The position numbers and the translations under genes are program-made. The notes under the pieces are model-generated. The model was not told where the DNA came from. It did no database searches and saw only the letters and a program-made list of their open reading frames with translations. Positions 1 to 64,000 of a stretch of DNA of 64,000 nucleotides are shown here, one piece after another. Source of the DNA: Acidisarcina sp. (lineage in GTDB: Bacteria; Acidobacteriota; Terriglobia; Terriglobales; Acidobacteriaceae); assembly GCA_035539175.1 (NCBI GenBank), contig DATLIY010000012.1:1-64000 (forward strand). The letters are read 5' to 3'. The number at the start of each line of letters is the position of its first letter. The stretch's first letter is position 1.

Positions 1-909
1 GACACCCCAGAGAGCACATATCTCCTCACGTTGAAATTTTCTGGACTCGATAAACTGAGCATCGCGCTGAGAGATAGCAATCGGCTCATACTTCCAATTG
101 CCTGCGACGAAAACGGTCTTACCGGCTGATCCAGATCCAGCTCGCTGCTGATCCCACGAAGTTTTAGCCGTGGTTAGTTCCGCAAGATCGATGTCATCCG
201 GGGTGGACATGATACCCCCGGGGTCGCCACCGGTGCCAAAGTAGCTGGCAGCATACTTCTCCGCAGCTTTAGCTAGTCCCAATCCCTGTCGTGCGAGATC
301 GATCGGACTATAGCCTTTGAGCCCATCGAAGCAAAACAAGGGTACATGGATGATGTCCGCAGGAGCTATCTGAGTCTCAGCATGACTCTCAGGGTCGGTA
401 AATGTATAGATGAGGGACTTTTTTTTGCGCTTGGGCTCGATGAGGCGAGGCGGGATCGGCCATAGCGCTACTACTTGTCCCGCTGGGTTGCGCTCTATGA
501 GGGCGTAGCCATTGCCTGTCAGAGCCATAGCCCCGGAGAGGGCGGTAAAAAATGTGAAAGCCGTCATCTCCGGGTTTGGCTCTTGCGTGAGCTTGTAGTA
601 CAGCGGGTGGTCTACAGCCTCGGTGTGATTTGCACCATCGATGGAATACATCTTCGCTGGCATGCCTGCTACACCGTTACCTATGACGCGGATGCAGGCA
701 TAGACAGCGCCGATGCGTAGCGCCGACTCTGTATTGATCGACTCGCCGGATACTGTGGGATAAGATCCGGAGAGTAGCTGGTATGCAGCGGGGGACGACA
801 GTGATACAGCAGGATTTTCGAGGCTGAGACCCGCACCGCGCAACGTGATGGGCGCGGCATCGCGCTCCATCGATTCGCGTGCCGCCTGGATGGCTGAGAA
901 GATTCCCAT
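1..909 (-). CDS. Phage portal protein, HK97 type (partial, 3' end outside window)
   Basis: Reading from the ATG at 909, the frame stays open for 303 codons to the window edge. The portal forms the dodecameric ring through which DNA is packaged and ejected. The translation starts MGIFSAIQAARESMERDA and contains the typical phrase YACIRVIGNGVAGMPAKMY near residue 70, then GNGYALIERN, then RKFQREEICALWGV at the edge. This is the HK97-type (PF04860) pattern, where a conserved FQREEIA-type motif precedes the C-terminal third. The gene starts 8 bases after the large terminase stop, the standard order terminase then portal. About a quarter to a third of the protein should lie beyond the window. Confidence 0.9.
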   Translation of the reverse strand, partial: MGIFSAIQAARESMERDAAPITLRGAGLSLENPAVSLSSPAAYQLLSGSYPTVSGESINTESALRIGAVYACIRVIGNGVAGMPAKMYSIDGANHTEAVDHPLYYKLTQEPNPEMTAFTFFTALSGAMALTGNGYALIERNPAGQVVALWPIPPRLIEPKRKKKSLIYTFTDPESHAETQIAPADIIHVPLFCFDGLKGYSPIDLARQGLGLAKAAEKYAASYFGTGGDPGGIMSTPDDIDLAELTTAKTSWDQQRAGSGSAGKTVFVAGNWKYEPIAISQRDAQFIESRKFQREEICALWGV

Positions 910-917
910 TTGTGTCC

Positions 918-2585
918 TTATGCGATGAGGAAAGCGTGTTTCCGTTTCGGAGCTGCCGGCGCGACGATCGCCCGCGCCAATGCATCGACGAGGGCAGCGA
1001 TACCATCTATTTTTTCTCTACTTGCGGCTTTGTCAGGCTTAATGCAGCCGGCCGCGTCGATCGCCACCATGACGTTCGAGGCCATCCAACGCAGAACGGG
1101 ATTACCGCCATGCGCTAATACTCCAGTGAGCACCAGCTCCATGAGCCGCTTGGTCGGCGCGTTGAGACTCAGAAACCCCTGCCTCAATACGACCATCTCA
1201 AAGCCATCGCCAGTGAGCTGCGTGACGAGCTGCTGCGCGTTGTAGGGATCATAGGCGATCTCCTTGATCTCATATTCGGCGGCCAACTCGTTTACCTGGG
1301 AGCGGATGAAGTCATAATCGATCACATCGCCAGGCGTGAGCGTGAATAACCCCTGTCGCGCCCAGACATCGTACGGCACACGGTCGCGCTTGCTGCGGGA
1401 CTCGATCGCTTCCTCTGGCAAAAAGAAGTACGGGATGACATACCATTGTTTGTCGTCACCCTCGGGAGGGAACACGAGTACGAACGCGCTGATATCGATG
1501 GTCGTCGATAGGTCGAGGCCTCCAAAACAGCGGCGGCCTCGGAGTGCGAGCCGATCCACCTCAGTGGCGCATAAATCCCACTTGTCCATCGGCATCCACG
1601 CGGAATGCGAGGATGTCCAGACCGATAGGCGGAAGCGCAGAAAACTATTCAGGGCCGATGGATCCGCCTTTGCCTTGGCGGCCTGCGACCGCATGTCCTC
1701 GATGCGGACAAGGAAGCCAAGAGCAGGATTGGCCTTGATCCAGTTTCGCTCATCCTCCCAATCGTCGCCGTCGTCGAGGCCGCAGATCCATGCAAACCAG
1801 GTGTCATCTTCGATGATGCCGAGGAGGACCTTGGTTGAGTACTCGCGCTGATTCCAGCAGACCGAGTGGCGGTCGTACCCGCTGTTGGTGATAGCGAAGA
1901 GCAGGGGATTGCGCCGCTTGCCCATCGCAGTTACAAATACGTCCCATACACCCGAGGTGCGATGCGCGTGCAACTCGTCGAGCACGACAAATGACGGGCG
2001 GAGGCCCATCAGATTCATATCTTCAGAGGCGCATGGTTCAAACTTCGAAGCCGTGCCAGCAATGCTCAGATTGTCTCGTGAGCAGAGAATCCGCTCAGAG
2101 AGCCACTCCGATTTTTTGACCATCAAGTCGGCGGTATCGAAGACCAGCTTCGCGGTCTTCTTGTCCGTTGACGCCGAGTAAACCTGTGCACCTGGTTCAC
2201 CGAAGAATTTCAGCTCGTAGATGCAGAGGCCAGAGGCGAACGCTGATTTTCCGTTTCCGCGGCCAATCTCGTTATACGCGAACTTGAAACGCCGATATCC
2301 GGTGGCCTTCCACTTCCACCCGTACAGTATCCACAACTGCGCCTGCTGGAATGGCAGCAGAACAAATGGCTGATCACAATACTCGCCCTCTGTGTGCAAC
2401 AGGTAGAGCGGAAAGAAATCAATTACGTGCTGTGCCGCTTTGCGATCGAAGATGAGCCCGCGCGCGGCGCCGTCCTTGAGATCGCGTACATGGCGCTCGA
2501 TCTCAAGGCGCACAAGCTTTGACGTGAGGATCCGGCCAGCGAGCACGTCTGCGATGTACTTCTCCGCGACTGATCGCTTTGCCAT
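918..2585 (-). CDS. Phage terminase large subunit (TerL)
   Basis: This 555-residue protein is the packaging motor: an ATPase that drives DNA into the prohead and a nuclease that cuts the concatemer. The N-terminal ATPase half has a Walker A-like segment (EIGRGNGKS, about residue 110) and a Walker B segment (FVVLDELHAH, about residue 195). The C-terminal nuclease half starts at GLDLSTTIDISAF (about 345) and ends with KIDGIAALVDALARA, the usual metal-binding region of Terminase_1 (PF03354) proteins. Length is normal for the family. It follows the small terminase by 6 bases and precedes the portal gene. Confidence 0.93.
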   Translation of the reverse strand: MAKRSVAEKYIADVLAGRILTSKLVRLEIERHVRDLKDGAARGLIFDRKAAQHVIDFFPLYLLHTEGEYCDQPFVLLPFQQAQLWILYGWKWKATGYRRFKFAYNEIGRGNGKSAFASGLCIYELKFFGEPGAQVYSASTDKKTAKLVFDTADLMVKKSEWLSERILCSRDNLSIAGTASKFEPCASEDMNLMGLRPSFVVLDELHAHRTSGVWDVFVTAMGKRRNPLLFAITNSGYDRHSVCWNQREYSTKVLLGIIEDDTWFAWICGLDDGDDWEDERNWIKANPALGFLVRIEDMRSQAAKAKADPSALNSFLRFRLSVWTSSHSAWMPMDKWDLCATEVDRLALRGRRCFGGLDLSTTIDISAFVLVFPPEGDDKQWYVIPYFFLPEEAIESRSKRDRVPYDVWARQGLFTLTPGDVIDYDFIRSQVNELAAEYEIKEIAYDPYNAQQLVTQLTGDGFEMVVLRQGFLSLNAPTKRLMELVLTGVLAHGGNPVLRWMASNVMVAIDAAGCIKPDKAASREKIDGIAALVDALARAIVAPAAPKRKHAFLIA

Positions 2586-2591
2586 AAATCA

Positions 2592-3029
2592 TCATCCGTG
2601 CTTAGCACCCCGCTCAAACACGTCGCGTGGATCGCTGGTCTTAGGCGTGTTCGGCGCAACATTCACCTTCACGCGGTCTGAGGGATTGAGCCCGCATTTT
2701 CCGCTGAGACGCCCCAACTCGGACCGCTCACCGGGCTTGATTGCTCGCCGGCGCTCCAGGAGCTTCAGCTCACAGATGCTCTCGACGGTCCATCGATCTG
2801 CTGACGTCAGCCAGGGCGCCATCTCCTGGACCTCGCGCCAGAGTTCCCGCAGCTCACCGCAGCGCTGATAGTCAAACTCGGGGAACACAGCAGACCAGCG
2901 CGACGGAGGATCGCCCAGAGGACCATCCGGTGTCGGCTCGCCTGCGCGAGCTGCCGCACGCTTCGGGTTTTTCTTATGCGCGCCGGTGAGCTGCAAAAGA
3001 TTGGTTGGTTTTGGTGGCCGTCCAGCCAT
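2592..3029 (-). CDS. Phage terminase small subunit, P27 family
   Basis: This 145-residue protein probably recognises the packaging site and feeds DNA to the large terminase. It starts MAGRPPKPTNLLQLTGAHKK, the classic opening of P27-type small terminases (PF05119), where GRPPKP is followed by a short basic stretch. The middle contains WREVQEMAPWLTSADRWTVE, and the end is basic and polar as expected. It stands directly upstream of the large terminase. The 217-base gap before it (toward the HNH gene) may hold the cos or pac site. Confidence 0.88.
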   Translation of the reverse strand: MAGRPPKPTNLLQLTGAHKKNPKRAAARAGEPTPDGPLGDPPSRWSAVFPEFDYQRCGELRELWREVQEMAPWLTSADRWTVESICELKLLERRRAIKPGERSELGRLSGKCGLNPSDRVKVNVAPNTPKTSDPRDVFERGAKHG

Positions 3030-3246
3030 TTAGGAACTCATTTCGAGTGTTACCTGGTCTATCGCAGCGGTGCGGATACCGTACCGCATCAATGGAGGCT
3101 ATCGGATACCGAGCATGATCGAACGCTTATATCCATGCCCTATTTCCCTGAAAACTCCATTTTGTGGATGTATAAGGGAGGGCCCCCATACGGTCTCGGA
3201 ACTGCCGCTTCTGCACTATCTCGACCCCCCATCCCTACCAGGGATC
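3030..3246. other. Gap between HNH and small terminase genes; candidate packaging (cos) region
   Basis: No convincing coding frame lies in these 217 bases, which is unusual in an otherwise closely packed phage operon. It holds short inverted elements such as CCCTACCAGGG near 3234 and a purine-rich run followed by a C-run around 3173-3190. In phages with an HNH nuclease next to the terminase genes, the cohesive-end site often lies near that nuclease gene. Placing cos here is inference from gene order only; I see no motif that proves it. Confidence 0.3.
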
Positions 3247-3600
3247 CTATTCGCCCCTGGCCGTGCGCGCGTTGTGATGTTCCTCGCACAGCGGCATCAG
3301 ATTGCTCTCCGCGTACTTCAGCCTGGGATGCTCCGCCAGCTTCTTGATATGGTGAACGTGCCTCGCCATCGCCACATGGCCGACTGATTCACAGTCCACA
3401 CACAACGGGTGACGCCGCAAGTATCCCGCGCGAAACGTGCGCCACTTGCTGTCGTATCCTCGACTCGCCGCACTGCCACGATATCGATCCGGCTCGCGCA
3501 CCTGCCGTTCCATCGGCCGATGCTGGAGACAATACCTTCCGCCAACAACCAGCGCAGCACATCCAGGATTACCGCACGGGTGCTTGCTGCGACTCGGCAT
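3247..3600 (-). CDS. Phage HNH endonuclease
   Basis: The 117-residue protein contains a zinc-ribbon-like start (CGNPGCAALVVGGRYCLQH) and a typical HNH core in its C-terminal half: CVDCESVGHVAMARHVHHIK followed by NLMPLCEEHHNART. HNH proteins beside terminase genes are known to help the terminase cut cos DNA. I chose the ATG at 3600 because it overlaps the stop of the upstream gene by one base (TAATG); a longer reading to 3702 would run over that gene. The product follows the expected order HNH, TerS, TerL, portal. Confidence 0.9.
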   Translation of the reverse strand: MPSRSKHPCGNPGCAALVVGGRYCLQHRPMERQVREPDRYRGSAASRGYDSKWRTFRAGYLRRHPLCVDCESVGHVAMARHVHHIKKLAEHPRLKYAESNLMPLCEEHHNARTARGE

Positions 3601-3839
3601 TACAGCATCGCCTCCACCGCCTCGTGAATCTCCCGACAGAATCCACCCATCGAATAGAAGTGTGGTGCGCTTACCACTGTGAGCGTCAGCACTGGCGCGC
3701 AATATGCAAACCTCACGTCTGCACCGAACTTTTTAATCTCGCCTTCTGTGCCTGCGACCTGCAGGTCTTTCGCTTGCAGCGCTGCGATGACCTTCGCGAA
3801 CTGATCCGGCGTTACCGGGCTGAATATCAACGTCTGCAT
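3600..3839 (-). CDS. Small phage protein of unknown function
   Basis: A 79-residue protein, starting MQTLIFSPVTPDQFAKVIAA. I do not recognise its family. It mixes alpha and beta character, is soluble by appearance and has no signal or membrane segment. Its stop overlaps the start of the HNH gene by one base, so the two are likely translated together. It is the first gene after a hairpin terminator at 3934-3973, so it may open the packaging transcript. A role in DNA packaging is possible from position alone. Confidence 0.65.
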   Translation of the reverse strand: MQTLIFSPVTPDQFAKVIAALQAKDLQVAGTEGEIKKFGADVRFAYCAPVLTLTVVSAPHFYSMGGFCREIHEAVEAML

Positions 3840-3933
3840 CGTACCGTCCTCGCGCGGGCCGGACTCACCCGATTACCCGCGCTTGCCATCGACTGCGGCT
3901 GCTTACTGTGGTTGTTGCTGGTGAATCCCAATC

Positions 3934-3973
3934 TTAAAAAATCGGGCGCTGCTTGCTTCCGCCGACAGCGCCC
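3934..3973 (-). terminator. Rho-independent terminator after the lysis genes
   Basis: On the minus strand an 8-base stem, GGGCGCTG (RNA sense, 3973-3966) pairing with CAGCGCCC (3951-3944), is followed by GATTTTTTAAG. This is a good hairpin plus T-tract. It lies 39 bases after the stop of the 113-residue gene and before the packaging genes, so it probably ends or attenuates the lysis-gene transcript. Confidence 0.7.
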
Positions 3974-4011
3974 ATCTGCCCTTCAATCCTCGCCTCTATG
4001 GGCGAGATCCC

Positions 4012-4353
4012 TTACAGCTTGATACCCAGCGCCTTGAAGTCGGAGACAATCGTCGCTTCACCCGCCTTGAAGTCGGAGACAACCTGCTTTACCAGGCTGA
4101 TCGTCGTCTCGCTGAGCGTGATCGCACTGACCACATTTCCTGACTGCGCCGAGGCCGCCGCCGACTCGGCCGCATTCACCGTCTTCACCACGTCATAAAA
4201 CACCGCGCTCGCAGCCGCCAGGACTGGGCCCGAAAGCGCGCCCCAGATCGCCGACAACGTCTTCGCGCCCTTCACCACGCTAATCAAAAAATCTTCCACT
4301 TTTTTCCCAGCGGCGACCAGATCGCCGAAGAACGTGCTCATCGGATTGCTCAT
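4012..4353 (-). CDS. Phage protein of unknown function, Ala/Val-rich, helical
   Basis: A 113-residue protein beginning MSNPMSTFFGDLVAAGKK; a second ATG four codons in (4341) is an alternative start. The sequence is rich in Ala, Val and Ser and looks mostly helical, with one fairly hydrophobic stretch (LSGPVLAAASAVFYDVV, about residues 40-56). The C-terminus carries a short internal duplication, VSDFKAGEATIVSDFKALG, matched by a 20-bp direct DNA repeat. It closes the lysis gene group and precedes a terminator. I do not recognise a family; a membrane-associated or structural role is possible. Confidence 0.6.
   Translation of the reverse strand: MSNPMSTFFGDLVAAGKKVEDFLISVVKGAKTLSAIWGALSGPVLAAASAVFYDVVKTVNAAESAAASAQSGNVVSAITLSETTISLVKQVVSDFKAGEATIVSDFKALGIKL
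4030..4082. repeat. 20-bp direct repeat inside the 113-residue phage gene
   Basis: The 20 bases CGCCTTGAAGTCGGAGACAA occur at 4030-4049 and 4063-4082, 33 bases apart, which keeps the reading frame. They encode the duplicated VSDFKA peptide at the C-terminus of the gene. Identity at DNA level suggests a recent in-frame duplication. Confidence 0.85.
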
Positions 4354-4386
4354 TAGCTCCTCTTTCGCCGATTGCCAACCGGCAGG

Positions 4387-4590
4387 TTATTTTCCTGGTA
4401 TAGGAGACTGCGTAAGATAACCCGCAGCCCCAAAGAGCGCGCTCACTCCCGCGACGGCAGCGAGATGCAGCAATCCACTCCTGTTCGCCGCGAACGCACT
4501 TGGATCCACGATGACCGCTGTTGTCGCCGCGGCCGCTCCGTGCACAATTGCAGCAACCAAACCCTTGATCCAGATCCGCAGATCATCCAT
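4387..4590 (-). CDS. Small holin-like membrane protein
   Basis: A 67-residue protein starting MDDLRIWIKGLVAAIVHG. Two hydrophobic segments are visible (about residues 9-26 and 40-58, the second LLHLAAVAGVSALFGAAGYL), followed by a short polar tail (TQSPIPGK). Size, two membrane segments and location right after the lysozyme-like gene fit a holin, but the family is not one I can name. I chose the ATG at 4590 because it overlaps the lysozyme-like stop (TGATG); a longer frame to 4674 would overlap that gene. Confidence 0.65.
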   Translation of the reverse strand: MDDLRIWIKGLVAAIVHGAAAATTAVIVDPSAFAANRSGLLHLAAVAGVSALFGAAGYLTQSPIPGK

Positions 4591-5081
4591 CACACCGCCT
4601 CCGGCATTGCCACATCGTTGTAGTAGTGCACGCAGTCTGCGATGTACTTCTCGGGAACGCTGCGATCTCGCCACGTTCCCGAGTTATATGCGTCTGCGAT
4701 CTGCTCAATCGTCGTCGCCTTCTGGGCTCGTATGATTCGCATGTTGATATAGCTCGCCGTCTCCATCGCGCAGCGATCTACACGCACAAAATCTTCCGGC
4801 GTCGTAAAGCTCGACGCATTCACCAAGAGCAGCTGCCATGGTCCAAACGAGCAGTGCGCGTCATGCCCAAACTCGCGCGTCAACTCAATCACCCGCGGAT
4901 CGTGCGAGTAAATACCGATGCAGTAAGCCATCTCATGCCGCGGCGTGCAATTCGCGCCGAAGCTCGACTCGCAGCCGCTCAATGCCCATAAGAGCCGCGG
5001 CCCGTCGATGCTCTCTGGAACCCAAAGCTTCGCGCCCCAGCGCTTGCACGCGTCCGCTACTTGCTCCCTTACGAAGCTCAT
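4590..5081 (-). CDS. Phage lysozyme / lytic transglycosylase-like endolysin
   Basis: This 163-residue protein probably degrades host peptidoglycan at the end of infection. The N-terminal part has LLWALSGCESSFGANCTP (about residues 29-46), resembling the catalytic E-S-S-F region of SLT-type transglycosylases. Then come SFGPWQLLLVNA (about 78-89) and IADAYNSGTW (about 128-137), which match the later motifs of that fold (G-x-x-Q, AYN-x-G). No signal peptide is seen, so export would rely on a holin. It lies between the coiled-coil membrane protein (1-base gap) and the holin-like gene (1-base overlap). Confidence 0.75.
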   Translation of the reverse strand: MSFVREQVADACKRWGAKLWVPESIDGPRLLWALSGCESSFGANCTPRHEMAYCIGIYSHDPRVIELTREFGHDAHCSFGPWQLLLVNASSFTTPEDFVRVDRCAMETASYINMRIIRAQKATTIEQIADAYNSGTWRDRSVPEKYIADCVHYYNDVAMPEAV

Positions 5082-5336
5082 CTAGAATCTCGTCTCTGCG
5101 ATGCCGAGCTTTGATTCCACTACCGAGATCCGCGCCCCATGATGGTTCAGCAGATCATCGTGCCGCTCGAATTTGACATCGAGTTTTTCGAACCGCATCT
5201 CGTGGCCGGCAAGTTGATCCGTATGCTGGGCCACCTTTCCGACCAGCTTTCCATAGAGAAACACCTGGCCGCAGACCGTGATAAATACCAGCGCGATTCC
5301 GACAAGCGCCGAAATCATGGCCCAATTAACAATCAC
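5082..5336 (-). CDS. Membrane-anchored coiled-coil protein of the lysis cassette
   Basis: An 84-residue protein with one N-terminal membrane segment (about residues 6-28, ISALVGIALVFITVCGQVFL) followed by a charged helical tail with heptad character (KVAQHTDQLAGHEMRFEKLD). This layout is seen in inner-membrane spanin subunits and haemolysin-XhlA-like holin partners. The stop is directly adjacent to the lysozyme-like start, so the genes form one cassette. The exact role (spanin, holin partner or holin) cannot be settled from sequence alone. Confidence 0.65.
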   Translation of the reverse strand: MIVNWAMISALVGIALVFITVCGQVFLYGKLVGKVAQHTDQLAGHEMRFEKLDVKFERHDDLLNHHGARISVVESKLGIAETRF

Positions 5337-5363
5337 GCGATACCCCCAGAGCTACTTCGGCTG

Positions 5364-5813
5364 TTACACCCGTACCGCTTGATCGTCGCCAATTTGGCGA
5401 TAGTGCTTCACCTTGAACGCAGCCTCTTCGACCGCATCCGCGTCGGGCAGCCCGATCCTCTGGCCTGCCCTGCGCAATTCATCCCGCAACGCGACAGAGA
5501 GCGATTTCCCGTCCGCGAAGCATTGCCCCGCGTTCAGATCCATCTCGCCTTCTGTTATCGTGGTCGCTACCGGAATGCCGGGCAGAACTGAGCGGTCTCT
5601 CTGCGGAGCCCTTAGCGGCTGATAGCCGAGGTGCGCGCCGCTCACTCCGTCATAGACGCGACGCCATTGGCCCAGCCGCACCTTCTCTTCGCCCATGGCG
5701 AAGCTGACATGACCGCACTCTGGATCCATCCTCCAACCCAGAGACGTGTTGTAGAGATAGAGTATGAAGGCCCGTTTGGCCGTTCGCGGTTTCTTGTAGG
5801 GCGACTTGGCCAT
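5364..5813 (-). CDS. Phage protein of unknown function
   Basis: A 149-residue protein beginning MAKSPYKKPRTAKRAFILYL, with a basic N-terminus and an acidic, helical C-terminal part (VALRDELRRAGQRIGLPDAD, then VEEAAFKVKHYRQIGDD). I do not recognise the family. No signal peptide or membrane segment is visible. It sits between the early and lysis genes, 27 bases before the coiled-coil membrane gene and after a 181-base gap that holds an inverted repeat, so it may be the first gene of the late transcript. Confidence 0.6.
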   Translation of the reverse strand: MAKSPYKKPRTAKRAFILYLYNTSLGWRMDPECGHVSFAMGEEKVRLGQWRRVYDGVSGAHLGYQPLRAPQRDRSVLPGIPVATTITEGEMDLNAGQCFADGKSLSVALRDELRRAGQRIGLPDADAVEEAAFKVKHYRQIGDDQAVRV

Positions 5814-5842
5814 CTGCCAGTCGCGAACACAGCCAGGGCGTG

Positions 5843-5891
5843 CTCGACTCTCAGCAATACCGGGTACTCCCGGTCGAGGGATCGCTGAGAG
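5843..5891. repeat. Composite inverted repeat upstream of the 149-residue phage gene
   Basis: Three nested arms pair around one centre: CTCTCAGC (5848-5855) with GCTGAGAG (5884-5891), CTCGAC (5843-5848) with GTCGAG (5873-5878), and CCGGG (5860-5864) with CCCGG (5869-5873). The inner arms form a short hairpin. It lies in the 5814-5994 gap, in front of the minus-strand late genes. It could be an operator, an RNA structure or a weak terminator; no T-tract follows. Confidence 0.45.
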
Positions 5892-5994
5892 ACAGGATTG
5901 CTAACGTGTACAACAGCGGGCTTTCGTGCCGCCAGGACCGATGCTCTGAATCCTTCGTCGCTTGCGCGAGCGTTTTCCTTGCTACATCCACACC

Positions 5995-6198
5995 CTATAC
6001 GGGTTTTGCGCTTTTACAAGATGTGTCTAGACACTTTTCTTGCGCACTGTCGATCAGGCGATTGAGCACCATCGTCAATGTGCGATTCCCAGCCATCCGG
6101 CAGAGCTTGGCATAGCGCTCTTCGGTGATTCTCAAACCCAACTGCTTGCCCTTGCGCCGCGTCGGCCTGCGAGTAACTACGCTGATTCCCGGTGTCAT
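5995..6198 (-). CDS. Small ribbon-helix-helix-like DNA-binding protein
   Basis: A 67-residue basic protein: MTPGISVVTRRPTRRKGKQ, then LGLRITEERYAKLCRMAG and TLTMVLNRLIDSAQEK. A short strand (QLGLRI) followed by two helices is the layout of ribbon-helix-helix repressors. The gene start overlaps the stop of the replication initiator (ATGA), so the two are probably co-translated. It may regulate replication or the switch to late genes; that is inference from position. Confidence 0.6.
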   Translation of the reverse strand: MTPGISVVTRRPTRRKGKQLGLRITEERYAKLCRMAGNRTLTMVLNRLIDSAQEKCLDTSCKSAKPV

Positions 6199-7091
6199 AG
6201 TCCAGCCCTCGCTCCACGTCGCATGTCAATGCGTTGCTGATCGATCGGCCATCCCTGCCAGTTGATCCAATGGCCATCACCGAAAAACTTCCTAGGCCCC
6301 CAGGTGAAGCGCAAAAACTCGCCCATCGTGACGTATTGCCGATAGTTCTCGATCATCTCATCGGAGATCGCCGCAACCTCGATCGCTTCGTGTCCCGATG
6401 TCCGGGATCGCTTCTCGCGCTCCAGGCTTAGCGCAGCGGAAACCACGGCCCTGAGCCGCGAGTTGGAGAGAATGAACCCACACTCGCGCATAACTCTCTC
6501 TGCCTCGGCATCGATGCCGCCAGCAATAGCGCTGACACTCTCCATACGCCTGGCGCCCGCTTTCGTCGCGGCTTCATCCTTCGCTGACCCGTTGCCTTCC
6601 GCATGTGCTTCGTGCTCCTTTTCTTCGCAGTCCCCCTGCAAGGGGGTAGGGGGGATAATACTTGATGGTTCATGGTGGTTCATGATGGTTACACCAAATA
6701 GGGGGTCTGGGGGAATGTCGTGGATGTCACCCTTTTGCGCCAGGATGTCACCCTTTCTGTCGTGGATGTCACCCTTTTGCATCTTCGTTTCGCCCGCTGA
6801 AAGGGTGACAGGGTGACACCCTTTCAGCCTTCGAACATCGATCGTGTAACTTGAGAACACGCCTCTTCCTCCGGCCCGCTCCACCGTCATCCAGCCGTCG
6901 GCGACGAGCGATGCAATTGCCCTCTGCACCGTCCGCTCGGAGTAGCGCAGCATCTTCGCAACCCGCGCGACAGATGGAAAGCAGTTACCGCCGTCGTCGT
7001 TACAGAAGTTGGCCAGAGCCACTAATACGGCACACTGCGCCGCATCCTCGGGCCCGTTATCCCATACATCCGCCATCACCCGCACACTCAT
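6195..7091 (-). CDS. Phage replication initiator-like protein with winged-helix N-terminus
   Basis: A 298-residue protein. Residues about 15-85 form a helix-turn-helix domain of the HTH_36 type: CFPSVARVAKMLRYSERTVQ followed by RAIASLVADGWMTVERAGG, common in phage O-like initiators. The middle is low complexity and contains a KGDI repeat (QKGDIHDRKGDILAQKGDI), which is the coded form of DNA iterons. The C-terminal part (EFLRFTWGPRKFFGDGHWIN) resembles the end of other phage replication proteins. The ATG at 7091 overlaps the upstream stop (ATGA). A transcription-regulator role is the main alternative. Confidence 0.72.
   Translation of the reverse strand: MSVRVMADVWDNGPEDAAQCAVLVALANFCNDDGGNCFPSVARVAKMLRYSERTVQRAIASLVADGWMTVERAGGRGVFSSYTIDVRRLKGCHPVTLSAGETKMQKGDIHDRKGDILAQKGDIHDIPPDPLFGVTIMNHHEPSSIIPPTPLQGDCEEKEHEAHAEGNGSAKDEAATKAGARRMESVSAIAGGIDAEAERVMRECGFILSNSRLRAVVSAALSLEREKRSRTSGHEAIEVAAISDEMIENYRQYVTMGEFLRFTWGPRKFFGDGHWINWQGWPIDQQRIDMRRGARAGL
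6716..6828. repeat. Iteron cluster and inverted repeat: candidate phage replication origin
   Basis: The 14-mer GGATGTCACCCTTT occurs at 6722-6735, 6743-6756 and 6764-6777, a strict 21-bp period. The outer two are part of an identical 23-bp stretch (6716-6738 and 6758-6780). Just beyond is an inverted repeat GCTGAAAGGG (6796-6805) and CCCTTTCAGC (6819-6828), whose loop holds two opposite-strand copies of the core (GGGTGACA twice, 6803-6818). The cluster is inside the putative initiator gene, as the lambda origin is inside gene O. Origin function is inferred. Confidence 0.6.
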
Positions 7092-7441
7092 GCCGCCGCC
7101 TTGCGCCTCGCCACGTGCCGCCGCACCGCGTCCAGCAGAGCGGCGACGGAACCATCTCTGACGACCTCCTGCGCCGTCCATCCGCTGGTATCGACAGGCT
7201 CGCCCCGCGTCCAGGCAACTACGGGCGTCCCCTCTGCCCACTGCGCGATCGCGCGCACCGGTGTCGCCGTTGCCGCCACCACAAGTACCAGGTCCGCGCG
7301 CCGGCCAAACCCGTCTCGCATATGTGCGTCGTCACGCGGCGCCCGGTCAACCTTATAGCCACAGGTCCAGAGCACAAAGCCGATGCGCTCCGCCTGGTCC
7401 TCGTCGGAGCAGTACAACAAAAGTCGCTTCTTTGGCCTCAC
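7088..7441 (-). CDS. Receiver-like small phage protein lacking the phospho-acceptor
   Basis: A 117-residue protein. It opens KKRLLLYCSDEDQAERIGFV and continues LWTCGYKVDRA, close to the first strand, acidic loop and first helix of response-regulator receivers. At the position of the phosphorylated Asp, strand 3 reads ADLVLVVAAT with no Asp, so it is probably not phosphorylated there. The end is basic (VRRHVARRKAAA). The start is taken as the GTG at 7441, which overlaps the upstream stop (GTGA); a longer frame to 7507 would run inside the upstream gene. A pseudo-receiver or a general Rossmann-like fold are both possible. Confidence 0.6.
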   Translation of the reverse strand: MRPKKRLLLYCSDEDQAERIGFVLWTCGYKVDRAPRDDAHMRDGFGRRADLVLVVAATATPVRAIAQWAEGTPVVAWTRGEPVDTSGWTAQEVVRDGSVAALLDAVRRHVARRKAAA

Positions 7442-8124
7442 CTCCCGGCACTCCCCAGCAACGCCAGCAGAGCGAGCTTCTTGTCTGCCTCGGTTAACCC
7501 GGCCCACATGGCATCGAGCCGTTGGCCCACAGGTCCGCGCTGCGGCGCGAGGGGCAGATCATCGACAGCACGCTCCGTGGGATCAGCAGCCATTGCACAT
7601 TGTTCTGCGGATTTCTTCACGACCGCGGATTCCTTCACGACCGCGGATTCCTTCACGACTGCGGATTCCTTCACGACCGCGGATTCCTTCAGCTTGGAAA
7701 CTCCAGCCCTCGCGCGGATGTAATAGATAGATCCGTCGGACAGGCCATACTTACGCGCCAGCTTTGCACCCGGCGTATCCGGATGTTCGGCGAGGATTGC
7801 TTCCTTCACCTTTTGCGCTATTCTCGCGCCCTTCGGCTTAGTCGTCTTGATTCCCATTTCTTCTCCCTGAGTATTGCCAACCCCATGATCGTCGCCTGGC
7901 GCATCCCCTCCGTGGGTCGCGGGCGGTGCGCTTAACGCCTCGCCAAAGATGTCCACGGGTATGGCACCCGCCTGCTTCTTCTTTTCCACGCGATCGAACG
8001 AGCAAGGCTCACAATCTGCGCACTCCATGCATAGCGCCTGCCCATCCACAAAGATCTGCGCCTGGCAAACATGCCCACGCTGCAGACAATCCACGCACGC
8101 CTCGCGCGCAGTCGGCCTTGTCAT
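7438..8124 (-). CDS. Phage DNA-binding protein with Cys cluster, HTH and KESAVV repeats
   Basis: A 228-residue protein. The N-terminus has a Cys cluster (CVDCLQRGHVCQAQ, then CMECADCEPCSF, within residues 10-42) that could bind zinc. A helix-turn-helix segment follows (PGAKLARKYGLSDGSIYYIR, about residues 116-136). After it come four tandem copies of a six-residue unit KESAVV, coded by an 18-bp DNA repeat. The C-terminus is helical. It overlaps both neighbours by four bases. A regulatory role in the phage early operon is likely, but no family name is clear. Confidence 0.65.
   Translation of the reverse strand: MTRPTAREACVDCLQRGHVCQAQIFVDGQALCMECADCEPCSFDRVEKKKQAGAIPVDIFGEALSAPPATHGGDAPGDDHGVGNTQGEEMGIKTTKPKGARIAQKVKEAILAEHPDTPGAKLARKYGLSDGSIYYIRARAGVSKLKESAVVKESAVVKESAVVKESAVVKKSAEQCAMAADPTERAVDDLPLAPQRGPVGQRLDAMWAGLTEADKKLALLALLGSAGR
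7613..7684. repeat. Four tandem 18-bp repeats inside the HTH gene
   Basis: Four units of TCCTTCACGACCGCGGAT run head to tail at 7613-7630, 7631-7648, 7649-7666 and 7667-7684, with one base difference each in the first and third. Each encodes the six-residue unit KESAVV (minus strand). Copy number can change without altering the frame, so this may vary between related phages. Confidence 0.9.
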
Positions 8125-8594
8125 TGCACTTTCCTTTCCGCCGCTGCGTCGAGCGCGGCTAGGTATCCGTCCATCTCCGCGACTATCTCTTTCCTGCGGG
8201 CGGCGCTCCCAGGGTGCCCATCACGAAGATGCAACCCTATCCACTTCTCATTAAAATCGCGGGTCTTCTGGATGTACTCCCGCAGGTTCTTCAATGGCGT
8301 ATTCGGTTCTGACGTGTATTGCCCGAACCCTACTCCGAGTTGCTCGCTTTCCATCGGCTTGCGAAGTAAATCGCGAATTTCCTCCGCAAGCTCGACAGCC
8401 GACTTCTCCAAGTCTTTGGGCATCAGGAGCACGCAGTGGAACTTTCCGGCGATGTTGACTTGCAGTGCTAGGCAGTCCTTCCATCCCTTTTCCGGGCTGC
8501 CATACTGCGAGCACGTCAAGGCGTGGTGACAGTGCTCGGGCGGGGTAATCACGCGCTCAAGCTCTTTCATAACGTCGATCAGAAACTGGTGCAT
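8121..8594 (-). CDS. Phage protein of unknown function
   Basis: A 157-residue protein beginning MHQFLIDVMKELERVITPPE. It contains CHHALTCSQYGSPEKGWKDC early on and a predominantly charged, helical second half. I do not recognise the family. A clear ribosome-binding site (AAAGGAGAG) precedes the ATG, and a copy of the 57-bp intergenic module ends just upstream (8612-8668). The stop overlaps the start of the next gene (ATGA), so it heads a coupled run of genes into the replication initiator. Confidence 0.7.
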   Translation of the reverse strand: MHQFLIDVMKELERVITPPEHCHHALTCSQYGSPEKGWKDCLALQVNIAGKFHCVLLMPKDLEKSAVELAEEIRDLLRKPMESEQLGVGFGQYTSEPNTPLKNLREYIQKTRDFNEKWIGLHLRDGHPGSAARRKEIVAEMDGYLAALDAAAERKVQ

Positions 8595-8611
8595 TTCTCT
8601 CCTTTTGCCAC

Positions 8612-8668
8612 TACCCTCGTGCCAGCGTTGTTCTGCCGATATACTTGCGCCCCTATCGCGACATTACT
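8612..8668. repeat. 57-bp intergenic module, copy 1
   Basis: This stretch matches 9123-9179 at 52 of 57 positions. It contains a GATATAC core and a TCGCGA palindrome. It fills the space between the stop of the 46-residue frame (8668) and the start of the 157-residue gene. Copy 3 at 9527 repeats its first half. It may be a promoter or operator for the downstream minus-strand gene. Confidence 0.85.
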
Positions 8669-8808
8669 TAATAAGGGCTCGTCTCGTTCCGCTCTTCTTC
8701 AGCGTATTCATCACGTTTTTGAGCACGTTGTAGCCGGTCAATTTCTGCGGCAATTAGCGCCCCCGCGATAGTGAGTTCGCGAATCCAAGAGCCACGGTGT
8801 TTCGCCAC
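8668..8808 (-). CDS. Short frame (46 aa), probably the displaced C-terminal part of the upstream phage gene
   Basis: From a GTG at 8808 the frame reads VAKHRGSWIRELTIAGALIA then AEIDRLQRAQKR and ends at TAA 8668. The phrase AGALIAAEIDRLQR is the usual C-terminus of phage proteins whose N-terminal part reads like the adjoining upstream gene (AAERTRQIDVEGWTPEHDD). The two frames are joined by a -1 shift at a G5 run beside the upstream TAG. It may be reached by a -1 ribosomal shift, by restart at the GTG (TAGTG overlap), or be the result of a one-base deletion. Confidence 0.65.
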   Translation of the reverse strand: MAKHRGSWIRELTIAGALIAAEIDRLQRAQKRDEYAEEERNETSPY

Positions 8809-9110
8809 TAGCCCCCACGGTCAACCCTTACCCATTCGACCCCTGGATGCAGCACTGACACGTCTGTGCCGTCGAGTGCCAATGCAGCGGCTTGGATCGC
8901 CATCACGGCGTCTGTGTGCCTGTCGTCGTGTTCCGGCGTCCAACCTTCGACATCTATCTGCCGCGTGCGCTCAGCCGCGATCAACTCCACACCGCTCATC
9001 GTTTTCGGCATCGGCGGCTTCGGGCATCCACCGCTATAGCCGTGATACTTGAACATCTCTTCGCCTTGCGGCATCGGTTCGCCGCACAGTTCGCATTTCG
9101 TCACTTCCAT
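8808..9110 (-). CDS. Phage protein with Cys motif and AAERxRQxxVEGW motif (N-terminal part)
   Basis: A 100-residue protein starting MEVTKCELCGEPMPQGEEMF. A possible metal-binding Cys pair (CELC, then GGCPKP) opens it, followed by ELIAAERTRQIDVEGWTPEH, a well-known signature of a group of small phage proteins of unknown function. It ends early, at VEWVRVDRGG, where relatives continue into a conserved C-terminal helix; that helix is found in the -1 frame at 8668-8808. A strong ribosome-binding site (AGGAGAAACG) precedes the ATG at 9110. Confidence 0.75.
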   Translation of the reverse strand: MEVTKCELCGEPMPQGEEMFKYHGYSGGCPKPPMPKTMSGVELIAAERTRQIDVEGWTPEHDDRHTDAVMAIQAAALALDGTDVSVLHPGVEWVRVDRGG

Positions 9111-9122
9111 CGTTTCTCCTTG

Positions 9123-9179
9123 TACCCTCGTGCCAGCGTTGTTATTCCGGTATACTTGCGCCCCTGTCGCGACGTTACT
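9123..9179. repeat. 57-bp intergenic module, copy 2
   Basis: The second full copy of the module. It has a GTATAC palindrome near the middle and a GTCGCGAC palindrome near the end. It lies between the stop of the DUF4326 gene (9182) and the ribosome-binding site of the 100-residue gene (start 9110). The placement mirrors copy 1, hugging the stop of the upstream gene and the start of the next. Confidence 0.85.
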
Positions 9180-9181
9180 AA

Positions 9182-9523
9182 TCAGCGATTGGCAAATTCG
9201 ATCAACACGGCCGCATGACACGGCTGATCTGGCGGACAAAAACACATCAAATCTTTCCCCCGCAGTTGCTCCAAATGCTTCCGCATCCACGCTCTCCGGG
9301 AGTCACACTCTGGCCCTTGCCACCAATCCGTATGGCCGGAAAGCCACGATCTGAAGCACTCAACCACCAACTTCCTCGCGCCGGATTCATCCTTGGCGTA
9401 CCCGCTTTCAATAGCGCCAGCGATTGTGAATGGATTTCCCCAAGGGCCGGGACGGGTGACACTCACTGCGCCGGCAGGAGCCTTCCAGCCCTTCGTTCTT
9501 CTGCGTTGAATTCTGATTGGCAT
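9182..9523 (-). CDS. DUF4326-family phage protein
   Basis: A 113-residue protein with the pattern RPGPWGNPFTIAGA near residue 25 and LRGKDLMCFCPPDQPCHAAV near the C-terminus. Both are hallmarks of the DUF4326 family (PF14216), small proteins frequent in phages and plasmids whose biochemical role is not established. The conserved Cys and His residues (CFC, PCH) suggest metal binding. The start ATG at 9523 follows a GAGGGTA sequence that is itself part of the third copy of the intergenic module. Confidence 0.85.
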   Translation of the reverse strand: MPIRIQRRRTKGWKAPAGAVSVTRPGPWGNPFTIAGAIESGYAKDESGARKLVVECFRSWLSGHTDWWQGPECDSRRAWMRKHLEQLRGKDLMCFCPPDQPCHAAVLIEFANR

Positions 9524-9526
9524 ATG

Positions 9527-9552
9527 TACCCTCGTGCCAGCGTTGTTATTCC
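9527..9552. repeat. Intergenic module, partial copy 3
   Basis: These 26 bases match the first part of modules 1 and 2 exactly or nearly so, including CTCGTGCCAGCG. The second half (palindromes) is missing. It lies directly upstream of the DUF4326 start, and on the minus strand it supplies the GAGGG ribosome-binding site. The rest of the gap (9553-9688) shows no supported gene. Confidence 0.8.
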
Positions 9553-9688
9553 CCTAGCGAGCATCCCTTCTATCCGAGTTTGCTGCAGCGGAGCTGGCCC
9601 GCCTGGGGAATGTGGTATCAGCCATTGTTCCGGCCCACCCGCAGCCCGCTGCATCTTCCAGGGTGTCTCGCTCACCCGGGAAACTTGA

Positions 9689-10429
9689 TTACGCGATCAC
9701 CGTGGATTCCGGCAACTCGTACTTGATCCACTTGGTGATGCTCCCGATCGTGTCGAGCTTCCACTTCGCATCAATCTCGTGGAGGACTACAGTCGGGATG
9801 CCGTCTTTGACGTTCTTCATGCGCAGCAGAAATTTCGATTCAACTGGATTCACTTCGCGGAAAGTGCGCCAGGGAATTAGTGACACGCCCTCTGCCGGCA
9901 GCTTGATCGCCTCGCGTGTCACTGCGCCAACCTTCAACACGACGCTCTGCGACATGCCGTCGTCGGCCAGCGCGACTGAATTCTCGGCCGACACGTTCGA
10001 CGCTATCCGCTGTACGAGCACGGCATTCTCGTTGAAGAGAAAGCTCGCACGAAATGCGAGCAGGAAATCTTCCGGGGTGTAGTAGGTGTCAAACCTGAAC
10101 GGGATCTCATCCGCGTGCCGCGCCCGTGCCCAGACGTGACGGCGACCGAAGCTATCCGCCTCCAACGCGACCAGTGCAACGGTGCGATAGTCCTCAATCT
10201 GAACTGCGACCTGCTCCGGAAATCCATCGATGTTCGCCTTGTACGCGTCAACGAATCCCGCGAGCGTACTGACGTTCAAGGTTGGAGCGTCAAACTGCGG
10301 CGGCAGATCGCGGATCGGCGCGCCCAGGGTGCCATCACTCTTGACTGCATACGGCTGCCCGCCAACTTCGCGAACAGGCTCAAACGGCTGCTTTAGCCGC
10401 GCAAATAGATACTCCAATATCTCCTGCAT
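9689..10429 (-). CDS. DUF2303 (YfdQ-like) phage protein, putative
   Basis: A 246-residue protein. It contains LNVSTLAGFVDAYKANIDGF (about residue 52) and AVQIEDYRTVALVALEADSF, then a C-terminal region with IPWRTFREVNPVESKFLLRM. The arrangement resembles the DUF2303 / YfdQ family (PF10065) of phage and prophage proteins of unknown function, which often sit in early regions. No signal or membrane segment is visible. It is 44 bases downstream of the 124-residue gene, also a known partner in such regions. The family call rests on overall pattern only. Confidence 0.6.
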   Translation of the reverse strand: MQEILEYLFARLKQPFEPVREVGGQPYAVKSDGTLGAPIRDLPPQFDAPTLNVSTLAGFVDAYKANIDGFPEQVAVQIEDYRTVALVALEADSFGRRHVWARARHADEIPFRFDTYYTPEDFLLAFRASFLFNENAVLVQRIASNVSAENSVALADDGMSQSVVLKVGAVTREAIKLPAEGVSLIPWRTFREVNPVESKFLLRMKNVKDGIPTVVLHEIDAKWKLDTIGSITKWIKYELPESTVIA

Positions 10430-10473
10430 GTTTCCTCTCTTTCAGTTGCACCACGTTGCACCGCGTAACAGCA

Positions 10474-10848
10474 CTACTTACCAGCCGGAGTGAACTGCAA
10501 TGGCTTCGGAGCCTCGACCGGCCTGGGAGGAGTAAAGAAGCTGAGCTGGCGCGGATCGGAGTTGAGCGCATACAGTCCGCCGTCCTTGTCCTGCCCAAGA
10601 AAGATCCGCGAGGTGTTCGGTGTGATCGACGACAGCTTCGCGACACAGGTAAACTGCGTGTCGATCTGGACGCGATCCTCTTTTGGCCTCAGCTCCAGGC
10701 GCAACACAATTTCGCGCTTCGCAGTTGCCGAGGTAGTCGGATCGGCTATGTTGGCGAGTACTTCCCTCAGTTTCAAATCAAAGGCTTCGACGAGAGCGCC
10801 ATCGGAGACGTTCCCAATATTGATCGTGATCAATTCCTCAGCAGCCAC
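10474..10848 (-). CDS. Putative phage replication-terminator-like protein
   Basis: A 124-residue protein starting MAAEELITINIGNVSDGALV and continuing AFDLKLREVLANIADP, then REIVLRLELRPKEDR. Proteins with this INIGN-x2-xGALVE opening and NIADPNT segment are often annotated replication terminator protein in phage early regions, though experimental support is thin. It lies directly upstream of the DUF2303-like gene, the common arrangement. No membrane segment or signal is seen. Confidence 0.6.
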   Translation of the reverse strand: MAAEELITINIGNVSDGALVEAFDLKLREVLANIADPTTSATAKREIVLRLELRPKEDRVQIDTQFTCVAKLSSITPNTSRIFLGQDKDGGLYALNSDPRQLSFFTPPRPVEAPKPLQFTPAGK

Positions 10849-10872
10849 GTATTCCCCTTTCCGCGAGACGAC

Positions 10873-11205
10873 TTAAAACAAATGTGAAAACAACAGATGC
10901 AGCGCCCACCGCGCCGCCGTTATAGCGATCGACCAGATAGCGGCGCCCACCGCACCACAGACAAGCGCCGTCACGAGGACAGTTCCATCCATGCCGGAAT
11001 CGTCCTCGACCGCGGCGACGATCTTTACTCGAGGTAGAGAGCCAAACAAAGAATCCATGCGCGTGGAGACCAACTCGCGCTCAGCATACGTCGCCTCCAT
11101 CTCCGCCTCGCGCCGTGCGCACTGGTCGCAGTAGTTCACCGACCAGGTAAGGTCTCCGCATCCCGGACAGATCCGTAGCGAACCAACCACCGAATGAGCA
11201 TTCAT
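10873..11205 (-). CDS. Small phage membrane protein with N-terminal zinc ribbon
   Basis: A 110-residue protein with a CxxC-x10-CxxC motif near the start (CPGCGDLTWSVNYCDQC, residues 13-29), a charged helical middle, and a C-terminal hydrophobic stretch (VLVTALVCGAVGAAIWSIAI, about 77-96). It is probably anchored in the inner membrane by its C-terminus with the zinc ribbon in the cytoplasm. The start overlaps the upstream stop (ATGA). Family and function are unknown. Confidence 0.65.
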   Translation of the reverse strand: MNAHSVVGSLRICPGCGDLTWSVNYCDQCARREAEMEATYAERELVSTRMDSLFGSLPRVKIVAAVEDDSGMDGTVLVTALVCGAVGAAIWSIAITAARWALHLLFSHLF

Positions 11206-11510
11206 GCCACACGACCTTTCCGCGACTTAGCCTTCAGGCGATACTGCCGCCGCTTCTCGCGTTGCTCCTCTGCGATCAGTGCGCCGATCTCCGCGGGAGT
11301 CCGCTTTCGCTTCCACTCCGACTCCATGCGCATCCGAGCCGCGTGCTCTTCGTTCCGTGCGCGAATGCACGCCGGAGCGTTGCAGCAGTTACGCGCCTTC
11401 GCAATCCAGACCGGCCCCTCGCTGCGGTGAAAACTACACGGATCCTCCTCGCTGCACCTACAGAATCGGCAGACACCCGGAGGCGCTATCAGCTCCCCCA
11501 TGTGCTTCAT
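11202..11510 (-). CDS. Small Cys-rich basic phage protein
   Basis: A 102-residue protein, MKHMGELIAPPGVCRFCRCS, then EEDPCSFHR and CCNAPACIRARN. The CxxC-x-C...C pattern with EEDPC is shared by many small phage proteins of unknown function and could bind zinc. The C-terminal half is strongly basic and helical (MESEWKRKRTPAEIGA, then EEQREKRRQYRLKAKSRKG), suggesting nucleic-acid binding. I chose the ATG at 11510 because it overlaps the ParB-like stop (ATGA); an earlier start would lie inside that gene. Confidence 0.7.
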   Translation of the reverse strand: MKHMGELIAPPGVCRFCRCSEEDPCSFHRSEGPVWIAKARNCCNAPACIRARNEEHAARMRMESEWKRKRTPAEIGALIAEEQREKRRQYRLKAKSRKGRVA

Positions 11511-13219
11511 TTTTTGCCGCCTTTCTTTCCCGCGGTTTTCTTCGCGGTCGATTGCTTCTTTGGTGCCGCCTTTTTCGCTGGAGCTTTTTTCGCAGGACGC
11601 TTCTGATCGGGCTTTCCACTCACCTGGTTCTCGATCGCCTCGGCGTCGATACCGAGAGATTCCGCTAAGGCCCACAGCTCTCTGCGATCTTTCCCCATAG
11701 CGCGGTTACCCCAATCAGGGATAGCCAGAGGTCCGACTGCGAGGTCGCAGATGTAGCCCTCCAATTCGTCGTCCTTGGATTGCTTCAGTAGCGCAACGAC
11801 CGTATCGTGCCGATGTTTGTCCTCGGCCTGCACCCAGCCGAGGAACTCGGAAAGCTCCCAAACGTTACTTTCCTCAAACAACCGGCTCATGGCCACGCGA
11901 AGCAGCTTCGACCCTTTGGCTTTTCGCCGAATCGCCGCATAAACGGCTTTCCGGATCGGCAACTCAGCGACCAACCACGCCGCCTCTTCGGCCTTCTCGC
12001 GCTTCTGGCGAACCTCCCAGCTTTCCTGCTTTGGCCCAGGAGCGGCCTTCACCGCGGGCGACGTGACTATGTGCGGGTGCACCTTGCATTTCGGATCGAC
12101 GCAAACGTCGAGCAGCTCGCCTTCGTCCGTAATGCCTTTCTGCACGCTGCCACACTCGCCAGGCTTAGCCGAGAGCCACTGGCCTTTCTTGTAGCTCTTC
12201 TGCCCCTCGCGCACGCCCATGTAATTGGCCTGCATCGAAAGCTTCAGGAGCGGCTTGCCCGATTTCTCTGCGGCCTCGGCAGTGATATGGATGAAGGTTT
12301 TCTTCTTTTCCGAGAAGCAGTCAGGATCAGTGCACACATCGGCCTGCGCCGTCAGATCGGCGAAGAGCGCCTGGTCTGCCCCGGTCCTCTTCGGGCAATC
12401 CACGCATGCACCCGCGACGGGATGCATGTTCTGCGCATCCAGCGGCCACGGCGCCGACTTCAGATCGAGCAGAATGTGATCCTCGATCCAGGCGCGTAGG
12501 ACCCGCTCCGAGATTGGCTCGAACGCATCGCAGTAATCGTCCGGCGACTTGCCTTGCGCGATCATCTTGGCGCGGCCAGATTCAGCGTCACGCTTTTCTT
12601 CGCGGACTTCGTTGATTACGTCTGGCAACATCTTGCCAGCGTTGTGCATGTTCAAGGCGCGATGCGTCGCCTGTACCTGCTGCTGCGGCGTCAGCTTCGC
12701 AATCAACAGCGCCGCGCCGAATGCGATCAGCCCCTCGCGCGCACATTCTCGAGCCTCGGGGATCAGCTCCAACAACCGGCGACGCGATCGCACATAGGCC
12801 GCCGGCTTTCCTACTTTGTGTGCCAGGGCGTCGTCTGGAATAACCAGACCCTCATCCGCCGCGCGCTGGATGAGCATCTCGTAGGCCTCAGCCTCCTCCA
12901 TCGGGCTAAGATCGGCGCGCTGCAGGTTTTCCACGAGCTGCAGCTCGCGCGCATCAGCATCGTTCAGCTCGCGGACGATTGCGGGAACCGTATCGAGACC
13001 CAACATTTTCGCCGCACGCCAGCGACGCTCGCCGCCTAGAATTTCGTACCCGTCACCCAGAGGCCGCAGCTGCAGCGGGACCTTGATGCCGCCGCTCTGT
13101 ATAGACTCGGCCAGCTCACGTAGCTGCGACTCATCAATGGACTTGCGCGGGTTTGTGGGCGAGGGAACAATCAGCGCGACGGGTATTTGCCGTACCTGCA
13201 GATCGATCGTGGTGGTCAT
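11507..13219 (-). CDS. ParB/RepB-like protein of the phage early region
   Basis: A 570-residue protein. The N-terminal ParB domain is clear: IVPSPTNPRKSIDESQLREL, then GYEILGGERRWRAAKMLG and VENLQRADLSPMEEAEAY; the box GERRWRAA is the CTP-binding motif of ParB. A KorB-type helix-turn-helix follows. The middle carries a Cys-rich region (CVDCPKRTGADQALFA, then VCTDPDCFSEKK). The C-terminus is a Lys/Ala/Pro-rich tail (PAKKAPAKKAAPKKQ). No ParA is next to it, so it may be a regulator or DNA-organising protein, not a partition system. Confidence 0.85.
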   Translation of the reverse strand: MTTTIDLQVRQIPVALIVPSPTNPRKSIDESQLRELAESIQSGGIKVPLQLRPLGDGYEILGGERRWRAAKMLGLDTVPAIVRELNDADARELQLVENLQRADLSPMEEAEAYEMLIQRAADEGLVIPDDALAHKVGKPAAYVRSRRRLLELIPEARECAREGLIAFGAALLIAKLTPQQQVQATHRALNMHNAGKMLPDVINEVREEKRDAESGRAKMIAQGKSPDDYCDAFEPISERVLRAWIEDHILLDLKSAPWPLDAQNMHPVAGACVDCPKRTGADQALFADLTAQADVCTDPDCFSEKKKTFIHITAEAAEKSGKPLLKLSMQANYMGVREGQKSYKKGQWLSAKPGECGSVQKGITDEGELLDVCVDPKCKVHPHIVTSPAVKAAPGPKQESWEVRQKREKAEEAAWLVAELPIRKAVYAAIRRKAKGSKLLRVAMSRLFEESNVWELSEFLGWVQAEDKHRHDTVVALLKQSKDDELEGYICDLAVGPLAIPDWGNRAMGKDRRELWALAESLGIDAEAIENQVSGKPDQKRPAKKAPAKKAAPKKQSTAKKTAGKKGGKK

Positions 13220-13851
13220 TCCGCACCCCCGCCGATCTCGTTGGTCTGTTGAAATGCCGGCGGCCAGGGCGACACGTCAGCCCGATGATTGCCGCTATGA
13301 CCCTTCTCCTTTTCGCATCGCACAGCGGATCCGAGCACCGGCAACAATGTGCCGCACCTCTCTGGGGCGCCCATCCGGTCGTTGGAATAGCCGTGCAGCC
13401 GCAGGGTACGCTCGACGATCTCCTGGATGGTTTCCACCTGGCGCGGGTCAAATGGGCGCGCGTGCCCCTCAGCACTCGCGCCCGTCGCTCCGGCTGCTTC
13501 GCATTCCTCCTTTTTGCTGGATTCGACTGCAGGGTGGATCCCTTTAGCTGGTTCCGTGGATTGCGTCTGTTTGATGACGAGATCGACAAGATCGAGCACG
13601 CGGCCCGTACGGCAGTGGGAGTAATGCCCACAACCTGGCCACACCTGAACCATTCGACACTCGACACATACGCGGCGATCAGGGCTCCCGATTGAACGGG
13701 TTATATTCCGTTCCGCCAGATCCTTCGCTGCAAAGATCAACTTCGCCAGCGCAATTTGTGTCGCAGCCCATCCTGGACGACGGACTGGCATCTCTTGCCC
13801 GAAATTGGGCGTTTCTAACGATTGCGATTGGATGCTGCGAGAATCATCCAT
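13216..13851 (-). CDS. Phage leader-gene protein of unknown function
   Basis: A 211-residue protein, MDDSRSIQSQSLETPNFGQE, with a Cys-rich central segment (CVECRMVQVWPGCGHYSHC, about residues 62-80) and a second short one (CGTLLPVLGSAVRC) near the C-terminus that resembles zinc-binding sites. I do not recognise the family. The ATG at 13851 is chosen because GGAGAG stands seven bases before it; an upstream ATG at 13887 has no such site. It is the first gene after the tRNA and overlaps the ParB-like start (ATGA). Confidence 0.65.
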   Translation of the reverse strand: MDDSRSIQSQSLETPNFGQEMPVRRPGWAATQIALAKLIFAAKDLAERNITRSIGSPDRRVCVECRMVQVWPGCGHYSHCRTGRVLDLVDLVIKQTQSTEPAKGIHPAVESSKKEECEAAGATGASAEGHARPFDPRQVETIQEIVERTLRLHGYSNDRMGAPERCGTLLPVLGSAVRCEKEKGHSGNHRADVSPWPPAFQQTNEIGGGAE

Positions 13852-13908
13852 TTGCGCTCTCCATAGCGTGAGCGCTCGATACCGCATGAGCGCGAGGCGA
13901 TGGTAGAG

Positions 13909-13955
13909 CTACGGTTGCTGGTCTGAGCTACGCGCATACAACCGTAGGTCAGACC
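13909..13955. repeat. Nested inverted repeats before the first phage gene
   Basis: Two interleaved inverted repeats are present: CTACGGTTG (13909-13917) with CAACCGTAG (13939-13947), and GGTCTGA (13920-13926) with TCAGACC (13949-13955). They lie between the tRNA and the first early gene, the natural place for the early promoter and its operator. The early operon promoter itself is not evident. Confidence 0.6.
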
Positions 13956-14033
13956 CCTCTCACATGCTAAATATGGGAGAGATTCCGGGCAGACTACCAC
14001 CTGTTGCGCTTTGGAGGGTTGTTGCGGTGAAAA

Positions 14034-14110
14034 TGGTGACCCCGGGAAGATTCGAACTTCCGACCTGCGGTTTAGGAAACCGTTGCTCTATCCACCTGAG
14101 CTACGGGGCC
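14034..14110 (-). tRNA. tRNA-Arg (anticodon CCU), CCA encoded
   Basis: The minus strand gives a complete cloverleaf. The acceptor arm is GGCCCCG paired with CGGGGTC (one G-U). The D-arm is GCTC...GAGC, the anticodon loop TTCCTAA gives CCT, and the T-arm is GGAAG TTCGAAT CTTCC. The discriminator A is followed by an encoded CCA. Only the outer pair of the anticodon stem is mismatched. The 3' end faces the phage block, which supports its use as attachment site. Confidence 0.95.
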
Positions 14111-14371
14111 ATCGGCTGGTTGCTTTGACGAGTCTTAGTCTATCGCATTGCATTCCTCTATAGTCATGGATCGATTGTGCTCACGACGAAACTTTCCAAG
14201 CAACGAGATCCGGGCAATTCCCGCCTGTCCCGCTTCAACCTGTTGATCCCATCACCGCTTTTGACAGCAGAATTTCATTCTGCTAGAAACAGAATTTCCG
14301 GGGAACTTCATTTCAACGGCATATCCATGGGTTTCCGGGTCTTTTCAGTCGATCGGGCGATCCATATCAAC
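14111..14371. other. Gap between tRNA-Arg and the cobalamin riboswitch; candidate promoter with hairpin
   Basis: No gene is supported in these 261 bases. A promoter-like pair is present: TTGACA at 14261-14266, a 17-base spacer and TAGAAA at 14284-14289. The spacer is covered by a perfect 8-bp inverted repeat (AGCAGAAT 14266-14273, ATTCTGCT 14277-14284). It would drive the riboswitch transcript. The -10 is weak, so the call is tentative. Confidence 0.4.
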
Positions 14372-14562
14372 TTCATTTTCCACAATGGGATGTTCGAGAA
14401 GGCGGTGTAATTCCGCCACTGCCCCGCAACTGTAAGCGCGTATCTTCCGGTCCAGGTGCCGGAGGATGTTTCGACCGACACACCACTGAGGCAGAATGCT
14501 TCGGGAAGGTGGCCGGAGCAGTTCCCGCACGGGGAAGCGCGTAAGTCAGGAGACCGGTCCTA
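14372..14562 (+). ncRNA. Cobalamin (B12) riboswitch
   Basis: Hallmarks of the cobalamin class are present in order: GGCGGTGTAATTCCGCC (14401-14417), the conserved GCCCCGCAACTGTAA (14421-14435), a paired region ending in CGGGAAGGTGGCCGG, and the B12 box AAGTCAGGAGACC (14543-14555). The ends are approximate. Downstream, CGTTCC (14578-14583) and GGAACG (14589-14594) form a hairpin just before the AAGGAG site of the receptor gene, so control may act on translation. It should lower receptor expression when adenosylcobalamin is plentiful. Confidence 0.92.
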
Positions 14563-14603
14563 TTGCGACATCAGCCGCGTTCCGAGGGGGAACGAAGGAG
14601 CCT

Positions 14604-17135
14604 ATGCGTATTCATCAGCGGCATATCGTCCGCAGTCTCTTCTTTTGTGCGCTCGCACTTCTTGCTGGAATTCCTGCCAGTTCCGCACACGCTGCAATTG
14701 TGCGCGGTACAGTTACAGATCCGCTGGGTGCTCCGGTGGCCCGCGCCGAGGTGGCCCTGGTGGCAAATGGAGCCGTGCTGACCAGTGCAACCACCGGGCC
14801 GGATGGAAGCTACCAACTCACAACTCCAGAGGCGGGGCGCTTCTATGTGGTCGTCGCTGGCCGGACGTTTCATCAGATGACGACAGCCGGCTTTTATGCG
14901 GGCAGGCTGGATGCTGTTGAGCAGAACATCGTCCTTGAGCCGGAGTGGGTTCGTCAGGAGATCGTAGTCACAGCAACCGGGACACCCTTACCGCAGGAGC
15001 AGGTGAGTTCCTCGGTGACGCTGATTCCGAGGGCTGGCTTTGAAACGCATTCCGACCTGGTGGATACTCTTCGCCAGGTGCCAGGCACGTCGGTCGTACA
15101 GAGCGGGCAACGGGGCAGCGCGACGTCGCTCTTCGTGCGTGGAGGCAACTCCGATGCGAACAAGGTAACCTACGACGGAGTGACAGCGGAGGACATCGGC
15201 GGCCGATTCGATTATGGATCTGTTTCGACCAACGGGATCTCGAGCCTTGAGGCATATCGCGGACCGAACAGCGTCCTGTACGGCTCGGATGCCGCATCGG
15301 GCGTGGTAGACCTTGCGACGCCGCGGGGAACCACGGCCACTCCTTCCATCTTCTACGCAGGCGACGCGGGCAACTTCAGCACCTATCGAAATGAGGTGCA
15401 ACTGGCCGGAGCACGCGGCAAGGCCGACTACTACGGCGCGTTTTCGCGGTTGAATACCTCCAACTCGCTACCGATGGACAAGTATCACGTGGCCACAGCC
15501 GCAGCGAACCTTGGCTGGCAGCCCAGCGCTGCGACACAGCTTCGGGTAACCGCGCACAACAGCGTCTCCGCAACCGGCCTGCCCGGCGCTTATGATTTCT
15601 ATCTCTTAGCAAACGATGGCAAGCAATCCGACCAGGACACTTATGTGGGCGCGACAGTCGAGAACCAGACCAGCCCCGCATGGCACAACCTGGCACGCTA
15701 TGGACTGGCGCGGAAGCGAGAACAGTCCGTGCAGTGGTATCCGGCTGGAATTCTCACCCAGTCGGGAGGCGCTTATCCGACCTCGAATTACTACGGCTTG
15801 CCGGTGACCATTCACGGCGCAAACGGATACGCGGTAAGTGGACAGGCGCTGCTGAACTACACCACGGACAACTTCGGCGTTTATCCCAACCGGTTTGATT
15901 TCGTCTCCAACCGCGATCAGCTCTACGCACAAAGCGATTACCGCTTCGGCCCTCACATGGTTGGGCTCGTAGGGTTCCGATTCGAAAACGAACGTGGCTC
16001 GGAGCGCTCGTCCGCATACTTCATCGATCAGTCGCTGGAGCGGACCAACTACGACTACACCGCACAGATCCAGGGCGACCTTCGCAATCGTCTCTTCTAC
16101 ACCCTGGGCGGCAGCCTGCTGAAGAATGAACTGTATGGAACGGAGACCAATCCGCGGATCGGGCTGGCCTACTATGTCGTGCGGCCTGGGCCGCGCATCT
16201 TCCGCGGGACCAAGGTGAAGTTCAACTTTGCCAAAGGGGTCAAAGAGCCGACTCTTACCGAGCAGTTCGGATCCCTCTATGCCTTTCTCGCCTCGCAGCC
16301 GGGAGGTTCGGCGGCGATCCAGAGCTTCCATATTTCGCGCATTGGAGCGGAACGGGCTCGCTCGTATGACGGTGGTGTGGAGCAGAATCTCTTTGGACAG
16401 CGGGTTCTGTTGCGCGTGACCTACTTCCACAACGAGTTTGGCAACCAGATTGAATCGGTGACTCCGGGAGTGATTCCGCAGTTGCTCCCCAACCTGACAG
16501 CCGCGCAGCAGCAGCAGCTTGAGGCATTGCTGCAGAACACCTATTCTTCGCTGAATCTGAACTCGCTCGACTTCCGTGCGCAGGGGCTGGAGGCGGAGAC
16601 CGAGTACAGCATCGGCAGAAGGATCTTCCTTCGCGGCGGATATACCTACCTCGATGCGAAGGTGCAGCGCTCCTTTTCTTCCAGTTCGCTGTATCCGACG
16701 TATAACACGGGCCTGTCGACGGGACCGGTGCCGTCGTTCTCCAACGTGCCGATCGGCGCGTATTCGCCGCTCACCGGAGCGCGCCCCTTCCGCCGTCCTC
16801 CGCATACCGGCTTCGCCAGCGCCAGCTACACCAGCGGAAAATGGTCGGCGCAGGTTCTGGGAGCATTCGCCAGCCGGAGCGACGACTCGACCTTCCTCGC
16901 CTACAGCGATATCGAACAGGGGAATTCGCTTCTTCTGCCGAATCGCAATCTCGATCCCGGATTCGCGAAGATCGACCTGGGAGGCAGCTACCAGGTGCTT
17001 CCGTGGGTGGGGATTTATGCGCAGTTGGATAACCTGCTGAGCGATCAGCATCTCGCCCCAATCGGATACCAAAGCCTGCCCTTGAGCTTCCGTACCGGAA
17101 TCCGGCTGGCATTAGGGAAGGGAATGACGAAGTAA
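14604..17135 (+). CDS. TonB-dependent outer membrane receptor, BtuB-like (probable cobalamin uptake)
   Basis: An 843-residue outer membrane protein. A signal peptide (RSLFFCALALLAGIPASSA) is followed by a carboxypeptidase-regulatory-like domain (VRGTVTDPLGAPVARAEVAL), a TonB box-like and plug region (EIVVTATGTPLPQEQVSSSV, then LRQVPGTSVVQSGQRG and DVIYDG-type VTYDGV), and a long beta-barrel ending in RTGIRLALGK. The ATG at 14604 is preceded by AAGGAG; a longer frame from 14496 would run through the riboswitch and is rejected. The riboswitch in front makes vitamin B12 or another cobamide the likely ligand. No other B12 uptake genes are in the window. Confidence 0.88.
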   Translation: MRIHQRHIVRSLFFCALALLAGIPASSAHAAIVRGTVTDPLGAPVARAEVALVANGAVLTSATTGPDGSYQLTTPEAGRFYVVVAGRTFHQMTTAGFYAGRLDAVEQNIVLEPEWVRQEIVVTATGTPLPQEQVSSSVTLIPRAGFETHSDLVDTLRQVPGTSVVQSGQRGSATSLFVRGGNSDANKVTYDGVTAEDIGGRFDYGSVSTNGISSLEAYRGPNSVLYGSDAASGVVDLATPRGTTATPSIFYAGDAGNFSTYRNEVQLAGARGKADYYGAFSRLNTSNSLPMDKYHVATAAANLGWQPSAATQLRVTAHNSVSATGLPGAYDFYLLANDGKQSDQDTYVGATVENQTSPAWHNLARYGLARKREQSVQWYPAGILTQSGGAYPTSNYYGLPVTIHGANGYAVSGQALLNYTTDNFGVYPNRFDFVSNRDQLYAQSDYRFGPHMVGLVGFRFENERGSERSSAYFIDQSLERTNYDYTAQIQGDLRNRLFYTLGGSLLKNELYGTETNPRIGLAYYVVRPGPRIFRGTKVKFNFAKGVKEPTLTEQFGSLYAFLASQPGGSAAIQSFHISRIGAERARSYDGGVEQNLFGQRVLLRVTYFHNEFGNQIESVTPGVIPQLLPNLTAAQQQQLEALLQNTYSSLNLNSLDFRAQGLEAETEYSIGRRIFLRGGYTYLDAKVQRSFSSSSLYPTYNTGLSTGPVPSFSNVPIGAYSPLTGARPFRRPPHTGFASASYTSGKWSAQVLGAFASRSDDSTFLAYSDIEQGNSLLLPNRNLDPGFAKIDLGGSYQVLPWVGIYAQLDNLLSDQHLAPIGYQSLPLSFRTGIRLALGKGMTK

Positions 17136-17198
17136 ATTGGGGGGATAGGAACTGTATCGGTTACAAATAGCCTCAGCCTTAGGCAGCCGAGGCAAAAG

Positions 17199-17225
17199 AA
17201 AAGCCCCGCGATGAGCGGGGCTTTT
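17199..17225. terminator. Bidirectional terminator between the receptor gene and groEL
   Basis: An 11-bp perfect stem, AAAAGCCCCGC (17199-17209) and GCGGGGCTTTT (17215-17225), with a 5-base loop. The A-run and T-run make it work in either direction. The flanking genes converge on it. Confidence 0.9.
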
Positions 17226-17250
17226 CCGTGTAACGGTGTTTCCGTGAGTT

Positions 17251-18954
<1,704 letters not shown>

Positions 18955-19059
18955 TCAAGCGGCGAATCTTCTGATTTCCGTTCACCCGGACGCGCCGGCG
19001 TGAAGGATTGCCAGGTTATCCCGACACGAAAAAAGCGCATCGGAAGAAACCAGGTGCGC

Positions 19060-19374
19060 TTACTTGGACTTGAGTACGCCCAGGACCTCTTCCTCACGCA
19101 TGATGAGGAAGTCCTCGCCGTCGATCTTGATCTCGGTGCCGGCGTACTTGCCGAAGAGAACGCGATCGCCAGGTTTGACGTCGAGCGGGAAGATCTTGCC
19201 TTCGTCATTCGACTTGCCCTTGCCTACCGAGATAACTTCCCCTTCCTGGGGCTTTTCTTTTGCGGAGTCAGGAATGATGATGCCGCCACGAACCGTCTCG
19301 CCTTCGTCAATGCGACGGAGCAGGATGCGGTCGTGCAGGGGAGTAAAGCTTGTCGCTACGGTTGCAGATGCCAT
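19060..19374 (-). CDS. groS: 10 kDa co-chaperonin GroES
   Basis: The 104-residue lid of the GroEL chamber. After a short extension (MASATVATS) it reads [17 protein letters not shown], the mobile loop region ([19 protein letters not shown]), then [10 protein letters not shown] and ends [17 protein letters not shown]. The ATG at 19374 follows AAGGAG with good spacing. A longer frame to 19506 would overlap the CIRCE operator and is rejected. Transcription comes from a promoter with a CIRCE-like operator. Confidence 0.97.
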
Positions 19375-19486
19375 TGCGTTACTTCTCCTTCGCGCGAGGG
19401 TTCGCCTCGCGAGTTTGCAACTTGAGTTCGAGATGGGTCTCGGGATGGATTGCAGACCTTCTAAAGTGCCGTCAGTGTCCAGCGCT

Positions 19487-19513
19487 TTAGCACTGTCGCC
19501 ATCCAATTGCTAA
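19487..19513 (-). promoter_or_regulatory. CIRCE-like operator of groES-groEL (HrcA site)
   Basis: On the minus strand it reads TTAGCAATT, nine bases, CAGTGCTAA, against the consensus TTAGCACTC-N9-GAGTGCTAA. Left arm 7 of 9 and right arm 8 of 9 match, with the exact 9-base spacing. It begins at the -10 region of the promoter at 19513-19541, the normal place for HrcA repression released by heat. Confidence 0.8.
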
Positions 19514-19541
19514 AGATAGGCACTGGAAGAAGCGTTGTCAA
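19513..19541 (-). promoter_or_regulatory. Promoter of groES-groEL
   Basis: Minus strand: TTGACA (19541-19536), a 17-base spacer and TATCTT (19518-19513). This is a good sigma-70-type promoter, and the CIRCE-like operator begins right where the -10 ends. Confidence 0.75.
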
Positions 19542-19676
19542 GGGGTAGGCTGTGAATATCTTAGCGAATCTCACTCATGTATTACTACTGTGTAACTGTA
19601 AGATCCTGGACTGAAGGGCTTGCAGCGACTTGGATGCATGCGGCGCTATTCCCACCCGTCCACTGGATTGCATACA

Positions 19677-20180
19677 ATGGCACCCATGCTGACCTCGCGT
19701 TTCCGCAACCTCTCCTGGTGCCTCCTTCCGCTTGTTCTGTTGGTTTTGCTTTCGCCGGCATCCGCCTTCCAAACCCAGGTGAAGCGTGGCCGCAAGTATG
19801 TTCCGCCACCGCCCACCGCCAAAATCGAGGTCACGGTCCTCCGCGCCTCCAGCGGCAAGCCCATTCCAAACGCCGCGGTCATCTTTCACGCCATGGAGGG
19901 CGAGAAAGACAAGGGCAATATGGAGTTGAAGACGAACGAGGAAGGCAAGGCGATCATCGACGTGATGCCGATTGGCGACGTCGTGCGGCTGCAGGTGATT
20001 GCCAATGGCTTTCAGACCTTTGGAGACGACTACAAGATCGAGACCGCCGAAAAGCAGATCGTGGTGAAGATGAAGCGGCCCGGCGAGCAATACTCGATCT
20101 ATAAGCCCCATCCGGAGCAGGAGCAGCAGGCTCCCGCGGATGCAACGGCTCCCGACGCAAAGGATGCGCCAAAGAAGTAG
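19677..20180 (+). CDS. Secreted protein with carboxypeptidase-regulatory-like domain
   Basis: A 167-residue protein with a signal peptide (WCLLPLVLLVLLSPASA) and a beta-sandwich region typical of carboxypeptidase-regulatory domains (IEVTVLRASSGKPIPNAAVI, then NEEGKAIIDVMPIGDVVRLQ and VIANGFQTFGDDY). The C-terminus is low complexity (EQEQQAPADATAPDAKDAPK). Function is unknown; such domains often occur in outer membrane or periplasmic proteins of this phylum. The start may be at 19677 or 19686, as neither has a strong ribosome-binding site. Confidence 0.72.
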   Translation: MAPMLTSRFRNLSWCLLPLVLLVLLSPASAFQTQVKRGRKYVPPPPTAKIEVTVLRASSGKPIPNAAVIFHAMEGEKDKGNMELKTNEEGKAIIDVMPIGDVVRLQVIANGFQTFGDDYKIETAEKQIVVKMKRPGEQYSIYKPHPEQEQQAPADATAPDAKDAPKK

Positions 20181-20317
20181 CTCCTATCCGGTCATCCCGC
20201 AGGGCGGCGGCTTGTTAAGCTGCCGTCCTACCCTGGGGATCAGCCCTTCCAAAGGTCCATTTTTCTAGAGAGATGCGCCAGCTTGCCACCGGCCCGATTG
20301 CTTTAGACTTGCAAGAT

Positions 20318-21043
20318 ATGGATACGCTACTGGGAAAGGTTGCGCTGGTCACGGGCGCGGCGAAAAGGATTGGTCGCGCACTGGCAATTGGCCTGGCGCA
20401 AGCCGGAGCGGACGTCGCCATTACCTATCGCGGATCGGAAGCCGAGGCTCTGCAGACGGTGATGAACCTCGAGAGTCATGGACATCGGGCGATGGCGATA
20501 CGCTGCGATGTTCGTTCGCCGGAGAGCATTACGAATGCCGTCGCAGGAGTGGTTTCTCACTTCGGCAGGCTCGATCTGCTGGTGAACAATGCCGGAGCCT
20601 TTGAGACGGCACCGCTCGAAGGAATCACCGTAGCGCAATGGGACGCCATGTTTGAGACGAATACTCGCGGGCCATTTCTGATGGCACAGGCAGCGTATCC
20701 GCATCTGAAAGCCAGCGGGGGAAGGATCATCAACCTCGGCTCCCTGGGAGGCCTGCATCCCTGGCCGACGCATGGTCACTACTGCACCTCCAAGGCGGCG
20801 CTGCATATGTTGACGCAAACCATGGCTAAGGGATTTGCGCCGGAGATCAGCGTGAATTGTGTCGCTCCGGGGATGATCGTGAACGACGAGGTCTCGGCGG
20901 AGTATGCCCATTTCGCGGCTAAGACGCCGATGCGGCGCAATGGGACCTCCGAGGACGTCGCCGCGGCTGTCCTCTTCTTTGCGACGGGACCCCATTTCAT
21001 CACCGGACAGATTATGAGTGTAGACGGCGGCCTGGGTTTGTAA
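20318..21043 (+). CDS. SDR family oxidoreductase, pteridine-reductase-like
   Basis: A 241-residue short-chain dehydrogenase. The NAD(P)-binding motif is GKVALVTGAAKRIGRALA (TGxxxRIG) near the start, NNAG at LLVNNAGAF, and the catalytic Tyr-x3-Lys at HYCTSKAAL. It ends GQIMSVDGGLGL, the common SDR terminus. The TGAAKRIG form of the glycine motif is seen in pteridine-reductase and FolM-like SDRs, so a pterin or related carbonyl substrate is possible. The ATG at 20318 is chosen because the family begins at this point. Confidence 0.85.
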   Translation: MDTLLGKVALVTGAAKRIGRALAIGLAQAGADVAITYRGSEAEALQTVMNLESHGHRAMAIRCDVRSPESITNAVAGVVSHFGRLDLLVNNAGAFETAPLEGITVAQWDAMFETNTRGPFLMAQAAYPHLKASGGRIINLGSLGGLHPWPTHGHYCTSKAALHMLTQTMAKGFAPEISVNCVAPGMIVNDEVSAEYAHFAAKTPMRRNGTSEDVAAAVLFFATGPHFITGQIMSVDGGLGL

Positions 21044-21072
21044 GCGAGCCAGGCGGATGCACCCTTCTGAAC

Positions 21073-21870
21073 TCAGCGAGAGAAGAGGCGGCTGAGGAAG
21101 GAGCGTTTCTTCGTCTTGTCGTGTTCTTCTTCTGGGTAGAGTCCGATGGGCTCGGGCTGCTCGGGCCAGTTCTCTCCAAAGAACGCGGCGCGGGGGTTGG
21201 AGATGCACAGGCGATCGGCTGTCTCCTGACCATGGCGGTTGGCGATGTACTGGTAAGCGTGGCTCAACTGGGGTGGCCGGGAGGTCAGGTTGTGCGCATC
21301 GCTGGCGATAAAGTGCACCCAGTTTTTTCGCAGTAATTCATTGGAGAAGTGTTCAGCGGTCTTGCCGAAACGACCGGTCAGGGCGCCGGCTGTTACCTGC
21401 ACGAGGCATCCGTTCCGCACCCACTCGGCCAGCCGCTCGGGCTGATGGGTGATGGTGGGATTGCGCTCCGGATGCGTGATGATGGGCGTCATCCGCGCCA
21501 GTTCCATCTCGAAGAAGGTTTCCGACATATTGGGTGCAATGCCCAGGTCAGGGAACTCCACCAGCAGGTAATTGGTCCCGTTAATGGTGTATTTGGTGGG
21601 GTTCTTCAGCGCGTCGGAAACATTGTCCCAGGAGAGGTGGAAGTCGCAGCCCAGCCCCAGGGTAATGCGGTCCTTGAGGCGGAGTCGCAACTCCGCCAGC
21701 CGCTCCTGGTTGACGTCAGGCCGATAGGCATAGGTGTCATTTGAGTGTGGCGTGCATACGATGTGCGTCGTGCCATCGGCAGCTGCGGCCTCCGCCATGG
21801 CGACCGAGGTTTCAATGTCCGGCGATCCATCATCGAGGCCGAATAACAGGTGGTGATGAATGTCGATCAC
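21073..21870 (-). CDS. PHP-fold tyrosine-protein phosphatase, CpsB/YwqE-like
   Basis: A 265-residue metallo-phosphatase of the type that dephosphorylates tyrosine kinases controlling exopolysaccharide synthesis. Metal ligands are seen in IDIHHHLLFGLDDGSPD at the start, CTPHSNDTY (about 40), LLVEFPD (about 102), ITHPERNP (about 131) and IASDAHNL (about 190). The C-terminus is basic (KTKKRSFLSRLFSR). No tyrosine kinase or capsule gene is beside it. It converges with the SDR gene. Confidence 0.87.
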   Translation of the reverse strand: MIDIHHHLLFGLDDGSPDIETSVAMAEAAAADGTTHIVCTPHSNDTYAYRPDVNQERLAELRLRLKDRITLGLGCDFHLSWDNVSDALKNPTKYTINGTNYLLVEFPDLGIAPNMSETFFEMELARMTPIITHPERNPTITHQPERLAEWVRNGCLVQVTAGALTGRFGKTAEHFSNELLRKNWVHFIASDAHNLTSRPPQLSHAYQYIANRHGQETADRLCISNPRAAFFGENWPEQPEPIGLYPEEEHDKTKKRSFLSRLFSR

Positions 21871-21900
21871 TTAAAGGGCTCCGCAGCCGTTCTTATTGGT

Positions 21901-22596
21901 CTAGCGCGCTGCCAGCGCTGAAACCATCGATTGAAAGATTGCCAGACCATCGGATGAGCCCAACAGCGATTCGCTCGACCGATCCGGATGCGGCATCATG
22001 CCCAGTACATTGCGGCCTTCGTTCAGTACACCGGCAATATTCTGGATCGAGCCGTTGGGATTGGCCTCCCGGGTAATTTCGCCTTCTGGCGTTGAGTACC
22101 GGAATACGATGCGGTCCTCGCGCTCCAGTGTTGCCAGGGTCGCGTCATCGCAGAAGTAATTGCCTTCCATGTGTCCGATGGGAATCTTGAGGACCTGTCC
22201 TTTGGTCAGCCCCTGGGTAAAGGGAGTGGCGGTTGTCTCCGTTCGCACATAGACCTGCTTACAGATGTATTTCAGCCCCTCGTTGCGCATGAGCGCGCCG
22301 GGCAGCAGTCCGGATTCGCAGAGGATCTGGAAGCCATTGCAGATGCCGAGGACCAGGCCGCCCTTGGCTGCAAACTTCTGGACCGACTGCATCACCGGCG
22401 AGAAGCGGGCGATGGCTCCCGTGCGCAGGTAATCGCCGTAGGCAAATCCCCCGGGGATGATGATCGCATCGCAATTCTCAAGGCTCTCGGAGTCGTGCCA
22501 GAGAAAGGCGACCGGCTGGTGGACAAGCTCAGCGATCACGTTGTAAGTGTCATGGTCGCAATTGGACCCTGGAAAGACGAGGACGCCGAATTTCAT
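21901..22596 (-). CDS. purQ: Phosphoribosylformylglycinamidine synthase subunit PurQ
   Basis: The glutaminase subunit of FGAM synthase in purine synthesis; it supplies ammonia to PurL. The 231-residue protein begins [20 protein letters not shown]. It has the class I amidotransferase Cys nucleophile in [20 protein letters not shown] (about residue 90) and the His/Glu pair in [14 protein letters not shown] near the end. Length is normal. PurS and PurL are not in the window. Confidence 0.97.
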
Positions 22597-22720
22597 ACCT
22601 CTAGGCTAGCAGTTTCAGGGAGAATTGCGGTGTGGATTTGTATGGCCCTGCGGATTCGTACCGGGAGATGGATCCTCAGCCGGGTGTCGCGACTCTAAGA
22701 GATGAAGAGGTCGGTGATCG

Positions 22721-23206
22721 ATGGCTATTGACCTGAAAAAGACCGGCGCCACAGCTGGCATGGCTTTGGTGAACTGGTGGCGTGCAGTTTCAATCGAGGC
22801 TTTATGCGTGGCGGTGATGTGGCTGATTGGCCTCTGGCTGCTACATGTGCCGCTGGCTCCGGCGTGGGCCCTGGTAGCGGGCCTGATGGCCTTCATTCCC
22901 AACATAGGCGGGGTAATCGCGCTGTTCGGTCCCGCGTTTTCGATCCTGCTGAGCGGGCACGATGAGATCCGTTTCTGGTATCTGCTCGGCATTTATGCCG
23001 TGATCGTGGTAATCGATCAGTTGCTGCTGCAACCTGTTTTGCTGAAGAGGACGAACCGGGTCCCGATCTGGGCGTCGATCCTGGTGCCGATCGTGCTGGG
23101 CATTGTGATTCCGTTCTGGGGCGTTCTGCTGGCTCCCCCGCTGCTGTCGGTTTTCTATGCGTTTCGCAAGCCGAAGGAGCTTCCGCCGCCCGGCGGGGTG
23201 GTTTGA
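22721..23206 (+). CDS. AI-2E transporter-like membrane protein, C-terminal half only
   Basis: A 161-residue membrane protein with about four to five hydrophobic segments (LCVAVMWLIGLWLLHVPLA, AWALVAGLMAFIPNIGGVIA, WYLLGIYAVIVVIDQLLLQP, ILVPIVLGIVIPFWGVLLA). FIPNIGGVIA and the following region match the conserved C-terminal part of AI-2E family transporters (PF01594), which are normally about 350 residues. Only 124 bases lie before it, so the N-terminal half is absent. It may be a degenerate remnant or a stand-alone short member. GAAGAGG provides a possible ribosome-binding site. Confidence 0.72.
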   Translation: MAIDLKKTGATAGMALVNWWRAVSIEALCVAVMWLIGLWLLHVPLAPAWALVAGLMAFIPNIGGVIALFGPAFSILLSGHDEIRFWYLLGIYAVIVVIDQLLLQPVLLKRTNRVPIWASILVPIVLGIVIPFWGVLLAPPLLSVFYAFRKPKELPPPGGVV

Positions 23207-23385
23207 GCTCAAATTCAGTGTGCCGGTTCACGCTGACAGTTCACGCCGTTGCGGCGGTCCGTGTGGATGAGGCTAAGGCAAGCCTCAGCATGGTATACTT
23301 CAGTGTTTGCGGGACGCGGTGAACAGAGTCTGTTTTTCACCCGATCTCCGCACAAATACCCCAAAACAAAGCCTCAGAGGTTCCC

Positions 23386-24135
23386 ATGTCCGGCCATTCA
23401 AAATGGGCAACAATCAAGCATAAGAAGGGCGCGGCAGACGCCAAGCGCGGCAAGATATTCACCACCCTGATCAAGGAAATCACCGTAGCCGCCAAGGCGG
23501 GTGGGGGAGATCCCGACGGTAATCCGCGTCTGCGTACAGCCATCGCAGCGGCCAAAGCCGAAAACATGCCAAACGACAACATCAAGCGCGCCATCCAGCG
23601 CGGCACTGGAGAGATCGAAGGCGCGAGCTACGAAGAGATCACGTTCGAAGGCTACGGCCCCGGCGGAGTGGCAGTGATTATCGAGGTCTTGACCGACAAT
23701 CGCAACCGCGCCGTCAGCGAAATCCGTCACTCCTTCACGAAGAATGGCGGAAATCTCGGCGAATCCAACTCCGTACGTTTCATGTTTTCCAAGAAGGGGC
23801 TGATCGCCATTTCCAAGAACGTGGCCGATGAAGAGAAGCTCATGAACCTCGTCATCGAGAACGGCGGCGAAGAGCTGAACGACGAAGGCGATACCTGGGA
23901 AATCATCACCGAACCGGCGGCATTCGAGGCGGTCCACAATGCGGTCAAGGCTGCCGGGATTCCGACCGAGATGGCGGAGATCACGATGCTGGCCACCACC
24001 TATACCAAGCTCGAGGGTGCCCCGGCCGCGCAGATGATCCGTCTGCTGGAAGCGCTCGAAGAGATGGATGACACGCAAAATGTCTACTCCAACTTCGATA
24101 TGGACGCGAACCAGATGGAAGAAGTGGCGGGCTAA
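23386..24135 (+). CDS. YebC/PmpR-family regulatory protein
   Basis: A 249-residue protein with all hallmarks of the YebC/PmpR/TACO1 family: SGHSKWATIKHKKGAADAKR at the N-terminus, AKAENMPNDNIKRAIQRG (about 60) and EGYGPGGVAVIIEVLTDNRN (about 86). Family members act as transcription regulators or aid translation of difficult stretches such as polyproline. Length is normal. A hairpin terminator follows 26 bases after the stop. It is monocistronic. Confidence 0.95.
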   Translation: MSGHSKWATIKHKKGAADAKRGKIFTTLIKEITVAAKAGGGDPDGNPRLRTAIAAAKAENMPNDNIKRAIQRGTGEIEGASYEEITFEGYGPGGVAVIIEVLTDNRNRAVSEIRHSFTKNGGNLGESNSVRFMFSKKGLIAISKNVADEEKLMNLVIENGGEELNDEGDTWEIITEPAAFEAVHNAVKAAGIPTEMAEITMLATTYTKLEGAPAAQMIRLLEALEEMDDTQNVYSNFDMDANQMEEVAG

Positions 24136-24161
24136 GCGGTCAGCTCTTGCATAAGTACAAG

Positions 24162-24188
24162 AGGCCGCCTTTCACGGCGGCCTTCTTT
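24162..24188 (+). terminator. Rho-independent terminator after the yebC-family gene
   Basis: The stem AGGCCGCC (24162-24169) pairs with GGCGGCCT (24176-24183) around a 6-base loop and is followed by TCTTTTT. It ends the transcript of the YebC-family gene. Confidence 0.88.
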
Positions 24189-24246
24189 TTGGCCGGGTTA
24201 CCCCGGATGCTGCACTTTAACTTTTGAAAAGGCACGAACGTATCTC

Positions 24247-24999
24247 ATGAGAATTCGCCCGCTCGTTATTTCTGGTCTTGCTGTGACCCTGTCTATAGCT
24301 TCTTTAGCATCACCGAAAGTTCTGGCCCAGACTGCGGTCCCCGCGCCGAACGCGGCGCCGGAATCCAAGGCGCCAACGGCTCCCAAGGTGCCAACGGCTC
24401 AAGGGGCGTGGGAGTTCGGTCCATTCGCCAATGGCGGTTTTGGCGATGGGAATCGCTCCTCTTTCAAGTTCTTTGACGTTGGGGTTCACGCAGGCAAGGT
24501 GCTCACGAAGCCGTGGGGTCCGGGCCTTATGAACGGGCAGTTTGAATACGCCGCCGAGCTGGTTCCTTTCTGGCAGTCGTATACGCCGGCAGCGCATCTG
24601 GAGAACGTGAGCTATGTGCAGAATGGAGTTACGCACTTTACGCAGGTCCCCGTCAGCGGAGGTACGTATACAGGTGTCAGCATCACTCCTATTATCCTTC
24701 GGTGGAATTTCAAAGGCACAAAGAAGGTAGTTCCATTTGTGCAGGGAGCTGGCGGCTTGATCTGGACCAATCACAAGTATCCGCCTGACTATATGGTGCC
24801 CAAAGGAGTTCCGGGAAGGACCAGCGTATTTAATTTCACGCCACAGTTCGGGATTGGATTTCACTACTTTGTGAGGCCGAAGGGCTCGATCACCTTTGGC
24901 GCGAACGCCGTGCACATCTCCAGCGCAAGTCTGGGAGACCGGAACCCTGGGGTGAATGCCAGCGTGCAGTTCCAGGTTGGCTACACCTGGTGGAGGTAG
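24247..24999 (+). CDS. PagL-like acyloxyacyl hydrolase (lipid A 3-O-deacylase family)
   Basis: A 250-residue outer membrane protein with a signal peptide (VISGLAVTLSIASLASP) and a beta-barrel pattern. The C-terminal part reads FNFTPQFGIGFHYFVRPKG, then GANAVHISSASLGDRNPGVN and FQVGYTWW. The HxSS-x2-LG-x2-NPG pattern is the active-site region of PagL-like enzymes (PF09411), which remove an acyl chain from lipid A. The aromatic C-terminus suits outer membrane insertion. Enzyme activity is inferred from motif only. Confidence 0.75.
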   Translation: MRIRPLVISGLAVTLSIASLASPKVLAQTAVPAPNAAPESKAPTAPKVPTAQGAWEFGPFANGGFGDGNRSSFKFFDVGVHAGKVLTKPWGPGLMNGQFEYAAELVPFWQSYTPAAHLENVSYVQNGVTHFTQVPVSGGTYTGVSITPIILRWNFKGTKKVVPFVQGAGGLIWTNHKYPPDYMVPKGVPGRTSVFNFTPQFGIGFHYFVRPKGSITFGANAVHISSASLGDRNPGVNASVQFQVGYTWWR

Positions 25000-25018
25000 A
25001 GGCATCGACAGCATAACC

Positions 25019-25999
25019 ATGCAAGGCGCAGTGGCTGATACGCAGAGAAACGGCGGATCCGTTGAACCAGGGACGGGACCGGTTCTCGAATGCGTCCCCA
25101 ATTTTTCCGAGGGGGAAGACGAGTCGAAGGTCCAGGCCATCGTGGCAGCCATGCGGGTCGATGGAGTGAGCCTGCTCGACTGGTCGCTGGACAAGGACCA
25201 CAATCGCTCCGTGGTAACGATCGCGGGGCCGGCGCAGCAGGTGGTGGAGGCGGCAGTCCGCGCGGCAGGGAAGGCTGCGGAGTTGATTGATCTTACCCGG
25301 CAGCAGGGCGCGCATCCCCGCATTGGCGCAGCCGACGTGATCCCGTTCGTTCCGCTTTCCGGCTGCACGCTGGTGCAGTGCGCAATGCTGGCGCGCCAGG
25401 CCGGGATGGAGATCTGGAAGCGTCATGGCATTCCTGTCTATTTTTATGAAGCTGCGGCAGCCAGGCCGGATCGGGCATTGCTGGAAGACGTCCGCCGCGG
25501 GCAGTTTGAAGGACTGCGTGACGCGGTTCGCAAGGAGGCTGCGCGGCGTCCGGACGTGGGCGGCCCCGATCTGCACCCGACTGCGGGAGCTTCTGCCGTG
25601 GGAGCGCGCAAGTTCCTCATCGCCTACAACATCTATCTGGAATCGAATGATGTCGCAGCCGCCCGCGCGATTGCGCGGGAGATTCGTGCCTCCAGCGGCG
25701 GATTGATCGGGGTGAAGGCGATGGGCGTGCTGGCGCAGGGGCATGCTCAGATCTCGATGAATATCACGGACTTCAATGCAACGCCGGTATCGCAGGTCTT
25801 CAACGCGGTCAAGCGACTGGCGGCGCGATATCACACGCGTCCCGTATATGGGGAGTTGATCGGATTGATTCCTGAAGCCGCATATGAGCGGGAGAGCGAG
25901 TGGGCGCGTCAATTAAATGGGTTTGATCCAGAGGAAAAGATTCTCGAGCGCAAGCTTAAGAATCCGATGCCCTGGCCGGCAAGTAAAATAGCAGGGTAA
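25019..25999 (+). CDS. ftcD: Glutamate formimidoyltransferase (FtcD N-terminal type)
   Basis: A 326-residue enzyme that transfers the formimidoyl group from formiminoglutamate to tetrahydrofolate at the end of histidine breakdown. VLECVPNFSEGEDESKVQAI opens the domain; QQGAHPRIGAADVIPFVPL (about 100), ARKFLIAYNIYLESND and QAQISMNITDF-type AQISMNITDF are further family motifs. It lacks the cyclodeaminase domain found in the vertebrate fusion. The ATG at 25019 is only 19 bases past the upstream stop. No hut genes are near. Confidence 0.93.
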   Translation: MQGAVADTQRNGGSVEPGTGPVLECVPNFSEGEDESKVQAIVAAMRVDGVSLLDWSLDKDHNRSVVTIAGPAQQVVEAAVRAAGKAAELIDLTRQQGAHPRIGAADVIPFVPLSGCTLVQCAMLARQAGMEIWKRHGIPVYFYEAAAARPDRALLEDVRRGQFEGLRDAVRKEAARRPDVGGPDLHPTAGASAVGARKFLIAYNIYLESNDVAAARAIAREIRASSGGLIGVKAMGVLAQGHAQISMNITDFNATPVSQVFNAVKRLAARYHTRPVYGELIGLIPEAAYERESEWARQLNGFDPEEKILERKLKNPMPWPASKIAG

Positions 26000-26040
26000 A
26001 ACGGGGATTTGGAGCGCTCCGCTCCGGAAGGTGACGAAGA

Positions 26041-27003
26041 GTGAAGATCTGCAAGAATATGATTCGACAATGCGCCATCGCTACGGTGGGCCTGATGCTG
26101 GCCGCACCAGCCTTTGCCGCTCAACTGGGCGGCGATGCACGCTCCGCCATTCCCAAGGATCTGCAGCAGCTAATCGTGGTCGACTATCGCGCGATGCAGA
26201 ACTCGGCTGCAGCGATGCAGTTGAAGAGCCGCGTACTGCCGCCCGAAATCAAGCAACTGGAGCAGGCACTCAAGGTATCCGGTCTGAACGAAAACCATGA
26301 CGTGGACCAGCTCGCCTTCGCCGCGTTCCGCCTTGGCGGCAGCAGTGAAAACACGCGCACAGTTGGCATTGCGCAGGGGCAGTTCTCGGTCGCGGATATC
26401 CTCGCCAACTTTAAGAAGAAGAAGATCAAGCCGACACTGCTTCGCACCAATCGCATCTATCCGATGGCCAACAGCGGCATGGTCGTCACCTTTGTTGATC
26501 CAACCACAATGGTCTTTGGCGCAAGCGACGCCGTGCGCTACGCGCTGGACGCACGGGACGGTCTGTCGCAGAGCATGCTGAACAACAGCACCATGCTGGA
26601 GATGATGCAGTCGGTGGATACGGAGCCGCTGTGGAGCATCCTGGACCAGAAAGGCACCCAGACGATGATGCGGTCGGTGCTGGGTGATGCTGCGCAGTTG
26701 GCGGACTACGAGACCGTTAAGAAGCGGCTGCTGAGTTCGCGCTACACCATGAACTTCCAGAATGGAGTGAAGTTCAATATGGACGTGATTACGCCGGATA
26801 CCTTTACCGCTGCAACCATGTCCTCACTGCTCAATGCTGCGGCCCTCTACAAGAAGATGAGCGGATCGGCAGCAGAAAAGCAGGCGATCGAGAGCACGAA
26901 GATCGACTCCGACTCCGGCAAGCTTGAAGTGCGCTTCGCCGCCTCGGACAGCCAGTTCTCCAGCCTGCTCCAGTCGCCGCTGTTCCAAACCGTAGTGCGC
27001 TAG
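26041..27003 (+). CDS. Secreted protein of unknown function, acidobacterial type
   Basis: A 320-residue protein with an N-terminal signal peptide (QCAIATVGLMLAAPAFA). It begins at GTG 26041 with GGAAGG eight to nine bases before it; an internal ATG at 26059 is an alternative. The rest is a mixed alpha-beta sequence without a motif I can name (for example LIVVDYRAMQNSAAAMQLKS, VVTFVDPTTMVFGASDAV). It seems periplasmic and lacks membrane segments. I associate proteins of this kind with Acidobacteriota, but I assign no function. Confidence 0.75.
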   Translation: MKICKNMIRQCAIATVGLMLAAPAFAAQLGGDARSAIPKDLQQLIVVDYRAMQNSAAAMQLKSRVLPPEIKQLEQALKVSGLNENHDVDQLAFAAFRLGGSSENTRTVGIAQGQFSVADILANFKKKKIKPTLLRTNRIYPMANSGMVVTFVDPTTMVFGASDAVRYALDARDGLSQSMLNNSTMLEMMQSVDTEPLWSILDQKGTQTMMRSVLGDAAQLADYETVKKRLLSSRYTMNFQNGVKFNMDVITPDTFTAATMSSLLNAAALYKKMSGSAAEKQAIESTKIDSDSGKLEVRFAASDSQFSSLLQSPLFQTVVR

Positions 27004-27033
27004 AGAGTGCGCTGGATCATTAGAGAATCTCAG

Positions 27034-27071
27034 CAAGATAAAGGAGGCGCCTTGGCGCCTCCTTTATCTTG
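27034..27071. terminator. Long bidirectional hairpin terminator
   Basis: A perfect 18-bp stem, CAAGATAAAGGAGGCGCC (27034-27051) and its complement (27054-27071), with a two-base loop, between two converging genes. A second copy of the edge sequence (TTGCTCCAGCG) follows at 27068 and 27084. Confidence 0.88.
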
Positions 27072-27100
27072 CTCCAGCGTTTGTCTTGCTCCAGCGTTGC

Positions 27101-27490
27101 TTACCTGCTAACCGTCAGTTGGGGAGCCCAGGTGACGTCGCCTGCCTCATGGATGGTCACCAGCAGCGTCCCCTCCTGCCCCTCATCCAACTCGGGTCCC
27201 ACCGCGTGGTGCGCCTTGCCCTGCGCATCGGTGAAGTCGAGCTTTGCGGAGCCGGAGCCCTGAATCTTGAAGCGGTAATGGTAATTTGCGTTCGCCTCCA
27301 GGTTGGTCATTCCGAAACTGGCGCTGGGATAATCCAGCTCGACCAGCCGCACTGGTCCTCCCGCGTGGTTCACGATCGTTACTTGTACAAAGGCGGAATG
27401 GCAGCCGGAGATGGCAGAGAAAGCCGCGATGGCGGCAAGAAGCGCTGCACGCCTTGCGGCGCGAGCACAGCGAGGCCCGGTGAAGATCAT
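27101..27490 (-). CDS. Putative lipoprotein of unknown function
   Basis: A 129-residue protein with a basic N-terminus, a hydrophobic stretch (RAALLAAIAAFSAISGC) and a lipobox-like SAISGC, so Cys30 is probably lipidated. The mature part (HSAFVQVTIVNHAGGPVRLV) looks like a beta-sandwich. The gene start overlaps the stop of the receiver-PAS gene by four bases (ATGA), so the two are co-translated. The substrate or partner is unknown; the linkage hints at a shared regulatory role. Confidence 0.65.
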   Translation of the reverse strand: MIFTGPRCARAARRAALLAAIAAFSAISGCHSAFVQVTIVNHAGGPVRLVELDYPSASFGMTNLEANANYHYRFKIQGSGSAKLDFTDAQGKAHHAVGPELDEGQEGTLLVTIHEAGDVTWAPQLTVSR

Positions 27491-28299
27491 AGAGAAGTCT
27501 TACGTTCGAGAACCCTCGCCGTCAAGACCACGCCGGTGCGGTTGTTGTGCAGCGTGATCGAAAACCCGAGCACGTTCCACACCCACTCCTCTCCCTTGCG
27601 CGGAAGATTCAGCAATCCCCGGTAGGTGCGGTCAATATAGGTTTCGCGCGTTGTGGCGACGTTGCGCAGGATTTCACGCCAGTCCGGGGCGAGTTCCGGA
27701 ATCTCCTCAAACATATTGCGGCCGGGAAACCACTCGCGGGGGTGGCCCAGCAGCTGGGCGCAGGATTCGTTCACATACTGCCAGTTGCCCTCGGCATCGA
27801 GGATCTCCAGCACGACATCGTCGCCCATCGCCATATTGATGCGGGAATAAAAGAAGTCCCGGGCATCGACAACAACGGGCTTGCCCCGCCGCTTGGCTTC
27901 AAAGGAGCGGAGCGCAGTGACCAGGTCGTCGATGGAGCTGTACCCCTTGAGAAGGTGCATGTCCTCCACTCCGCCAAAGCGGCGTTCGAGCGTAGCCGAA
28001 AGGATGATGATCGGGACCTCCGGCCTGCGATCCCGCAATTCGGCGGCGACCTCCGTTCCGAACTTGCCCGCACCCAGGTGATAATCCAGCACCGCGATGT
28101 CGATGCAGTCCAGCATTGCCTCGGCTTCTTCAATGGTGCTTGCCGTCTCGGTCAGATAGCCATATTTGCGGAGGATTGCCGAGCGCAAGAGCAGGTTGTC
28201 CACGTCGTCATCCAGCAGAAGCACGCGAATGGGTTTGCCGATGCTTTGCTCGCTGACGCTGCTGCCGGGCTGTCCAATTCCTGTTTCGTCTTTGGGCAT
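27487..28299 (-). CDS. Response regulator with receiver and PAS domains
   Basis: A 270-residue protein. The receiver domain starts at IRVLLLDDDVDNLLLRSAIL, with the acidic pocket (DDD) and the likely phospho-acceptor Asp in IAVLDYHLGAG (about residue 76), then IIILSATLERR and the conserved Lys in LLKGYSS. A PAS-like domain follows (VLEILDAEGNWQYVNESCAQ, LLGHPREWFPGRNMFEEIP, then WVWNVLGFSITLHNNRTG). There is no DNA-binding or kinase domain, and no histidine kinase lies beside it. Confidence 0.87.
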   Translation of the reverse strand: MPKDETGIGQPGSSVSEQSIGKPIRVLLLDDDVDNLLLRSAILRKYGYLTETASTIEEAEAMLDCIDIAVLDYHLGAGKFGTEVAAELRDRRPEVPIIILSATLERRFGGVEDMHLLKGYSSIDDLVTALRSFEAKRRGKPVVVDARDFFYSRINMAMGDDVVLEILDAEGNWQYVNESCAQLLGHPREWFPGRNMFEEIPELAPDWREILRNVATTRETYIDRTYRGLLNLPRKGEEWVWNVLGFSITLHNNRTGVVLTARVLERKTSL

Positions 28300-28338
28300 G
28301 CTGCTAGCTTGGATGCGAAAATCGCGCTTGCGTTGGGT

Positions 28339-29352
28339 TCACTCTTCCGGAGAGATTTTGCGCTGAAGGCGCTTTACTTCGCGCATTAGTTCCGGCAGGC
28401 GGGGAAAGGCATTGGAGGCCCGCATCCACTGATTATGATCGAATCCCGGAGTGCCGCTGATGATCTTTCCCGGTTCGACATCCCCATGGGTGCCGGATTG
28501 GGCCGTGACAATCACGCCGTCGCCGATTGTACAGTGCCCCGCAATTCCCACCTGGCCGGCCAGCACCACGTTCTTGCCAATATGCGTGGAGCCGGCGAGC
28601 CCAACCTGGGCGCAGATCAGGGAGTCTTCACCGATGGTCGTGCCGTGGCCCACGGTTGTCACGTTGTCAATCTTGACGCCGCGGGCAATACGCGTTTCTC
28701 CCACTGCCGCTCGGTCCACGCAGCTCTGTGCCTGGATCTCGATATCGTCTGCCATGCGCACAATGCCGGATTGCAGGATCTTATGCCAGTGTCCGGCATC
28801 GTCTTTGGCAAAACCGAAGCCGTCCGCGCCGATCACGACGCCGTTCTGCAGGGTAACATTGTTCCCCAAAATGCAGCCTTCGCGGACGATTGCGTGAGCA
28901 TGCGCGAAAAAGCGATTGCCAATCCTGGTGTTGGGGTAGATCACGACGTGAGGTAGCAGAGTAGCATCGTTCCCGATCACCACTCCCGCGCCGACGACGG
29001 CATACGCTCCAACGTGCGCGTTCTGGCCAAGGCGGGCTGTGGGATCGATGACGGCGGTAGGGTGGATGCCGGGTGCGTAAACGGGTAGCTGGTAAAACGC
29101 TTCGATCGCCCGTGCAAAACCAAGATATGGATTGGAGGTGCGGAGGGTTGCGGTCGGAATCTCAGGGAAGTCCGGTTGGACCAGGATTGCGCCGGCGCGC
29201 GTCGTCCGGGCGTGAGCCGCGTATTTGAGGTTGGCGACGAAGGTGACCTGATGCGGGCCTGCTTCCTCAATTCCGGCAACGCCGGTAATCTCCAGATTGC
29301 CATCTCCGCGGCACTCTGCCTGCAAAATGCGAGCGAGCTCTGCTAGCTTCAT
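28339..29352 (-). CDS. lpxD: UDP-3-O-(3-hydroxyacyl)glucosamine N-acyltransferase LpxD
   Basis: The third enzyme of lipid A synthesis, transferring a 3-hydroxyacyl chain to UDP-3-O-acylglucosamine. The 337-residue protein starts MKLAELARILQAECRGDGNL (uridine-binding domain). It has the hexapeptide repeats of a left-handed beta-helix (about residues 105-305) and the catalytic His region ADGFGFAKDDAGHWHKI (about 230-246). The start at 29352 matches the family; a longer frame to 29562 overlaps the upstream gene. It shows that the host makes lipopolysaccharide. Confidence 0.95.
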   Translation of the reverse strand: MKLAELARILQAECRGDGNLEITGVAGIEEAGPHQVTFVANLKYAAHARTTRAGAILVQPDFPEIPTATLRTSNPYLGFARAIEAFYQLPVYAPGIHPTAVIDPTARLGQNAHVGAYAVVGAGVVIGNDATLLPHVVIYPNTRIGNRFFAHAHAIVREGCILGNNVTLQNGVVIGADGFGFAKDDAGHWHKILQSGIVRMADDIEIQAQSCVDRAAVGETRIARGVKIDNVTTVGHGTTIGEDSLICAQVGLAGSTHIGKNVVLAGQVGIAGHCTIGDGVIVTAQSGTHGDVEPGKIISGTPGFDHNQWMRASNAFPRLPELMREVKRLQRKISPEE

Positions 29353-29386
29353 GCTCAAGATTGTAATCGCCTCCTTCGAGCGATGG

Positions 29387-29881
29387 TCAGGCGGAGAGAT
29401 TCTGCGGGAATAGAGTCTCCTGCTCCGGTGCGGCGCCCTTGCGTTTCGCAGCTCCGATGACAGCCAGCACCTCGAACTCGACCACTGAGCTTCGTGGAAC
29501 AAAGATGCGCTGCGTGTTCGAGCGTGTATCCGGCGGAGTGAGGAAGAGGCCCTCCTGTTCAATCAGGCTGACGTCGTTTGCCGCTAATCCCTCGATCAGG
29601 TCTCCATCCTGCAATCGAAGCCGCAGCCAGAGGCCTTCGCTTCGCGGGCGGGCAGGGAAGTTCTTGCGCAGCAGCCGCTCAGGATTGTTTAGCTCGCCGG
29701 AGTTGAAATCCCGGACAAAGCAGACCCATTTCAGGTCCTTGAGGTCATAGCTGGCGACCTTGCCACTTAGATCGAGCAACTCCAGCTTGCCGCCGGAGAC
29801 GAAGCCGGTGGGCTCCAGATAGCCCGCCACCCAATCGCGGCTCAGCTTGCGCAGGATCGCTTTCTTACGGCTGGCAGACAT
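29387..29881 (-). CDS. DUF6982-like conserved protein
   Basis: A 164-residue protein starting MSASRKKAILRKLSRDWVAG, then GKLELLDLSGKVASYDLKDL and KWVCFVRDFNSGELNNPERL. A later phrase, LFLTPPDTRSNTQRIFVPRS, is also typical of a family I associate with Acidobacteriota (DUF6982-like). It is probably cytoplasmic. The C-terminus is variable (AAKRKGAAPEQETLFPQ). The ATG at 29881 is chosen because upstream codons are not family-like. It is directly in front of lpxD (34 bases), perhaps co-transcribed. Confidence 0.68.
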   Translation of the reverse strand: MSASRKKAILRKLSRDWVAGYLEPTGFVSGGKLELLDLSGKVASYDLKDLKWVCFVRDFNSGELNNPERLLRKNFPARPRSEGLWLRLRLQDGDLIEGLAANDVSLIEQEGLFLTPPDTRSNTQRIFVPRSSVVEFEVLAVIGAAKRKGAAPEQETLFPQNLSA

Positions 29882-30103
29882 TGGAAACTTCTCCATTCCA
29901 CGAGGTGAAAGTGTTGGCGGCCTTGAACTACGGATTGTCGCATGTGTAGAGGAGCCGCAGCGAAAATTGTGCAAAACGGTAGCCAACAGCGTGAACGTAT
30001 GATAAGTTATTGCTTTGCGATAAGCAGTAGCCAGCTTCTAAGCTATTGTAAGAAATAAGTTTAGAGGTACACAGCGCGACTGTTGGAGTCGTACGTACAG
30101 GCC

Positions 30104-32143
30104 ATGCCCGACTACATTTATCTCCTCGAAAATCGCCTATCCCCCGGACAGCAAAATGCTCTGAAGGTAGTTCGTGACGCCGCTCGCGATGCCCAGATGA
30201 CTGTATTTCTTACCGGTGGGGCCGTGCGTGACCTGACCAGCGGCTCACCTGTCCGCGACCTTGATTTTTCGGTTCAGGGAAATGCGTTCAAGCTAAAGAA
30301 AACATTGGAGAAAGCAGGCGGTGTTCTCGCCGGGGAAGAAGAGCACTCTCACACCCTGTTTTTCCATTTCGGCGGGGGGACGCGCACGGAGATCAGCAGT
30401 ACGCGCCACGTTGAGTACCCAAAACCCGGCAAACCTGTTTACCACCTTGCTAGTATCCATGAAGATCTGCGGCGGCGTGACTTTACCGCCAACGCGATGG
30501 CTCTTTCTCTGAATGAGGGCTCCTATGGACTCCTCATGGACCCGCTCAACGGGGTGGCGGATATTGAGTCAAGACTCTTGAGACTGGTGAGCAATTACGG
30601 CTTTCTGGAGCAGCCCGTCCTGCTGGTTCGCGCCACTCGTTTTGCCGCGCGGCTGGGCTGGGAGTTGGAAGAGAAGACCCGTGTCCGTTTTGACAATGCC
30701 AGGGAGGAAGGGGTCATCAGCCATCTCTCCGACTGGCATCGGGGCTATGAACTGGAAGAGATTGGGCATGAGGAAGATGGTCTCCGCATCCTGAAGGTGA
30801 TGGAAGAGGCGGGCTGGATGAAGTACCTTGACCCGGCCTGGACCAGCGCCAAGGCGGACGTTGCCGGCCTGGAAAAGCTGCGCGAGGTATTGAATCAACT
30901 CCAGATGCAAGGGGTAAACCCGGATACCTCTACCGCCCAAATGACCTTGCTGACGGCGAAGATGTCGCCTCGCGAGCTGGCGGATCTGAAGAAGCTCTTT
31001 GTGCGCCCGGGATTTGTGGAAGAGTGGAACGCCCTGGACGGTCAGGCAAAGGAATTTGCCAAGGTACTGACATCCAAGCCGGTCGCGACGCCCTCTGCGA
31101 CCTGGAAGCTGCTGACCACGAGCAGCCCGGAGGCGGTGCTCTGGCTTGGTTTTACCAGCAAGAGCTCCGCAGTACAGGAGAAGTATCACAACTTCTTCTC
31201 CGTATGGCCGGAGGCGCGGCAGAAGATTCCCTATGCGCTGATGCAGGAGATGCGCATCCAGCCGGATCTTCCTGGATATCAGGAGCTGCTGCAGAACCTT
31301 TTCTTTGAACTGATAGATGGCAAGCTGGAGACCCAAGAGCAGATTCGCGCCTATCTCGAGCCTTTCTCTCCTCCTGCTCCGCCTCCTCCTGTCATCATTC
31401 GCCGCCCGAGGGGAAAGAAGTCTGCTGAAGCCAAGGCCAGGGCAAAGGCCGAAGAGGCCGAAGCAGAAGAGATGGCGGAAGAGAATCTGGAAGAGTTGCC
31501 GGAAGGCATGGACCTGAAGCTCGGCCTGGATCATGCCGATCACGCCGAGGATGAGGAAGAAGAGGAAGAAGAAGCCGAACTCAAACCTGCTCCCAAGCCT
31601 GCGACGCGGACCAAGGTAGAGCCGAAGGTCGCGATGAAGGCCGATACCAAACCGGTGGTTGCTGCGAAGGCCGTCGAAAAGCAGCCTGTTGCTAAGGCGC
31701 CTGCTGCGAAGAAGGCGCCAGAGCCGAAGCCGGCAGAGAAGGCTGGCGTGGCGAAGGCGGTTCCGGTAAAAGCTGCGGCAGGGAAGGTGCCTGCAAAGGC
31801 AGCGCCTGAGAAGAAAGCCGCCAAGCCAGCGGAAAAGAAACCAGCGCCCGTGGTGAAAAAGGCTGTACTGGCCAAGCCTGTATTGGCAAAGGCCGGGGCA
31901 AAGAAGGCCGTGGCTAAGCCGGTGGTTCCTGCCAAGCCGGCGACAAAGACGCCAACAGGAAAAGCTCCGGCAGCAAAGCCTCCGGCCGCAGCAAAGAAGG
32001 CTGCACCGAAACCGGTTGCGAAAAAAGCAGCCAAGCCGGTAGCGGGTAAGGCCAAGGTGGTTGCAAAGCTTTCCAAGCCTGTGACCAAAGCTAAGCCAGC
32101 GACGAAGCACGTCCTTGCGAAGGCGGCCAAGAAGAAACGATAG
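30104..32143 (+). CDS. tRNA nucleotidyltransferase/poly(A) polymerase family protein with H1-like tail
   Basis: A 679-residue protein. The first 430 residues are a class II nucleotidyltransferase: VFLTGGAVRDLTSGSPVRDL then DFSV (GG and DxD-like residues near 35-50) and RRRDFTANAMAL (about 120), followed by the RNA-binding helical part. The last 245 residues are quite different: an acidic run (EDEEEEEEEAEL) followed by a Lys/Ala/Pro-rich tail resembling histone H1 (AKKAPEPKPAEKAG, then AKPVVPAKPATKTP). The ATG at 30104 is chosen over a TTG at 30083. Confidence 0.82.
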   Translation: MPDYIYLLENRLSPGQQNALKVVRDAARDAQMTVFLTGGAVRDLTSGSPVRDLDFSVQGNAFKLKKTLEKAGGVLAGEEEHSHTLFFHFGGGTRTEISSTRHVEYPKPGKPVYHLASIHEDLRRRDFTANAMALSLNEGSYGLLMDPLNGVADIESRLLRLVSNYGFLEQPVLLVRATRFAARLGWELEEKTRVRFDNAREEGVISHLSDWHRGYELEEIGHEEDGLRILKVMEEAGWMKYLDPAWTSAKADVAGLEKLREVLNQLQMQGVNPDTSTAQMTLLTAKMSPRELADLKKLFVRPGFVEEWNALDGQAKEFAKVLTSKPVATPSATWKLLTTSSPEAVLWLGFTSKSSAVQEKYHNFFSVWPEARQKIPYALMQEMRIQPDLPGYQELLQNLFFELIDGKLETQEQIRAYLEPFSPPAPPPPVIIRRPRGKKSAEAKARAKAEEAEAEEMAEENLEELPEGMDLKLGLDHADHAEDEEEEEEEAELKPAPKPATRTKVEPKVAMKADTKPVVAAKAVEKQPVAKAPAAKKAPEPKPAEKAGVAKAVPVKAAAGKVPAKAAPEKKAAKPAEKKPAPVVKKAVLAKPVLAKAGAKKAVAKPVVPAKPATKTPTGKAPAAKPPAAAKKAAPKPVAKKAAKPVAGKAKVVAKLSKPVTKAKPATKHVLAKAAKKKR

Positions 32144-32161
32144 CTTGGGAGATTGCTCGAA

Positions 32162-32198
32162 GCGAGGGGTGCTGCATCGGCGGCACCCCTCGCTTTTT
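32162..32198 (+). terminator. Rho-independent terminator after the nucleotidyltransferase gene
   Basis: The stem GCGAGGGGTGC (32162-32172) pairs with GCACCCCTCGC (32183-32193) around a 10-base loop and runs into TTTTTAT. It is placed 18 bases after the stop. Confidence 0.88.
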
Positions 32199-32219
32199 AT
32201 TTGCGAGTTATGTGGATTT

Positions 32220-32678
32220 TTATTTGTAGGTCATGTGAATCGTGATCTCGGTTACCGGGCAGGCGACGTGGACGAGAGCCTCCTGAAAAGGAGGAGCTTT
32301 CAGCAGAACTTTTGGATTATTGGCAAAGCCGAATCCTTCGAGCGGCCATCCGAAAATGTTGCGGTCCATCTTGCGGTTCCCGTTTTCGTCATGGATCACG
32401 GCGACGGCGTAATCCCCCGGTGGCATATCAGCGAATGTGGCTGTCCCGGTGCTGCCCATGATGGGGTATGGGCCGTGGCGAAAGGCCTTGTCGGTGTTCT
32501 CCGGCCATCCGTCGGGGGAGCGGAATATGGTAGCGCCGAGGGCCCCCTTCTCATTGCGAATTTTGTCCACGTGGATGACCAGCTGACAGCCGGAGCTGGA
32601 ATCCGCAAAGCCCGGACGGGCCACGAACAAGAGAGAGAGAACCAGCAGCGCTGGCAGTCTAAGCGCGTCGAAAATCAT
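32220..32678 (-). CDS. DUF2141-domain secreted protein
   Basis: A 152-residue protein with a signal peptide (LPALLVLSLLFVARPGFA) and a beta-sandwich typical of DUF2141 (PF09912): CQLVIHVDKIRNEKGALGAT, then FADMPPGDYAVAVIHDENGN and GWPLEGFGFANNPKVLLK. Members are periplasmic or extracellular and of unknown function. Length is usual for the family. The gene converges on the nucleotidyltransferase gene and ends close to its terminator. Confidence 0.88.
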   Translation of the reverse strand: MIFDALRLPALLVLSLLFVARPGFADSSSGCQLVIHVDKIRNEKGALGATIFRSPDGWPENTDKAFRHGPYPIMGSTGTATFADMPPGDYAVAVIHDENGNRKMDRNIFGWPLEGFGFANNPKVLLKAPPFQEALVHVACPVTEITIHMTYK

Positions 32679-32904
32679 TCGGCCACCTTTTTGATATCCA
32701 ACAGAACCATTCGCAACCTTTCTAGAACCACCTGGCTATTTTTTCATACAATCCTGGCAAGGATAGTCCACACTGCTTCGATATGCAGGCGTGCCTTGCA
32801 AGGGACTCTCGCGGTTAGGAACGGCTTTTCCTCAGCAAAGTGTTCGATCCCTGGCTGACATTGCTCGACCATGGCTGCTGACGGAATAGAATCAGATCAG
32901 CGCC

Positions 32905-35900
32905 ATGGCTGAATTTACCCACCTGCATCTTCATACGGACTACTCCTTGTTGGACGGCGCCTGCGACGTTGAAAAGCTGGTGTCGCGTGTTGGCTCCATT
33001 GGCCAGAAGGCCGTCGCCATCACCGATCACGGCAACATTTACGGCGCGGTGCACTTCTTTGACGCAGCTAAGAAGCAGGGCGTTAAGCCCATCCTCGGCT
33101 GCGAACTCTACATTTGCCAGAAGGAGGATCACCGGGCCGACCCGCAGGGGGATGACTACAACCATCTCCTGGTGCTGGCGGAGAATGAGGAAGGGTACCG
33201 CAACCTGGTGCGGATTACCTCGGAGGCATCGCTCCACGGCTTTTACCGTAAGCCGCGCATCAGCAAGAAATACCTTGCAGAGCACGCCAGCGGACTGATC
33301 GGTTTCTCCGGCTGCCTGGCGGGAGAGTTGTGCCAGGAACTCCTGGAGGGCAAGTACGACGAGGCTCGCCACACGGCGATGGAGTACAGGGACATCTTCG
33401 GCAAAGGCAACTTCTTCCTTGAGATTCAGGATCAGGGGCTGGAGCTGGAGAAGAAGATTCACAACGACCTGTTCCGCCTGGAGAAGGAGCTGGAGATTCC
33501 GCTGGTGGCTACCAACGATAGCCATTATCTGTGCGAGGATGACCACCACGCGCACGAGGTGCTGCTCTGCGTGCAGACTGCGGGATCGATCCACGATCCC
33601 AAGCGCTTCAAATTTGACAGTGACCAGTTCTACGTCAAATCCGCCGAGGAGATGGAGCGCACCTTCGCGCACGCGCCCGAGGTGGTGAGCCGCACGATGG
33701 AGTTTGCCGAACGCTGCACGCTGAAGCTGCACAAGGTGGAGAATCCCTTTCCCGCCTTCGCGGTTCCAGAGGGGCACACGGTAGACAGCTACTTCGAAGA
33801 GGTCTGCCGCGCGGGTTTCCGCAAGCGCATGGATACGGCGGTTCGCCATCTGCAGGATCGCGGCCAGTTGCGTCGAACGATCTCGGAGTATGAGCAACGG
33901 CTGGAGACAGAGATTGCGATCATCAAGCAGATGAAGTTCTCAGGCTACTTCCTGATCGTCTGGGACTTTATCCGCTACGCGAAGGAGCAAGATATTCCAG
34001 TGGGTCCGGGACGCGGATCTGCGGCGGGTTCGCTGTGTACCTACTGCATGGAGATCACCAATATTGACCCCCTGCAGAATGCGCTGCTGTTTGAGCGCTT
34101 CCTGAACCCGGAGCGCATTTCGATGCCCGATATCGACATCGATTTCTGCATGAACCGGCGCGGCGAAGTGATCGATTACGTGACCCGGAAGTATGGCCGC
34201 GAGCAGGTGGCGCAGATTATCACCTTCAACACCATGGCGGCTAAAGCTGCCATCAAAGACGTAGGCCGCGCGCTCGATATGCCGTATGGCGATGTGGATC
34301 GGATCGCCAAGATGATTCCGGCAACGATCGGTGTCACGATCGATGCGGCGCTGGCGGAAGAAGGTCCGCTGAAGAATGCCTATGACCATGAGCCGCAGGT
34401 TCATGAGCTGATCGATACTGCGCGCAAGCTGGAGGGGCTGGTGCGTGGCGCCGGAGTACACGCGGCAGGCGTCGTGATTGCGCCGCAGCCGCTCACGGAG
34501 CTGGTTCCGTTATCGCGCAGCAAGAACGATGAAGTCGTCACCGCCTATGACATGAAGGCGGTTGAAAAGATGGGCCTGTTGAAGATGGACTTTCTCGGCC
34601 TGACGACGCTGACGGTGATTGACGATTGCTTGAAGTTGATCAAGGAGCACCGCGGCATCGACCTCGATCTGGCGAAGATCGCCCTCGACGATGAGGAGAC
34701 CTATGAGAAGGTCTTTCATCGCGCGCTGACCTCCGGAGTCTTTCAGTTTGAATCGGGCGGCATGCGCGATGTGTTGCGCCGCTACAAGCCCACCTCGATC
34801 GAGGACCTGACGGCACTGAATGCTTTGTATCGGCCGGGTCCGATTCAGGGTGGCATGATCGACGACTTCATCGAGCGCAAGTGGGGACGCCGCAAGGTCA
34901 CGTATGAGCTTCCTGAGCTGGAACGGATTCTGAAGGAAACGCTGGGCGTGATTGTCTACCAGGAGCAGGTGATGCAGATCGCCAACGTCCTGGCCGGCTA
35001 TTCGCTGGGAGATGCCGATCTGCTGCGCCGCGCCATGGGTAAGAAGAACGCCGAGGAGATGGCAAAGCAGCGCAACCGCTTTGTCGCTGGTGCGGCGGAG
35101 AAGGGGCATCCCAAGGATACGATCGCGCACATCTTCGACCTGATGGAGCAGTTTGCCGGATACGGCTTCAACAAGTCGCACTCCGCGGCGTATGCGCTGC
35201 TGGCCTATCAGACGGCCTACTTGAAGACGCACTATCCGGTGGAGTTCATGGCGGCGCTGCTGACGTCGGAAACTTCAAAGCCGGAGAATGTCGTCAAGTA
35301 CATCAAGGAGTGCCGCGAGATGGGCATCCCGGTTGAGCCTCCCGATGTGCTGTTCTCGCACGCACACTTCACTCCGCATAACGAAGCGATTCGCTTTGGC
35401 CTGACCGCGATCAAGAACGTCGGCGGCAATGCGATTGAATCCATTCTGAATGCGCGCCGCGAACTGGAGCAGCAGGGGCACACATTTACCTCGTACTGGG
35501 AGTTCTGCGAGAAGGTCGATCTGCGTTTGATGAACAAGCGCGTACTGGAGTCGCTTATCAAGGCGGGTGCGCTTGACTCCCTGGGGCGCAGATCGCAGTT
35601 GATGGCCGCCGCCGACCGGGCGATGGAGCGCGCCCAGAAGGCGCAGAGAGACGCCGCGGCAGGGCAGCACGGGCTCTTTGGCCTCTTCGACGATACGCCA
35701 GCGGCCTCGCGCAACGGCGAGGATCTGCCGCAGGTGCCGGACTGGAGCGAGAATGAGCGACTGCAGGCGGAAAAAGAAGTGCTGGGTTTGTTCGTCTCCG
35801 GCCACCCCCTCGACAAATATGCGGAGAAGCTCCGCAACATGAATGTGGTGGATACCCAGACCGCAGCCGAAATGAAGCCAGCACCCTCCAGCGGGCGGCG

Positions 35901-36420
35901 AGGGCAGCAGCCGGAGAACCTGATTGGCATTGCCGGCGTGATTGCCTCGCTCAAGGTGGCCAAGTCCAAGCGCACGGGCGAGTATTATGCCCAGGCGAGC
36001 CTGGAAGACACCGTCGGCAAGATCGACCTGATCTGCTTTCCGAAGGACTATGAGCGAAACGCCGAGACGTTGAAGATGGATGTTCCGGTGCTGGTGAAGG
36101 GGACGTTGCGCGCAGAGGAAGATGCGGCCCCGAAGCTTTGCGTCTCCTCGATACAGGCGCTCGAAGATGTGAAGCTCAAGCTCCCGCAGAATGTACGCAT
36201 CCGCGTTGCGCTGGAGCGCTCGAGCGACCAGACGCTGGTGGAGTTGAAGAAGCTGATCGAGGGCGCCCCAGGCCCTGGACACATGATGCTGAGCCTGGAA
36301 CAGACGGGCGACTTTGAAGCCGTTCTCGAATTGGAGCGCTTTACGGTGAGCGCGGATCGCGCCTTTGTAGAGCGCGCCGAGGAGCTGCTGGGAAGAGGCT
36401 CGGTTCAGGCGGTAGATTAG
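32905..36420 (+). CDS. dnaE: DNA polymerase III subunit alpha
   Basis: The 1171-residue replicative polymerase. An N-terminal PHP domain (AEFTHLHLHTDYSLLDGACD, then AITDHGNIYGAVHF) is followed by the polymerase core: GPGRGSAAGSLCTYCMEIT (about 370), the catalytic MPDIDIDFCMNRRG with the Asp triad (about 410-420), GAGVHAAGVVIAP and LYRPGPIQGGM. The helix-hairpin-helix (MNKRVLESLIKAGALDSLG) and the OB-fold (VIASLKVAKSKRTGEYYAQA) come later. Length and order are typical of DnaE1. The start at 32905 is an ATG within GCCATGGCT. Confidence 0.98.
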   Translation: MAEFTHLHLHTDYSLLDGACDVEKLVSRVGSIGQKAVAITDHGNIYGAVHFFDAAKKQGVKPILGCELYICQKEDHRADPQGDDYNHLLVLAENEEGYRNLVRITSEASLHGFYRKPRISKKYLAEHASGLIGFSGCLAGELCQELLEGKYDEARHTAMEYRDIFGKGNFFLEIQDQGLELEKKIHNDLFRLEKELEIPLVATNDSHYLCEDDHHAHEVLLCVQTAGSIHDPKRFKFDSDQFYVKSAEEMERTFAHAPEVVSRTMEFAERCTLKLHKVENPFPAFAVPEGHTVDSYFEEVCRAGFRKRMDTAVRHLQDRGQLRRTISEYEQRLETEIAIIKQMKFSGYFLIVWDFIRYAKEQDIPVGPGRGSAAGSLCTYCMEITNIDPLQNALLFERFLNPERISMPDIDIDFCMNRRGEVIDYVTRKYGREQVAQIITFNTMAAKAAIKDVGRALDMPYGDVDRIAKMIPATIGVTIDAALAEEGPLKNAYDHEPQVHELIDTARKLEGLVRGAGVHAAGVVIAPQPLTELVPLSRSKNDEVVTAYDMKAVEKMGLLKMDFLGLTTLTVIDDCLKLIKEHRGIDLDLAKIALDDEETYEKVFHRALTSGVFQFESGGMRDVLRRYKPTSIEDLTALNALYRPGPIQGGMIDDFIERKWGRRKVTYELPELERILKETLGVIVYQEQVMQIANVLAGYSLGDADLLRRAMGKKNAEEMAKQRNRFVAGAAEKGHPKDTIAHIFDLMEQFAGYGFNKSHSAAYALLAYQTAYLKTHYPVEFMAALLTSETSKPENVVKYIKECREMGIPVEPPDVLFSHAHFTPHNEAIRFGLTAIKNVGGNAIESILNARRELEQQGHTFTSYWEFCEKVDLRLMNKRVLESLIKAGALDSLGRRSQLMAAADRAMERAQKAQRDAAAGQHGLFGLFDDTPAASRNGEDLPQVPDWSENERLQAEKEVLGLFVSGHPLDKYAEKLRNMNVVDTQTAAEMKPAPSSGRRGQQPENLIGIAGVIASLKVAKSKRTGEYYAQASLEDTVGKIDLICFPKDYERNAETLKMDVPVLVKGTLRAEEDAAPKLCVSSIQALEDVKLKLPQNVRIRVALERSSDQTLVELKKLIEGAPGPGHMMLSLEQTGDFEAVLELERFTVSADRAFVERAEELLGRGSVQAVD

Positions 36421-36516
36421 CCAGTCAGCCGGTCAGCGAAAAGCGGAGAAGTGGTCAGGGAAAGTGGTCAGCAGTGAGAAGAAGGTCGCCCGGTTTAAGA
36501 GATGCCTTGCTCGCTC

Positions 36517-36564
36517 GCTAACTTGCTGAGCTGCTAACTCGCTGACTTGCTAACTTGCTGCTAT
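36517..36564. repeat. Three 16-bp tandem repeats downstream of dnaE
   Basis: Three head-to-tail copies of a 16-bp unit, each opening GCTAACTTGCTG or GCTAACTCGCTG, start at 36517, 36533 and 36549. They are flanked by looser CAGCGAG- and GTCAG-like blocks from 36421. The gap of 219 bases between dnaE and accA holds no supported gene. A TACAAT at 36564-36569 may be the -10 of the accA promoter. Confidence 0.8.
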
Positions 36565-36639
36565 ACAATCAGAGAGATGTTCTGTAACGGGGCATTGTGC
36601 TGACGCAATCTCCGGGGCAGGCAGCGGTAGAAGCAACTC

Positions 36640-37491
36640 ATGACAGAGCAGGTAGAGAAACTGGAGCAAGTGCAGGCAGTGGCTGCACCGGTACCCGAGG
36701 CGTGGAAGGCCACGGAACTGGCACGGCATCCGCAACGGCCCGACCCCATGGACTTCATCAGGCGTCTCTTCACGGATTTCAGCGAAATTCACGGTGATCG
36801 CGCCTTCGGCGACGATCTGGCGATGACCTGCGGCATGGCTCGTTTTCACGGCGAAGAAGTGCTGGTGATTGGCAACGTGAAGGGGCGTGGCATCAAGGAC
36901 AAGATTCGCCACAACTTTGGCAGTCCTAACCCTGAGGGCTACCGCAAGGCGCTCCGCACGATGAAGATCGCGGAGAAATTCGGGCGGCCCGTCTTCACGC
37001 TGATTGACCTGGTGGGAGCGGCTCCCGGGCTGGGCGCCGAGGAGCGTGGGCAGGCGGAAGCGATTGCGCGGAACCTGCGCGAGATGTCGCGGCTTCGAGT
37101 TCCTACCATTGCCACCATCACCGGTGAGGGCGGCTCCGGCGGCGCACTCGCACTGGCCGTGGCGGATCGCGTGCTCATGCTGGAGAATGCGGTGTACTCC
37201 GTGATTTCTCCCGAGGGATGCGCCTCGATTTTGTGGCGGGATGCGGCCCACCGCGCACAGGCCGCGGGTGCCATGAAGACCAGTTCCTGCGATGTGAAGG
37301 CGCTGGGCTGCGTGGACGACGTCGTGCCCGAGCCTCCGGGTGGCGCGCATCTGGACGAGGACTCTGCGGTAGCTATGCTCGACGAAAAACTGCACTGGCA
37401 TCTGAACGATCTGCGCTCACTGCCGGTGGAGGAAATGGTGCGCAGGCGGCAGGCAAAGTTCCGTAACATCGCGCAATTCTTTACCTCCTGA
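36640..37491 (+). CDS. accA: Acetyl-CoA carboxylase carboxyltransferase subunit alpha
   Basis: A 283-residue subunit of the enzyme that makes malonyl-CoA for fatty acids; it acts with AccD. It contains RPDPMDFIRRLFTDFSEIHG then DRAFGDDLAM, the crotonase-type core around PEGYRKALRTMKIAEKFGR and ITGEGGSGGALALAVADRV (about 165), and VISPEGCASILW. The N-terminal part is a little shorter than in E. coli (319 residues), so the coiled start is partly missing. accD is not in the window. Confidence 0.95.
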   Translation: MTEQVEKLEQVQAVAAPVPEAWKATELARHPQRPDPMDFIRRLFTDFSEIHGDRAFGDDLAMTCGMARFHGEEVLVIGNVKGRGIKDKIRHNFGSPNPEGYRKALRTMKIAEKFGRPVFTLIDLVGAAPGLGAEERGQAEAIARNLREMSRLRVPTIATITGEGGSGGALALAVADRVLMLENAVYSVISPEGCASILWRDAAHRAQAAGAMKTSSCDVKALGCVDDVVPEPPGGAHLDEDSAVAMLDEKLHWHLNDLRSLPVEEMVRRRQAKFRNIAQFFTS

Positions 37492-37572
37492 GAGGATGCT
37501 GGTGTTGCAGATGGCAAAGACCCGGATCGTGTGCCGGGGATACCGCAGCTTGGTCGATCGAGGGGGTTCCTG

Positions 37573-38685
37573 TTGAGTGAATTCGGCCCGCGTAGGAACC
37601 TTGGACGCCTGGACAGGCTTCGCGCCTTAGGCTTCTTCATCGTCGCGATGATGTACTTCCTGTTCGCGCAGGTGCTCTCTGCGAGTGCGGCACGGGGACT
37701 GACCAGCGGGGATTGGCGCGAGCTTATATCGCGAACTCTGCTTTTGTTCCTCCTGGTGATTGGCTACGCGGGCATGGGGTACGCGTTCCAGTTGCAGCGC
37801 GAGCCGGTCAAGGCGATGGGCCTGTTCCGGCGTGAAGGCTGGAAGCGCGAGTTTGGCCTTGGCGTTGCGCTCGGGTGGGGAGGCGTGCTGGCTTGTGTCC
37901 TGCCGATCGCGCTCGCCGGTGACCTGGTCATCACTCTCTGGAGCACTCCGCGTCAATTCGGAATCCTGTTGCTCAATATTGTGGTGCTCGCCATTGCGTC
38001 TCTTGGCGAGGAAGTAGCTTTTCGCGGATATCCCTTTCAGCGCCTGATCGAAGCGATTGGTCCCACTACGGCCACGATCCTGATGGCTCTCTTCTTCGGA
38101 CTGATTCATCTGCGCAATCCGGGTGCGACCAGCGCGAGCACGCTGGTAACGGTGCTGAGCGGAATCCTGCTGGCGACGGCCTACCTGCAGACGCGGGCAC
38201 TCTGGCTTCCCTGGGGATTTCATTTTGGCTGGAATACGGTGATGGCGGTGCTCTTCGGACTGCCGGTCAGCGGCCTGAATTTTTCCGCTGTGATTGAGAG
38301 CAATTCGATCGGCCCAAGGTGGTTGACCGGGGGCAGCTACGGACCCGAAGGCAGCCTGACCGCTGTAGTGGTGCTGGTGGTGGCTCTGGTGGTCCTGGTA
38401 AAGACCACACGCGAGTACGCGTGGAAGTACGCGCAGCCGGTGATCGTGCCCGGGGGCATTCCGGTTGACCTGGATGCGGCCGCGACGAGAATGCATCAGG
38501 CAGCACAGGTTCAATCCGCGGAGCCAGCCGCGTCGAATCTGGTGCAGATTGCAGCCGTGACCTCGCAATCCCCGTCGGTGATCGCGCCGTCTCCACAGAA
38601 GATGGAAGCTGGAACGGAGCCCCGGTCTGAAGCCCCGGGCAAGATCGAAGCCGAATTGCCGGCGGAGACCGAACCCCCGATCTAG
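37573..38685 (+). CDS. CPBP-family intramembrane metalloprotease
   Basis: A 370-residue membrane protein of the CAAX-protease/bacteriocin-processing (Abi) family. About six to eight hydrophobic segments are visible in the first 270 residues. The active-site motif is LGEEVAFRGYPFQRL (EExxxR), with LFFGLIHLRNPG (FxxxH) and WGFHFGWN as the second and third conserved sites. The C-terminus is a long low-complexity cytoplasmic or periplasmic tail. The TTG at 37573 has GAGGGGG six bases before it; an upstream GTG at 37531 is the alternative. Confidence 0.85.
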   Translation: MSEFGPRRNLGRLDRLRALGFFIVAMMYFLFAQVLSASAARGLTSGDWRELISRTLLLFLLVIGYAGMGYAFQLQREPVKAMGLFRREGWKREFGLGVALGWGGVLACVLPIALAGDLVITLWSTPRQFGILLLNIVVLAIASLGEEVAFRGYPFQRLIEAIGPTTATILMALFFGLIHLRNPGATSASTLVTVLSGILLATAYLQTRALWLPWGFHFGWNTVMAVLFGLPVSGLNFSAVIESNSIGPRWLTGGSYGPEGSLTAVVVLVVALVVLVKTTREYAWKYAQPVIVPGGIPVDLDAAATRMHQAAQVQSAEPAASNLVQIAAVTSQSPSVIAPSPQKMEAGTEPRSEAPGKIEAELPAETEPPI

Positions 38686-38769
38686 GGTCTACTGCAACAC
38701 TTCAACGACTTCGGCTCCTCCTCTTGCCATCAGAGCGGAATCGCGCGATTCTTAGCGTGAGTGAGGACT

Positions 38770-39945
38770 ATGACCCGCCTCCCGGTGCGCCGTCTGCTTC
38801 CGCGTGGTACGCCGATTCCGATTGCCTGTGGCGTGATGCTGCTGGCGATGGGTATTAGGGATTTGCCTGCGCAGATTTTGACGATCGGTCCCAATTCGAC
38901 GTATGCCCGTTATGCGACGATTCAGCCCACGCACATCGATCTGCCGAACAATCGCCTAACCGGAAAGACACGCCAGGAGCTGCTCCGCCTGCTGCAAGCA
39001 GAGCAGGGGTTCGCGGTGCGCCCCGTCCCCAAGGGGAGCCGCGGGCTGGTGCTGCGGGCCAACGGGAGTTTCGATCCCGATGGAACCAACTATCTGCACG
39101 CGCTGGAGGAAAAGGGCGTTTCGGTGAAGCCGGGGGATCGGGTGGTGATCACCGATGTGAAGATCGAGCATAACCGGATTGTGTTTGACCTGAACGGCGG
39201 CCCCGATCGCAAACATAAATGGCTGCGGCATATAGAGATTGGCACTTCCACGACCACGCCTATCGTCAATGATCAGGCGGAGGAGCCGGTTGGATCGCGG
39301 GTGACGCTTCTCTTTGAGCGGGAGGTGCCGGAGCTGACAGGGGCGCAGGTCAAGGCTCTGTTTGGGCCGATTCTCGACTTCACCTTTAAGACTCCGTTGC
39401 AGGCGTTTGTCGATCCACTCCCCCCGAAGTTGAAAAACGCGATTCTGAATCACGAGGTGCTGGTGGGCATGAGCACGGAGATGGTGATCTACGCCATCGG
39501 CAAACCGGACCACAAGTCCCGCGAGATTGAGGGACAGATGCCCTACGAAGAGTGGATCTATGGCGAGCCGCCCAAGGACGTCGAGTTCGTACGCATCAAT
39601 GGGAACCGCGTGATTCGCGTGGAGATCGCCAAGCTGGGGCAGGAGCTGGTGATTCGCGATAAGAATGAAGTGGAAGGGATGGTGCAGCCCGAGGAGGCTC
39701 ACACCCATCAGGTTCGGCTTGGCGATGTCCCGTCTGACCAGGATACGGCGAGGCAGGCTCCGCCTTCCCTGAAAAATCCCGGCGAAAAGCTGCCCAGCGA
39801 TACCAGCCCCGGCGCGATGGGGCCTGTCCAGTTCCCCAAGGACCTGGGGAAGGATCGCCAGATTCCCCCGGATCTACAGCAGCCTCCTGTCACTTCCGAT
39901 CCAGCCTCCTCCAATCCAGCCTCCAACGATTCGGCCCCCAAGTAG
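38770..39945 (+). CDS. Secreted protein with possible BamE-like segment
   Basis: A 391-residue protein with an N-terminal signal-like stretch (IACGVMLLAMGIRDLPA). The central part (LPNNRLTGKTRQELLRLLQA) is unfamiliar. Around residue 235-285, GMSTEMVIYAIGKPDHKSRE then YEEWIYGEPPKDVEFVRING resembles the SmpA/BamE pattern of outer-membrane lipoproteins, but no lipobox is seen. The C-terminus is Pro/Ser-rich (SDPASSNPASNDSAPK). It is a conserved-looking secreted protein; the function is open. The ATG at 38770 is chosen over a GTG at 38761. Confidence 0.65.
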   Translation: MTRLPVRRLLPRGTPIPIACGVMLLAMGIRDLPAQILTIGPNSTYARYATIQPTHIDLPNNRLTGKTRQELLRLLQAEQGFAVRPVPKGSRGLVLRANGSFDPDGTNYLHALEEKGVSVKPGDRVVITDVKIEHNRIVFDLNGGPDRKHKWLRHIEIGTSTTTPIVNDQAEEPVGSRVTLLFEREVPELTGAQVKALFGPILDFTFKTPLQAFVDPLPPKLKNAILNHEVLVGMSTEMVIYAIGKPDHKSREIEGQMPYEEWIYGEPPKDVEFVRINGNRVIRVEIAKLGQELVIRDKNEVEGMVQPEEAHTHQVRLGDVPSDQDTARQAPPSLKNPGEKLPSDTSPGAMGPVQFPKDLGKDRQIPPDLQQPPVTSDPASSNPASNDSAPK

Positions 39946-40051
39946 TTACGTCATCGCTAACTACGCCAATCGCCTCGTTTACATTGTGTAGAGTGGCTGG
40001 TTGTTCTTGCTGCTGCGCCGGCGCCACGCCGCGGTTTGGGGGGCACACCAA

Positions 40052-40960
40052 TTGAAGTTCGACGTAGCTTTCTGTGCAGACAGCAATATGGAAGCGCCGC
40101 TGCACGTCGCGGCGTCCTCGCTGCTCGCGCGGACCGGGGAGGGCTGGACGGTTGTCTTCCATCTCCTGCTGCCGGACTTTGACGAGGCCCGGCGCGCCAA
40201 GCTGTGCCGGACCCTCGATCTGGTGCAGCGTCCCTATGAGGCTCGATTTCTGCCTGCGCCGCCGGAGAGCATGTTTGCGGGTTTTCGCCCGCTGCACGGA
40301 AACAAGATGGCCTACTACAGGCTGGCGCTTCCGGATCTGATCGACGCGGAGCGCCTGCTCTACGTGGATTCCGACACCATCACCTTCACGGACGTGGCTC
40401 CGCTTGCGCACCTCGACATGGCACACTGGGCCGCCGGATTTGTGCCGCGGTCGAGGGTCGGTTACTACCCGGAGAGGGCCTTTTATGCGCGGCTGGGGCT
40501 CCGGCCGGAGACCCCTGGCCTCAATTCCGGCGTAATGTTGTTCAACTTGCCGGAGTGGCGGGCGCAAAACTGGACGGAGAGGATCTTCCAGTTTTGCCGC
40601 AAATATCCCAACGATCTGGTCGCGGCCGATCAGACGGCGCTGATTGCGACCTTTGCGGGGAGGTTTGCTCCCCTGGATCAGAGGTACAACGTGCACCTGT
40701 TTTCCTATTCTGCGGCGGAGGATCCTGCGCAACTGCCCGGAATCTATCATTTTGTCGGCAGTCCCAAGCCATGGGATCTGGGCGGAAGCTGGATACATCC
40801 CGCATATTCGCTCTATCGGGAGGGGTTATCGGCCACCGTCTTCAAGGAAAATCGCAATGGTTTTAGGAGCCTGGCAAACTGGCAGAGGGCCTATAGGATT
40901 CGCGGCGGATATTATCGCACGCTTAGAAACCGAATATCGGGTAGTCTAGAGAAGTCGTAG
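40052..40960 (+). CDS. Glycosyltransferase family 8 protein
   Basis: A 302-residue enzyme of the GT8 group (LPS glucosyl/galactosyl-transferase type). FDVAFCADSNMEAPLHVAAS opens the nucleotide-binding fold; the DxD metal motif is in LLYVDSDTITF (about 104-114), and LNSGVMLFNL (about 160) is the acceptor-side signature. PKPWDLGG near residue 240 is a further GT8 motif. The TTG at 40052 has GGGGGG about ten bases before it; an in-frame TTG at 40001 could be used instead. It is a lone gene, not in a polysaccharide cluster. Confidence 0.85.
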   Translation: MKFDVAFCADSNMEAPLHVAASSLLARTGEGWTVVFHLLLPDFDEARRAKLCRTLDLVQRPYEARFLPAPPESMFAGFRPLHGNKMAYYRLALPDLIDAERLLYVDSDTITFTDVAPLAHLDMAHWAAGFVPRSRVGYYPERAFYARLGLRPETPGLNSGVMLFNLPEWRAQNWTERIFQFCRKYPNDLVAADQTALIATFAGRFAPLDQRYNVHLFSYSAAEDPAQLPGIYHFVGSPKPWDLGGSWIHPAYSLYREGLSATVFKENRNGFRSLANWQRAYRIRGGYYRTLRNRISGSLEKS

Positions 40961-41024
40961 CCGCGCAGAAGGGGATCCCCGCTGCGTGTGTGCAAAGACA
41001 ATCTTGAGGAGAACTGAGTTTCCA

Positions 41025-41204
41025 ATGGCCAAAATTGCCAAGATCGCTAATCGTCAGAAAATGATGGACACGTCGAAGTCGACGGATTGTCCGAAGTGCG
41101 GAAAGCCGACGCGGATTGTGAAGCGCGTCAAGGACCGCGAGCGTGGGGTTCCGGGCGGAGTGTATATCTCCTGCTCAGCTTGCGAGTTCAACGAAAAGCT
41201 TTAA
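41025..41204 (+). CDS. Small zinc-ribbon protein
   Basis: A 59-residue basic protein, MAKIAKIANRQKMMDTSKST, with two CxxC pairs: DCPKCGKPTRIVKRVKDRER then CSACEFNEKL. The pattern is like a zinc ribbon of the ribosomal or topoisomerase type. It could bind nucleic acid, but the family is not known to me. GAGGAG stands 14 bases before the ATG. A terminator follows at 41243. Confidence 0.7.
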   Translation: MAKIAKIANRQKMMDTSKSTDCPKCGKPTRIVKRVKDRERGVPGGVYISCSACEFNEKL

Positions 41205-41242
41205 GCGAGAGCTGGTTGTACGAGTCAGCGATCCGATAAGAG

Positions 41243-41270
41243 AAAAGCCCGGCAAACGCCGGGCTTTTTG
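41243..41270. terminator. Bidirectional terminator between the zinc-ribbon gene and pyrF
   Basis: The stem AAAAGCCCGGC (41243-41253) pairs with GCCGGGCTTTT (41258-41268) around a 4-base loop, with A-run and T-run on each side. Confidence 0.9.
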
Positions 41271-41294
41271 CTGTCTATAGCCCGCCTTTGGACT

Positions 41295-42080
41295 CTATAA
41301 ATCTGAAGTCTTGCTGACTGGCTGGCTGACTGTCGCGATCTCGTCCAGAATGGCCCGGGCGGCGGCGGCAGGATCAGGCGCCTGCGTGATCGGGCGGCCC
41401 ACAACAAGATAGCTGGCTCCGGCGGTGATGGCCGCGCCTGGAGTAGCAATGCGTTTCTGGTCTCCAACCTCGGCGCCTGCGGGGCGGATTCCGGGGGTGA
41501 CAAGCAGAATCTCTGGACCGAGTGCGGACCTGAGCTGCGCCACCTCCTCCGGCGAGCAGACAAGACCACGAATCCCGCTGGCAACGGCAACCCTGGCCAG
41601 ACGAAGCACCTGGTTTGCCGGGGAGTCGGTGACGCCGACGGACTGCAACTGGTTGTCATCCATGCTGGTGAGCACGGTGACGGCGAGCAAAACGGGACCA
41701 TTGGGGCTATCGGCGACGGCCTTTGCCGCGGCCTGAAGCATGACCGGGCCGCCGGAAGCATGCACCGTGAGTAGATCCGGACCGAGCGCGGCGACCGACC
41801 GAATGGCTCCAGCGACAGTATTGGGGATGTCATAGAGCTTGAGATCGAGGAAGACGGAGTGGCCGCGATCCCGCAAAGCCTGGACGATGGAGTTTCCGGC
41901 TGCGAGATAGAGCTCCAAGCCAACCTTGAACCACTGGCAGACACCGCCCAGCCGATCGACCAGGGCCAGCGCCTCCGAGGCAGAAGGGAAGTCCAGGGCG
42001 ACAATCAGCCGCTCCCGCGCCTCAGACGGCAATACAACTGGCGCGGGGATACCTGGCTGAAGTCGCTCCGTGGAAGTCAT
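41295..42080 (-). CDS. pyrF: Orotidine 5'-phosphate decarboxylase
   Basis: The 261-residue enzyme that makes UMP in the last step of pyrimidine synthesis. ERLIVALDFPSASEALALVD starts the barrel, and the catalytic Asp-Lys-Asp array is in HSVFLDLKLYDIPNTVAGAI (about residue 75). VTPGIRPAGAEVGDQKRIAT and GASYLVVGRPI near the end bind phosphate. The ATG at 42080 matches the family; a longer frame to 42299 overlaps other sequence. It ends with an unusual short tail (TVSQPVSKTSDL). Confidence 0.96.
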   Translation of the reverse strand: MTSTERLQPGIPAPVVLPSEARERLIVALDFPSASEALALVDRLGGVCQWFKVGLELYLAAGNSIVQALRDRGHSVFLDLKLYDIPNTVAGAIRSVAALGPDLLTVHASGGPVMLQAAAKAVADSPNGPVLLAVTVLTSMDDNQLQSVGVTDSPANQVLRLARVAVASGIRGLVCSPEEVAQLRSALGPEILLVTPGIRPAGAEVGDQKRIATPGAAITAGASYLVVGRPITQAPDPAAAARAILDEIATVSQPVSKTSDL

Positions 42081-42129
42081 AACTTGATCGATTGTAAATC
42101 GAAAAAAGCAGTCGCTGTTTGGCGCTGCT

Positions 42130-42663
42130 CTAGCGTTGCAGGGCTGGGCGCAAATCGAAGGGCGCCATGGCTCCATTTTCAGAAGAAGCCAGAAGTTCCA
42201 GCCGAACTGGTGCAATGCCTCTTGCGGCGAATCCCAGACTACGGGCCGCAGCATACGATAGATCGATGACCCGGTCATTGGGGATAGGCCCACGGTCATT
42301 CACGCGCACAACAACCGTTTTGTGGTTGCGCAGATTGGTCACGCGAATCAGGGATCCAAGTGGCAGGCTGCGGTGTGCGCAGGTCAAGCCATTCATATCG
42401 AAGGATTCCCCGCTGGCAGTGGACTGGCCCTGGAAGAAGCGTCCATACCACGAAGCGCGTCCGATCTGGAACCAGCGACGATGCGGTTTCTGCGTCTGCG
42501 GAGTGGTAGCCGCCTCGGGTTGTTTTCCTGCCTGCAACTGCTGGTTAGTGGTGGTGGCCTTTTCAGCGGCCTTCACGCCGGTGAGACCAAGAACTGTGGT
42601 CAATAACATTCCGGCAATAAGGGGCAAACGGATACTCGGACTGGTGATTGCGATAGCGCTCAT
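42130..42663 (-). CDS. RlpA-like septal ring lytic transglycosylase
   Basis: A 177-residue exported protein with a signal peptide (LIAGMLLTTVLGLTGVKA) and a double-psi barrel of RlpA type: ASWYGRFFQGQSTASGESFD, then MNGLTCAHRSLPLGSLIRVT and VVVRVNDRGPIPNDRVIDLS. The conserved Glu and Asp residues of the group are present (SGESFD, NDRGP). It lacks the SPOR domain of E. coli RlpA, as many short members do. It presumably acts on peptidoglycan in the periplasm. The ATG at 42663 follows GGAGGG closely. Confidence 0.88.
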   Translation of the reverse strand: MSAIAITSPSIRLPLIAGMLLTTVLGLTGVKAAEKATTTNQQLQAGKQPEAATTPQTQKPHRRWFQIGRASWYGRFFQGQSTASGESFDMNGLTCAHRSLPLGSLIRVTNLRNHKTVVVRVNDRGPIPNDRVIDLSYAAARSLGFAARGIAPVRLELLASSENGAMAPFDLRPALQR

Positions 42664-42861
42664 AACCCTCCAGACACGATTGTATGGATATGGAACAACA
42701 TAAGTCAAATAGATGCAATGATTTAGTCATGTTTCTCCTTGCCGGATCGCAGGAACTGTGCTAGCCATTCCGGCCCATCGCATATTACTGGGATGCAACA
42801 AATGGGGAGCGTGGCCTGATACTTTGATGGAGTGTATTGCGACGGTTTCAGGAGGATCGAC

Positions 42862-43749
42862 ATGAACCAACTCCCGGAAAATCAAGGAATTCTACTACCA
42901 GACGCGGAGAAACGTCATCCTCCTGCCGGTCTGACGATCGCGGGGTTCGATCCATCTTCGGGCGCCGGCATCACCGCAGACCTGAAAGTCTTCGCCGCAC
43001 ATGGCGTCTACGGCATGGCCGCGATCACTGCGCTAACGGTGCAGTCGAGCCTCGGCGTACGGCGTTGCGAGCCGGTGGAGGCCGTCCTGCTGGCGGAGAC
43101 GCTGGAGTGCCTCTGTGCGGATGTGCGCTTTGCCGGGATCAAGATCGGGATGCTCGGGTCAGCGGCTGCGACGCGCACGGTTTCCAGCTTTCTGGCGGAG
43201 AGTGGGTGCGCCCTGGCGGGGCGGAGCCGCGTGGTTCTCGATCCTGTACTGCGCTCGACCTCAGGCCGCGCGCTGCTCGAGAGCAGCGGGGTCTCTATTC
43301 TGCGGGATCAACTGCTGGCGAATCTCGGCTGGATTACGCCGAACCTGGAGGAGATTGAGGTTTTGACGGGAATGCGTCCCGAGGGCAGGGAGGGAACGGC
43401 GGCCAGTGCACGCAGGTTGCAGGCGATGGCGGCGGAGAGGGGCAATCCTGAACTGAACGTGGTGGTTACTGGCGGGCACTTGGAACGGCCTGACGATTTT
43501 CTGCTGACCGCGGCTGGAGAAGAGATCTGGTTCGAGGGCGAGCACGTCGCCACCAGTGCGACTCACGGCACGGGATGCGCCTTCTCCACGGCGCTGTTGT
43601 GCGCACTGATGGCGGGTGATGGAGCGGTTGCGGCTGTGCGCAGTGCCAAGGCCTACGTGACCGCCGCCATGAAGGCCGCCTACCCGATGGGGCAAGGGAA
43701 GGGGCCAATGAACCATCTCTTTGGGTTCCGTTCTGGCCCCAGGGGGTAG
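42862..43749 (+). CDS. thiD: Hydroxymethylpyrimidine/phosphomethylpyrimidine kinase
   Basis: A 295-residue kinase of thiamine synthesis, phosphorylating HMP and HMP-P. GLTIAGFDPSSGAGITADLK opens the ribokinase fold; HGVYGMAAITALTVQSS follows, and the catalytic region is ATSATHGTGCAFSTALLCAL (about 230). The ATG at 42862 has GGAGG eight bases before it. It has no thiamine genes beside it. It converges on a secreted-protein gene 7 bases away. Confidence 0.94.
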   Translation: MNQLPENQGILLPDAEKRHPPAGLTIAGFDPSSGAGITADLKVFAAHGVYGMAAITALTVQSSLGVRRCEPVEAVLLAETLECLCADVRFAGIKIGMLGSAAATRTVSSFLAESGCALAGRSRVVLDPVLRSTSGRALLESSGVSILRDQLLANLGWITPNLEEIEVLTGMRPEGREGTAASARRLQAMAAERGNPELNVVVTGGHLERPDDFLLTAAGEEIWFEGEHVATSATHGTGCAFSTALLCALMAGDGAVAAVRSAKAYVTAAMKAAYPMGQGKGPMNHLFGFRSGPRG

Positions 43750-43756
43750 CTGATCG

Positions 43757-45034
43757 CTACCGCGCTGCCAGGTCAATCTCGACGCGGGTGTTTCTGGGGA
43801 ACGAGACGTCTTTACCCCGGGCGATCCAGCGGCGATAGACGTTCTTGGCCAGCGCGTAATAGGCGAATCCCGAGGCGACATTTTTATCGGCGAGGGCCAT
43901 TGATACGAAACGGCCCATCATGCCGAAGCCATTGCTCACGACGGCAGAGTTGAGGAGATTGCCGCCGTCGTCACCCTGGGAGGCAGCGGCCAGTACGGCG
44001 AGGGTGAGTGTGCCGAGCGCGCGGTTGGGAGTGGTGGCGCGGGTGCCGCCTTCTGAATCGATGGCGATATTGGCTCCCTTTGCGCCCTCGGCGCCAACCA
44101 CAACCCCATGGGTTGGGATCGAGTTCTCCGCCATTTCAATCTTGCGGAAGGAGAATCGGAGCTGCCCATTTTTCCCAAACATTCCGGCGGGATGGGATTC
44201 AACCACCGAGCCCGTGAGAATCGTCCCCTCCGGTAGAAGAAGGTGCTCATGCTTCTGATCGAAGAGGGGCTTGGACAGGACGGCTTCCACGGGCATCCCT
44301 ACCGGACTCTTCGCAGAAGTCAGATCTTCGGTTAGCCGGGCTTCGATGGTTCCCGTGGGCGGCTTTGTCCCGGAAAGCTCAGCGAGGGGCAAAGCGGCAG
44401 CCGTATCTTCGGGTTGAGGGATCGCCAAGGGCCTTGCCAGCTCCGCGTCAAACTGGTCTCCGGTCCACAGGTTCTGTGGGTGGTACGGCATCATCCGGTA
44501 TACGACCTGACGCAGCCGCTCACCTCTTCCCGGACTGGCGTATTGGTGGAGGAAGTCACGCCTGCGGACGTTCCACTCTGTCTTCACGCGGCCCTTGGGA
44601 GAGTTATCGGGTGCCGCGGTGGACATGTGGACGACAACTGCGTTCCGCTTGACGGCGGTGGCGGAGAATTCCAATTGGCTGCCATCCGGCAATTGCAGCC
44701 GGTCGAATTGAACTTCAGGCTCGGCCAGCGGGGTGAAGTCTCCGTCGAGCATGGCGTTGATGCGGAGCCCTCGCTTTACAGGATGGCGGCCGGTGACCAC
44801 TCCATACACAGGGGTATCGACCGGTAGAACGATGTGATCGACGAGATAGAGAGCTGAGGTGAGACGCCCCTCTACCTGGGTGCCGGTGCGGATCGGGTAG
44901 CGATGGTCGAGGGCGATGCGCAGCGGAAAACCTGCGGGCAGGGTCGCGGCTGGGGACCCCGTTTGTGATTGCAGCGCATGGGGAAACAGTAATAGGGCAG
45001 CAACGCCTGGAAGCAGTCGGCCGAGCATGTCCAA
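43757..45034 (-). CDS. Secreted protein of unknown function
   Basis: A 425-residue protein with an N-terminal hydrophobic signal (LPGVAALLLFPHALQSQ). Repeated beta-strand patterns appear (PLRIALDHRYPIRTGTQVEG, then VYGVVTGRHPVKRGLRINAM and LLPEGTILTGSVVESHPAG). The repeated idea V-x-G-x-V/L near a small basic residue suggests tandem beta domains. I do not recognise the family. It is likely periplasmic or outer-membrane associated. Confidence 0.65.
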   Translation of the reverse strand: MDMLGRLLPGVAALLLFPHALQSQTGSPAATLPAGFPLRIALDHRYPIRTGTQVEGRLTSALYLVDHIVLPVDTPVYGVVTGRHPVKRGLRINAMLDGDFTPLAEPEVQFDRLQLPDGSQLEFSATAVKRNAVVVHMSTAAPDNSPKGRVKTEWNVRRRDFLHQYASPGRGERLRQVVYRMMPYHPQNLWTGDQFDAELARPLAIPQPEDTAAALPLAELSGTKPPTGTIEARLTEDLTSAKSPVGMPVEAVLSKPLFDQKHEHLLLPEGTILTGSVVESHPAGMFGKNGQLRFSFRKIEMAENSIPTHGVVVGAEGAKGANIAIDSEGGTRATTPNRALGTLTLAVLAAASQGDDGGNLLNSAVVSNGFGMMGRFVSMALADKNVASGFAYYALAKNVYRRWIARGKDVSFPRNTRVEIDLAAR

Positions 45035-45118
45035 TTCCTCTCGAAGCGCAGAGGAAGACCCGCGGCATGCGGGGTTCTCCGGCCATTGCTCTCACACTAG
45101 CGAACTACGGAAAGCACG

Positions 45119-45589
45119 TCAAACGTGGTTTTTTGTCTTTGTGGAAAGGTGGGACAGGTGCCGCTGGTCCCGGCGGGGGTGGTCCGGACTCTTCAGATCC
45201 TCCTGTACGGGAAGGAACCGCCGCAGGTAGAGGAGGGGGTCCTCGGAGACCGCCATCTCCCGCAGGTGATACCGCCAGACATCAGCCTTTAAGGTTCTCC
45301 GGGTAAATGCCTTGCGGGTTACGGTGACGATCTGGCCGTTGGGGTCTCTGCGGGTATAGCTGACGGCAGGGACAACAAAACTCATCTGCGTACCCTGCTT
45401 CCAGAAGCAGCGGGCAAAGGAATGCGAGAAGACAAGGGCATAGTAGCGTGAGCCCTCTGAGAGCAGGTCGATCGCAGCACTGGAGCCGGGCCACTCCCGT
45501 TGCAGATTCGTCCGAAACCATTTGCGAAACTCAAAACCATTGACCTTGGCGTGACTTATCAGGATGCGGAGCATGGCTTGACGCGTCAT
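45119..45589 (-). CDS. Hypothetical protein
   Basis: A 156-residue protein from the ATG at 45589 (MTRQAMLRILISHAKVNGFE), an in-frame alternative to 45604. The first part is mixed alpha-beta and aromatic-rich (FRKWFRTNLQREWPGSSAAI, then YYALVFSHSFARCFWK), followed by a polar, basic C-terminus. No signal peptide or known domain is seen. It is an unknown protein; coding character is fair. Confidence 0.55.
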   Translation of the reverse strand: MTRQAMLRILISHAKVNGFEFRKWFRTNLQREWPGSSAAIDLLSEGSRYYALVFSHSFARCFWKQGTQMSFVVPAVSYTRRDPNGQIVTVTRKAFTRRTLKADVWRYHLREMAVSEDPLLYLRRFLPVQEDLKSPDHPRRDQRHLSHLSTKTKNHV

Positions 45590-45876
45590 TCTGAATCCTC
45601 GCACGATCGTTGTGCCACGCAGAGCTGGTCACGCAGCCAGGCCATTGACTGGGCGCCGGCCAGCGGAAGGCTAAGAACCACAAAGGAACACGCTAAAATA
45701 TCCGGGCCATGATCTTCCGTCAAGATGACAAAAGGCTACGCCAGAATCCGAAGTGTTAACCATTTCTACATCTACCGGCCATAAGGCTTTCCCTTTGATG
45801 CGATGAGATTAGACTGGATGGCAAGCGGTGGAACGGCTTCCTGCTGCCAGGGCCCGGTTGCCTCGCTTGAGGGAGA

Positions 45877-47112
45877 GTGGCTCTGAGAAGGAAATGGACG
45901 CGCAGTGCGGCGCTCGTCGCCGGTATCCTGCTGCTGATTGCAGCCAGCAACATTTGTATTGCGGCGAATGGCGGCGGTGTCAGCACGAACCCGTTGAACT
46001 ATGATCCGCTGGTTCGCGAGGCCTACCAGCGCTTTTATATCCTGGATTATGAAGGTGCTCTAACACGGTTTCAGCACGTGGCGGATACACATCCCGATGA
46101 GCCGCTGGCCACCGATTACGTGCTGAATGCCAACATATTCCGCGAACTTTATCGCCTGGATCTGCTGGATACGACGTTTTATGCCAACGATGGCTTCCTG
46201 ACGGGAAAGCATCCGGCGCCAGAGGATCCCCAGGCGCGGCAGCGCATCTTCGCACTGACCGATCATGCCGTGGATCTGGCGAACCGTCGTCTGAGCGCGA
46301 ATCCGCGAGACGTGGATGCCCTGTTTTCGCGAGCATGGGCGCGCAGCCTGAAGGCGGCCTACATCGCCATGGTGGAGCGGGGCTTCAGCGGCGGCTTCCA
46401 CCTTGCCAATCAGGCGCGCAGCGATGATGAAAAAGTGCTCGAGATCGATCCCAACTATGTGGATGCCAAGATGGTGCTCGGGATCTATCAATATGTGGTG
46501 GGGGCTCTGCCGCTGCCATTCAAGATCATGATCGGCTTCGTCGGGATTCATGGGTCGAAGGACACCGGCATGCGAATGCTGCGGGACTGCGCCAGCCGGG
46601 GCGTAATCACGCAAGTGGAATCGAAGACGGTCATCGCTCTCTTTCTGCGGCGCGAGGGTAAGTATGGGCAGGCCGTCGAAGTCGCTCGCCAACTGAAACA
46701 GGCGTATCCACGAGGTTTTCTGTTTGGGGTAGAGGAGGCCAACCTGCTGAAGGACGCGGGCCAGGGAACGCAGGCCATTGCCGCCTACCGGACACTGCTG
46801 GAACAGGCCCGCAAGCCGGGGTACTATCCGTCGGCGCACGTGGATTTGGCGTGGTTCGGGCTGGCGGATTCCCTGCGAGGACAGAAGCTCTACAGTGAGT
46901 CCGCCGCCGCATACCAGCATGCGGCATGGGAGCCGGGAACGGGAGCGGAGTTGAAGCGCCGTTCCCTGGTAGCTGCGGGAGAAGTTTTTGATCTGATGAA
47001 GGAGCGGAACCGGGCGCTCGATAGCTATCGTGCGGCAATCAACGCTGGACCGGATTCGACCCAGGCCGACCTGGCGCGCAAGTATATCCGGTCACCCTAC
47101 TCGGGCAGGTAG
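45877..47112 (+). CDS. Exported TPR-repeat protein
   Basis: A 411-residue protein that starts at GTG 45877 with GGGAG just before it. A signal-like stretch follows (SAALVAGILLLIAASNICIA). The rest is helical with tetratricopeptide-like pairs, for example YEGALTRFQHVADTHPDEPL, AVEVARQLKQAYPRGF and RALDSYRAAINAGPDS. Such proteins act as periplasmic scaffolds. No enzyme motif is seen. It stands alone between a gap of 287 bases and the PspC-like gene. Confidence 0.78.
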   Translation: MALRRKWTRSAALVAGILLLIAASNICIAANGGGVSTNPLNYDPLVREAYQRFYILDYEGALTRFQHVADTHPDEPLATDYVLNANIFRELYRLDLLDTTFYANDGFLTGKHPAPEDPQARQRIFALTDHAVDLANRRLSANPRDVDALFSRAWARSLKAAYIAMVERGFSGGFHLANQARSDDEKVLEIDPNYVDAKMVLGIYQYVVGALPLPFKIMIGFVGIHGSKDTGMRMLRDCASRGVITQVESKTVIALFLRREGKYGQAVEVARQLKQAYPRGFLFGVEEANLLKDAGQGTQAIAAYRTLLEQARKPGYYPSAHVDLAWFGLADSLRGQKLYSESAAAYQHAAWEPGTGAELKRRSLVAAGEVFDLMKERNRALDSYRAAINAGPDSTQADLARKYIRSPYSGR

Positions 47113-47240
47113 AAGCTGATTGCCGAGGGCTCGGAGCCACCGACAGCAGAGGCAAAAAGGCGGTGGAACTTTCCTGCACAAGCGTGCGTAACTGAAAAGA
47201 CAGGGAGCGCGCGGCTGACCGCGCGGATCGAAAGGAATCT

Positions 47241-47588
47241 ATGGCAATGTATTGCAAGAGTTGCGGCGCCAGCCTACCTGAAAATGTTCGCTTCTGCTCG
47301 TCGTGTGGAACGGCGACCGGTTTCTCCGGGCAGCCTGTACCGGCTGTGCGGAGTCCGCTGACGCGTCCCCGGGAGGGGCGGCAGATTGCAGGCGTCTGCG
47401 CGGGGTTTGCAAGAAGCTACGGCTGGGATATTCTGCTGATCCGCATCCTGATGGTTGTGGGCGGCATCTTCATCTTCCCAGTGCCGGAGGTTGCCTACAT
47501 CGTGGCGTGGCTGGCCATGCCGGAAGATCCGTTGAGCCTGCCATCGACGACGAGCGTGCCACCGGGTAATGTCTCCCCATCATCGTAG
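47241..47588 (+). CDS. PspC-domain protein with zinc ribbon
   Basis: A 115-residue protein with an N-terminal zinc ribbon (MYCKSCGASLPENVRFCSSC, two CxxC pairs) and a PspC domain (REGRQIAGVCAGFARSYGWD, then ILLIRILMVVGGIFIFPVP and IVAWLAMPED) with two hydrophobic segments. PspC proteins sit in the membrane and link stress sensing to the Psp response. No other psp gene is in the window. Confidence 0.88.
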   Translation: MAMYCKSCGASLPENVRFCSSCGTATGFSGQPVPAVRSPLTRPREGRQIAGVCAGFARSYGWDILLIRILMVVGGIFIFPVPEVAYIVAWLAMPEDPLSLPSTTSVPPGNVSPSS

Positions 47589-47623
47589 TAGCTGCCTTAG
47601 AATTCGATGAGGGGTGACGCGGC

Positions 47624-48424
47624 ATGATCTACCGCTCGGGAGAGACAGAGCTTTTTTACGCCACCAGTGGAGATGGACCTGAGGTAGTGCTGCTCCATCC
47701 AACGCCGGTGGACCATCGCTTCTGGCTGCCGATGGCTGCCTTTGTCGAGGGCTACCACCTGATCCTGCCGGATCTGCGGGGACATGGCCGGTCGCAGTTG
47801 GGAGATGCGACGGGACGGGCCCCTTTGTCGATACGGGTGCTGGCGGAGGACGCGCTGCGGCTGCTGGACAAGCTGGAGATTGAAAAGGCATTCCTCTGCG
47901 GCTGCTCCATCGGTGGGTATGTGCTCTACGAGTTGTGGCGTCAGGCTCCGGAGCGGATAGCCGGCATGGCCATCTTCTGCAGCAAGCCCCAGCCGGACAG
48001 CCCGGCAAGCAAGGCCAGGCGGCAGGAGACGATCGCGGAGATTCAGGCACACGGGACGGATAAATTCTTCGATGCGATGGCGCAGTCTCTGCTGGGCGCT
48101 TCTGCCAGGCAGCGAAACCCCGCGCTTGCGGGAACGGTTCGCGAAATGATGCGGATGGAACCCGAAGCGGTGATCGAGATCCAGCGGGCGCTTGGAGACC
48201 GGCCGGATTCCATGCCCACCATCAAGACGATCGACGTACCGCTGCTGGCCGTGGCAGGCGGTGAGGATACTTCCAGCTCGCCGTCGGAGATGGAGGTGCT
48301 CGGCCAACTGGTTCACGGCGCGGAATACCACATGATCTCCGACGCCGGTCATTATGCAGCGCTGGAACAACCAGAGCGCGTCGGCACGATGCTCGGCCAC
48401 TTCCTGGACCGGAAGTATCGTTAA
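47624..48424 (+). CDS. Alpha/beta hydrolase
   Basis: A 266-residue hydrolase. The oxyanion region is VVLLHPTPVDHRFWLPM, the nucleophile elbow is FLCGCSIGGYVLYEL (Ser in G-x-S-x-G, about residue 91), and the acid and His are near LLAVAGGEDTSSS and ISDAGHYAALEQPE (His about residue 245). The cap domain is around 130-200. Substrate unknown. It stands 36 bases after the PspC-like gene and may be co-transcribed. Confidence 0.88.
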   Translation: MIYRSGETELFYATSGDGPEVVLLHPTPVDHRFWLPMAAFVEGYHLILPDLRGHGRSQLGDATGRAPLSIRVLAEDALRLLDKLEIEKAFLCGCSIGGYVLYELWRQAPERIAGMAIFCSKPQPDSPASKARRQETIAEIQAHGTDKFFDAMAQSLLGASARQRNPALAGTVREMMRMEPEAVIEIQRALGDRPDSMPTIKTIDVPLLAVAGGEDTSSSPSEMEVLGQLVHGAEYHMISDAGHYAALEQPERVGTMLGHFLDRKYR

Positions 48425-48523
48425 GGTCGGACTGGGAAACAGCCGGAAGCCGGTTTGGAAAAATCCGTAATCCTCGATAGTCTCAAAGCAACTCTTTGTA
48501 AATTTGCGTTGCGCTGAGGCTCC

Positions 48524-49801
48524 TTGAACTCGAATCGACCTTTTCTTTATCCCGGAAAAAATGCACCGTTGCACTGCGGACCTTTACGGATGGACAGCCT
48601 TGTCCGCAAGTTTGGCACGCCTCTCTATGTCTACTCCGCCGATGAGATATTGGGGCGGCTGGAGATGTTTGGCAAAGCCTTCGCCAGCACCGACCACCTT
48701 GTCTGCTACTCGGTGAAGGCGAATTCCAGCCTGGCAATCCTGCGGCTGCTGAACGAGCGCGGCTCCGGGTTCGATATTGTTTCCGGTGGTGAGCTGGAGC
48801 GCGTGCTTGCGGTCAGCAGGGAAGCGGCAACGCGGGTGGTCTTTTCCGGAGTGGGCAAAACCGCCGCGGAGATCGACCTTGCGCTGGATGCGGACATTCT
48901 CATCTTCAACGTGGAAAGTGCAGCGGAGCTTGCCGTGCTGGCCGAGAGGGCGAAGAAGAAGAAACGGCGCGCACGCTTTGCCCTGCGGGTCAATCCGGAT
49001 GTATTCGCGGAGACGCACCCGTATATTTCCACGGGTTTGCGGGAACACAAATTCGGGATCGACATCCATGCCGCTCGCCGCATCTATCGCGAGGCAGTGG
49101 CGTCGCGCTGGCTGGAGCCGACAGGTGTCAGCGTCCACATCGGCTCGCAGATCCGGTCGGCGGAGCCGTTCGGTGCGGCGATGGCGCGTGTCGCCAGGCT
49201 GGTGCGGGAGCTGCATGCCGACGGAATCCAGATCAGGAGTGTGGATGCCGGAGGGGGACTTGGTATTGAGTATCGCGCGGGATACAGTTTTCACGCTGAG
49301 GAGAAGGTGGCGGAATATGCCGCGGCGATGACGGGCGCGCTGGAAGGAGTTCCCGTGAAACTGCTGCTGGAGCCGGGCCGTTTTCTGGTGGCGCAGGCAG
49401 GAGCGCTGGTGGCACGAGTGCTCTACGTGAAAAAGAATGGCAAGAAGACGTTTGTAGTGACGGACGCGGGAATGAATGACCTGATTCGGCCCTCGCTCTA
49501 CCAGGCGCACCACGAGATTGTGCCTCTGCTGCCGAGGGCTGGTCGCAAGCGCGTCGTCGATGTCGTGGGTCCCGTCTGCGAGTCGGGAGACTTCTTTGCC
49601 CGGGATCGCGAGATGCCTCCGGTGGAACAGGGCGATCTGGTCGCTATCCTGGATGCGGGAGCCTACGGCATGTCGCTGAGCTCAAACTACAACACGCGCC
49701 CAAGACCTGCCGAGGTTCTGGTTGAAGGGAAGAAGGCGCGCCTCATTCGCCGGAGGGAGACGATGAAGGATCTGCTGGGGCCTGAGCTGGATCTGGCGTA
49801 G
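48524..49801 (+). CDS. lysA: Diaminopimelate decarboxylase
   Basis: The 425-residue PLP enzyme that makes lysine from meso-diaminopimelate. The PLP lysine is in LVCYSVKANSSLAILRLLNE (about residue 65), with SGFDIVSGGELERVL, and VSVHIGSQI (about 205) follows; the C-terminal CESGDFFARDREMP and DAGAYGMSLSSNYNTRPRP match the family. It begins at TTG 48524 with GAGG close by. Length is normal. Confidence 0.96.
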   Translation: MNSNRPFLYPGKNAPLHCGPLRMDSLVRKFGTPLYVYSADEILGRLEMFGKAFASTDHLVCYSVKANSSLAILRLLNERGSGFDIVSGGELERVLAVSREAATRVVFSGVGKTAAEIDLALDADILIFNVESAAELAVLAERAKKKKRRARFALRVNPDVFAETHPYISTGLREHKFGIDIHAARRIYREAVASRWLEPTGVSVHIGSQIRSAEPFGAAMARVARLVRELHADGIQIRSVDAGGGLGIEYRAGYSFHAEEKVAEYAAAMTGALEGVPVKLLLEPGRFLVAQAGALVARVLYVKKNGKKTFVVTDAGMNDLIRPSLYQAHHEIVPLLPRAGRKRVVDVVGPVCESGDFFARDREMPPVEQGDLVAILDAGAYGMSLSSNYNTRPRPAEVLVEGKKARLIRRRETMKDLLGPELDLA

Positions 49802-49825
49802 GCCCCGGAGGTTCTTATCGGCCCA

Positions 49826-50314
49826 TTACCGACCCTGGGATCGAGTAGCCGACAGGGTGTTGGATTCGTCCAGCAGGCTGGAAGTATCTTGTGGCCGGGG
49901 TGTCGCGTCCAACGTCGTCGCATCCGGAACGGTGCGGGAACCACCTGGATTCGACGGTCCCAGTCCCAGTTTGATGAGCGCGCGCGAGTCGGGCATGATC
50001 TTGGTTTGCCAGCCGTGGTCGGCCTGGAAACGCCGCATCGCATCCTGCGTCTCTGCGTCCCACTGGCCGGAAGGCTCACCAGACAGATAATTCTCGTGGA
50101 TCAGAGCCAGTTGGATCTCTCTCGCACGATCGGGATCGATTTGCCGCTGCCCTCTGACCTTGGAAATCTTGGGTTTCTTGCTCTTATGACTGGTGGTTGC
50201 GGTCGTTCTGCTGTGCCTGCCGGTGGGTGCGTGGCGGTAGTGGCTGGCGTACGTGGCGGGAGCAGCGAGCGCAATGAGGAGCGTAAGGGATAAGCTTGCC
50301 CGAAGAAGGAACAT
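49826..50314 (-). CDS. Exported peptidoglycan-binding-domain protein
   Basis: A 162-residue protein with a signal peptide (LSLTLLIALAAPATYA), a basic linker (KSKKPKISKVRGQRQ) and a PG_binding_1-like domain: REIQLALIHENYLSGEPSGQ, then DAMRRFQADHGWQTKIMPDS and RALIKLGLG. It probably binds cell wall. The C-terminal tail is Ser/Pro-rich. It converges on lysA, 24 bases away. Confidence 0.82.
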   Translation of the reverse strand: MFLLRASLSLTLLIALAAPATYASHYRHAPTGRHSRTTATTSHKSKKPKISKVRGQRQIDPDRAREIQLALIHENYLSGEPSGQWDAETQDAMRRFQADHGWQTKIMPDSRALIKLGLGPSNPGGSRTVPDATTLDATPRPQDTSSLLDESNTLSATRSQGR

Positions 50315-50457
50315 CTGAAAAAACCTCTTTTAGATACAAATTATATCGAGCACCAGGCAGAGCAGACTACAGCTTCCTAACTAGAATGCAGGAACGTGTA
50401 CCGGCGCTCAAGGAAAATCCTCGGGCGCCGGTGTCACTTTTGGGGCAGGCACTACGG

Positions 50458-52095
50458 TTACGGCAGCGTGCCACCCACGTAGTTCACGCCTCCTTTGGGC
50501 TGGCGCGGATCGACTATCTGGAAGACAACGTCCGAGCCGGACTTAAGCCCGTTGACCGCGTTGCGGAACTGCTCGACGTTTGCAACCGGCTGTCTGTTGA
50601 TCTGGACGATGACCAGTCCAGATACAAGATTGATCTCGTCGGCGAACGATCCTGGTTTCACGGACTGGATCTGGACCCCGTGAAGGCCGGTCTTCGAGGC
50701 CATATCGCCTGGCAGATCGCGTACCGAGATGCCAAGTTTGGCCTGTCCAGCGTCATCGGATCCGGGAGCGTTCTCCTGACTGTTGTCAGCCGATGTGCCG
50801 GGAGCGAAGACCTTGGTGCGGTCGCCGATCATCACGCTGGCAGTGGCTTCCTTGCCGTCGCGAACATAACCGAGGCGGACCGAGGAGCCGATTTTGCGGC
50901 TGGCGATCTCGGAGACAAGCTCATCGCCATCCTTGATCTTCTTCCCATCCACGCTGGTGATGATGTCGCCCGCCTTGAGGCCGGCCTTATCCGCTGGCTG
51001 TCCGGGCTGAACCGCGTTGATCAGCACGCCGTTCTTAAAGCCATAGACACGGCCTACGGCACTGGGAAGATTGGGCTGGAAGGAGATTCCGATCGATCCG
51101 CGAGTGACCTTATGCGTAGGACCGATGAGGTCGTTATAGGTAGCGATAACGGTGTTGGAGGGCATGGCGAAACCCACACCCTGATAGCCAGCTGACTGCG
51201 TATAAATGGCGGTATTGACGCCGACAACTTCGCCCGCCATGTTGACCAGAGGGCCGCCGGAGTTGCCGGGGTTGATGGCCGCATCGGTCTGAATGAAGTG
51301 CTGGAACTGACCTGCGGCACCGGGCTGAATGGTCCGGTTTTTCGCCGAGACGATTCCGGCGGTGACGGTTTGCGAGAGGCTGAACGGGCTGCCAATAGCG
51401 ATCACCCAATCTCCCACCTGCGCGGCGTCACTGTTGCCCAGCTTCACGGTTGGCAGCGGTTCCTTGCTGTCGATCTTGATGACGGCGAGATCGGTGTCCT
51501 TATCGGTGCCGATTACGCGAGCCGGACGGCCCATATCTCCGCCATCGGGATCGGTGGACAGCTTGACGTAGATCTTATCGGCCTTCTCGACGACGTGGTT
51601 GTTGGTGATGATGTAGCCCTTGGGGTCCACGATGAAGCCGGAGCCGAGGGATTGGCGCATGCCGCCGCCATCATCCATGCCGTCCTCGCCATCACCGCCT
51701 CCGAAGAAGCGATTAAAAAAGTCCTGGAAGTTCTGGCCATCCTGGCCGCTGCCATCGCCTTCTTCATCGCCGCTGTCGGGGCCATTGGGAGTCGGCATTG
51801 CGCGTCCATGGGGATTCCGCCGTCCGCGGGCACTCTGCTGCTTCGGCAGGGTCTCCGTATTGATGTTGACGACGGCAGGGCCAACCTCTTTCGCGATCTG
51901 CGAAAAGGTGTTGGAGAGGGTAACGGGATTGGGGACCTTCAACGGGGTGGCATCCGAGCTATCTGCCTGTACCTCTTTCCCTTTGACGCCGTGGGTGATG
52001 ACCGAGCCAACGAGGACACCGACAGAGAGCGTGGCGAGGATGGTGAAGACGGATGCAAGCCGGCGAACACGGAAGCGTTCGAGCAACGAATTCAT
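50458..52095 (-). CDS. Do-type periplasmic serine endoprotease (DegQ/HtrA family)
   Basis: A 545-residue exported protease. The N-terminus has a membrane segment (LASVFTILATLSVGVLVGSV). The trypsin-like domain has the catalytic His in YIITNNHVVEKADKIYV, Asp in DKDTDLAVIKID and Ser in INPGNSGGPLVNMAGE. Two PDZ domains follow (from about residues 330 and 440; AGLKAGDIITSVDGKKI). An acidic glycine-rich loop (FGGGDGEDGMDDGGGM) is inserted before the His. It degrades misfolded envelope proteins. Confidence 0.93.
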   Translation of the reverse strand: MNSLLERFRVRRLASVFTILATLSVGVLVGSVITHGVKGKEVQADSSDATPLKVPNPVTLSNTFSQIAKEVGPAVVNINTETLPKQQSARGRRNPHGRAMPTPNGPDSGDEEGDGSGQDGQNFQDFFNRFFGGGDGEDGMDDGGGMRQSLGSGFIVDPKGYIITNNHVVEKADKIYVKLSTDPDGGDMGRPARVIGTDKDTDLAVIKIDSKEPLPTVKLGNSDAAQVGDWVIAIGSPFSLSQTVTAGIVSAKNRTIQPGAAGQFQHFIQTDAAINPGNSGGPLVNMAGEVVGVNTAIYTQSAGYQGVGFAMPSNTVIATYNDLIGPTHKVTRGSIGISFQPNLPSAVGRVYGFKNGVLINAVQPGQPADKAGLKAGDIITSVDGKKIKDGDELVSEIASRKIGSSVRLGYVRDGKEATASVMIGDRTKVFAPGTSADNSQENAPGSDDAGQAKLGISVRDLPGDMASKTGLHGVQIQSVKPGSFADEINLVSGLVIVQINRQPVANVEQFRNAVNGLKSGSDVVFQIVDPRQPKGGVNYVGGTLP

Positions 52096-52245
52096 TCAGG
52101 TCTTACCTCATATCTTTCGAAACGATCTTGTAGTCAGGACTTTCCGGGGAGTCCACAGAGCACAGCGTCCGTCATAACAGTATAACGGCCCACCCCGGAG
52201 GGTTCACGCACTGTTTCCCATTTAGACGCGAAACGGGGGAAACAG

Positions 52246-53163
52246 TCACAACGATCCCCTCTCTTCCAGTGGAACCCCTTCGTGAGCAGTTGGTTGTATA
52301 GGCGTCGGAATCAATTCGGTGAGACCAATAGCGCCGAGAATGAGAATCGCGCCGATGGAGCCGCGAAGCCCCAGACGCTCATGAAGAAAGACGAAGGATG
52401 TCATCGAGGCGAAGACCGGTTCGAGGGTCAGAATCAGCGCAGTATGCGTGGCCGGAAGATACTTCTGGGCCCAGGACTGGATGGTGAACGCTGCTGCGGT
52501 TGCCAGAACGGCAGCCAGTACGATGGCGAGAACCAGCCGCGAGGTGAGGTGCATCCAGGGATGCTCGAACAGCGGCATGCTGAGGGCCATAAACAGCGTG
52601 CAGAAGCCGATCTGCAGCACGGCAAGTTGTTGAAACGGAATCCGCGGAGAGGTATGCGACAGGGCGATGACATGCAGGGCGAAGCCCAGTGCGCAGAAGA
52701 TGGACAGCACATCTCCCAGATTGATGGCGGCAAAGTCAGAGACCAGGCGATGGCCTGAGGATGGCGGCGAGGTTAGGAGCACAATTCCCGCGAAGGCGAG
52801 GAGGGCTCCAATCCAGACATTCCAGCGGGGTGCGTGCGCTCCGCCGGCGCGAAGCCAGGGAACCGCGGAGAGCAGCGGAACCATGACAACGACCATTCCC
52901 GTAAGAAACGCCGATTTTGATGGCGTGGTGAGCTTAAGGCCAGCCGTCTGGAACTGATATCCGATGGCAAGACACGCTCCGACGAGCATTCCGCTCCACC
53001 AGGCGCGGCGGGTGAGACCGCGCAGATGGCGGCGATAGACCAGCGCGAGGCAGATGGTCGCAAGCAGCATCCGCAACAGGTTGAAGAGTAGCGGTGAGAT
53101 GTCTGTAAGTGCGTTTTTGACGAGGACGAAGGTACATCCCCAGATGAAGACGACACCGAGCAT
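52246..53163 (-). CDS. EamA/DMT-family transporter
   Basis: A 305-residue membrane protein with about ten hydrophobic segments arranged as two EamA repeats (FIWGCTFVLVKNALTDISPL; then VLSIFCALGFALHVIALSHT and LILTLEPVFASMTSFVFLHE). The LEPVFA...LGE-type motif at the end of the second repeat is typical of drug/metabolite exporters. Substrate unknown. It starts at 53163, with no strong upstream site. Confidence 0.87.
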   Translation of the reverse strand: MLGVVFIWGCTFVLVKNALTDISPLLFNLLRMLLATICLALVYRRHLRGLTRRAWWSGMLVGACLAIGYQFQTAGLKLTTPSKSAFLTGMVVVMVPLLSAVPWLRAGGAHAPRWNVWIGALLAFAGIVLLTSPPSSGHRLVSDFAAINLGDVLSIFCALGFALHVIALSHTSPRIPFQQLAVLQIGFCTLFMALSMPLFEHPWMHLTSRLVLAIVLAAVLATAAAFTIQSWAQKYLPATHTALILTLEPVFASMTSFVFLHERLGLRGSIGAILILGAIGLTELIPTPIQPTAHEGVPLEERGSL

Positions 53164-53291
53164 CAGGATGTGGGCGCGAGTGCGGTAAATAGCGGAAGCT
53201 CCTGAATTTCTGCTGACTTTATGGTAGCGGATACGGCCCGAGAAGGGGGAGAGGCGGGATGGCTTCGCTCGTCCGATTGCGGGAGAGCAGG

Positions 53292-55073
53292 CTACTTGCT
53301 GCCCGCGATTCTTATGCCGCCGGTAGCGACCTGGTTGCCGCCTACGATGGTGCGCAGCACCTTCGTCTTCAGTATCTCAGCCGGGGGAATAGCGGTCAGG
53401 TCGCGATCGAGAACGATGAAGTCCGCGGCATAGCCGGGGGTGAGCTTGCCCTTCCACTGCTCGGAGTGCTCCGCGTAGGCTGAGCCCTGCGTGCAGGCAT
53501 AGAGCGCCTGAGCCAGGGATAGTACGTTTTCTGGATAGAAGGACTGCTTTCCGGCTTCATCCTTGCGGGTAACCGCGGCATACACTCCGCGAAATGGGGT
53601 GACCGGCTCAATCGGGTAGTCGGTTCCAAAGGCCAGTGGAACGCCAGCGTTCAGAAATGCCTTCCATGCGTAGGCATGCTTCGCATGCGCTGGGCCGAGG
53701 CGGGCCTCCGCCCAGCGCATGTCGGTGAGCAGATGATTGGGCTGCATGGAGGCGATGACATGAAGCGAGCGGAAGCGCGAAATATCCGCCGGGTTGACGA
53801 CCTGTGCGTGCTCGATGCGGTTGCGCGTGGATTGCCAGAGTGATGCGTTGGGTTGCGGAGCCTTCTTCGCAGAGGCTTCGGCGGCTGCGAAGGCACGGAG
53901 CGCCATCTCCGTAGCGCGGTCGCCGATGGCGTGGAAGCCGATCTGGAAGCCGGCCTGCGCCCGCTCCGTTGTCATCATGTTGAGCGTGGCCTGGTCGTAG
54001 CGGAGCAGGCCGGAGTTCGCGGGATCGTCGGTATAGGGCTCCAGCATCGCCGCTGTTCTGGAGCCGAGAGAGCCATCCAGGTAGCCCTTGAGCATGCCGG
54101 TATGCAGCATGGGATCGTCAGCGGGGTGGGCGGCCTGCTGCTGCTTCAGTTGGTCGAGCGGGGCATCGAAGGGCAGCCACTCGGTGACCCGCAGCGGCAG
54201 CTTTCCTTCCTGCTCCATCGTTTCCATAACCAGGAAGTCCTCCCAATCGGAGTTGTCCTGGGCCGAGGTGACGCCATGAATGACGGCATCGGCCATGGCC
54301 AGTTCCAGACCGCGACGCCGTTGTGCCTCGGTGGGTTTCGGGGCGTGGTCCCAAACGAGCTTCATGGCAGGCTCTTCGCGCAGGATGCCGGTGGGTTCTC
54401 CGTGTGGGTCGCGATCGATGCTGCCGCCGGATGGATTGCCGGTATTGCGGCTGATGCCAGCGGCGGCGAGAGCGGCGGAGTTTGCCACGGCGATGTGACT
54501 GTCTACGCGCGTGAAGATCGCAGGATGGCCCTGTGTGACCGCGTCAAGGTCCGAACGTGCCGGCAGAACCTTGGCGGGCCAGAGGGTCTGGTCCCAGCCG
54601 CCTCCGACCAGCCATTGCCCGGGCGGAGTTGCCATAGCTGCGAGCCGCACGCGCTCTTTCATATCGTCGAGCGAGGTTGTTCCGGTGAGATTGACGGCGA
54701 GCTTGATGCGGCCCGCCTCGGCCAGATGCACGTGAGCATCGTTAAAGCCGGGCATGACAAAGGCTCCGGCGAGGTTGATCTTTCGGGTTGCGCTGCCGGC
54801 AAGCTTCAGGGCGGCATCGTCGCTGGTGGCGGCAACGATCTGGCCTCGGCTGAGAACCAGGGCGGTAACGAATCGGAAATGCCCTTCACCGAGCCCCTCG
54901 CCGGTAAGAATGCGGCCATGGTAGTAGACGGCATCGGGCGGATCAGCAGGGGCCGGTGCGGCGGAGGGTTGTGCGAGCGCGGGATCGACGGTGCAGGCGA
55001 TCAGAACCAGAACAGACAGCAAGGGAGCGGCGAGCAGGAGAGAAGCCAGAAGGGAAGCGGAGTGCAGTCTCAT
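53292..55073 (-). CDS. Exported amidohydrolase, YtcJ-like
   Basis: A 593-residue protein with a signal peptide (LLASLLLAAPLLSVLVLIAC) and an amidohydrolase-3 domain (PF07969). Metal ligands are seen in VMPGFNDAHVHLAEAG (HxH, about residue 110), and later motifs include QIGFHAIGDRATEMAL, ASMQPNHLLTDMRWAE and LAFGTDYPIEPVTPFRG. ALACTQGSAY-like YACTQGSAYAEHSEQWKG and ADFIVLDRDL end it. Start at 55073. Substrate unknown; probably an amide or cyclic amide. Confidence 0.88.
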   Translation of the reverse strand: MRLHSASLLASLLLAAPLLSVLVLIACTVDPALAQPSAAPAPADPPDAVYYHGRILTGEGLGEGHFRFVTALVLSRGQIVAATSDDAALKLAGSATRKINLAGAFVMPGFNDAHVHLAEAGRIKLAVNLTGTTSLDDMKERVRLAAMATPPGQWLVGGGWDQTLWPAKVLPARSDLDAVTQGHPAIFTRVDSHIAVANSAALAAAGISRNTGNPSGGSIDRDPHGEPTGILREEPAMKLVWDHAPKPTEAQRRRGLELAMADAVIHGVTSAQDNSDWEDFLVMETMEQEGKLPLRVTEWLPFDAPLDQLKQQQAAHPADDPMLHTGMLKGYLDGSLGSRTAAMLEPYTDDPANSGLLRYDQATLNMMTTERAQAGFQIGFHAIGDRATEMALRAFAAAEASAKKAPQPNASLWQSTRNRIEHAQVVNPADISRFRSLHVIASMQPNHLLTDMRWAEARLGPAHAKHAYAWKAFLNAGVPLAFGTDYPIEPVTPFRGVYAAVTRKDEAGKQSFYPENVLSLAQALYACTQGSAYAEHSEQWKGKLTPGYAADFIVLDRDLTAIPPAEILKTKVLRTIVGGNQVATGGIRIAGSK

Positions 55074-55155
55074 GCGGAAGATCCTCTCCGGCGATAGAGA
55101 TCGCGGGTGAAATAGTGCGAGCAGCAAACGGACGATCCACTCGGCGCAGCATGCT

Positions 55156-56412
55156 TCACTGACCCGATGCATTTTCAAGCAGCGCGAGCACTAGCAGAAG
55201 GACGCGGCGCAGGCCCAGATCGCGATGAGCGGAGTTATACCACTCGGCGCGGGTATGCACGCTGCCGCCGTCTCCCCCAGCACCCATGCTGATAGCTTCG
55301 ATACCCATGGACAGGGGGATATTCGCGTCGGTGGAGCCTACGCGGAGCTCGGTGCGGAGCTTCAGATGCCGGTCAACCGCGCGCAGCGATTCAAGGATGG
55401 CGGCATCCGCAGGCAAGCCGGCGGCAGGCCGGTCCCCGATGGTATCGATCGTGAACTGAAGTGGGCGGGCGGGTTCCAGCCGATTGGCGGTGAGGACGGC
55501 GTCTTCGACGGCGCGGTGCAATTCCACTTCCATCCGGATCAACTGCTCGGGATCTGTGGAGCGGAAATCGAAGCGTGCCGTGGCGCGCTCGGGAATCGAG
55601 TTGACCGAAGTGCCGCCTTCAATGGTGCCTACGTTTACCGTGGTACGCGGTTCAGCAGGCAGAGAGACCATGCTGAGGCGGGTGATTGCGGCGGCCAGAA
55701 CCATGATGGGGTTGGGGGTTCCGGCATCGCTCCACGAGTGGCCGCCGCGGCCGGTGATGGAGACGAGGAAGCGGCGGCTGCCCAGGGCCTGCGCGACGAC
55801 GACTTCATGGCCTGCTCCATCGAGCACTACGTTTGCGGCGATTCGTGTTTTATAGCGGGAATGCTGGTACAGATGGCGAATTCCGCGGAGATCTCCGTCG
55901 CCCTCCTCTCCCACATTGGCGGCAAAAAGCAGGTCGCAGGCGAGGGGCACCGAGGCATGGCGCAGCGCAGCGGCGATCGCCAGCAGGCCGGCCACTCCAG
56001 CAGCGTTGTCGCAGGCGCCGGGGGCCTCCAGCCGGGCTCCTTCGATCCTGGGGTTGAGAGGTGTCTCCGCCGGGAAGACCGTGTCAATATGCGCGGAGAG
56101 GAGAATGCAGGGACGCGCCGCGCTGCCCTCATTGCCGGGTTTGGCCCCCTCGGGGCCGGGGAGATATCCGAGCACATTGCCAATCTCATCGACGTGCGCG
56201 TCCATCAGACCAAGCTCGCGAAAGCGCTCCAGAACCCACGCGGATCGGGGGCCTTCGCCGAAGGGCGGCGCGGGGATGGCTACCATCTCCACCTGCCAGC
56301 GCATGATCTGCGACTCGTGCAGATGCAGCCACTGGAAGGCTGCATGTACCGGGCGCAGGGAGGCCAGGCGGGCGATGCGGGAGAATGCCGTGGGTGCTAT
56401 CGGAGAAGGCAT
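55156..56412 (-). CDS. M20-family metallopeptidase
   Basis: A 418-residue di-zinc peptidase. Metal ligands are visible: CILLSAHIDTVFPAE (His-x-Asp), ARLEAPGACDNAAGVAGLL (bridging Asp) and AANVGEEGDGDLRG (catalytic Glu-Glu), and VHTRAEWYN (His) late in the sequence. A dimerisation domain (GGHSWSDAGTPNPI, then EGGTSVNSIPERATARFD) lies between. Similar to PepT-like enzymes. No signal peptide, so probably cytoplasmic. It follows truA, which is on the same strand. Confidence 0.9.
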   Translation of the reverse strand: MPSPIAPTAFSRIARLASLRPVHAAFQWLHLHESQIMRWQVEMVAIPAPPFGEGPRSAWVLERFRELGLMDAHVDEIGNVLGYLPGPEGAKPGNEGSAARPCILLSAHIDTVFPAETPLNPRIEGARLEAPGACDNAAGVAGLLAIAAALRHASVPLACDLLFAANVGEEGDGDLRGIRHLYQHSRYKTRIAANVVLDGAGHEVVVAQALGSRRFLVSITGRGGHSWSDAGTPNPIMVLAAAITRLSMVSLPAEPRTTVNVGTIEGGTSVNSIPERATARFDFRSTDPEQLIRMEVELHRAVEDAVLTANRLEPARPLQFTIDTIGDRPAAGLPADAAILESLRAVDRHLKLRTELRVGSTDANIPLSMGIEAISMGAGGDGGSVHTRAEWYNSAHRDLGLRRVLLLVLALLENASGQ

Positions 56413-56457
56413 GCGGGTTTCTTCAGGGTAGCATCGGGTGGGGTAGCATCTGGGTCT

Positions 56458-57318
56458 CTACATGGCGCTGTAACCGACAGAGACGAGAAACAATCCGCGA
56501 GCGGGCGCAGTGGGGCCTGCGGCGGCGCGCTCTCGCGCGGCGAGGATGCGCGGAAGCTCTTCGGCAAGGATCTGCCCGCGTCCGGCCTCAAGAAATGTGC
56601 CGACGAGGTTGCGCACCATGTGGTGAAGAAAGCCCGAGCCGCGGACGCGGTAGAGGAGCAGGTCACCCTCGTATCCGCCGTCGGAGGCGCGTTGCTCCCA
56701 CGCCGATTCATAGATCGTTCGGATGTTGTCGCGATCCAGGTTTTCGGAAGTGCCGCTTTCGCGAGCGCCGGATCGCTGCGCCAGGTCGGGATCTGCGGCA
56801 GCGAAGGAGGTGAAGTCGTGCTCGCCAAGCACGGCATTCGCTGCCTCCCGCATGGCTCCAAGATCGAGTGGCCAGTTGAGAGCGCTGGCGTAGCGGGCGA
56901 GGAACGGGGGACAGATTTCGCCGCGATAGATGCGGTATTCATACGTTTTGTGGCGGGCGCTGTGACGGGCGTGAAACGAAGGCTCTACCGGCTCTGCCGC
57001 GAGCACGCGGACGTCCGGGGGCAGGGTGCGGTTGAGCGCACGTTGCAGGTTATAGGCCGGGATCGCCGCAGCCAGTGTGAAGGAGGCAACTTGAGCGAGC
57101 GCATGGACGCCCGCGTCGGTTCGTCCTGAGCCCTGGGGCAGCACTTGTTCTCCGGTGACGCGTTCGATGGCGCTGGCCAACTCGCCCTGGATCGTTCGCA
57201 GTCCGGGCTGCACCTGCCAGCCGTGGAAATCGGTGCCGTCATAGGAGAGCACCAGTTTCCAGTTGCGCTGCGTCTGCAGGGTGCCTGGTTGCAGAAAGTG
57301 GATGGGCGAGGAATTCAT
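56458..57318 (-). CDS. truA: tRNA pseudouridine(38-40) synthase
   Basis: The 286-residue enzyme that makes pseudouridine at tRNA anticodon-loop positions 38-40. The catalytic Asp is in the conserved GSGRTDAGVHALAQVASF (about residue 65). Also seen are LSYDGTDFHGWQVQPGLRTI at the N-terminus, TYEYRIYRGEICPPF, and GSGFLHHMVRNLVGTFLEAG near the C-terminus. Length is normal. The ATG at 57318 is the family start. Confidence 0.96.
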   Translation of the reverse strand: MNSSPIHFLQPGTLQTQRNWKLVLSYDGTDFHGWQVQPGLRTIQGELASAIERVTGEQVLPQGSGRTDAGVHALAQVASFTLAAAIPAYNLQRALNRTLPPDVRVLAAEPVEPSFHARHSARHKTYEYRIYRGEICPPFLARYASALNWPLDLGAMREAANAVLGEHDFTSFAAADPDLAQRSGARESGTSENLDRDNIRTIYESAWEQRASDGGYEGDLLLYRVRGSGFLHHMVRNLVGTFLEAGRGQILAEELPRILAARERAAAGPTAPARGLFLVSVGYSAM

Positions 57319-57652
57319 CTCGAAGCCGAGGATATCGCAGCGGTGGGCCGGGGTGGCTGCGATATACTCAGGCCTGCCGATTCAACCGGAACTTTATTCG
57401 CTCTAACAAAGCGGCGGGGTGGTCCTGCGCGGTTCGACAGCAAGATTCCACGGAACGAAGCACGGTTCGAAAACGTATGGAAACTTATCCGGAGTGCTTG
57501 TGGTCTCGCCGGCGTTGCTAATGATTTAGTTTTCAACATGTTGATGAGTCTCAGGGCAACCGGCCAACGTCTCCTGATGTGTCGGTTCGCCCCGAACATA
57601 TGGGGAAGGGCGAATGGCTTTTTTCTGTGACCGGCAATGGAGAGGTACCACG
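57319..57652. other. Intergenic region between truA and the TolC-family gene
   Basis: This 334-base gap separates divergent genes and must hold promoters for both. Two inverted repeats are visible: ATATCGCAG (57332-57340) with CTGCGATAT (57357-57365), and TTCGCCC (57586-57592) with GGGCGAA (57608-57614), the latter followed by TGGCTTTTTTC, which looks like a weak terminator or attenuator for the TolC-family transcript. No RNA gene is evident. I cannot fix the promoters with confidence. Confidence 0.45.
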
Positions 57653-59776
57653 TTGAACGTAGAAAAAGGGAAGACCCACGAGGCGCATGCCTCCCATCAG
57701 GTTCCAACCGCTGCAAGAGTACAGTCGAAACTTCAGACAACTGCCATGGTGGCGTGCCTGCTTCTCTCCACTGTTTCTCCTTATGGGATGGCGCAGCAGA
57801 CCCCGCCGGTAACTCCACCAGCGGGTATGAAAGATCTGCCGCCGACACCTGCGCCAAACTATACCCAGCCAATGTTTATGCGGTCGACGCCGCGGGATTT
57901 TACCAGGCCGCAGGGCTATTATCCCAATCCGCTGGCTCCCTATAAGGCGATCTCGATGGAGCCCTCGCGGTTTACCAACACGGCGCGGATTCACGATCTG
58001 ATCCGCGACGGGAAGATCTACCTCAGCCTGAGCGATGCGATCACGCTGGCGCTCGAAAATAACTACGATATCGCGATTGCGCGGTTCAACCTCGACATTG
58101 CGGATACCGACATTCTGCGATCCAAAGCCGGCGCACAGTTACGCGGTGTGAATACAGGGATCGTTAGCGGAACCCAGGGCACGGCGGGTCAGACGCTGAT
58201 ATCGGGCGGCGGTCCGGGGGGAACCTCGGTAGGATCGAGCGGCGCAGGCGCAGGCGCGGGCGGCCTGGTCACAAATACCAGCAGTGCGGGGCCGAATCCC
58301 GAGAGCCTTGATCCGACGTTGACGGGAACGATCCAGTACGAAAACGCCAAGCAGCCGACCTCCAATCCCTTCAGCGGAGCGCCGGTACTCTCGACGGGAA
58401 CGACCCAATACGACTTTGCCTATAACCAGGGATTCCTTACCGGGACTGCGTTGACGGTCGGCTTCAACAATTCCCGGCAGACGACGAACAGTCAGTTCAG
58501 CAGCTATAGCCCGCAGTACAACACCAATTTCAAGGCAGAGGTTACCCAGCATCTGCTGCAGGGGTTTGGCTGGGGAGTGAATAGCCGCTTCATCGTGCAG
58601 GCGAAGAATAATCGCCGCATCACGGACGCGTCGTTCCGCCAGCAGATCCTCTATACAGTGAACCAGATTGAGAACATTTATTGGGGACTGGTCAGTTCGT
58701 ATGAGGACGTGCAGGCAAAAGAGCGTGCGCTCACGCAGTCCAAACAATTGACGGCGGACAATCGCAAGCAGGTAGAGATTGGGACCCTGGCGCCGCTGGA
58801 AGTTATCAACTCCGACAGCCAGGTGGCGAGCGATCAGCAGGCGCTTATTTCTTCGCAGACCGCTCTGGAATACCAGCAGATGGTGATGAAGCAGGCGATG
58901 CTTCGCAATCTGAGCGATCCCGAGTTGAGCAAAGCGCCGGTGATTCCCACGGATCGGGTCAGCCTGATCGAGTCTCCCGAAGAGAAGATGTCTGTGGACG
59001 ATCTTGTGAAGCAGGCCTATACCAACCGGCCAGAGGTGGAGCAGGACATTCTTCAGCTGAAGAACAGCGAGCTTTCAATGAAAGCGATAAAGAATGAGCT
59101 GCTGCCGGTGGTAGATGCTTACGGCTTTTACGGGGCATCGGCCATTGGCGGCTCCCAGAATCCGAACTGCATGAACTTCGTGACCGGCAAGCCGTGCGTG
59201 GCCAACCAATTTCCCACGGTGAGTTATGGGACCGCGTTCAGCCGCCTGTTCAACAGCAGCGCTCCGGATAAAGGAGTGGGTGTGAATATCTCCATCCCGA
59301 TTCACAACCGCATTGCGCAGAGCGACCAGGCACGGTCGGTACTCGAATACCGGCAGAACGAACTTCGGCTGGAACAGATCTACATTCAGATTCGCACCCA
59401 GGTGCTCAACGGAGTCTTTGCGTTGACCAACGACCGGGCCCAGGTTCAGGCAGCGCTTGCGGCTCGCGAGTTTGCATATCAGAGCCTGGATTCCGAGCAG
59501 AAGAAGTATCATCTGGGCGCGTCGACGACTGCGAATGTTCTACAGCAGCAGCGCAACCTAGCAGCCGGGGAGAACAACCTGATCGTAGCCAAGGCTTTGT
59601 ATGCGAAGGATCGTGCAGCTCTCAGCCAGACATTGGCGAATACGCTCGAACACTATGGCATCAGCCTGGGGGATGCGGTAAGCGGGAAGATTTCGCAGGT
59701 TCCGGTGGTTCCCGGAGTGGAAGCTCCGAAGGATACGAAGGAACCAAGCATGCCGCTGCAACCGGCACAGCAGTAA
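57653..59776 (+). CDS. TolC-family outer membrane efflux protein
   Basis: A 707-residue protein. A signal-like segment (TTAMVACLLLSTVSPYGMA) is followed by an extended N-terminal region and two outer-membrane-efflux (OEP, PF02321) repeats rich in helix, for example LSDAITLALENNYDIAIARF and LVKQAYTNRPEVEQDILQLK. Glycine-rich loop GSSGAGAGAGGLV lies in the first half. The TTG at 57653 has GGAGAGG before it. It lacks neighbouring membrane-fusion or pump genes. Confidence 0.86.
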   Translation: MNVEKGKTHEAHASHQVPTAARVQSKLQTTAMVACLLLSTVSPYGMAQQTPPVTPPAGMKDLPPTPAPNYTQPMFMRSTPRDFTRPQGYYPNPLAPYKAISMEPSRFTNTARIHDLIRDGKIYLSLSDAITLALENNYDIAIARFNLDIADTDILRSKAGAQLRGVNTGIVSGTQGTAGQTLISGGGPGGTSVGSSGAGAGAGGLVTNTSSAGPNPESLDPTLTGTIQYENAKQPTSNPFSGAPVLSTGTTQYDFAYNQGFLTGTALTVGFNNSRQTTNSQFSSYSPQYNTNFKAEVTQHLLQGFGWGVNSRFIVQAKNNRRITDASFRQQILYTVNQIENIYWGLVSSYEDVQAKERALTQSKQLTADNRKQVEIGTLAPLEVINSDSQVASDQQALISSQTALEYQQMVMKQAMLRNLSDPELSKAPVIPTDRVSLIESPEEKMSVDDLVKQAYTNRPEVEQDILQLKNSELSMKAIKNELLPVVDAYGFYGASAIGGSQNPNCMNFVTGKPCVANQFPTVSYGTAFSRLFNSSAPDKGVGVNISIPIHNRIAQSDQARSVLEYRQNELRLEQIYIQIRTQVLNGVFALTNDRAQVQAALAAREFAYQSLDSEQKKYHLGASTTANVLQQQRNLAAGENNLIVAKALYAKDRAALSQTLANTLEHYGISLGDAVSGKISQVPVVPGVEAPKDTKEPSMPLQPAQQ

Positions 59777-59786
59777 GAAAGATACG

Positions 59787-59831
59787 AAGGGGTCCGATGC
59801 CGTCCTATTGAGAGACGGCATCGGACCCCTT
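59787..59831. terminator. Long bidirectional hairpin terminator between the TolC-family gene and aroA
   Basis: An 18-bp perfect stem (59787-59804 and 59814-59831) with a 9-base loop and a T-run or A-run at each side. The genes converge on it. Confidence 0.9.
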
Positions 59832-59862
59832 TTGCATGTCACTGGTTTTGCTTCCCGGTTCT

Positions 59863-61170
59863 TTATCTCTCTGCGACCAGATCAAGCAGGTCAAAGAACT
59901 CGGGGAAGGAGATAGCGGCGCACTCGGCACCGTGGATGCGGGTTTCGCCCTTCGCCCTCAAGGCAGCGACGGCAAAGGCCATGGCGATCCGATGATCTCC
60001 GCCGGAGTTGATCTCAGCACCCTGCAACTGCTGTCCACCGGGCACGTCCAGGCCATCCTCGAATTCCTCCACATCGGCACCCATCGCGCGAAGATTGGTA
60101 GCCATGAGAGCGATGCGGTCCGACTCCTTGACGCGCAACTCGCGGGCGTCCCTGATGCGGATTCCCCCGCGGGTATATGGCGCAATGGCGGCAAGCACGG
60201 GCAGTTCATCGATGAGCTGTGCGGCGAGCGCGCCGGAGATGGTGGTTGATCCCAATCCCTGGCTGGGAGCGGTGAGCTGTACCGTGCCTATCAGTTCGCC
60301 TTGCTTCTCTTCGAGATTGAGGACGCTGATGCGCGCACCCAGCGAAGTGAGCACATCGAGGAGGGTTGCGCGGGTGGGATTCAGGCCCAGGCCGTCAAAG
60401 ACCAGATTCGACCCCGGGAAGAGAGCGGCTGCGCAGAGAAAGAAGGCTGCCGACGATAGATCGCCAGGAACGGTGGCGCTGATGCCGGTTAAAGACTGGC
60501 CACCGGCAATCGAGACTGCATCCGCGGTTCGGGTGAGCTCGGCTCCAAAGGCGCGCAGCGCGAGTTCGCCATGGTCGCGGGTGCGAACGGCTTCGCGCAG
60601 GGTGGTGGTTCCGGCGGCCTGCAATCCGGCGAAGAGTACGGCGGTCTTGACCTGGGCGCTGGGCACAGGAGTGGTGTAGTCAATGGCGGTGAGCTTGCGG
60701 CCCGTGATGGTGATGGGCGCATGTCCTTCGGTGAGAGCGATCTCCGCGCCCATCTGCGACAGGGGCTTGCGCACGCGCTCCATGGGCCGTTTGCTGAGGG
60801 ATGCGTCTCCGATCAGGGTAAAGCGATCTTCCTGTCCGGCGAGCAGGCCGGAGAGCATGCGCATGGTCGAGCCGGAGTTGCCGCAATCGAGCGCACCAGC
60901 CGGGGCAACCAGTTTTCCGCCAGTTCCGTGAATCTCGATCGAATCCCCGGCACTGGTTATGCTTGCGCCCAGCGCTTCAGCGCAGCCCAGGCTGCTGGCG
61001 CAATCGGCGCCGGTTGAGAAGTTACGCAGACGGGTCGTTCCCCCGGCGAAGGCCGCCAGCAGGGCATAGCGGTGGGAGATACTCTTGTCGCCGGGCAGAC
61101 GAAGGCTGCCGACGAGGTTTCGCGCGGGCGCGACGGTCCTTGTGCTCGTGTGTGTGGCTGCGGTATCCAA
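59863..61170 (-). CDS. aroA: 3-phosphoshikimate 1-carboxyvinyltransferase (EPSP synthase)
   Basis: A 435-residue enzyme of the shikimate pathway, joining PEP to shikimate 3-phosphate. LRLPGDKSISHRYALLAAFA (PEP-binding Lys, N-terminal signature), DCGNSGSTMRMLSGLLAGQ (about residue 95) and ELRVKESDRIALMATNLRAM (C-terminal signature) are all seen. It starts at TTG 61170 with GGAG six bases before. The target of glyphosate; I make no prediction of sensitivity class. Confidence 0.95.
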   Translation of the reverse strand: MDTAATHTSTRTVAPARNLVGSLRLPGDKSISHRYALLAAFAGGTTRLRNFSTGADCASSLGCAEALGASITSAGDSIEIHGTGGKLVAPAGALDCGNSGSTMRMLSGLLAGQEDRFTLIGDASLSKRPMERVRKPLSQMGAEIALTEGHAPITITGRKLTAIDYTTPVPSAQVKTAVLFAGLQAAGTTTLREAVRTRDHGELALRAFGAELTRTADAVSIAGGQSLTGISATVPGDLSSAAFFLCAAALFPGSNLVFDGLGLNPTRATLLDVLTSLGARISVLNLEEKQGELIGTVQLTAPSQGLGSTTISGALAAQLIDELPVLAAIAPYTRGGIRIRDARELRVKESDRIALMATNLRAMGADVEEFEDGLDVPGGQQLQGAEINSGGDHRIAMAFAVAALRAKGETRIHGAECAAISFPEFFDLLDLVAER

Positions 61171-61225
61171 TGGGTCTCCGGAAACTATTTTCTCTATCCT
61201 ATCGCGTCCGGCCTATCGCGTCTGG

Positions 61226-63103
61226 TCAGGGATTGAGGACGCGGAGGATCACCAGGGTCTCATCGTCAAAGTGATCGACGTCGCCCTGAAAGCTGACCAG
61301 CTCGTTGAGTATCGCGTCCGCCAGTTCCCCAACGGGTTTTCGCTGATTCTTTCGCACAACGGAGATCAGCCGGTCGTTGCCGAACATTTCTCCGCTGGAG
61401 TTCTGCGCGTCGACGATGCCGTCGCTGAAGAAGATGATCGAATCTCCGGGTTGGGTGGATAGGCTGAACTCCTCATACTGAACGTTGGGAAACATGCCCA
61501 GCGGGAAGCCTTCAGCGAGGATAGTGGTCACCTCATCGGAGCGGCAGAAGAGAGGTTGCACCGCTCCAGCATTGGCGAGCTGAAGGGTCTGGTTGGAGTC
61601 GTTCCACACCGCGTAGACCATGGAGACGTACTGCGATTCCAGTCGCCGCTCCTGCAGGGCATCGTTCAATGTTTGCAGCATCCGCGAAGGGGAGAGCTGC
61701 TGGATTGCGGCCGCGCGCATGATGCCGCTGACCAGTGCCGCGAAGAGGGCTGCGGGCGCTGCCTTGCCGCTTACGTCGCCAAGCGCAATTCCGCTGCGAT
61801 CGGAGTCGTACGGCAAAAAGTCGTAGAGGTCTCCTCCGATGGTTCGCGCGGGCAGGAAACGGGCTGCGTATTCTGCATGCGCCTGTTTGGGCCGTACCGG
61901 GGGCAGCAGGCGCAACTGAACTTCGCGGGCCATGGCAAGATCGCGCTCCAGACGCTGCTCCTGCCGTGCGACTCTCTGGTAGAGGCGCGCATTCATGATG
62001 GCAATGGCAATCTGCGCGGCCAGTGTAACCAGGGTGCGCTCATGCTCTTCGTTGAAGTAGTTGGTGCGCGTATGCTCGAGGTCGAGGACGCCGATGATCC
62101 TGTTTTTGTAGATCAAAGGCACAACCATCTCAGAACGCGACTCAGGATTCACCATCACGTAGCGGGGATCTTTTCTTACATCGCCGACGTTGATCAGCTT
62201 GCGCTCGGCGATGGCGGCGCCTACCAGTCCCCGGTTGGACGGCACGGGGGCGAGATCAGGATTGGGTTCCCCGAAGCGCGTGGAATAGCGGATTTCCAGT
62301 ATGTCTTCCTGCTCGTTCAATAGCAGGATCGTGAACATCTGGTAATCCATGACGCGGCGGAGCAGTTGCCCGACCTTCTCCAGCAGAGTGTCGAGGTTAA
62401 GGATGGAGGTCAGCTCCCGGCTGATTTCGTTCAAAACCGCGAGCGTTTGCGCCTGGCGGGAGGCACGGGTGTACAGGCGCGCATTTTCAATCGCCTGTCC
62501 GATGCGCGACGCGGTCAGCATAAGCATGCGCTGGTGCTCCGGCCGAAAATAGCCGACCTGCTCGGACTGGATATCGATGACGCCAATGACGCGATTCTTG
62601 ACGATCAGCGGTACGGCGAGTTCGGAGCGAACATCGGGATTGGCATTGATGTAGTTCTCCGCCTTGGTTACGTCGTTCAGCATGACGGGTTCGCGGCGCT
62701 GGGCTGCTTCGCCCACAACTCCTTTTCCCATGCGGATGCGCAGACGCTCCACTTCCGGTGTGTGGCCGATTTGGAAGCGCATGCGAAGGTCGTTGGTGCG
62801 GTCGTTCAACAGCAGGATGGCGAAGATGCGGTAGTCGATCACCGCGCGGACGAGATCGGCGGTGCGGAGGAAGAGAGTCTGCAGATCCAGCGTGGTGTTG
62901 AGCGCATCGGCCAGTTGCATCAGGAAGTCAACTTGCACGGGATCGACACGCGCCGGTGCGGCGTTCAGCGTTGCCGCGGACGAGGGACGATAGTCACCTT
63001 CAAATGTATCTGGGCCGGCCGCCTCCTGCGAAGGAGGTGGAGCAGGAGCCGAATCTTTCTTTTTTTCGTGTGACTGGGGCATAGATGTCGCGGAAGCCAT
63101 CAT
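61226..63103 (-). CDS. GAF-GAF-PP2C (SpoIIE/RsbU-type) phosphatase
   Basis: A 625-residue protein with two GAF domains (from about residues 50 and 215; LLLNDRTNDLRMRFQIGHTP and LLLNEQEDILEIRYSTRFGE) and a PP2C phosphatase domain of SpoIIE type (REVQLRLLPPVRPKQAHAEY, then RTIGGDLYDFLPY with the metal Asp, IALGDVSGKAAPAALFAALV and FFSDGIVDAQNS). Such proteins dephosphorylate an anti-anti-sigma factor. No rsb gene is beside it. The ATG at 63103 is one of several close choices. Confidence 0.9.
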   Translation of the reverse strand: MMASATSMPQSHEKKKDSAPAPPPSQEAAGPDTFEGDYRPSSAATLNAAPARVDPVQVDFLMQLADALNTTLDLQTLFLRTADLVRAVIDYRIFAILLLNDRTNDLRMRFQIGHTPEVERLRIRMGKGVVGEAAQRREPVMLNDVTKAENYINANPDVRSELAVPLIVKNRVIGVIDIQSEQVGYFRPEHQRMLMLTASRIGQAIENARLYTRASRQAQTLAVLNEISRELTSILNLDTLLEKVGQLLRRVMDYQMFTILLLNEQEDILEIRYSTRFGEPNPDLAPVPSNRGLVGAAIAERKLINVGDVRKDPRYVMVNPESRSEMVVPLIYKNRIIGVLDLEHTRTNYFNEEHERTLVTLAAQIAIAIMNARLYQRVARQEQRLERDLAMAREVQLRLLPPVRPKQAHAEYAARFLPARTIGGDLYDFLPYDSDRSGIALGDVSGKAAPAALFAALVSGIMRAAAIQQLSPSRMLQTLNDALQERRLESQYVSMVYAVWNDSNQTLQLANAGAVQPLFCRSDEVTTILAEGFPLGMFPNVQYEEFSLSTQPGDSIIFFSDGIVDAQNSSGEMFGNDRLISVVRKNQRKPVGELADAILNELVSFQGDVDHFDDETLVILRVLNP

Positions 63104-63232
63104 AGAGCATTCCACTTCTGCTGCGTTGTGTCAGTGGGAAACTGCGGCTTATCTTAAGCGGAAGTATGTATTGGATGTCTAGAGGGATGTCCAGGAATCG
63201 AGCACCCCCATACACCGGGTTCGAAGGCGGCT

Positions 63233-64000
63233 CTAGTCCGCCTCGGCACGTTTGAAAGGCGTTTGCAGATACTTGCGGGCTTCGTTCAGGGCGCCCTGGG
63301 TGTTGTCGTTGGTCTGCACGGCCTGGCGGTATTCATTCACGGCGCGGTCTCGCTGTCCGGTTACGTCGAAGATCTTGCCTAGCTGAATATGGCTCCAGAC
63401 TTCGGTCCACTTGGGGTCGTCGTCTCCACGTAGCGCGTCGCGGTAGGCATTTGCCGAAGCCTGATAGTTACGCTGGGTAAAGAGGACCTCGCCCACCCGA
63501 TAGCTGGCAAGGGAGCTGTTGGGGTTGGCGGCAAGAGCCTTCTGATACTCGGCGAGTGCGTCGGCGAAGTTGCCCTGGGCGACCATCTGCTGTCCGCGAA
63601 GGATGGAGACGCGAACCTGCATGTCGGGGGAGTTTTTGAGCACCCAGCTTTGCGGATCGATGGTGATGCGGCGAGGGCGGCCGAAGGTATCCACGATATA
63701 TTGCGAATCCGTGCCAACCACCTCTATCCGTTTGGTCTCCGTCTTCCCGTCGGTATCAATGCGCAGTTCTACCGGCATGCGGAAGAGGTCTAGATCCTGA
63801 TTGATCTGTCCTATGGTGCGGAAGCCCTTGTTGCTGCCAAGACGATAGACCGTGTACTTATTGGTGAATAAAGGTGCGCCGGTGCCATCGAGCCACTGGG
63901 CGAAGAACGGCGTGAGGGTCTCCCCGGACTGTGTCTCCGCGACCTTGATCAGATCCGAGGTGCGAACCGGTTGCCCGGTGAACTGCGACAGAGTGCCGCG
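63233..64000 (-). CDS. M1-family peptidase with TPR tail, C-terminal part (5' end outside window)
   Basis: The frame is open from the window edge to the stop at 63233, giving 255 residues. It starts in the C-terminal part of an M1 aminopeptidase-type protein (FFAQWLDGTGAPLFTNKYTV, then GQINQDLDLFRMPVELRIDT). It passes into TPR-like repeats (VSILRGQQMVAQGNFADALA, then NPNSSLASYRVGEVLFTQRN). Catalytic residues (HExxH) would be beyond the window. The complete protein should be several hundred residues longer. Confidence 0.85.
   Translation of the reverse strand, partial: RGTLSQFTGQPVRTSDLIKVAETQSGETLTPFFAQWLDGTGAPLFTNKYTVYRLGSNKGFRTIGQINQDLDLFRMPVELRIDTDGKTETKRIEVVGTDSQYIVDTFGRPRRITIDPQSWVLKNSPDMQVRVSILRGQQMVAQGNFADALAEYQKALAANPNSSLASYRVGEVLFTQRNYQASANAYRDALRGDDDPKWTEVWSHIQLGKIFDVTGQRDRAVNEYRQAVQTNDNTQGALNEARKYLQTPFKRAEAD

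Follow-up and report, generated by a model that had tools for sequence, protein, structure and literature searches.

Accessory slot of the prophage

The window, i.e., the whole stretch of Acidisarcina sp. DNA analyzed here (64,000 nucleotides), is the start of contig C12 in a genome of 3,916,581 bases. About the first 14 kb of it is a prophage whose end lies close to a tRNA-Arg gene. The minus-strand genes of the prophage include those of a terminase, a replication-initiator-like protein, and a ParB-like protein (Pfam/PHROG matches), the latter at 11507–13219. In addition, an HTH protein is encoded. The features that matter for the repeated module are listed below in the direction of the minus strand.

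14034–14110, minus strand: tRNA-Arg (CCT) gene at the prophage edge, putative attachment site
9689–10429, minus strand: core gene upstream of the accessory slot (phrog_1029 by PHROG match; relatives found)
9525–9552, minus strand: module copy 3, start-proximal half only (28/28 with 9121–9148)
9182–9523, minus strand: DUF4326 gene headed by copy 3 (PF14216, E 1.6e-22; phrog_464)
9123–9179, minus strand: module copy 2, the most complete copy (repeat match and stop-to-start alignment)
8808–9110, minus strand: N-terminal part of gene X, phrog_9434-like, headed by copy 2 (phrog_9434, E 1.5e-11)
8668–8808, minus strand: C-terminal part of gene X, in another frame (no interruption of the frame in the four relatives read)
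8612–8668, minus strand: module copy 1 (52/57 identical to copy 2; stop-to-start alignment)
8121–8594, minus strand: orphan gene (157 aa) with copy 1 at its head, overlapping the start of the next core gene
7438–8124, minus strand: core gene on the downstream side of the slot (in L029 and L022, its relative comes after the phrog_1029 gene)

Here, the slot is occupied by three accessory genes, each headed by a copy of the module, and is bounded by the phrog_1029 gene and the core gene at 7438–8124. In L029 and L022, two relatives of the phage, the same slot is without any ORF of at least 45 aa, and the relative of the downstream core gene is the first such ORF after the phrog_1029 gene. The remaining relatives differ in their gene order and gene content. 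The gaps of L029 and L022 give only matches of up to 16 nt to 7401–9800 (E at least 0.25); hence, the exact boundary of the insertion cannot be drawn.

The start codon of the DUF4326 gene is supported by its match to phrog_464, which runs from residue 1. An open frame of 70 aa (9463–9675), for which there is no PHROG match, passes through copy 3 and overlaps this start. Gene X (8668–9110) is divided between two frames, whose stop and start overlap in TAGTG. Its N-terminal part shows a 67% local match to a gene of L029, and the corresponding region is a single frame in L022, L029, L030, and L031, the relatives in which both parts were located. Gene X is, thus, either broken or translated as two coupled pieces. 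The orphan gene has no Pfam or PHROG match at E 0.01, and no relative of it was found in 398 other genomes of the class or, apart from the same phage, in IMG/VR.

Architecture of the repeated module

Realignment of copies 1 and 2 (8612–8668 and 9123–9179) confirms the match at 52 of 57 positions reported in the first-pass annotation; both copies have the same orientation. The 26 bases that had been assigned to copy 3 (9527–9552) do repeat the module, with 26/26 positions identical to copy 2 and 24/26 to copy 1. Toward copy 2, the identity extends by two more bases, with 9525–9552 being equal to 9121–9148 (28/28). In 100 first-order Markov versions of 1–14030, the longest exact direct repeat has a mean length of 13.7 nt and a maximum of 17 nt, which excludes a chance origin of the module repeat.

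The spacers that contain copies 1 and 2 are complete intergenic regions of 73 nt (8595–8667) and 71 nt (9111–9181). They align from stop codon to start codon with short gaps around the Shine–Dalgarno (SD) region and are, judged by this alignment, homologous along their whole length. Read on the minus strand, the first base of copy 1 (8668) is the last base of the upstream TAA, and its end lies 17 nt from the start at 8594. Copy 2 is located between the stop at 9182–9184 and the start at 9110 and ends 12 nt from the latter. Between the 26-nt copy 3 and the ATG at 9523 lie 3 nt, and this copy begins 136 nt past the upstream stop at 9689; hence, it is not a full stop-to-start spacer. An upstream half was sought in the 70 nt upstream of copy 3, where the likeness did not exceed that of shuffles in four tests (P 0.50, 0.72, 0.94, and 0.85), and a hidden upstream half in this copy was rejected for this reason. 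What all three copies have in common is only the start-proximal half, which carries the motif GAGGG.

A blastn search of 8581–9700 against the window aligned, beyond self matches, only the module copies and one stretch of 14 nt (E 0.54). Apart from the latter, the flanked genes are, thus, without DNA similarity, as had been claimed, and the search likewise supports the claim that the module was copied between unrelated genes. About 7.8% of 918–13887 is non-coding in our gene set; yet, all three copies are found at gene starts.

Relatives of the phage and distribution of the module

By means of the phrog_1029 protein, 16 relatives were gathered besides records of the same phage. Three near-identical pairs among them reduce this number to 13 distinct relatives. 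The record IMGVR_UViG_3300028024_000165 is the same phage—7,698/7,698 bases are identical over 6154–13851—and, hence, not an independent relative. The four relatives of the phage gene found in the genome collection all come from MAGs titled Acidobacteria or a group below. L009 and L010 share contigs with L027 and L034, and L016, a sister prophage on contig C9 of the same genome as the window, is identical to L029 over 3,669/3,669 bases. Together with the 16 relatives, these three make up the 19 family loci.

None of the 19 family loci, including the 13 distinct relatives, contains the module, and a search of its own genome returned it at the three described places only. At E 0.01, no copy was found in 60 other related genomes, a search in which the own genome returned all three. 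A draw of 398 other genomes of the class at E 0.01 yielded no copy and one 27-nt match in G108 (E 0.008), which is no more than chance for a draw of this size. A draw of 397 other genomes of the family at E 0.001 yielded no copy either. These three genome draws overlap, and their sum of 855 refers to genome searches, not to different genomes. Short partial copies may be missed in the class and family draws since these returned the own copies 1 and 2, but not copy 3.

The scans of IMG/VR used four patterns, as exact patterns only, taken from three parts of the module (leader, middle, upstream part); among the matches listed, more than one of the four occurred in the same phage only. The pattern GGGGCGCAAGTATAYCGG in L017 and L018 was rejected as a copy: by eye, it codes for a GRKY(I/T)G peptide, and these loci resemble the module only at this coding stretch. 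The pattern AACAACGCTGGCACGAGG in L019 was rejected as well, as it looks coding. GenBank phages and PLSDB plasmids gave no module match better than E 2, and the literature on boundary sequences and acidobacterial prophage repeats held nothing relevant among the matches listed. The module had been considered to be conserved; at the sensitivity used, no copy was found in other acidobacterial phages or genomes, and there is no sign of a conserved switch or a widespread mobile element. The first-pass annotation had taken a lack of copies in other genomes as a sign of local duplication, and by this standard, the result points to such a duplication.

The sister prophage (L016/L029) exhibits a different direct repeat of 182 nt, which is 94.5% identical between its copies and lies on both sides of the gene X relative. 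In L029, these copies are found at 6463–6644 and 8089–8270, with a truncated third copy at 9147–9171. As the repeat is largely coding, the parallel with the module is one of process and not of a sequence element. The second 182-nt copy of L029 appears to cut short a small gene starting with MKALSVRAPWW. In the region after the phrog_1029 gene (6 kb scanned; 3.9 to 5.0 kb in L031, L034, and L035), dispersed repeats of at least 25 nt occur in L029 only, among the 13 distinct relatives. The pair L028/L036 has dispersed repeats of 23 nt there.

Translation start signals and RNA folding

The predicted anti-SD pairing at the three starts amounts to -9.3 and -8.3 kcal/mol for copies 1 and 2 and to -6.1 kcal/mol for copy 3. 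In copy 3, GAGGG is the predicted SD sequence of the DUF4326 gene. The proposal that this copy supplies the ribosome-binding site, hence, agrees with the pairing predicted for it. For copy 3 alone, the nearest SD sequence is the GAGGG of the module itself. In copies 1 and 2, a second, stronger SD sequence follows after the module, which makes the module unneeded as a ribosome-binding site at these two genes.

A search of 8000–10600 against Rfam with E values up to 5 returned no RNA element. On either strand, the 57-nt copies 1 and 2 show no folding beyond that of shuffles (z-scores of -0.2 to 1.1). The RNA of the copy 3 region is predicted to be more folded than shuffles (z -2.2, with 6 of 200 shuffles being as good), and its fold involves predicted pairing with sequence upstream of the module.

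The module as a proposed duplicated gene leader

We propose that the module is a gene leader—meaning a 5′ UTR with a ribosome-binding site—that was multiplied by local duplication or recombination (cassette shuffling), and we give this reading, including its putative role, about an even chance. The repeat is real, was found in one phage only, and is most likely a recently copied gene leader that is ordinary in kind; there is a small chance that it is a young exchange cassette. The multiplication would have happened as accessory genes accumulated in a variable slot within the early gene run. At present, it may provide a working translation start for each inserted gene within a read-through operon; read-through transcription could suffice for these closely spaced genes, which share a strand. 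The repetition itself could serve as homology for the gain or loss of a cassette, such as gene X between copies 1 and 2, or for a swap.

Several findings argue for a duplicated leader. Spacers 1 and 2 are homologous from stop to start, the three copies head unrelated genes, and the start-proximal half, common to all of them, carries the SD sequence of one gene. Furthermore, the slot is empty of ORFs of at least 45 aa in L029 and L022, the sister prophage shows a similar event with another sequence, and the searches above found no module copies elsewhere. Against it stands that the upstream 31 nt are left without an explained role and that the second SD sequence makes the module dispensable as a ribosome-binding site in copies 1 and 2. 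The predicted extra folding of the copy 3 RNA is contrary to what an enhancing leader should show, and dispersed repeats around accessory genes are not general: among the 13 distinct relatives, only L029 has one of at least 25 nt in the stretch scanned after the phrog_1029 gene.

A rival reading is a neutral local duplication, in which a spacer was copied with a neighboring segment and has no role beyond that of any spacer with a ribosome-binding site. The occurrence in one phage only, the lack of a promoter-like site (see below) and of an Rfam match, and the folding of copies 1 and 2 at the level of shuffles are all consistent with it, as are the duplications of other sequence in the sister prophage and the frameshift of gene X, which is as expected in a decaying insertion. 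However, the three copies all lie at gene starts and in the same orientation in a region of which only about 7.8% is non-coding, and the flanking genes were not duplicated along with them. We regard a neutral duplication as unlikely, although well within consideration.

Comparison with known repeats at phage gene starts

Three papers describe SAS and ESAS as short repeats found where unrelated non-structural genes start; most of them share one orientation, and they lie near the ribosome-binding site (PMC3203893, PMC11373665, PMC12699233). The SAS of cluster K mycobacteriophages has the 13-bp consensus GGGATAGGAGCCC with up to two deviations (PMC3203893) and is usually located 3–9 bp from the start codon, at 13–19 genes per phage (PMC11373665). 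The upstream extension of ESAS is given for about half of the SAS sites (PMC3203893), putative SigA-like -35/-10 promoters are assigned to ESAS in one study (PMC11373665), and the role of SAS/ESAS needs further experimental verification according to a later paper (PMC12699233).

The module resembles SAS/ESAS in having a start-associated part and an upstream extension at some sites only, and it differs in its sequence and in its three copies in one phage versus 13–19 genes in many phages. Copy 3, 3 nt before the ATG, fits the SAS spacing, whereas the distance to the start is 17 nt for copy 1 and 12 nt for copy 2, and both of these are followed by a second SD sequence. With up to two mismatches, the SAS consensus is found neither in the module nor in the prophage; the window has two matches, both in its host part, compared with 2.06 expected, and the best scores in the copies are 10, 9, and 8 of 13. 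Unlike ESAS, the module contains neither a 17-bp imperfect inverted repeat nor a -35/-10 pair. Despite the similar layout, it lacks the defining features of SAS/ESAS.

T4-type PeSL cassettes are intergenic repeats before genes that combine an early promoter with a stem-loop and are said to mediate gene shuffling between related phages, and motifs of the haloarchaeal virus HGTV-1 are likened to them (PMC4503421 and PMC3950731). The module has in common with PeSLs that it is an intergenic repeat in front of genes. It differs from them by having no promoter-like site and, in copies 1 and 2, no significant stem-loop. With regard to shuffling of the PeSL type, the slot content does vary among the relatives, and the module is present in 0 of the 19 family loci. 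Cluster A mycobacteriophages (L5) carry stoperators, 13-bp sites that take part in transcription regulation and that PMC3203893 contrasts with SAS. Stoperators share with the module that short sites are repeated in a phage genome; unlike them, the module has no binding symmetry clearly beyond chance.

A two-part start element of the SAS/ESAS kind could nevertheless have arisen independently in the acidobacterial prophage. It would consist of a start-proximal leader of 26–28 nt and an optional upstream part of 31 nt, would mark accessory genes, and would act as a translation-start cassette and as homology for gene entry and exit, without the promoter and stem-loop of T4 PeSLs. We consider such an element rather improbable. 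If the reading as a multiplied leader is right, the locus shows, at a young stage, phage accessory genes lined up behind copies of a single leader; perhaps this precedes the kind of spread that SAS or PeSL elements have undergone.

Promoter and operator signals

The module had been interpreted as a promoter/operator with palindromes for a dimeric DNA-binding protein. If it were bound by a phage protein (ParB-like or HTH), the three genes would form a regulon. Both kinds of protein are encoded by the phage, and TCGCGA and a TATA stretch are kept in copies 1 and 2. The palindromes attributed to the copies are, however, only partly present: TCGCGA occurs in copies 1 and 2, GTATAC in copy 2 only (GTATAT in copy 1), and copy 3 contains neither. 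Overall, copy 1 has one 6-bp palindrome, and copy 2 has two of 6 bp and one of 8 bp. Among random 57-mers of the phage, 50% contain a 6-bp palindrome, 18% two of these, and 19% one of 8 bp. The palindromes of the module are, thus, close to what chance would give, and they are not shared by all copies. The 8-bp one of copy 2 is a point in favor of an operator. Inverted repeats of at least 8 nt with separate arms are absent from 8590–8675 and 9105–9190, the regions of copies 1 and 2. Copy 3 has two inverted-repeat pairs (15 nt at 80% and 9 nt at 89%), both of which extend beyond the module. The parS-type consensus is a 16-bp palindrome; similarity to this consensus is at background, with 8 and 9 of 16 positions compared with a random mean of 8.2 and a maximum of 11.

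A scan of 8000–14200 for sigma-70-like consensus sites gave 0 sites compared with 1.9 expected. With a promoter weight matrix of textbook values, 26 to 57% of random phage stretches score at least as high as the minus-strand regions of the three copies; for copies 1 and 2 on the plus strand, the shares are 9 and 33%. Low duplex stability ranks copy 2 in the 99th percentile within the phage, copy 1 in the 96th, and copy 3 in the 93rd; for copy 2, which is herein among the lowest 1% of the phage in stability, this is one feature leaning to a promoter. A further point in favor is that ESAS of cluster K phages, which are similarly placed, have putative promoters according to PMC11373665. The candidate region is, however, absent from copy 3. 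Taken together, consensus scan, weight matrix, palindrome counts, inverted repeats, and parS comparison leave the promoter/operator readings unsupported, and this part of the proposal in the first-pass annotation is, hence, not supported. We deem a promoter/operator shared by the three genes doubtful. A phage-specific operator, including a diverged ParB site, or an unusual promoter type or sigma factor is possible. If the leader reading is right, the case also cautions against taking a repeated spacer for an operator when it occurs in a single phage and has palindromes near chance level.

Possible coding relic or recombination site, and further repeats

The module could also be the remains of a gene end, with one open frame in copies 1 and 2. 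Frame 1 is indeed open in both, and two of the four changed codons are silent. In L033/L032, a 47-column match (E 0.009 with lenient scoring) to the C-terminal end of the relative of a core gene was found, which is in the same frame by our reading and, at 29.7 bits, exceeds the best match in reversed loci (21.1 bits). However, one of the 30 shuffled sets had a best match of 29.7 bits, too, the other relatives listed of this core gene have different gene ends, the frame 1 peptide is without a PHROG match, and tblastn in phages gave E values of at least 2 for all of the matches listed (10 of 31). The match in L033/L032 is, thus, judged to be near chance and the peptide searches gave nothing useful, and a coding relic appears very unlikely. 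About as unlikely is that the module serves as the site at which a dedicated recombination enzyme inserts gene cassettes: gene X does lie between two near-identical direct copies, but the searches found no module copies elsewhere in the host or other phages and no recombinase match among the 11 distinct phage proteins scanned from the prophage part within the contig.

Other repeats were observed in the phage and its relatives. An 18-nt tandem repeat at 7607–7696 is in frame within the core gene at 7438–8124 and encodes KESAVV repeats. The replication-initiator-like gene at 6195–7241 contains a repeated KGDIHD peptide (23-nt direct repeat), and in L031, a tandem repeat at 11414–11494 lies inside the relative of this gene. 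In a self-comparison of the whole locus, L035 shows several long and diverged direct repeats before the phrog_1029 gene (2668–3958), with 74–86% identity over up to 351 columns.
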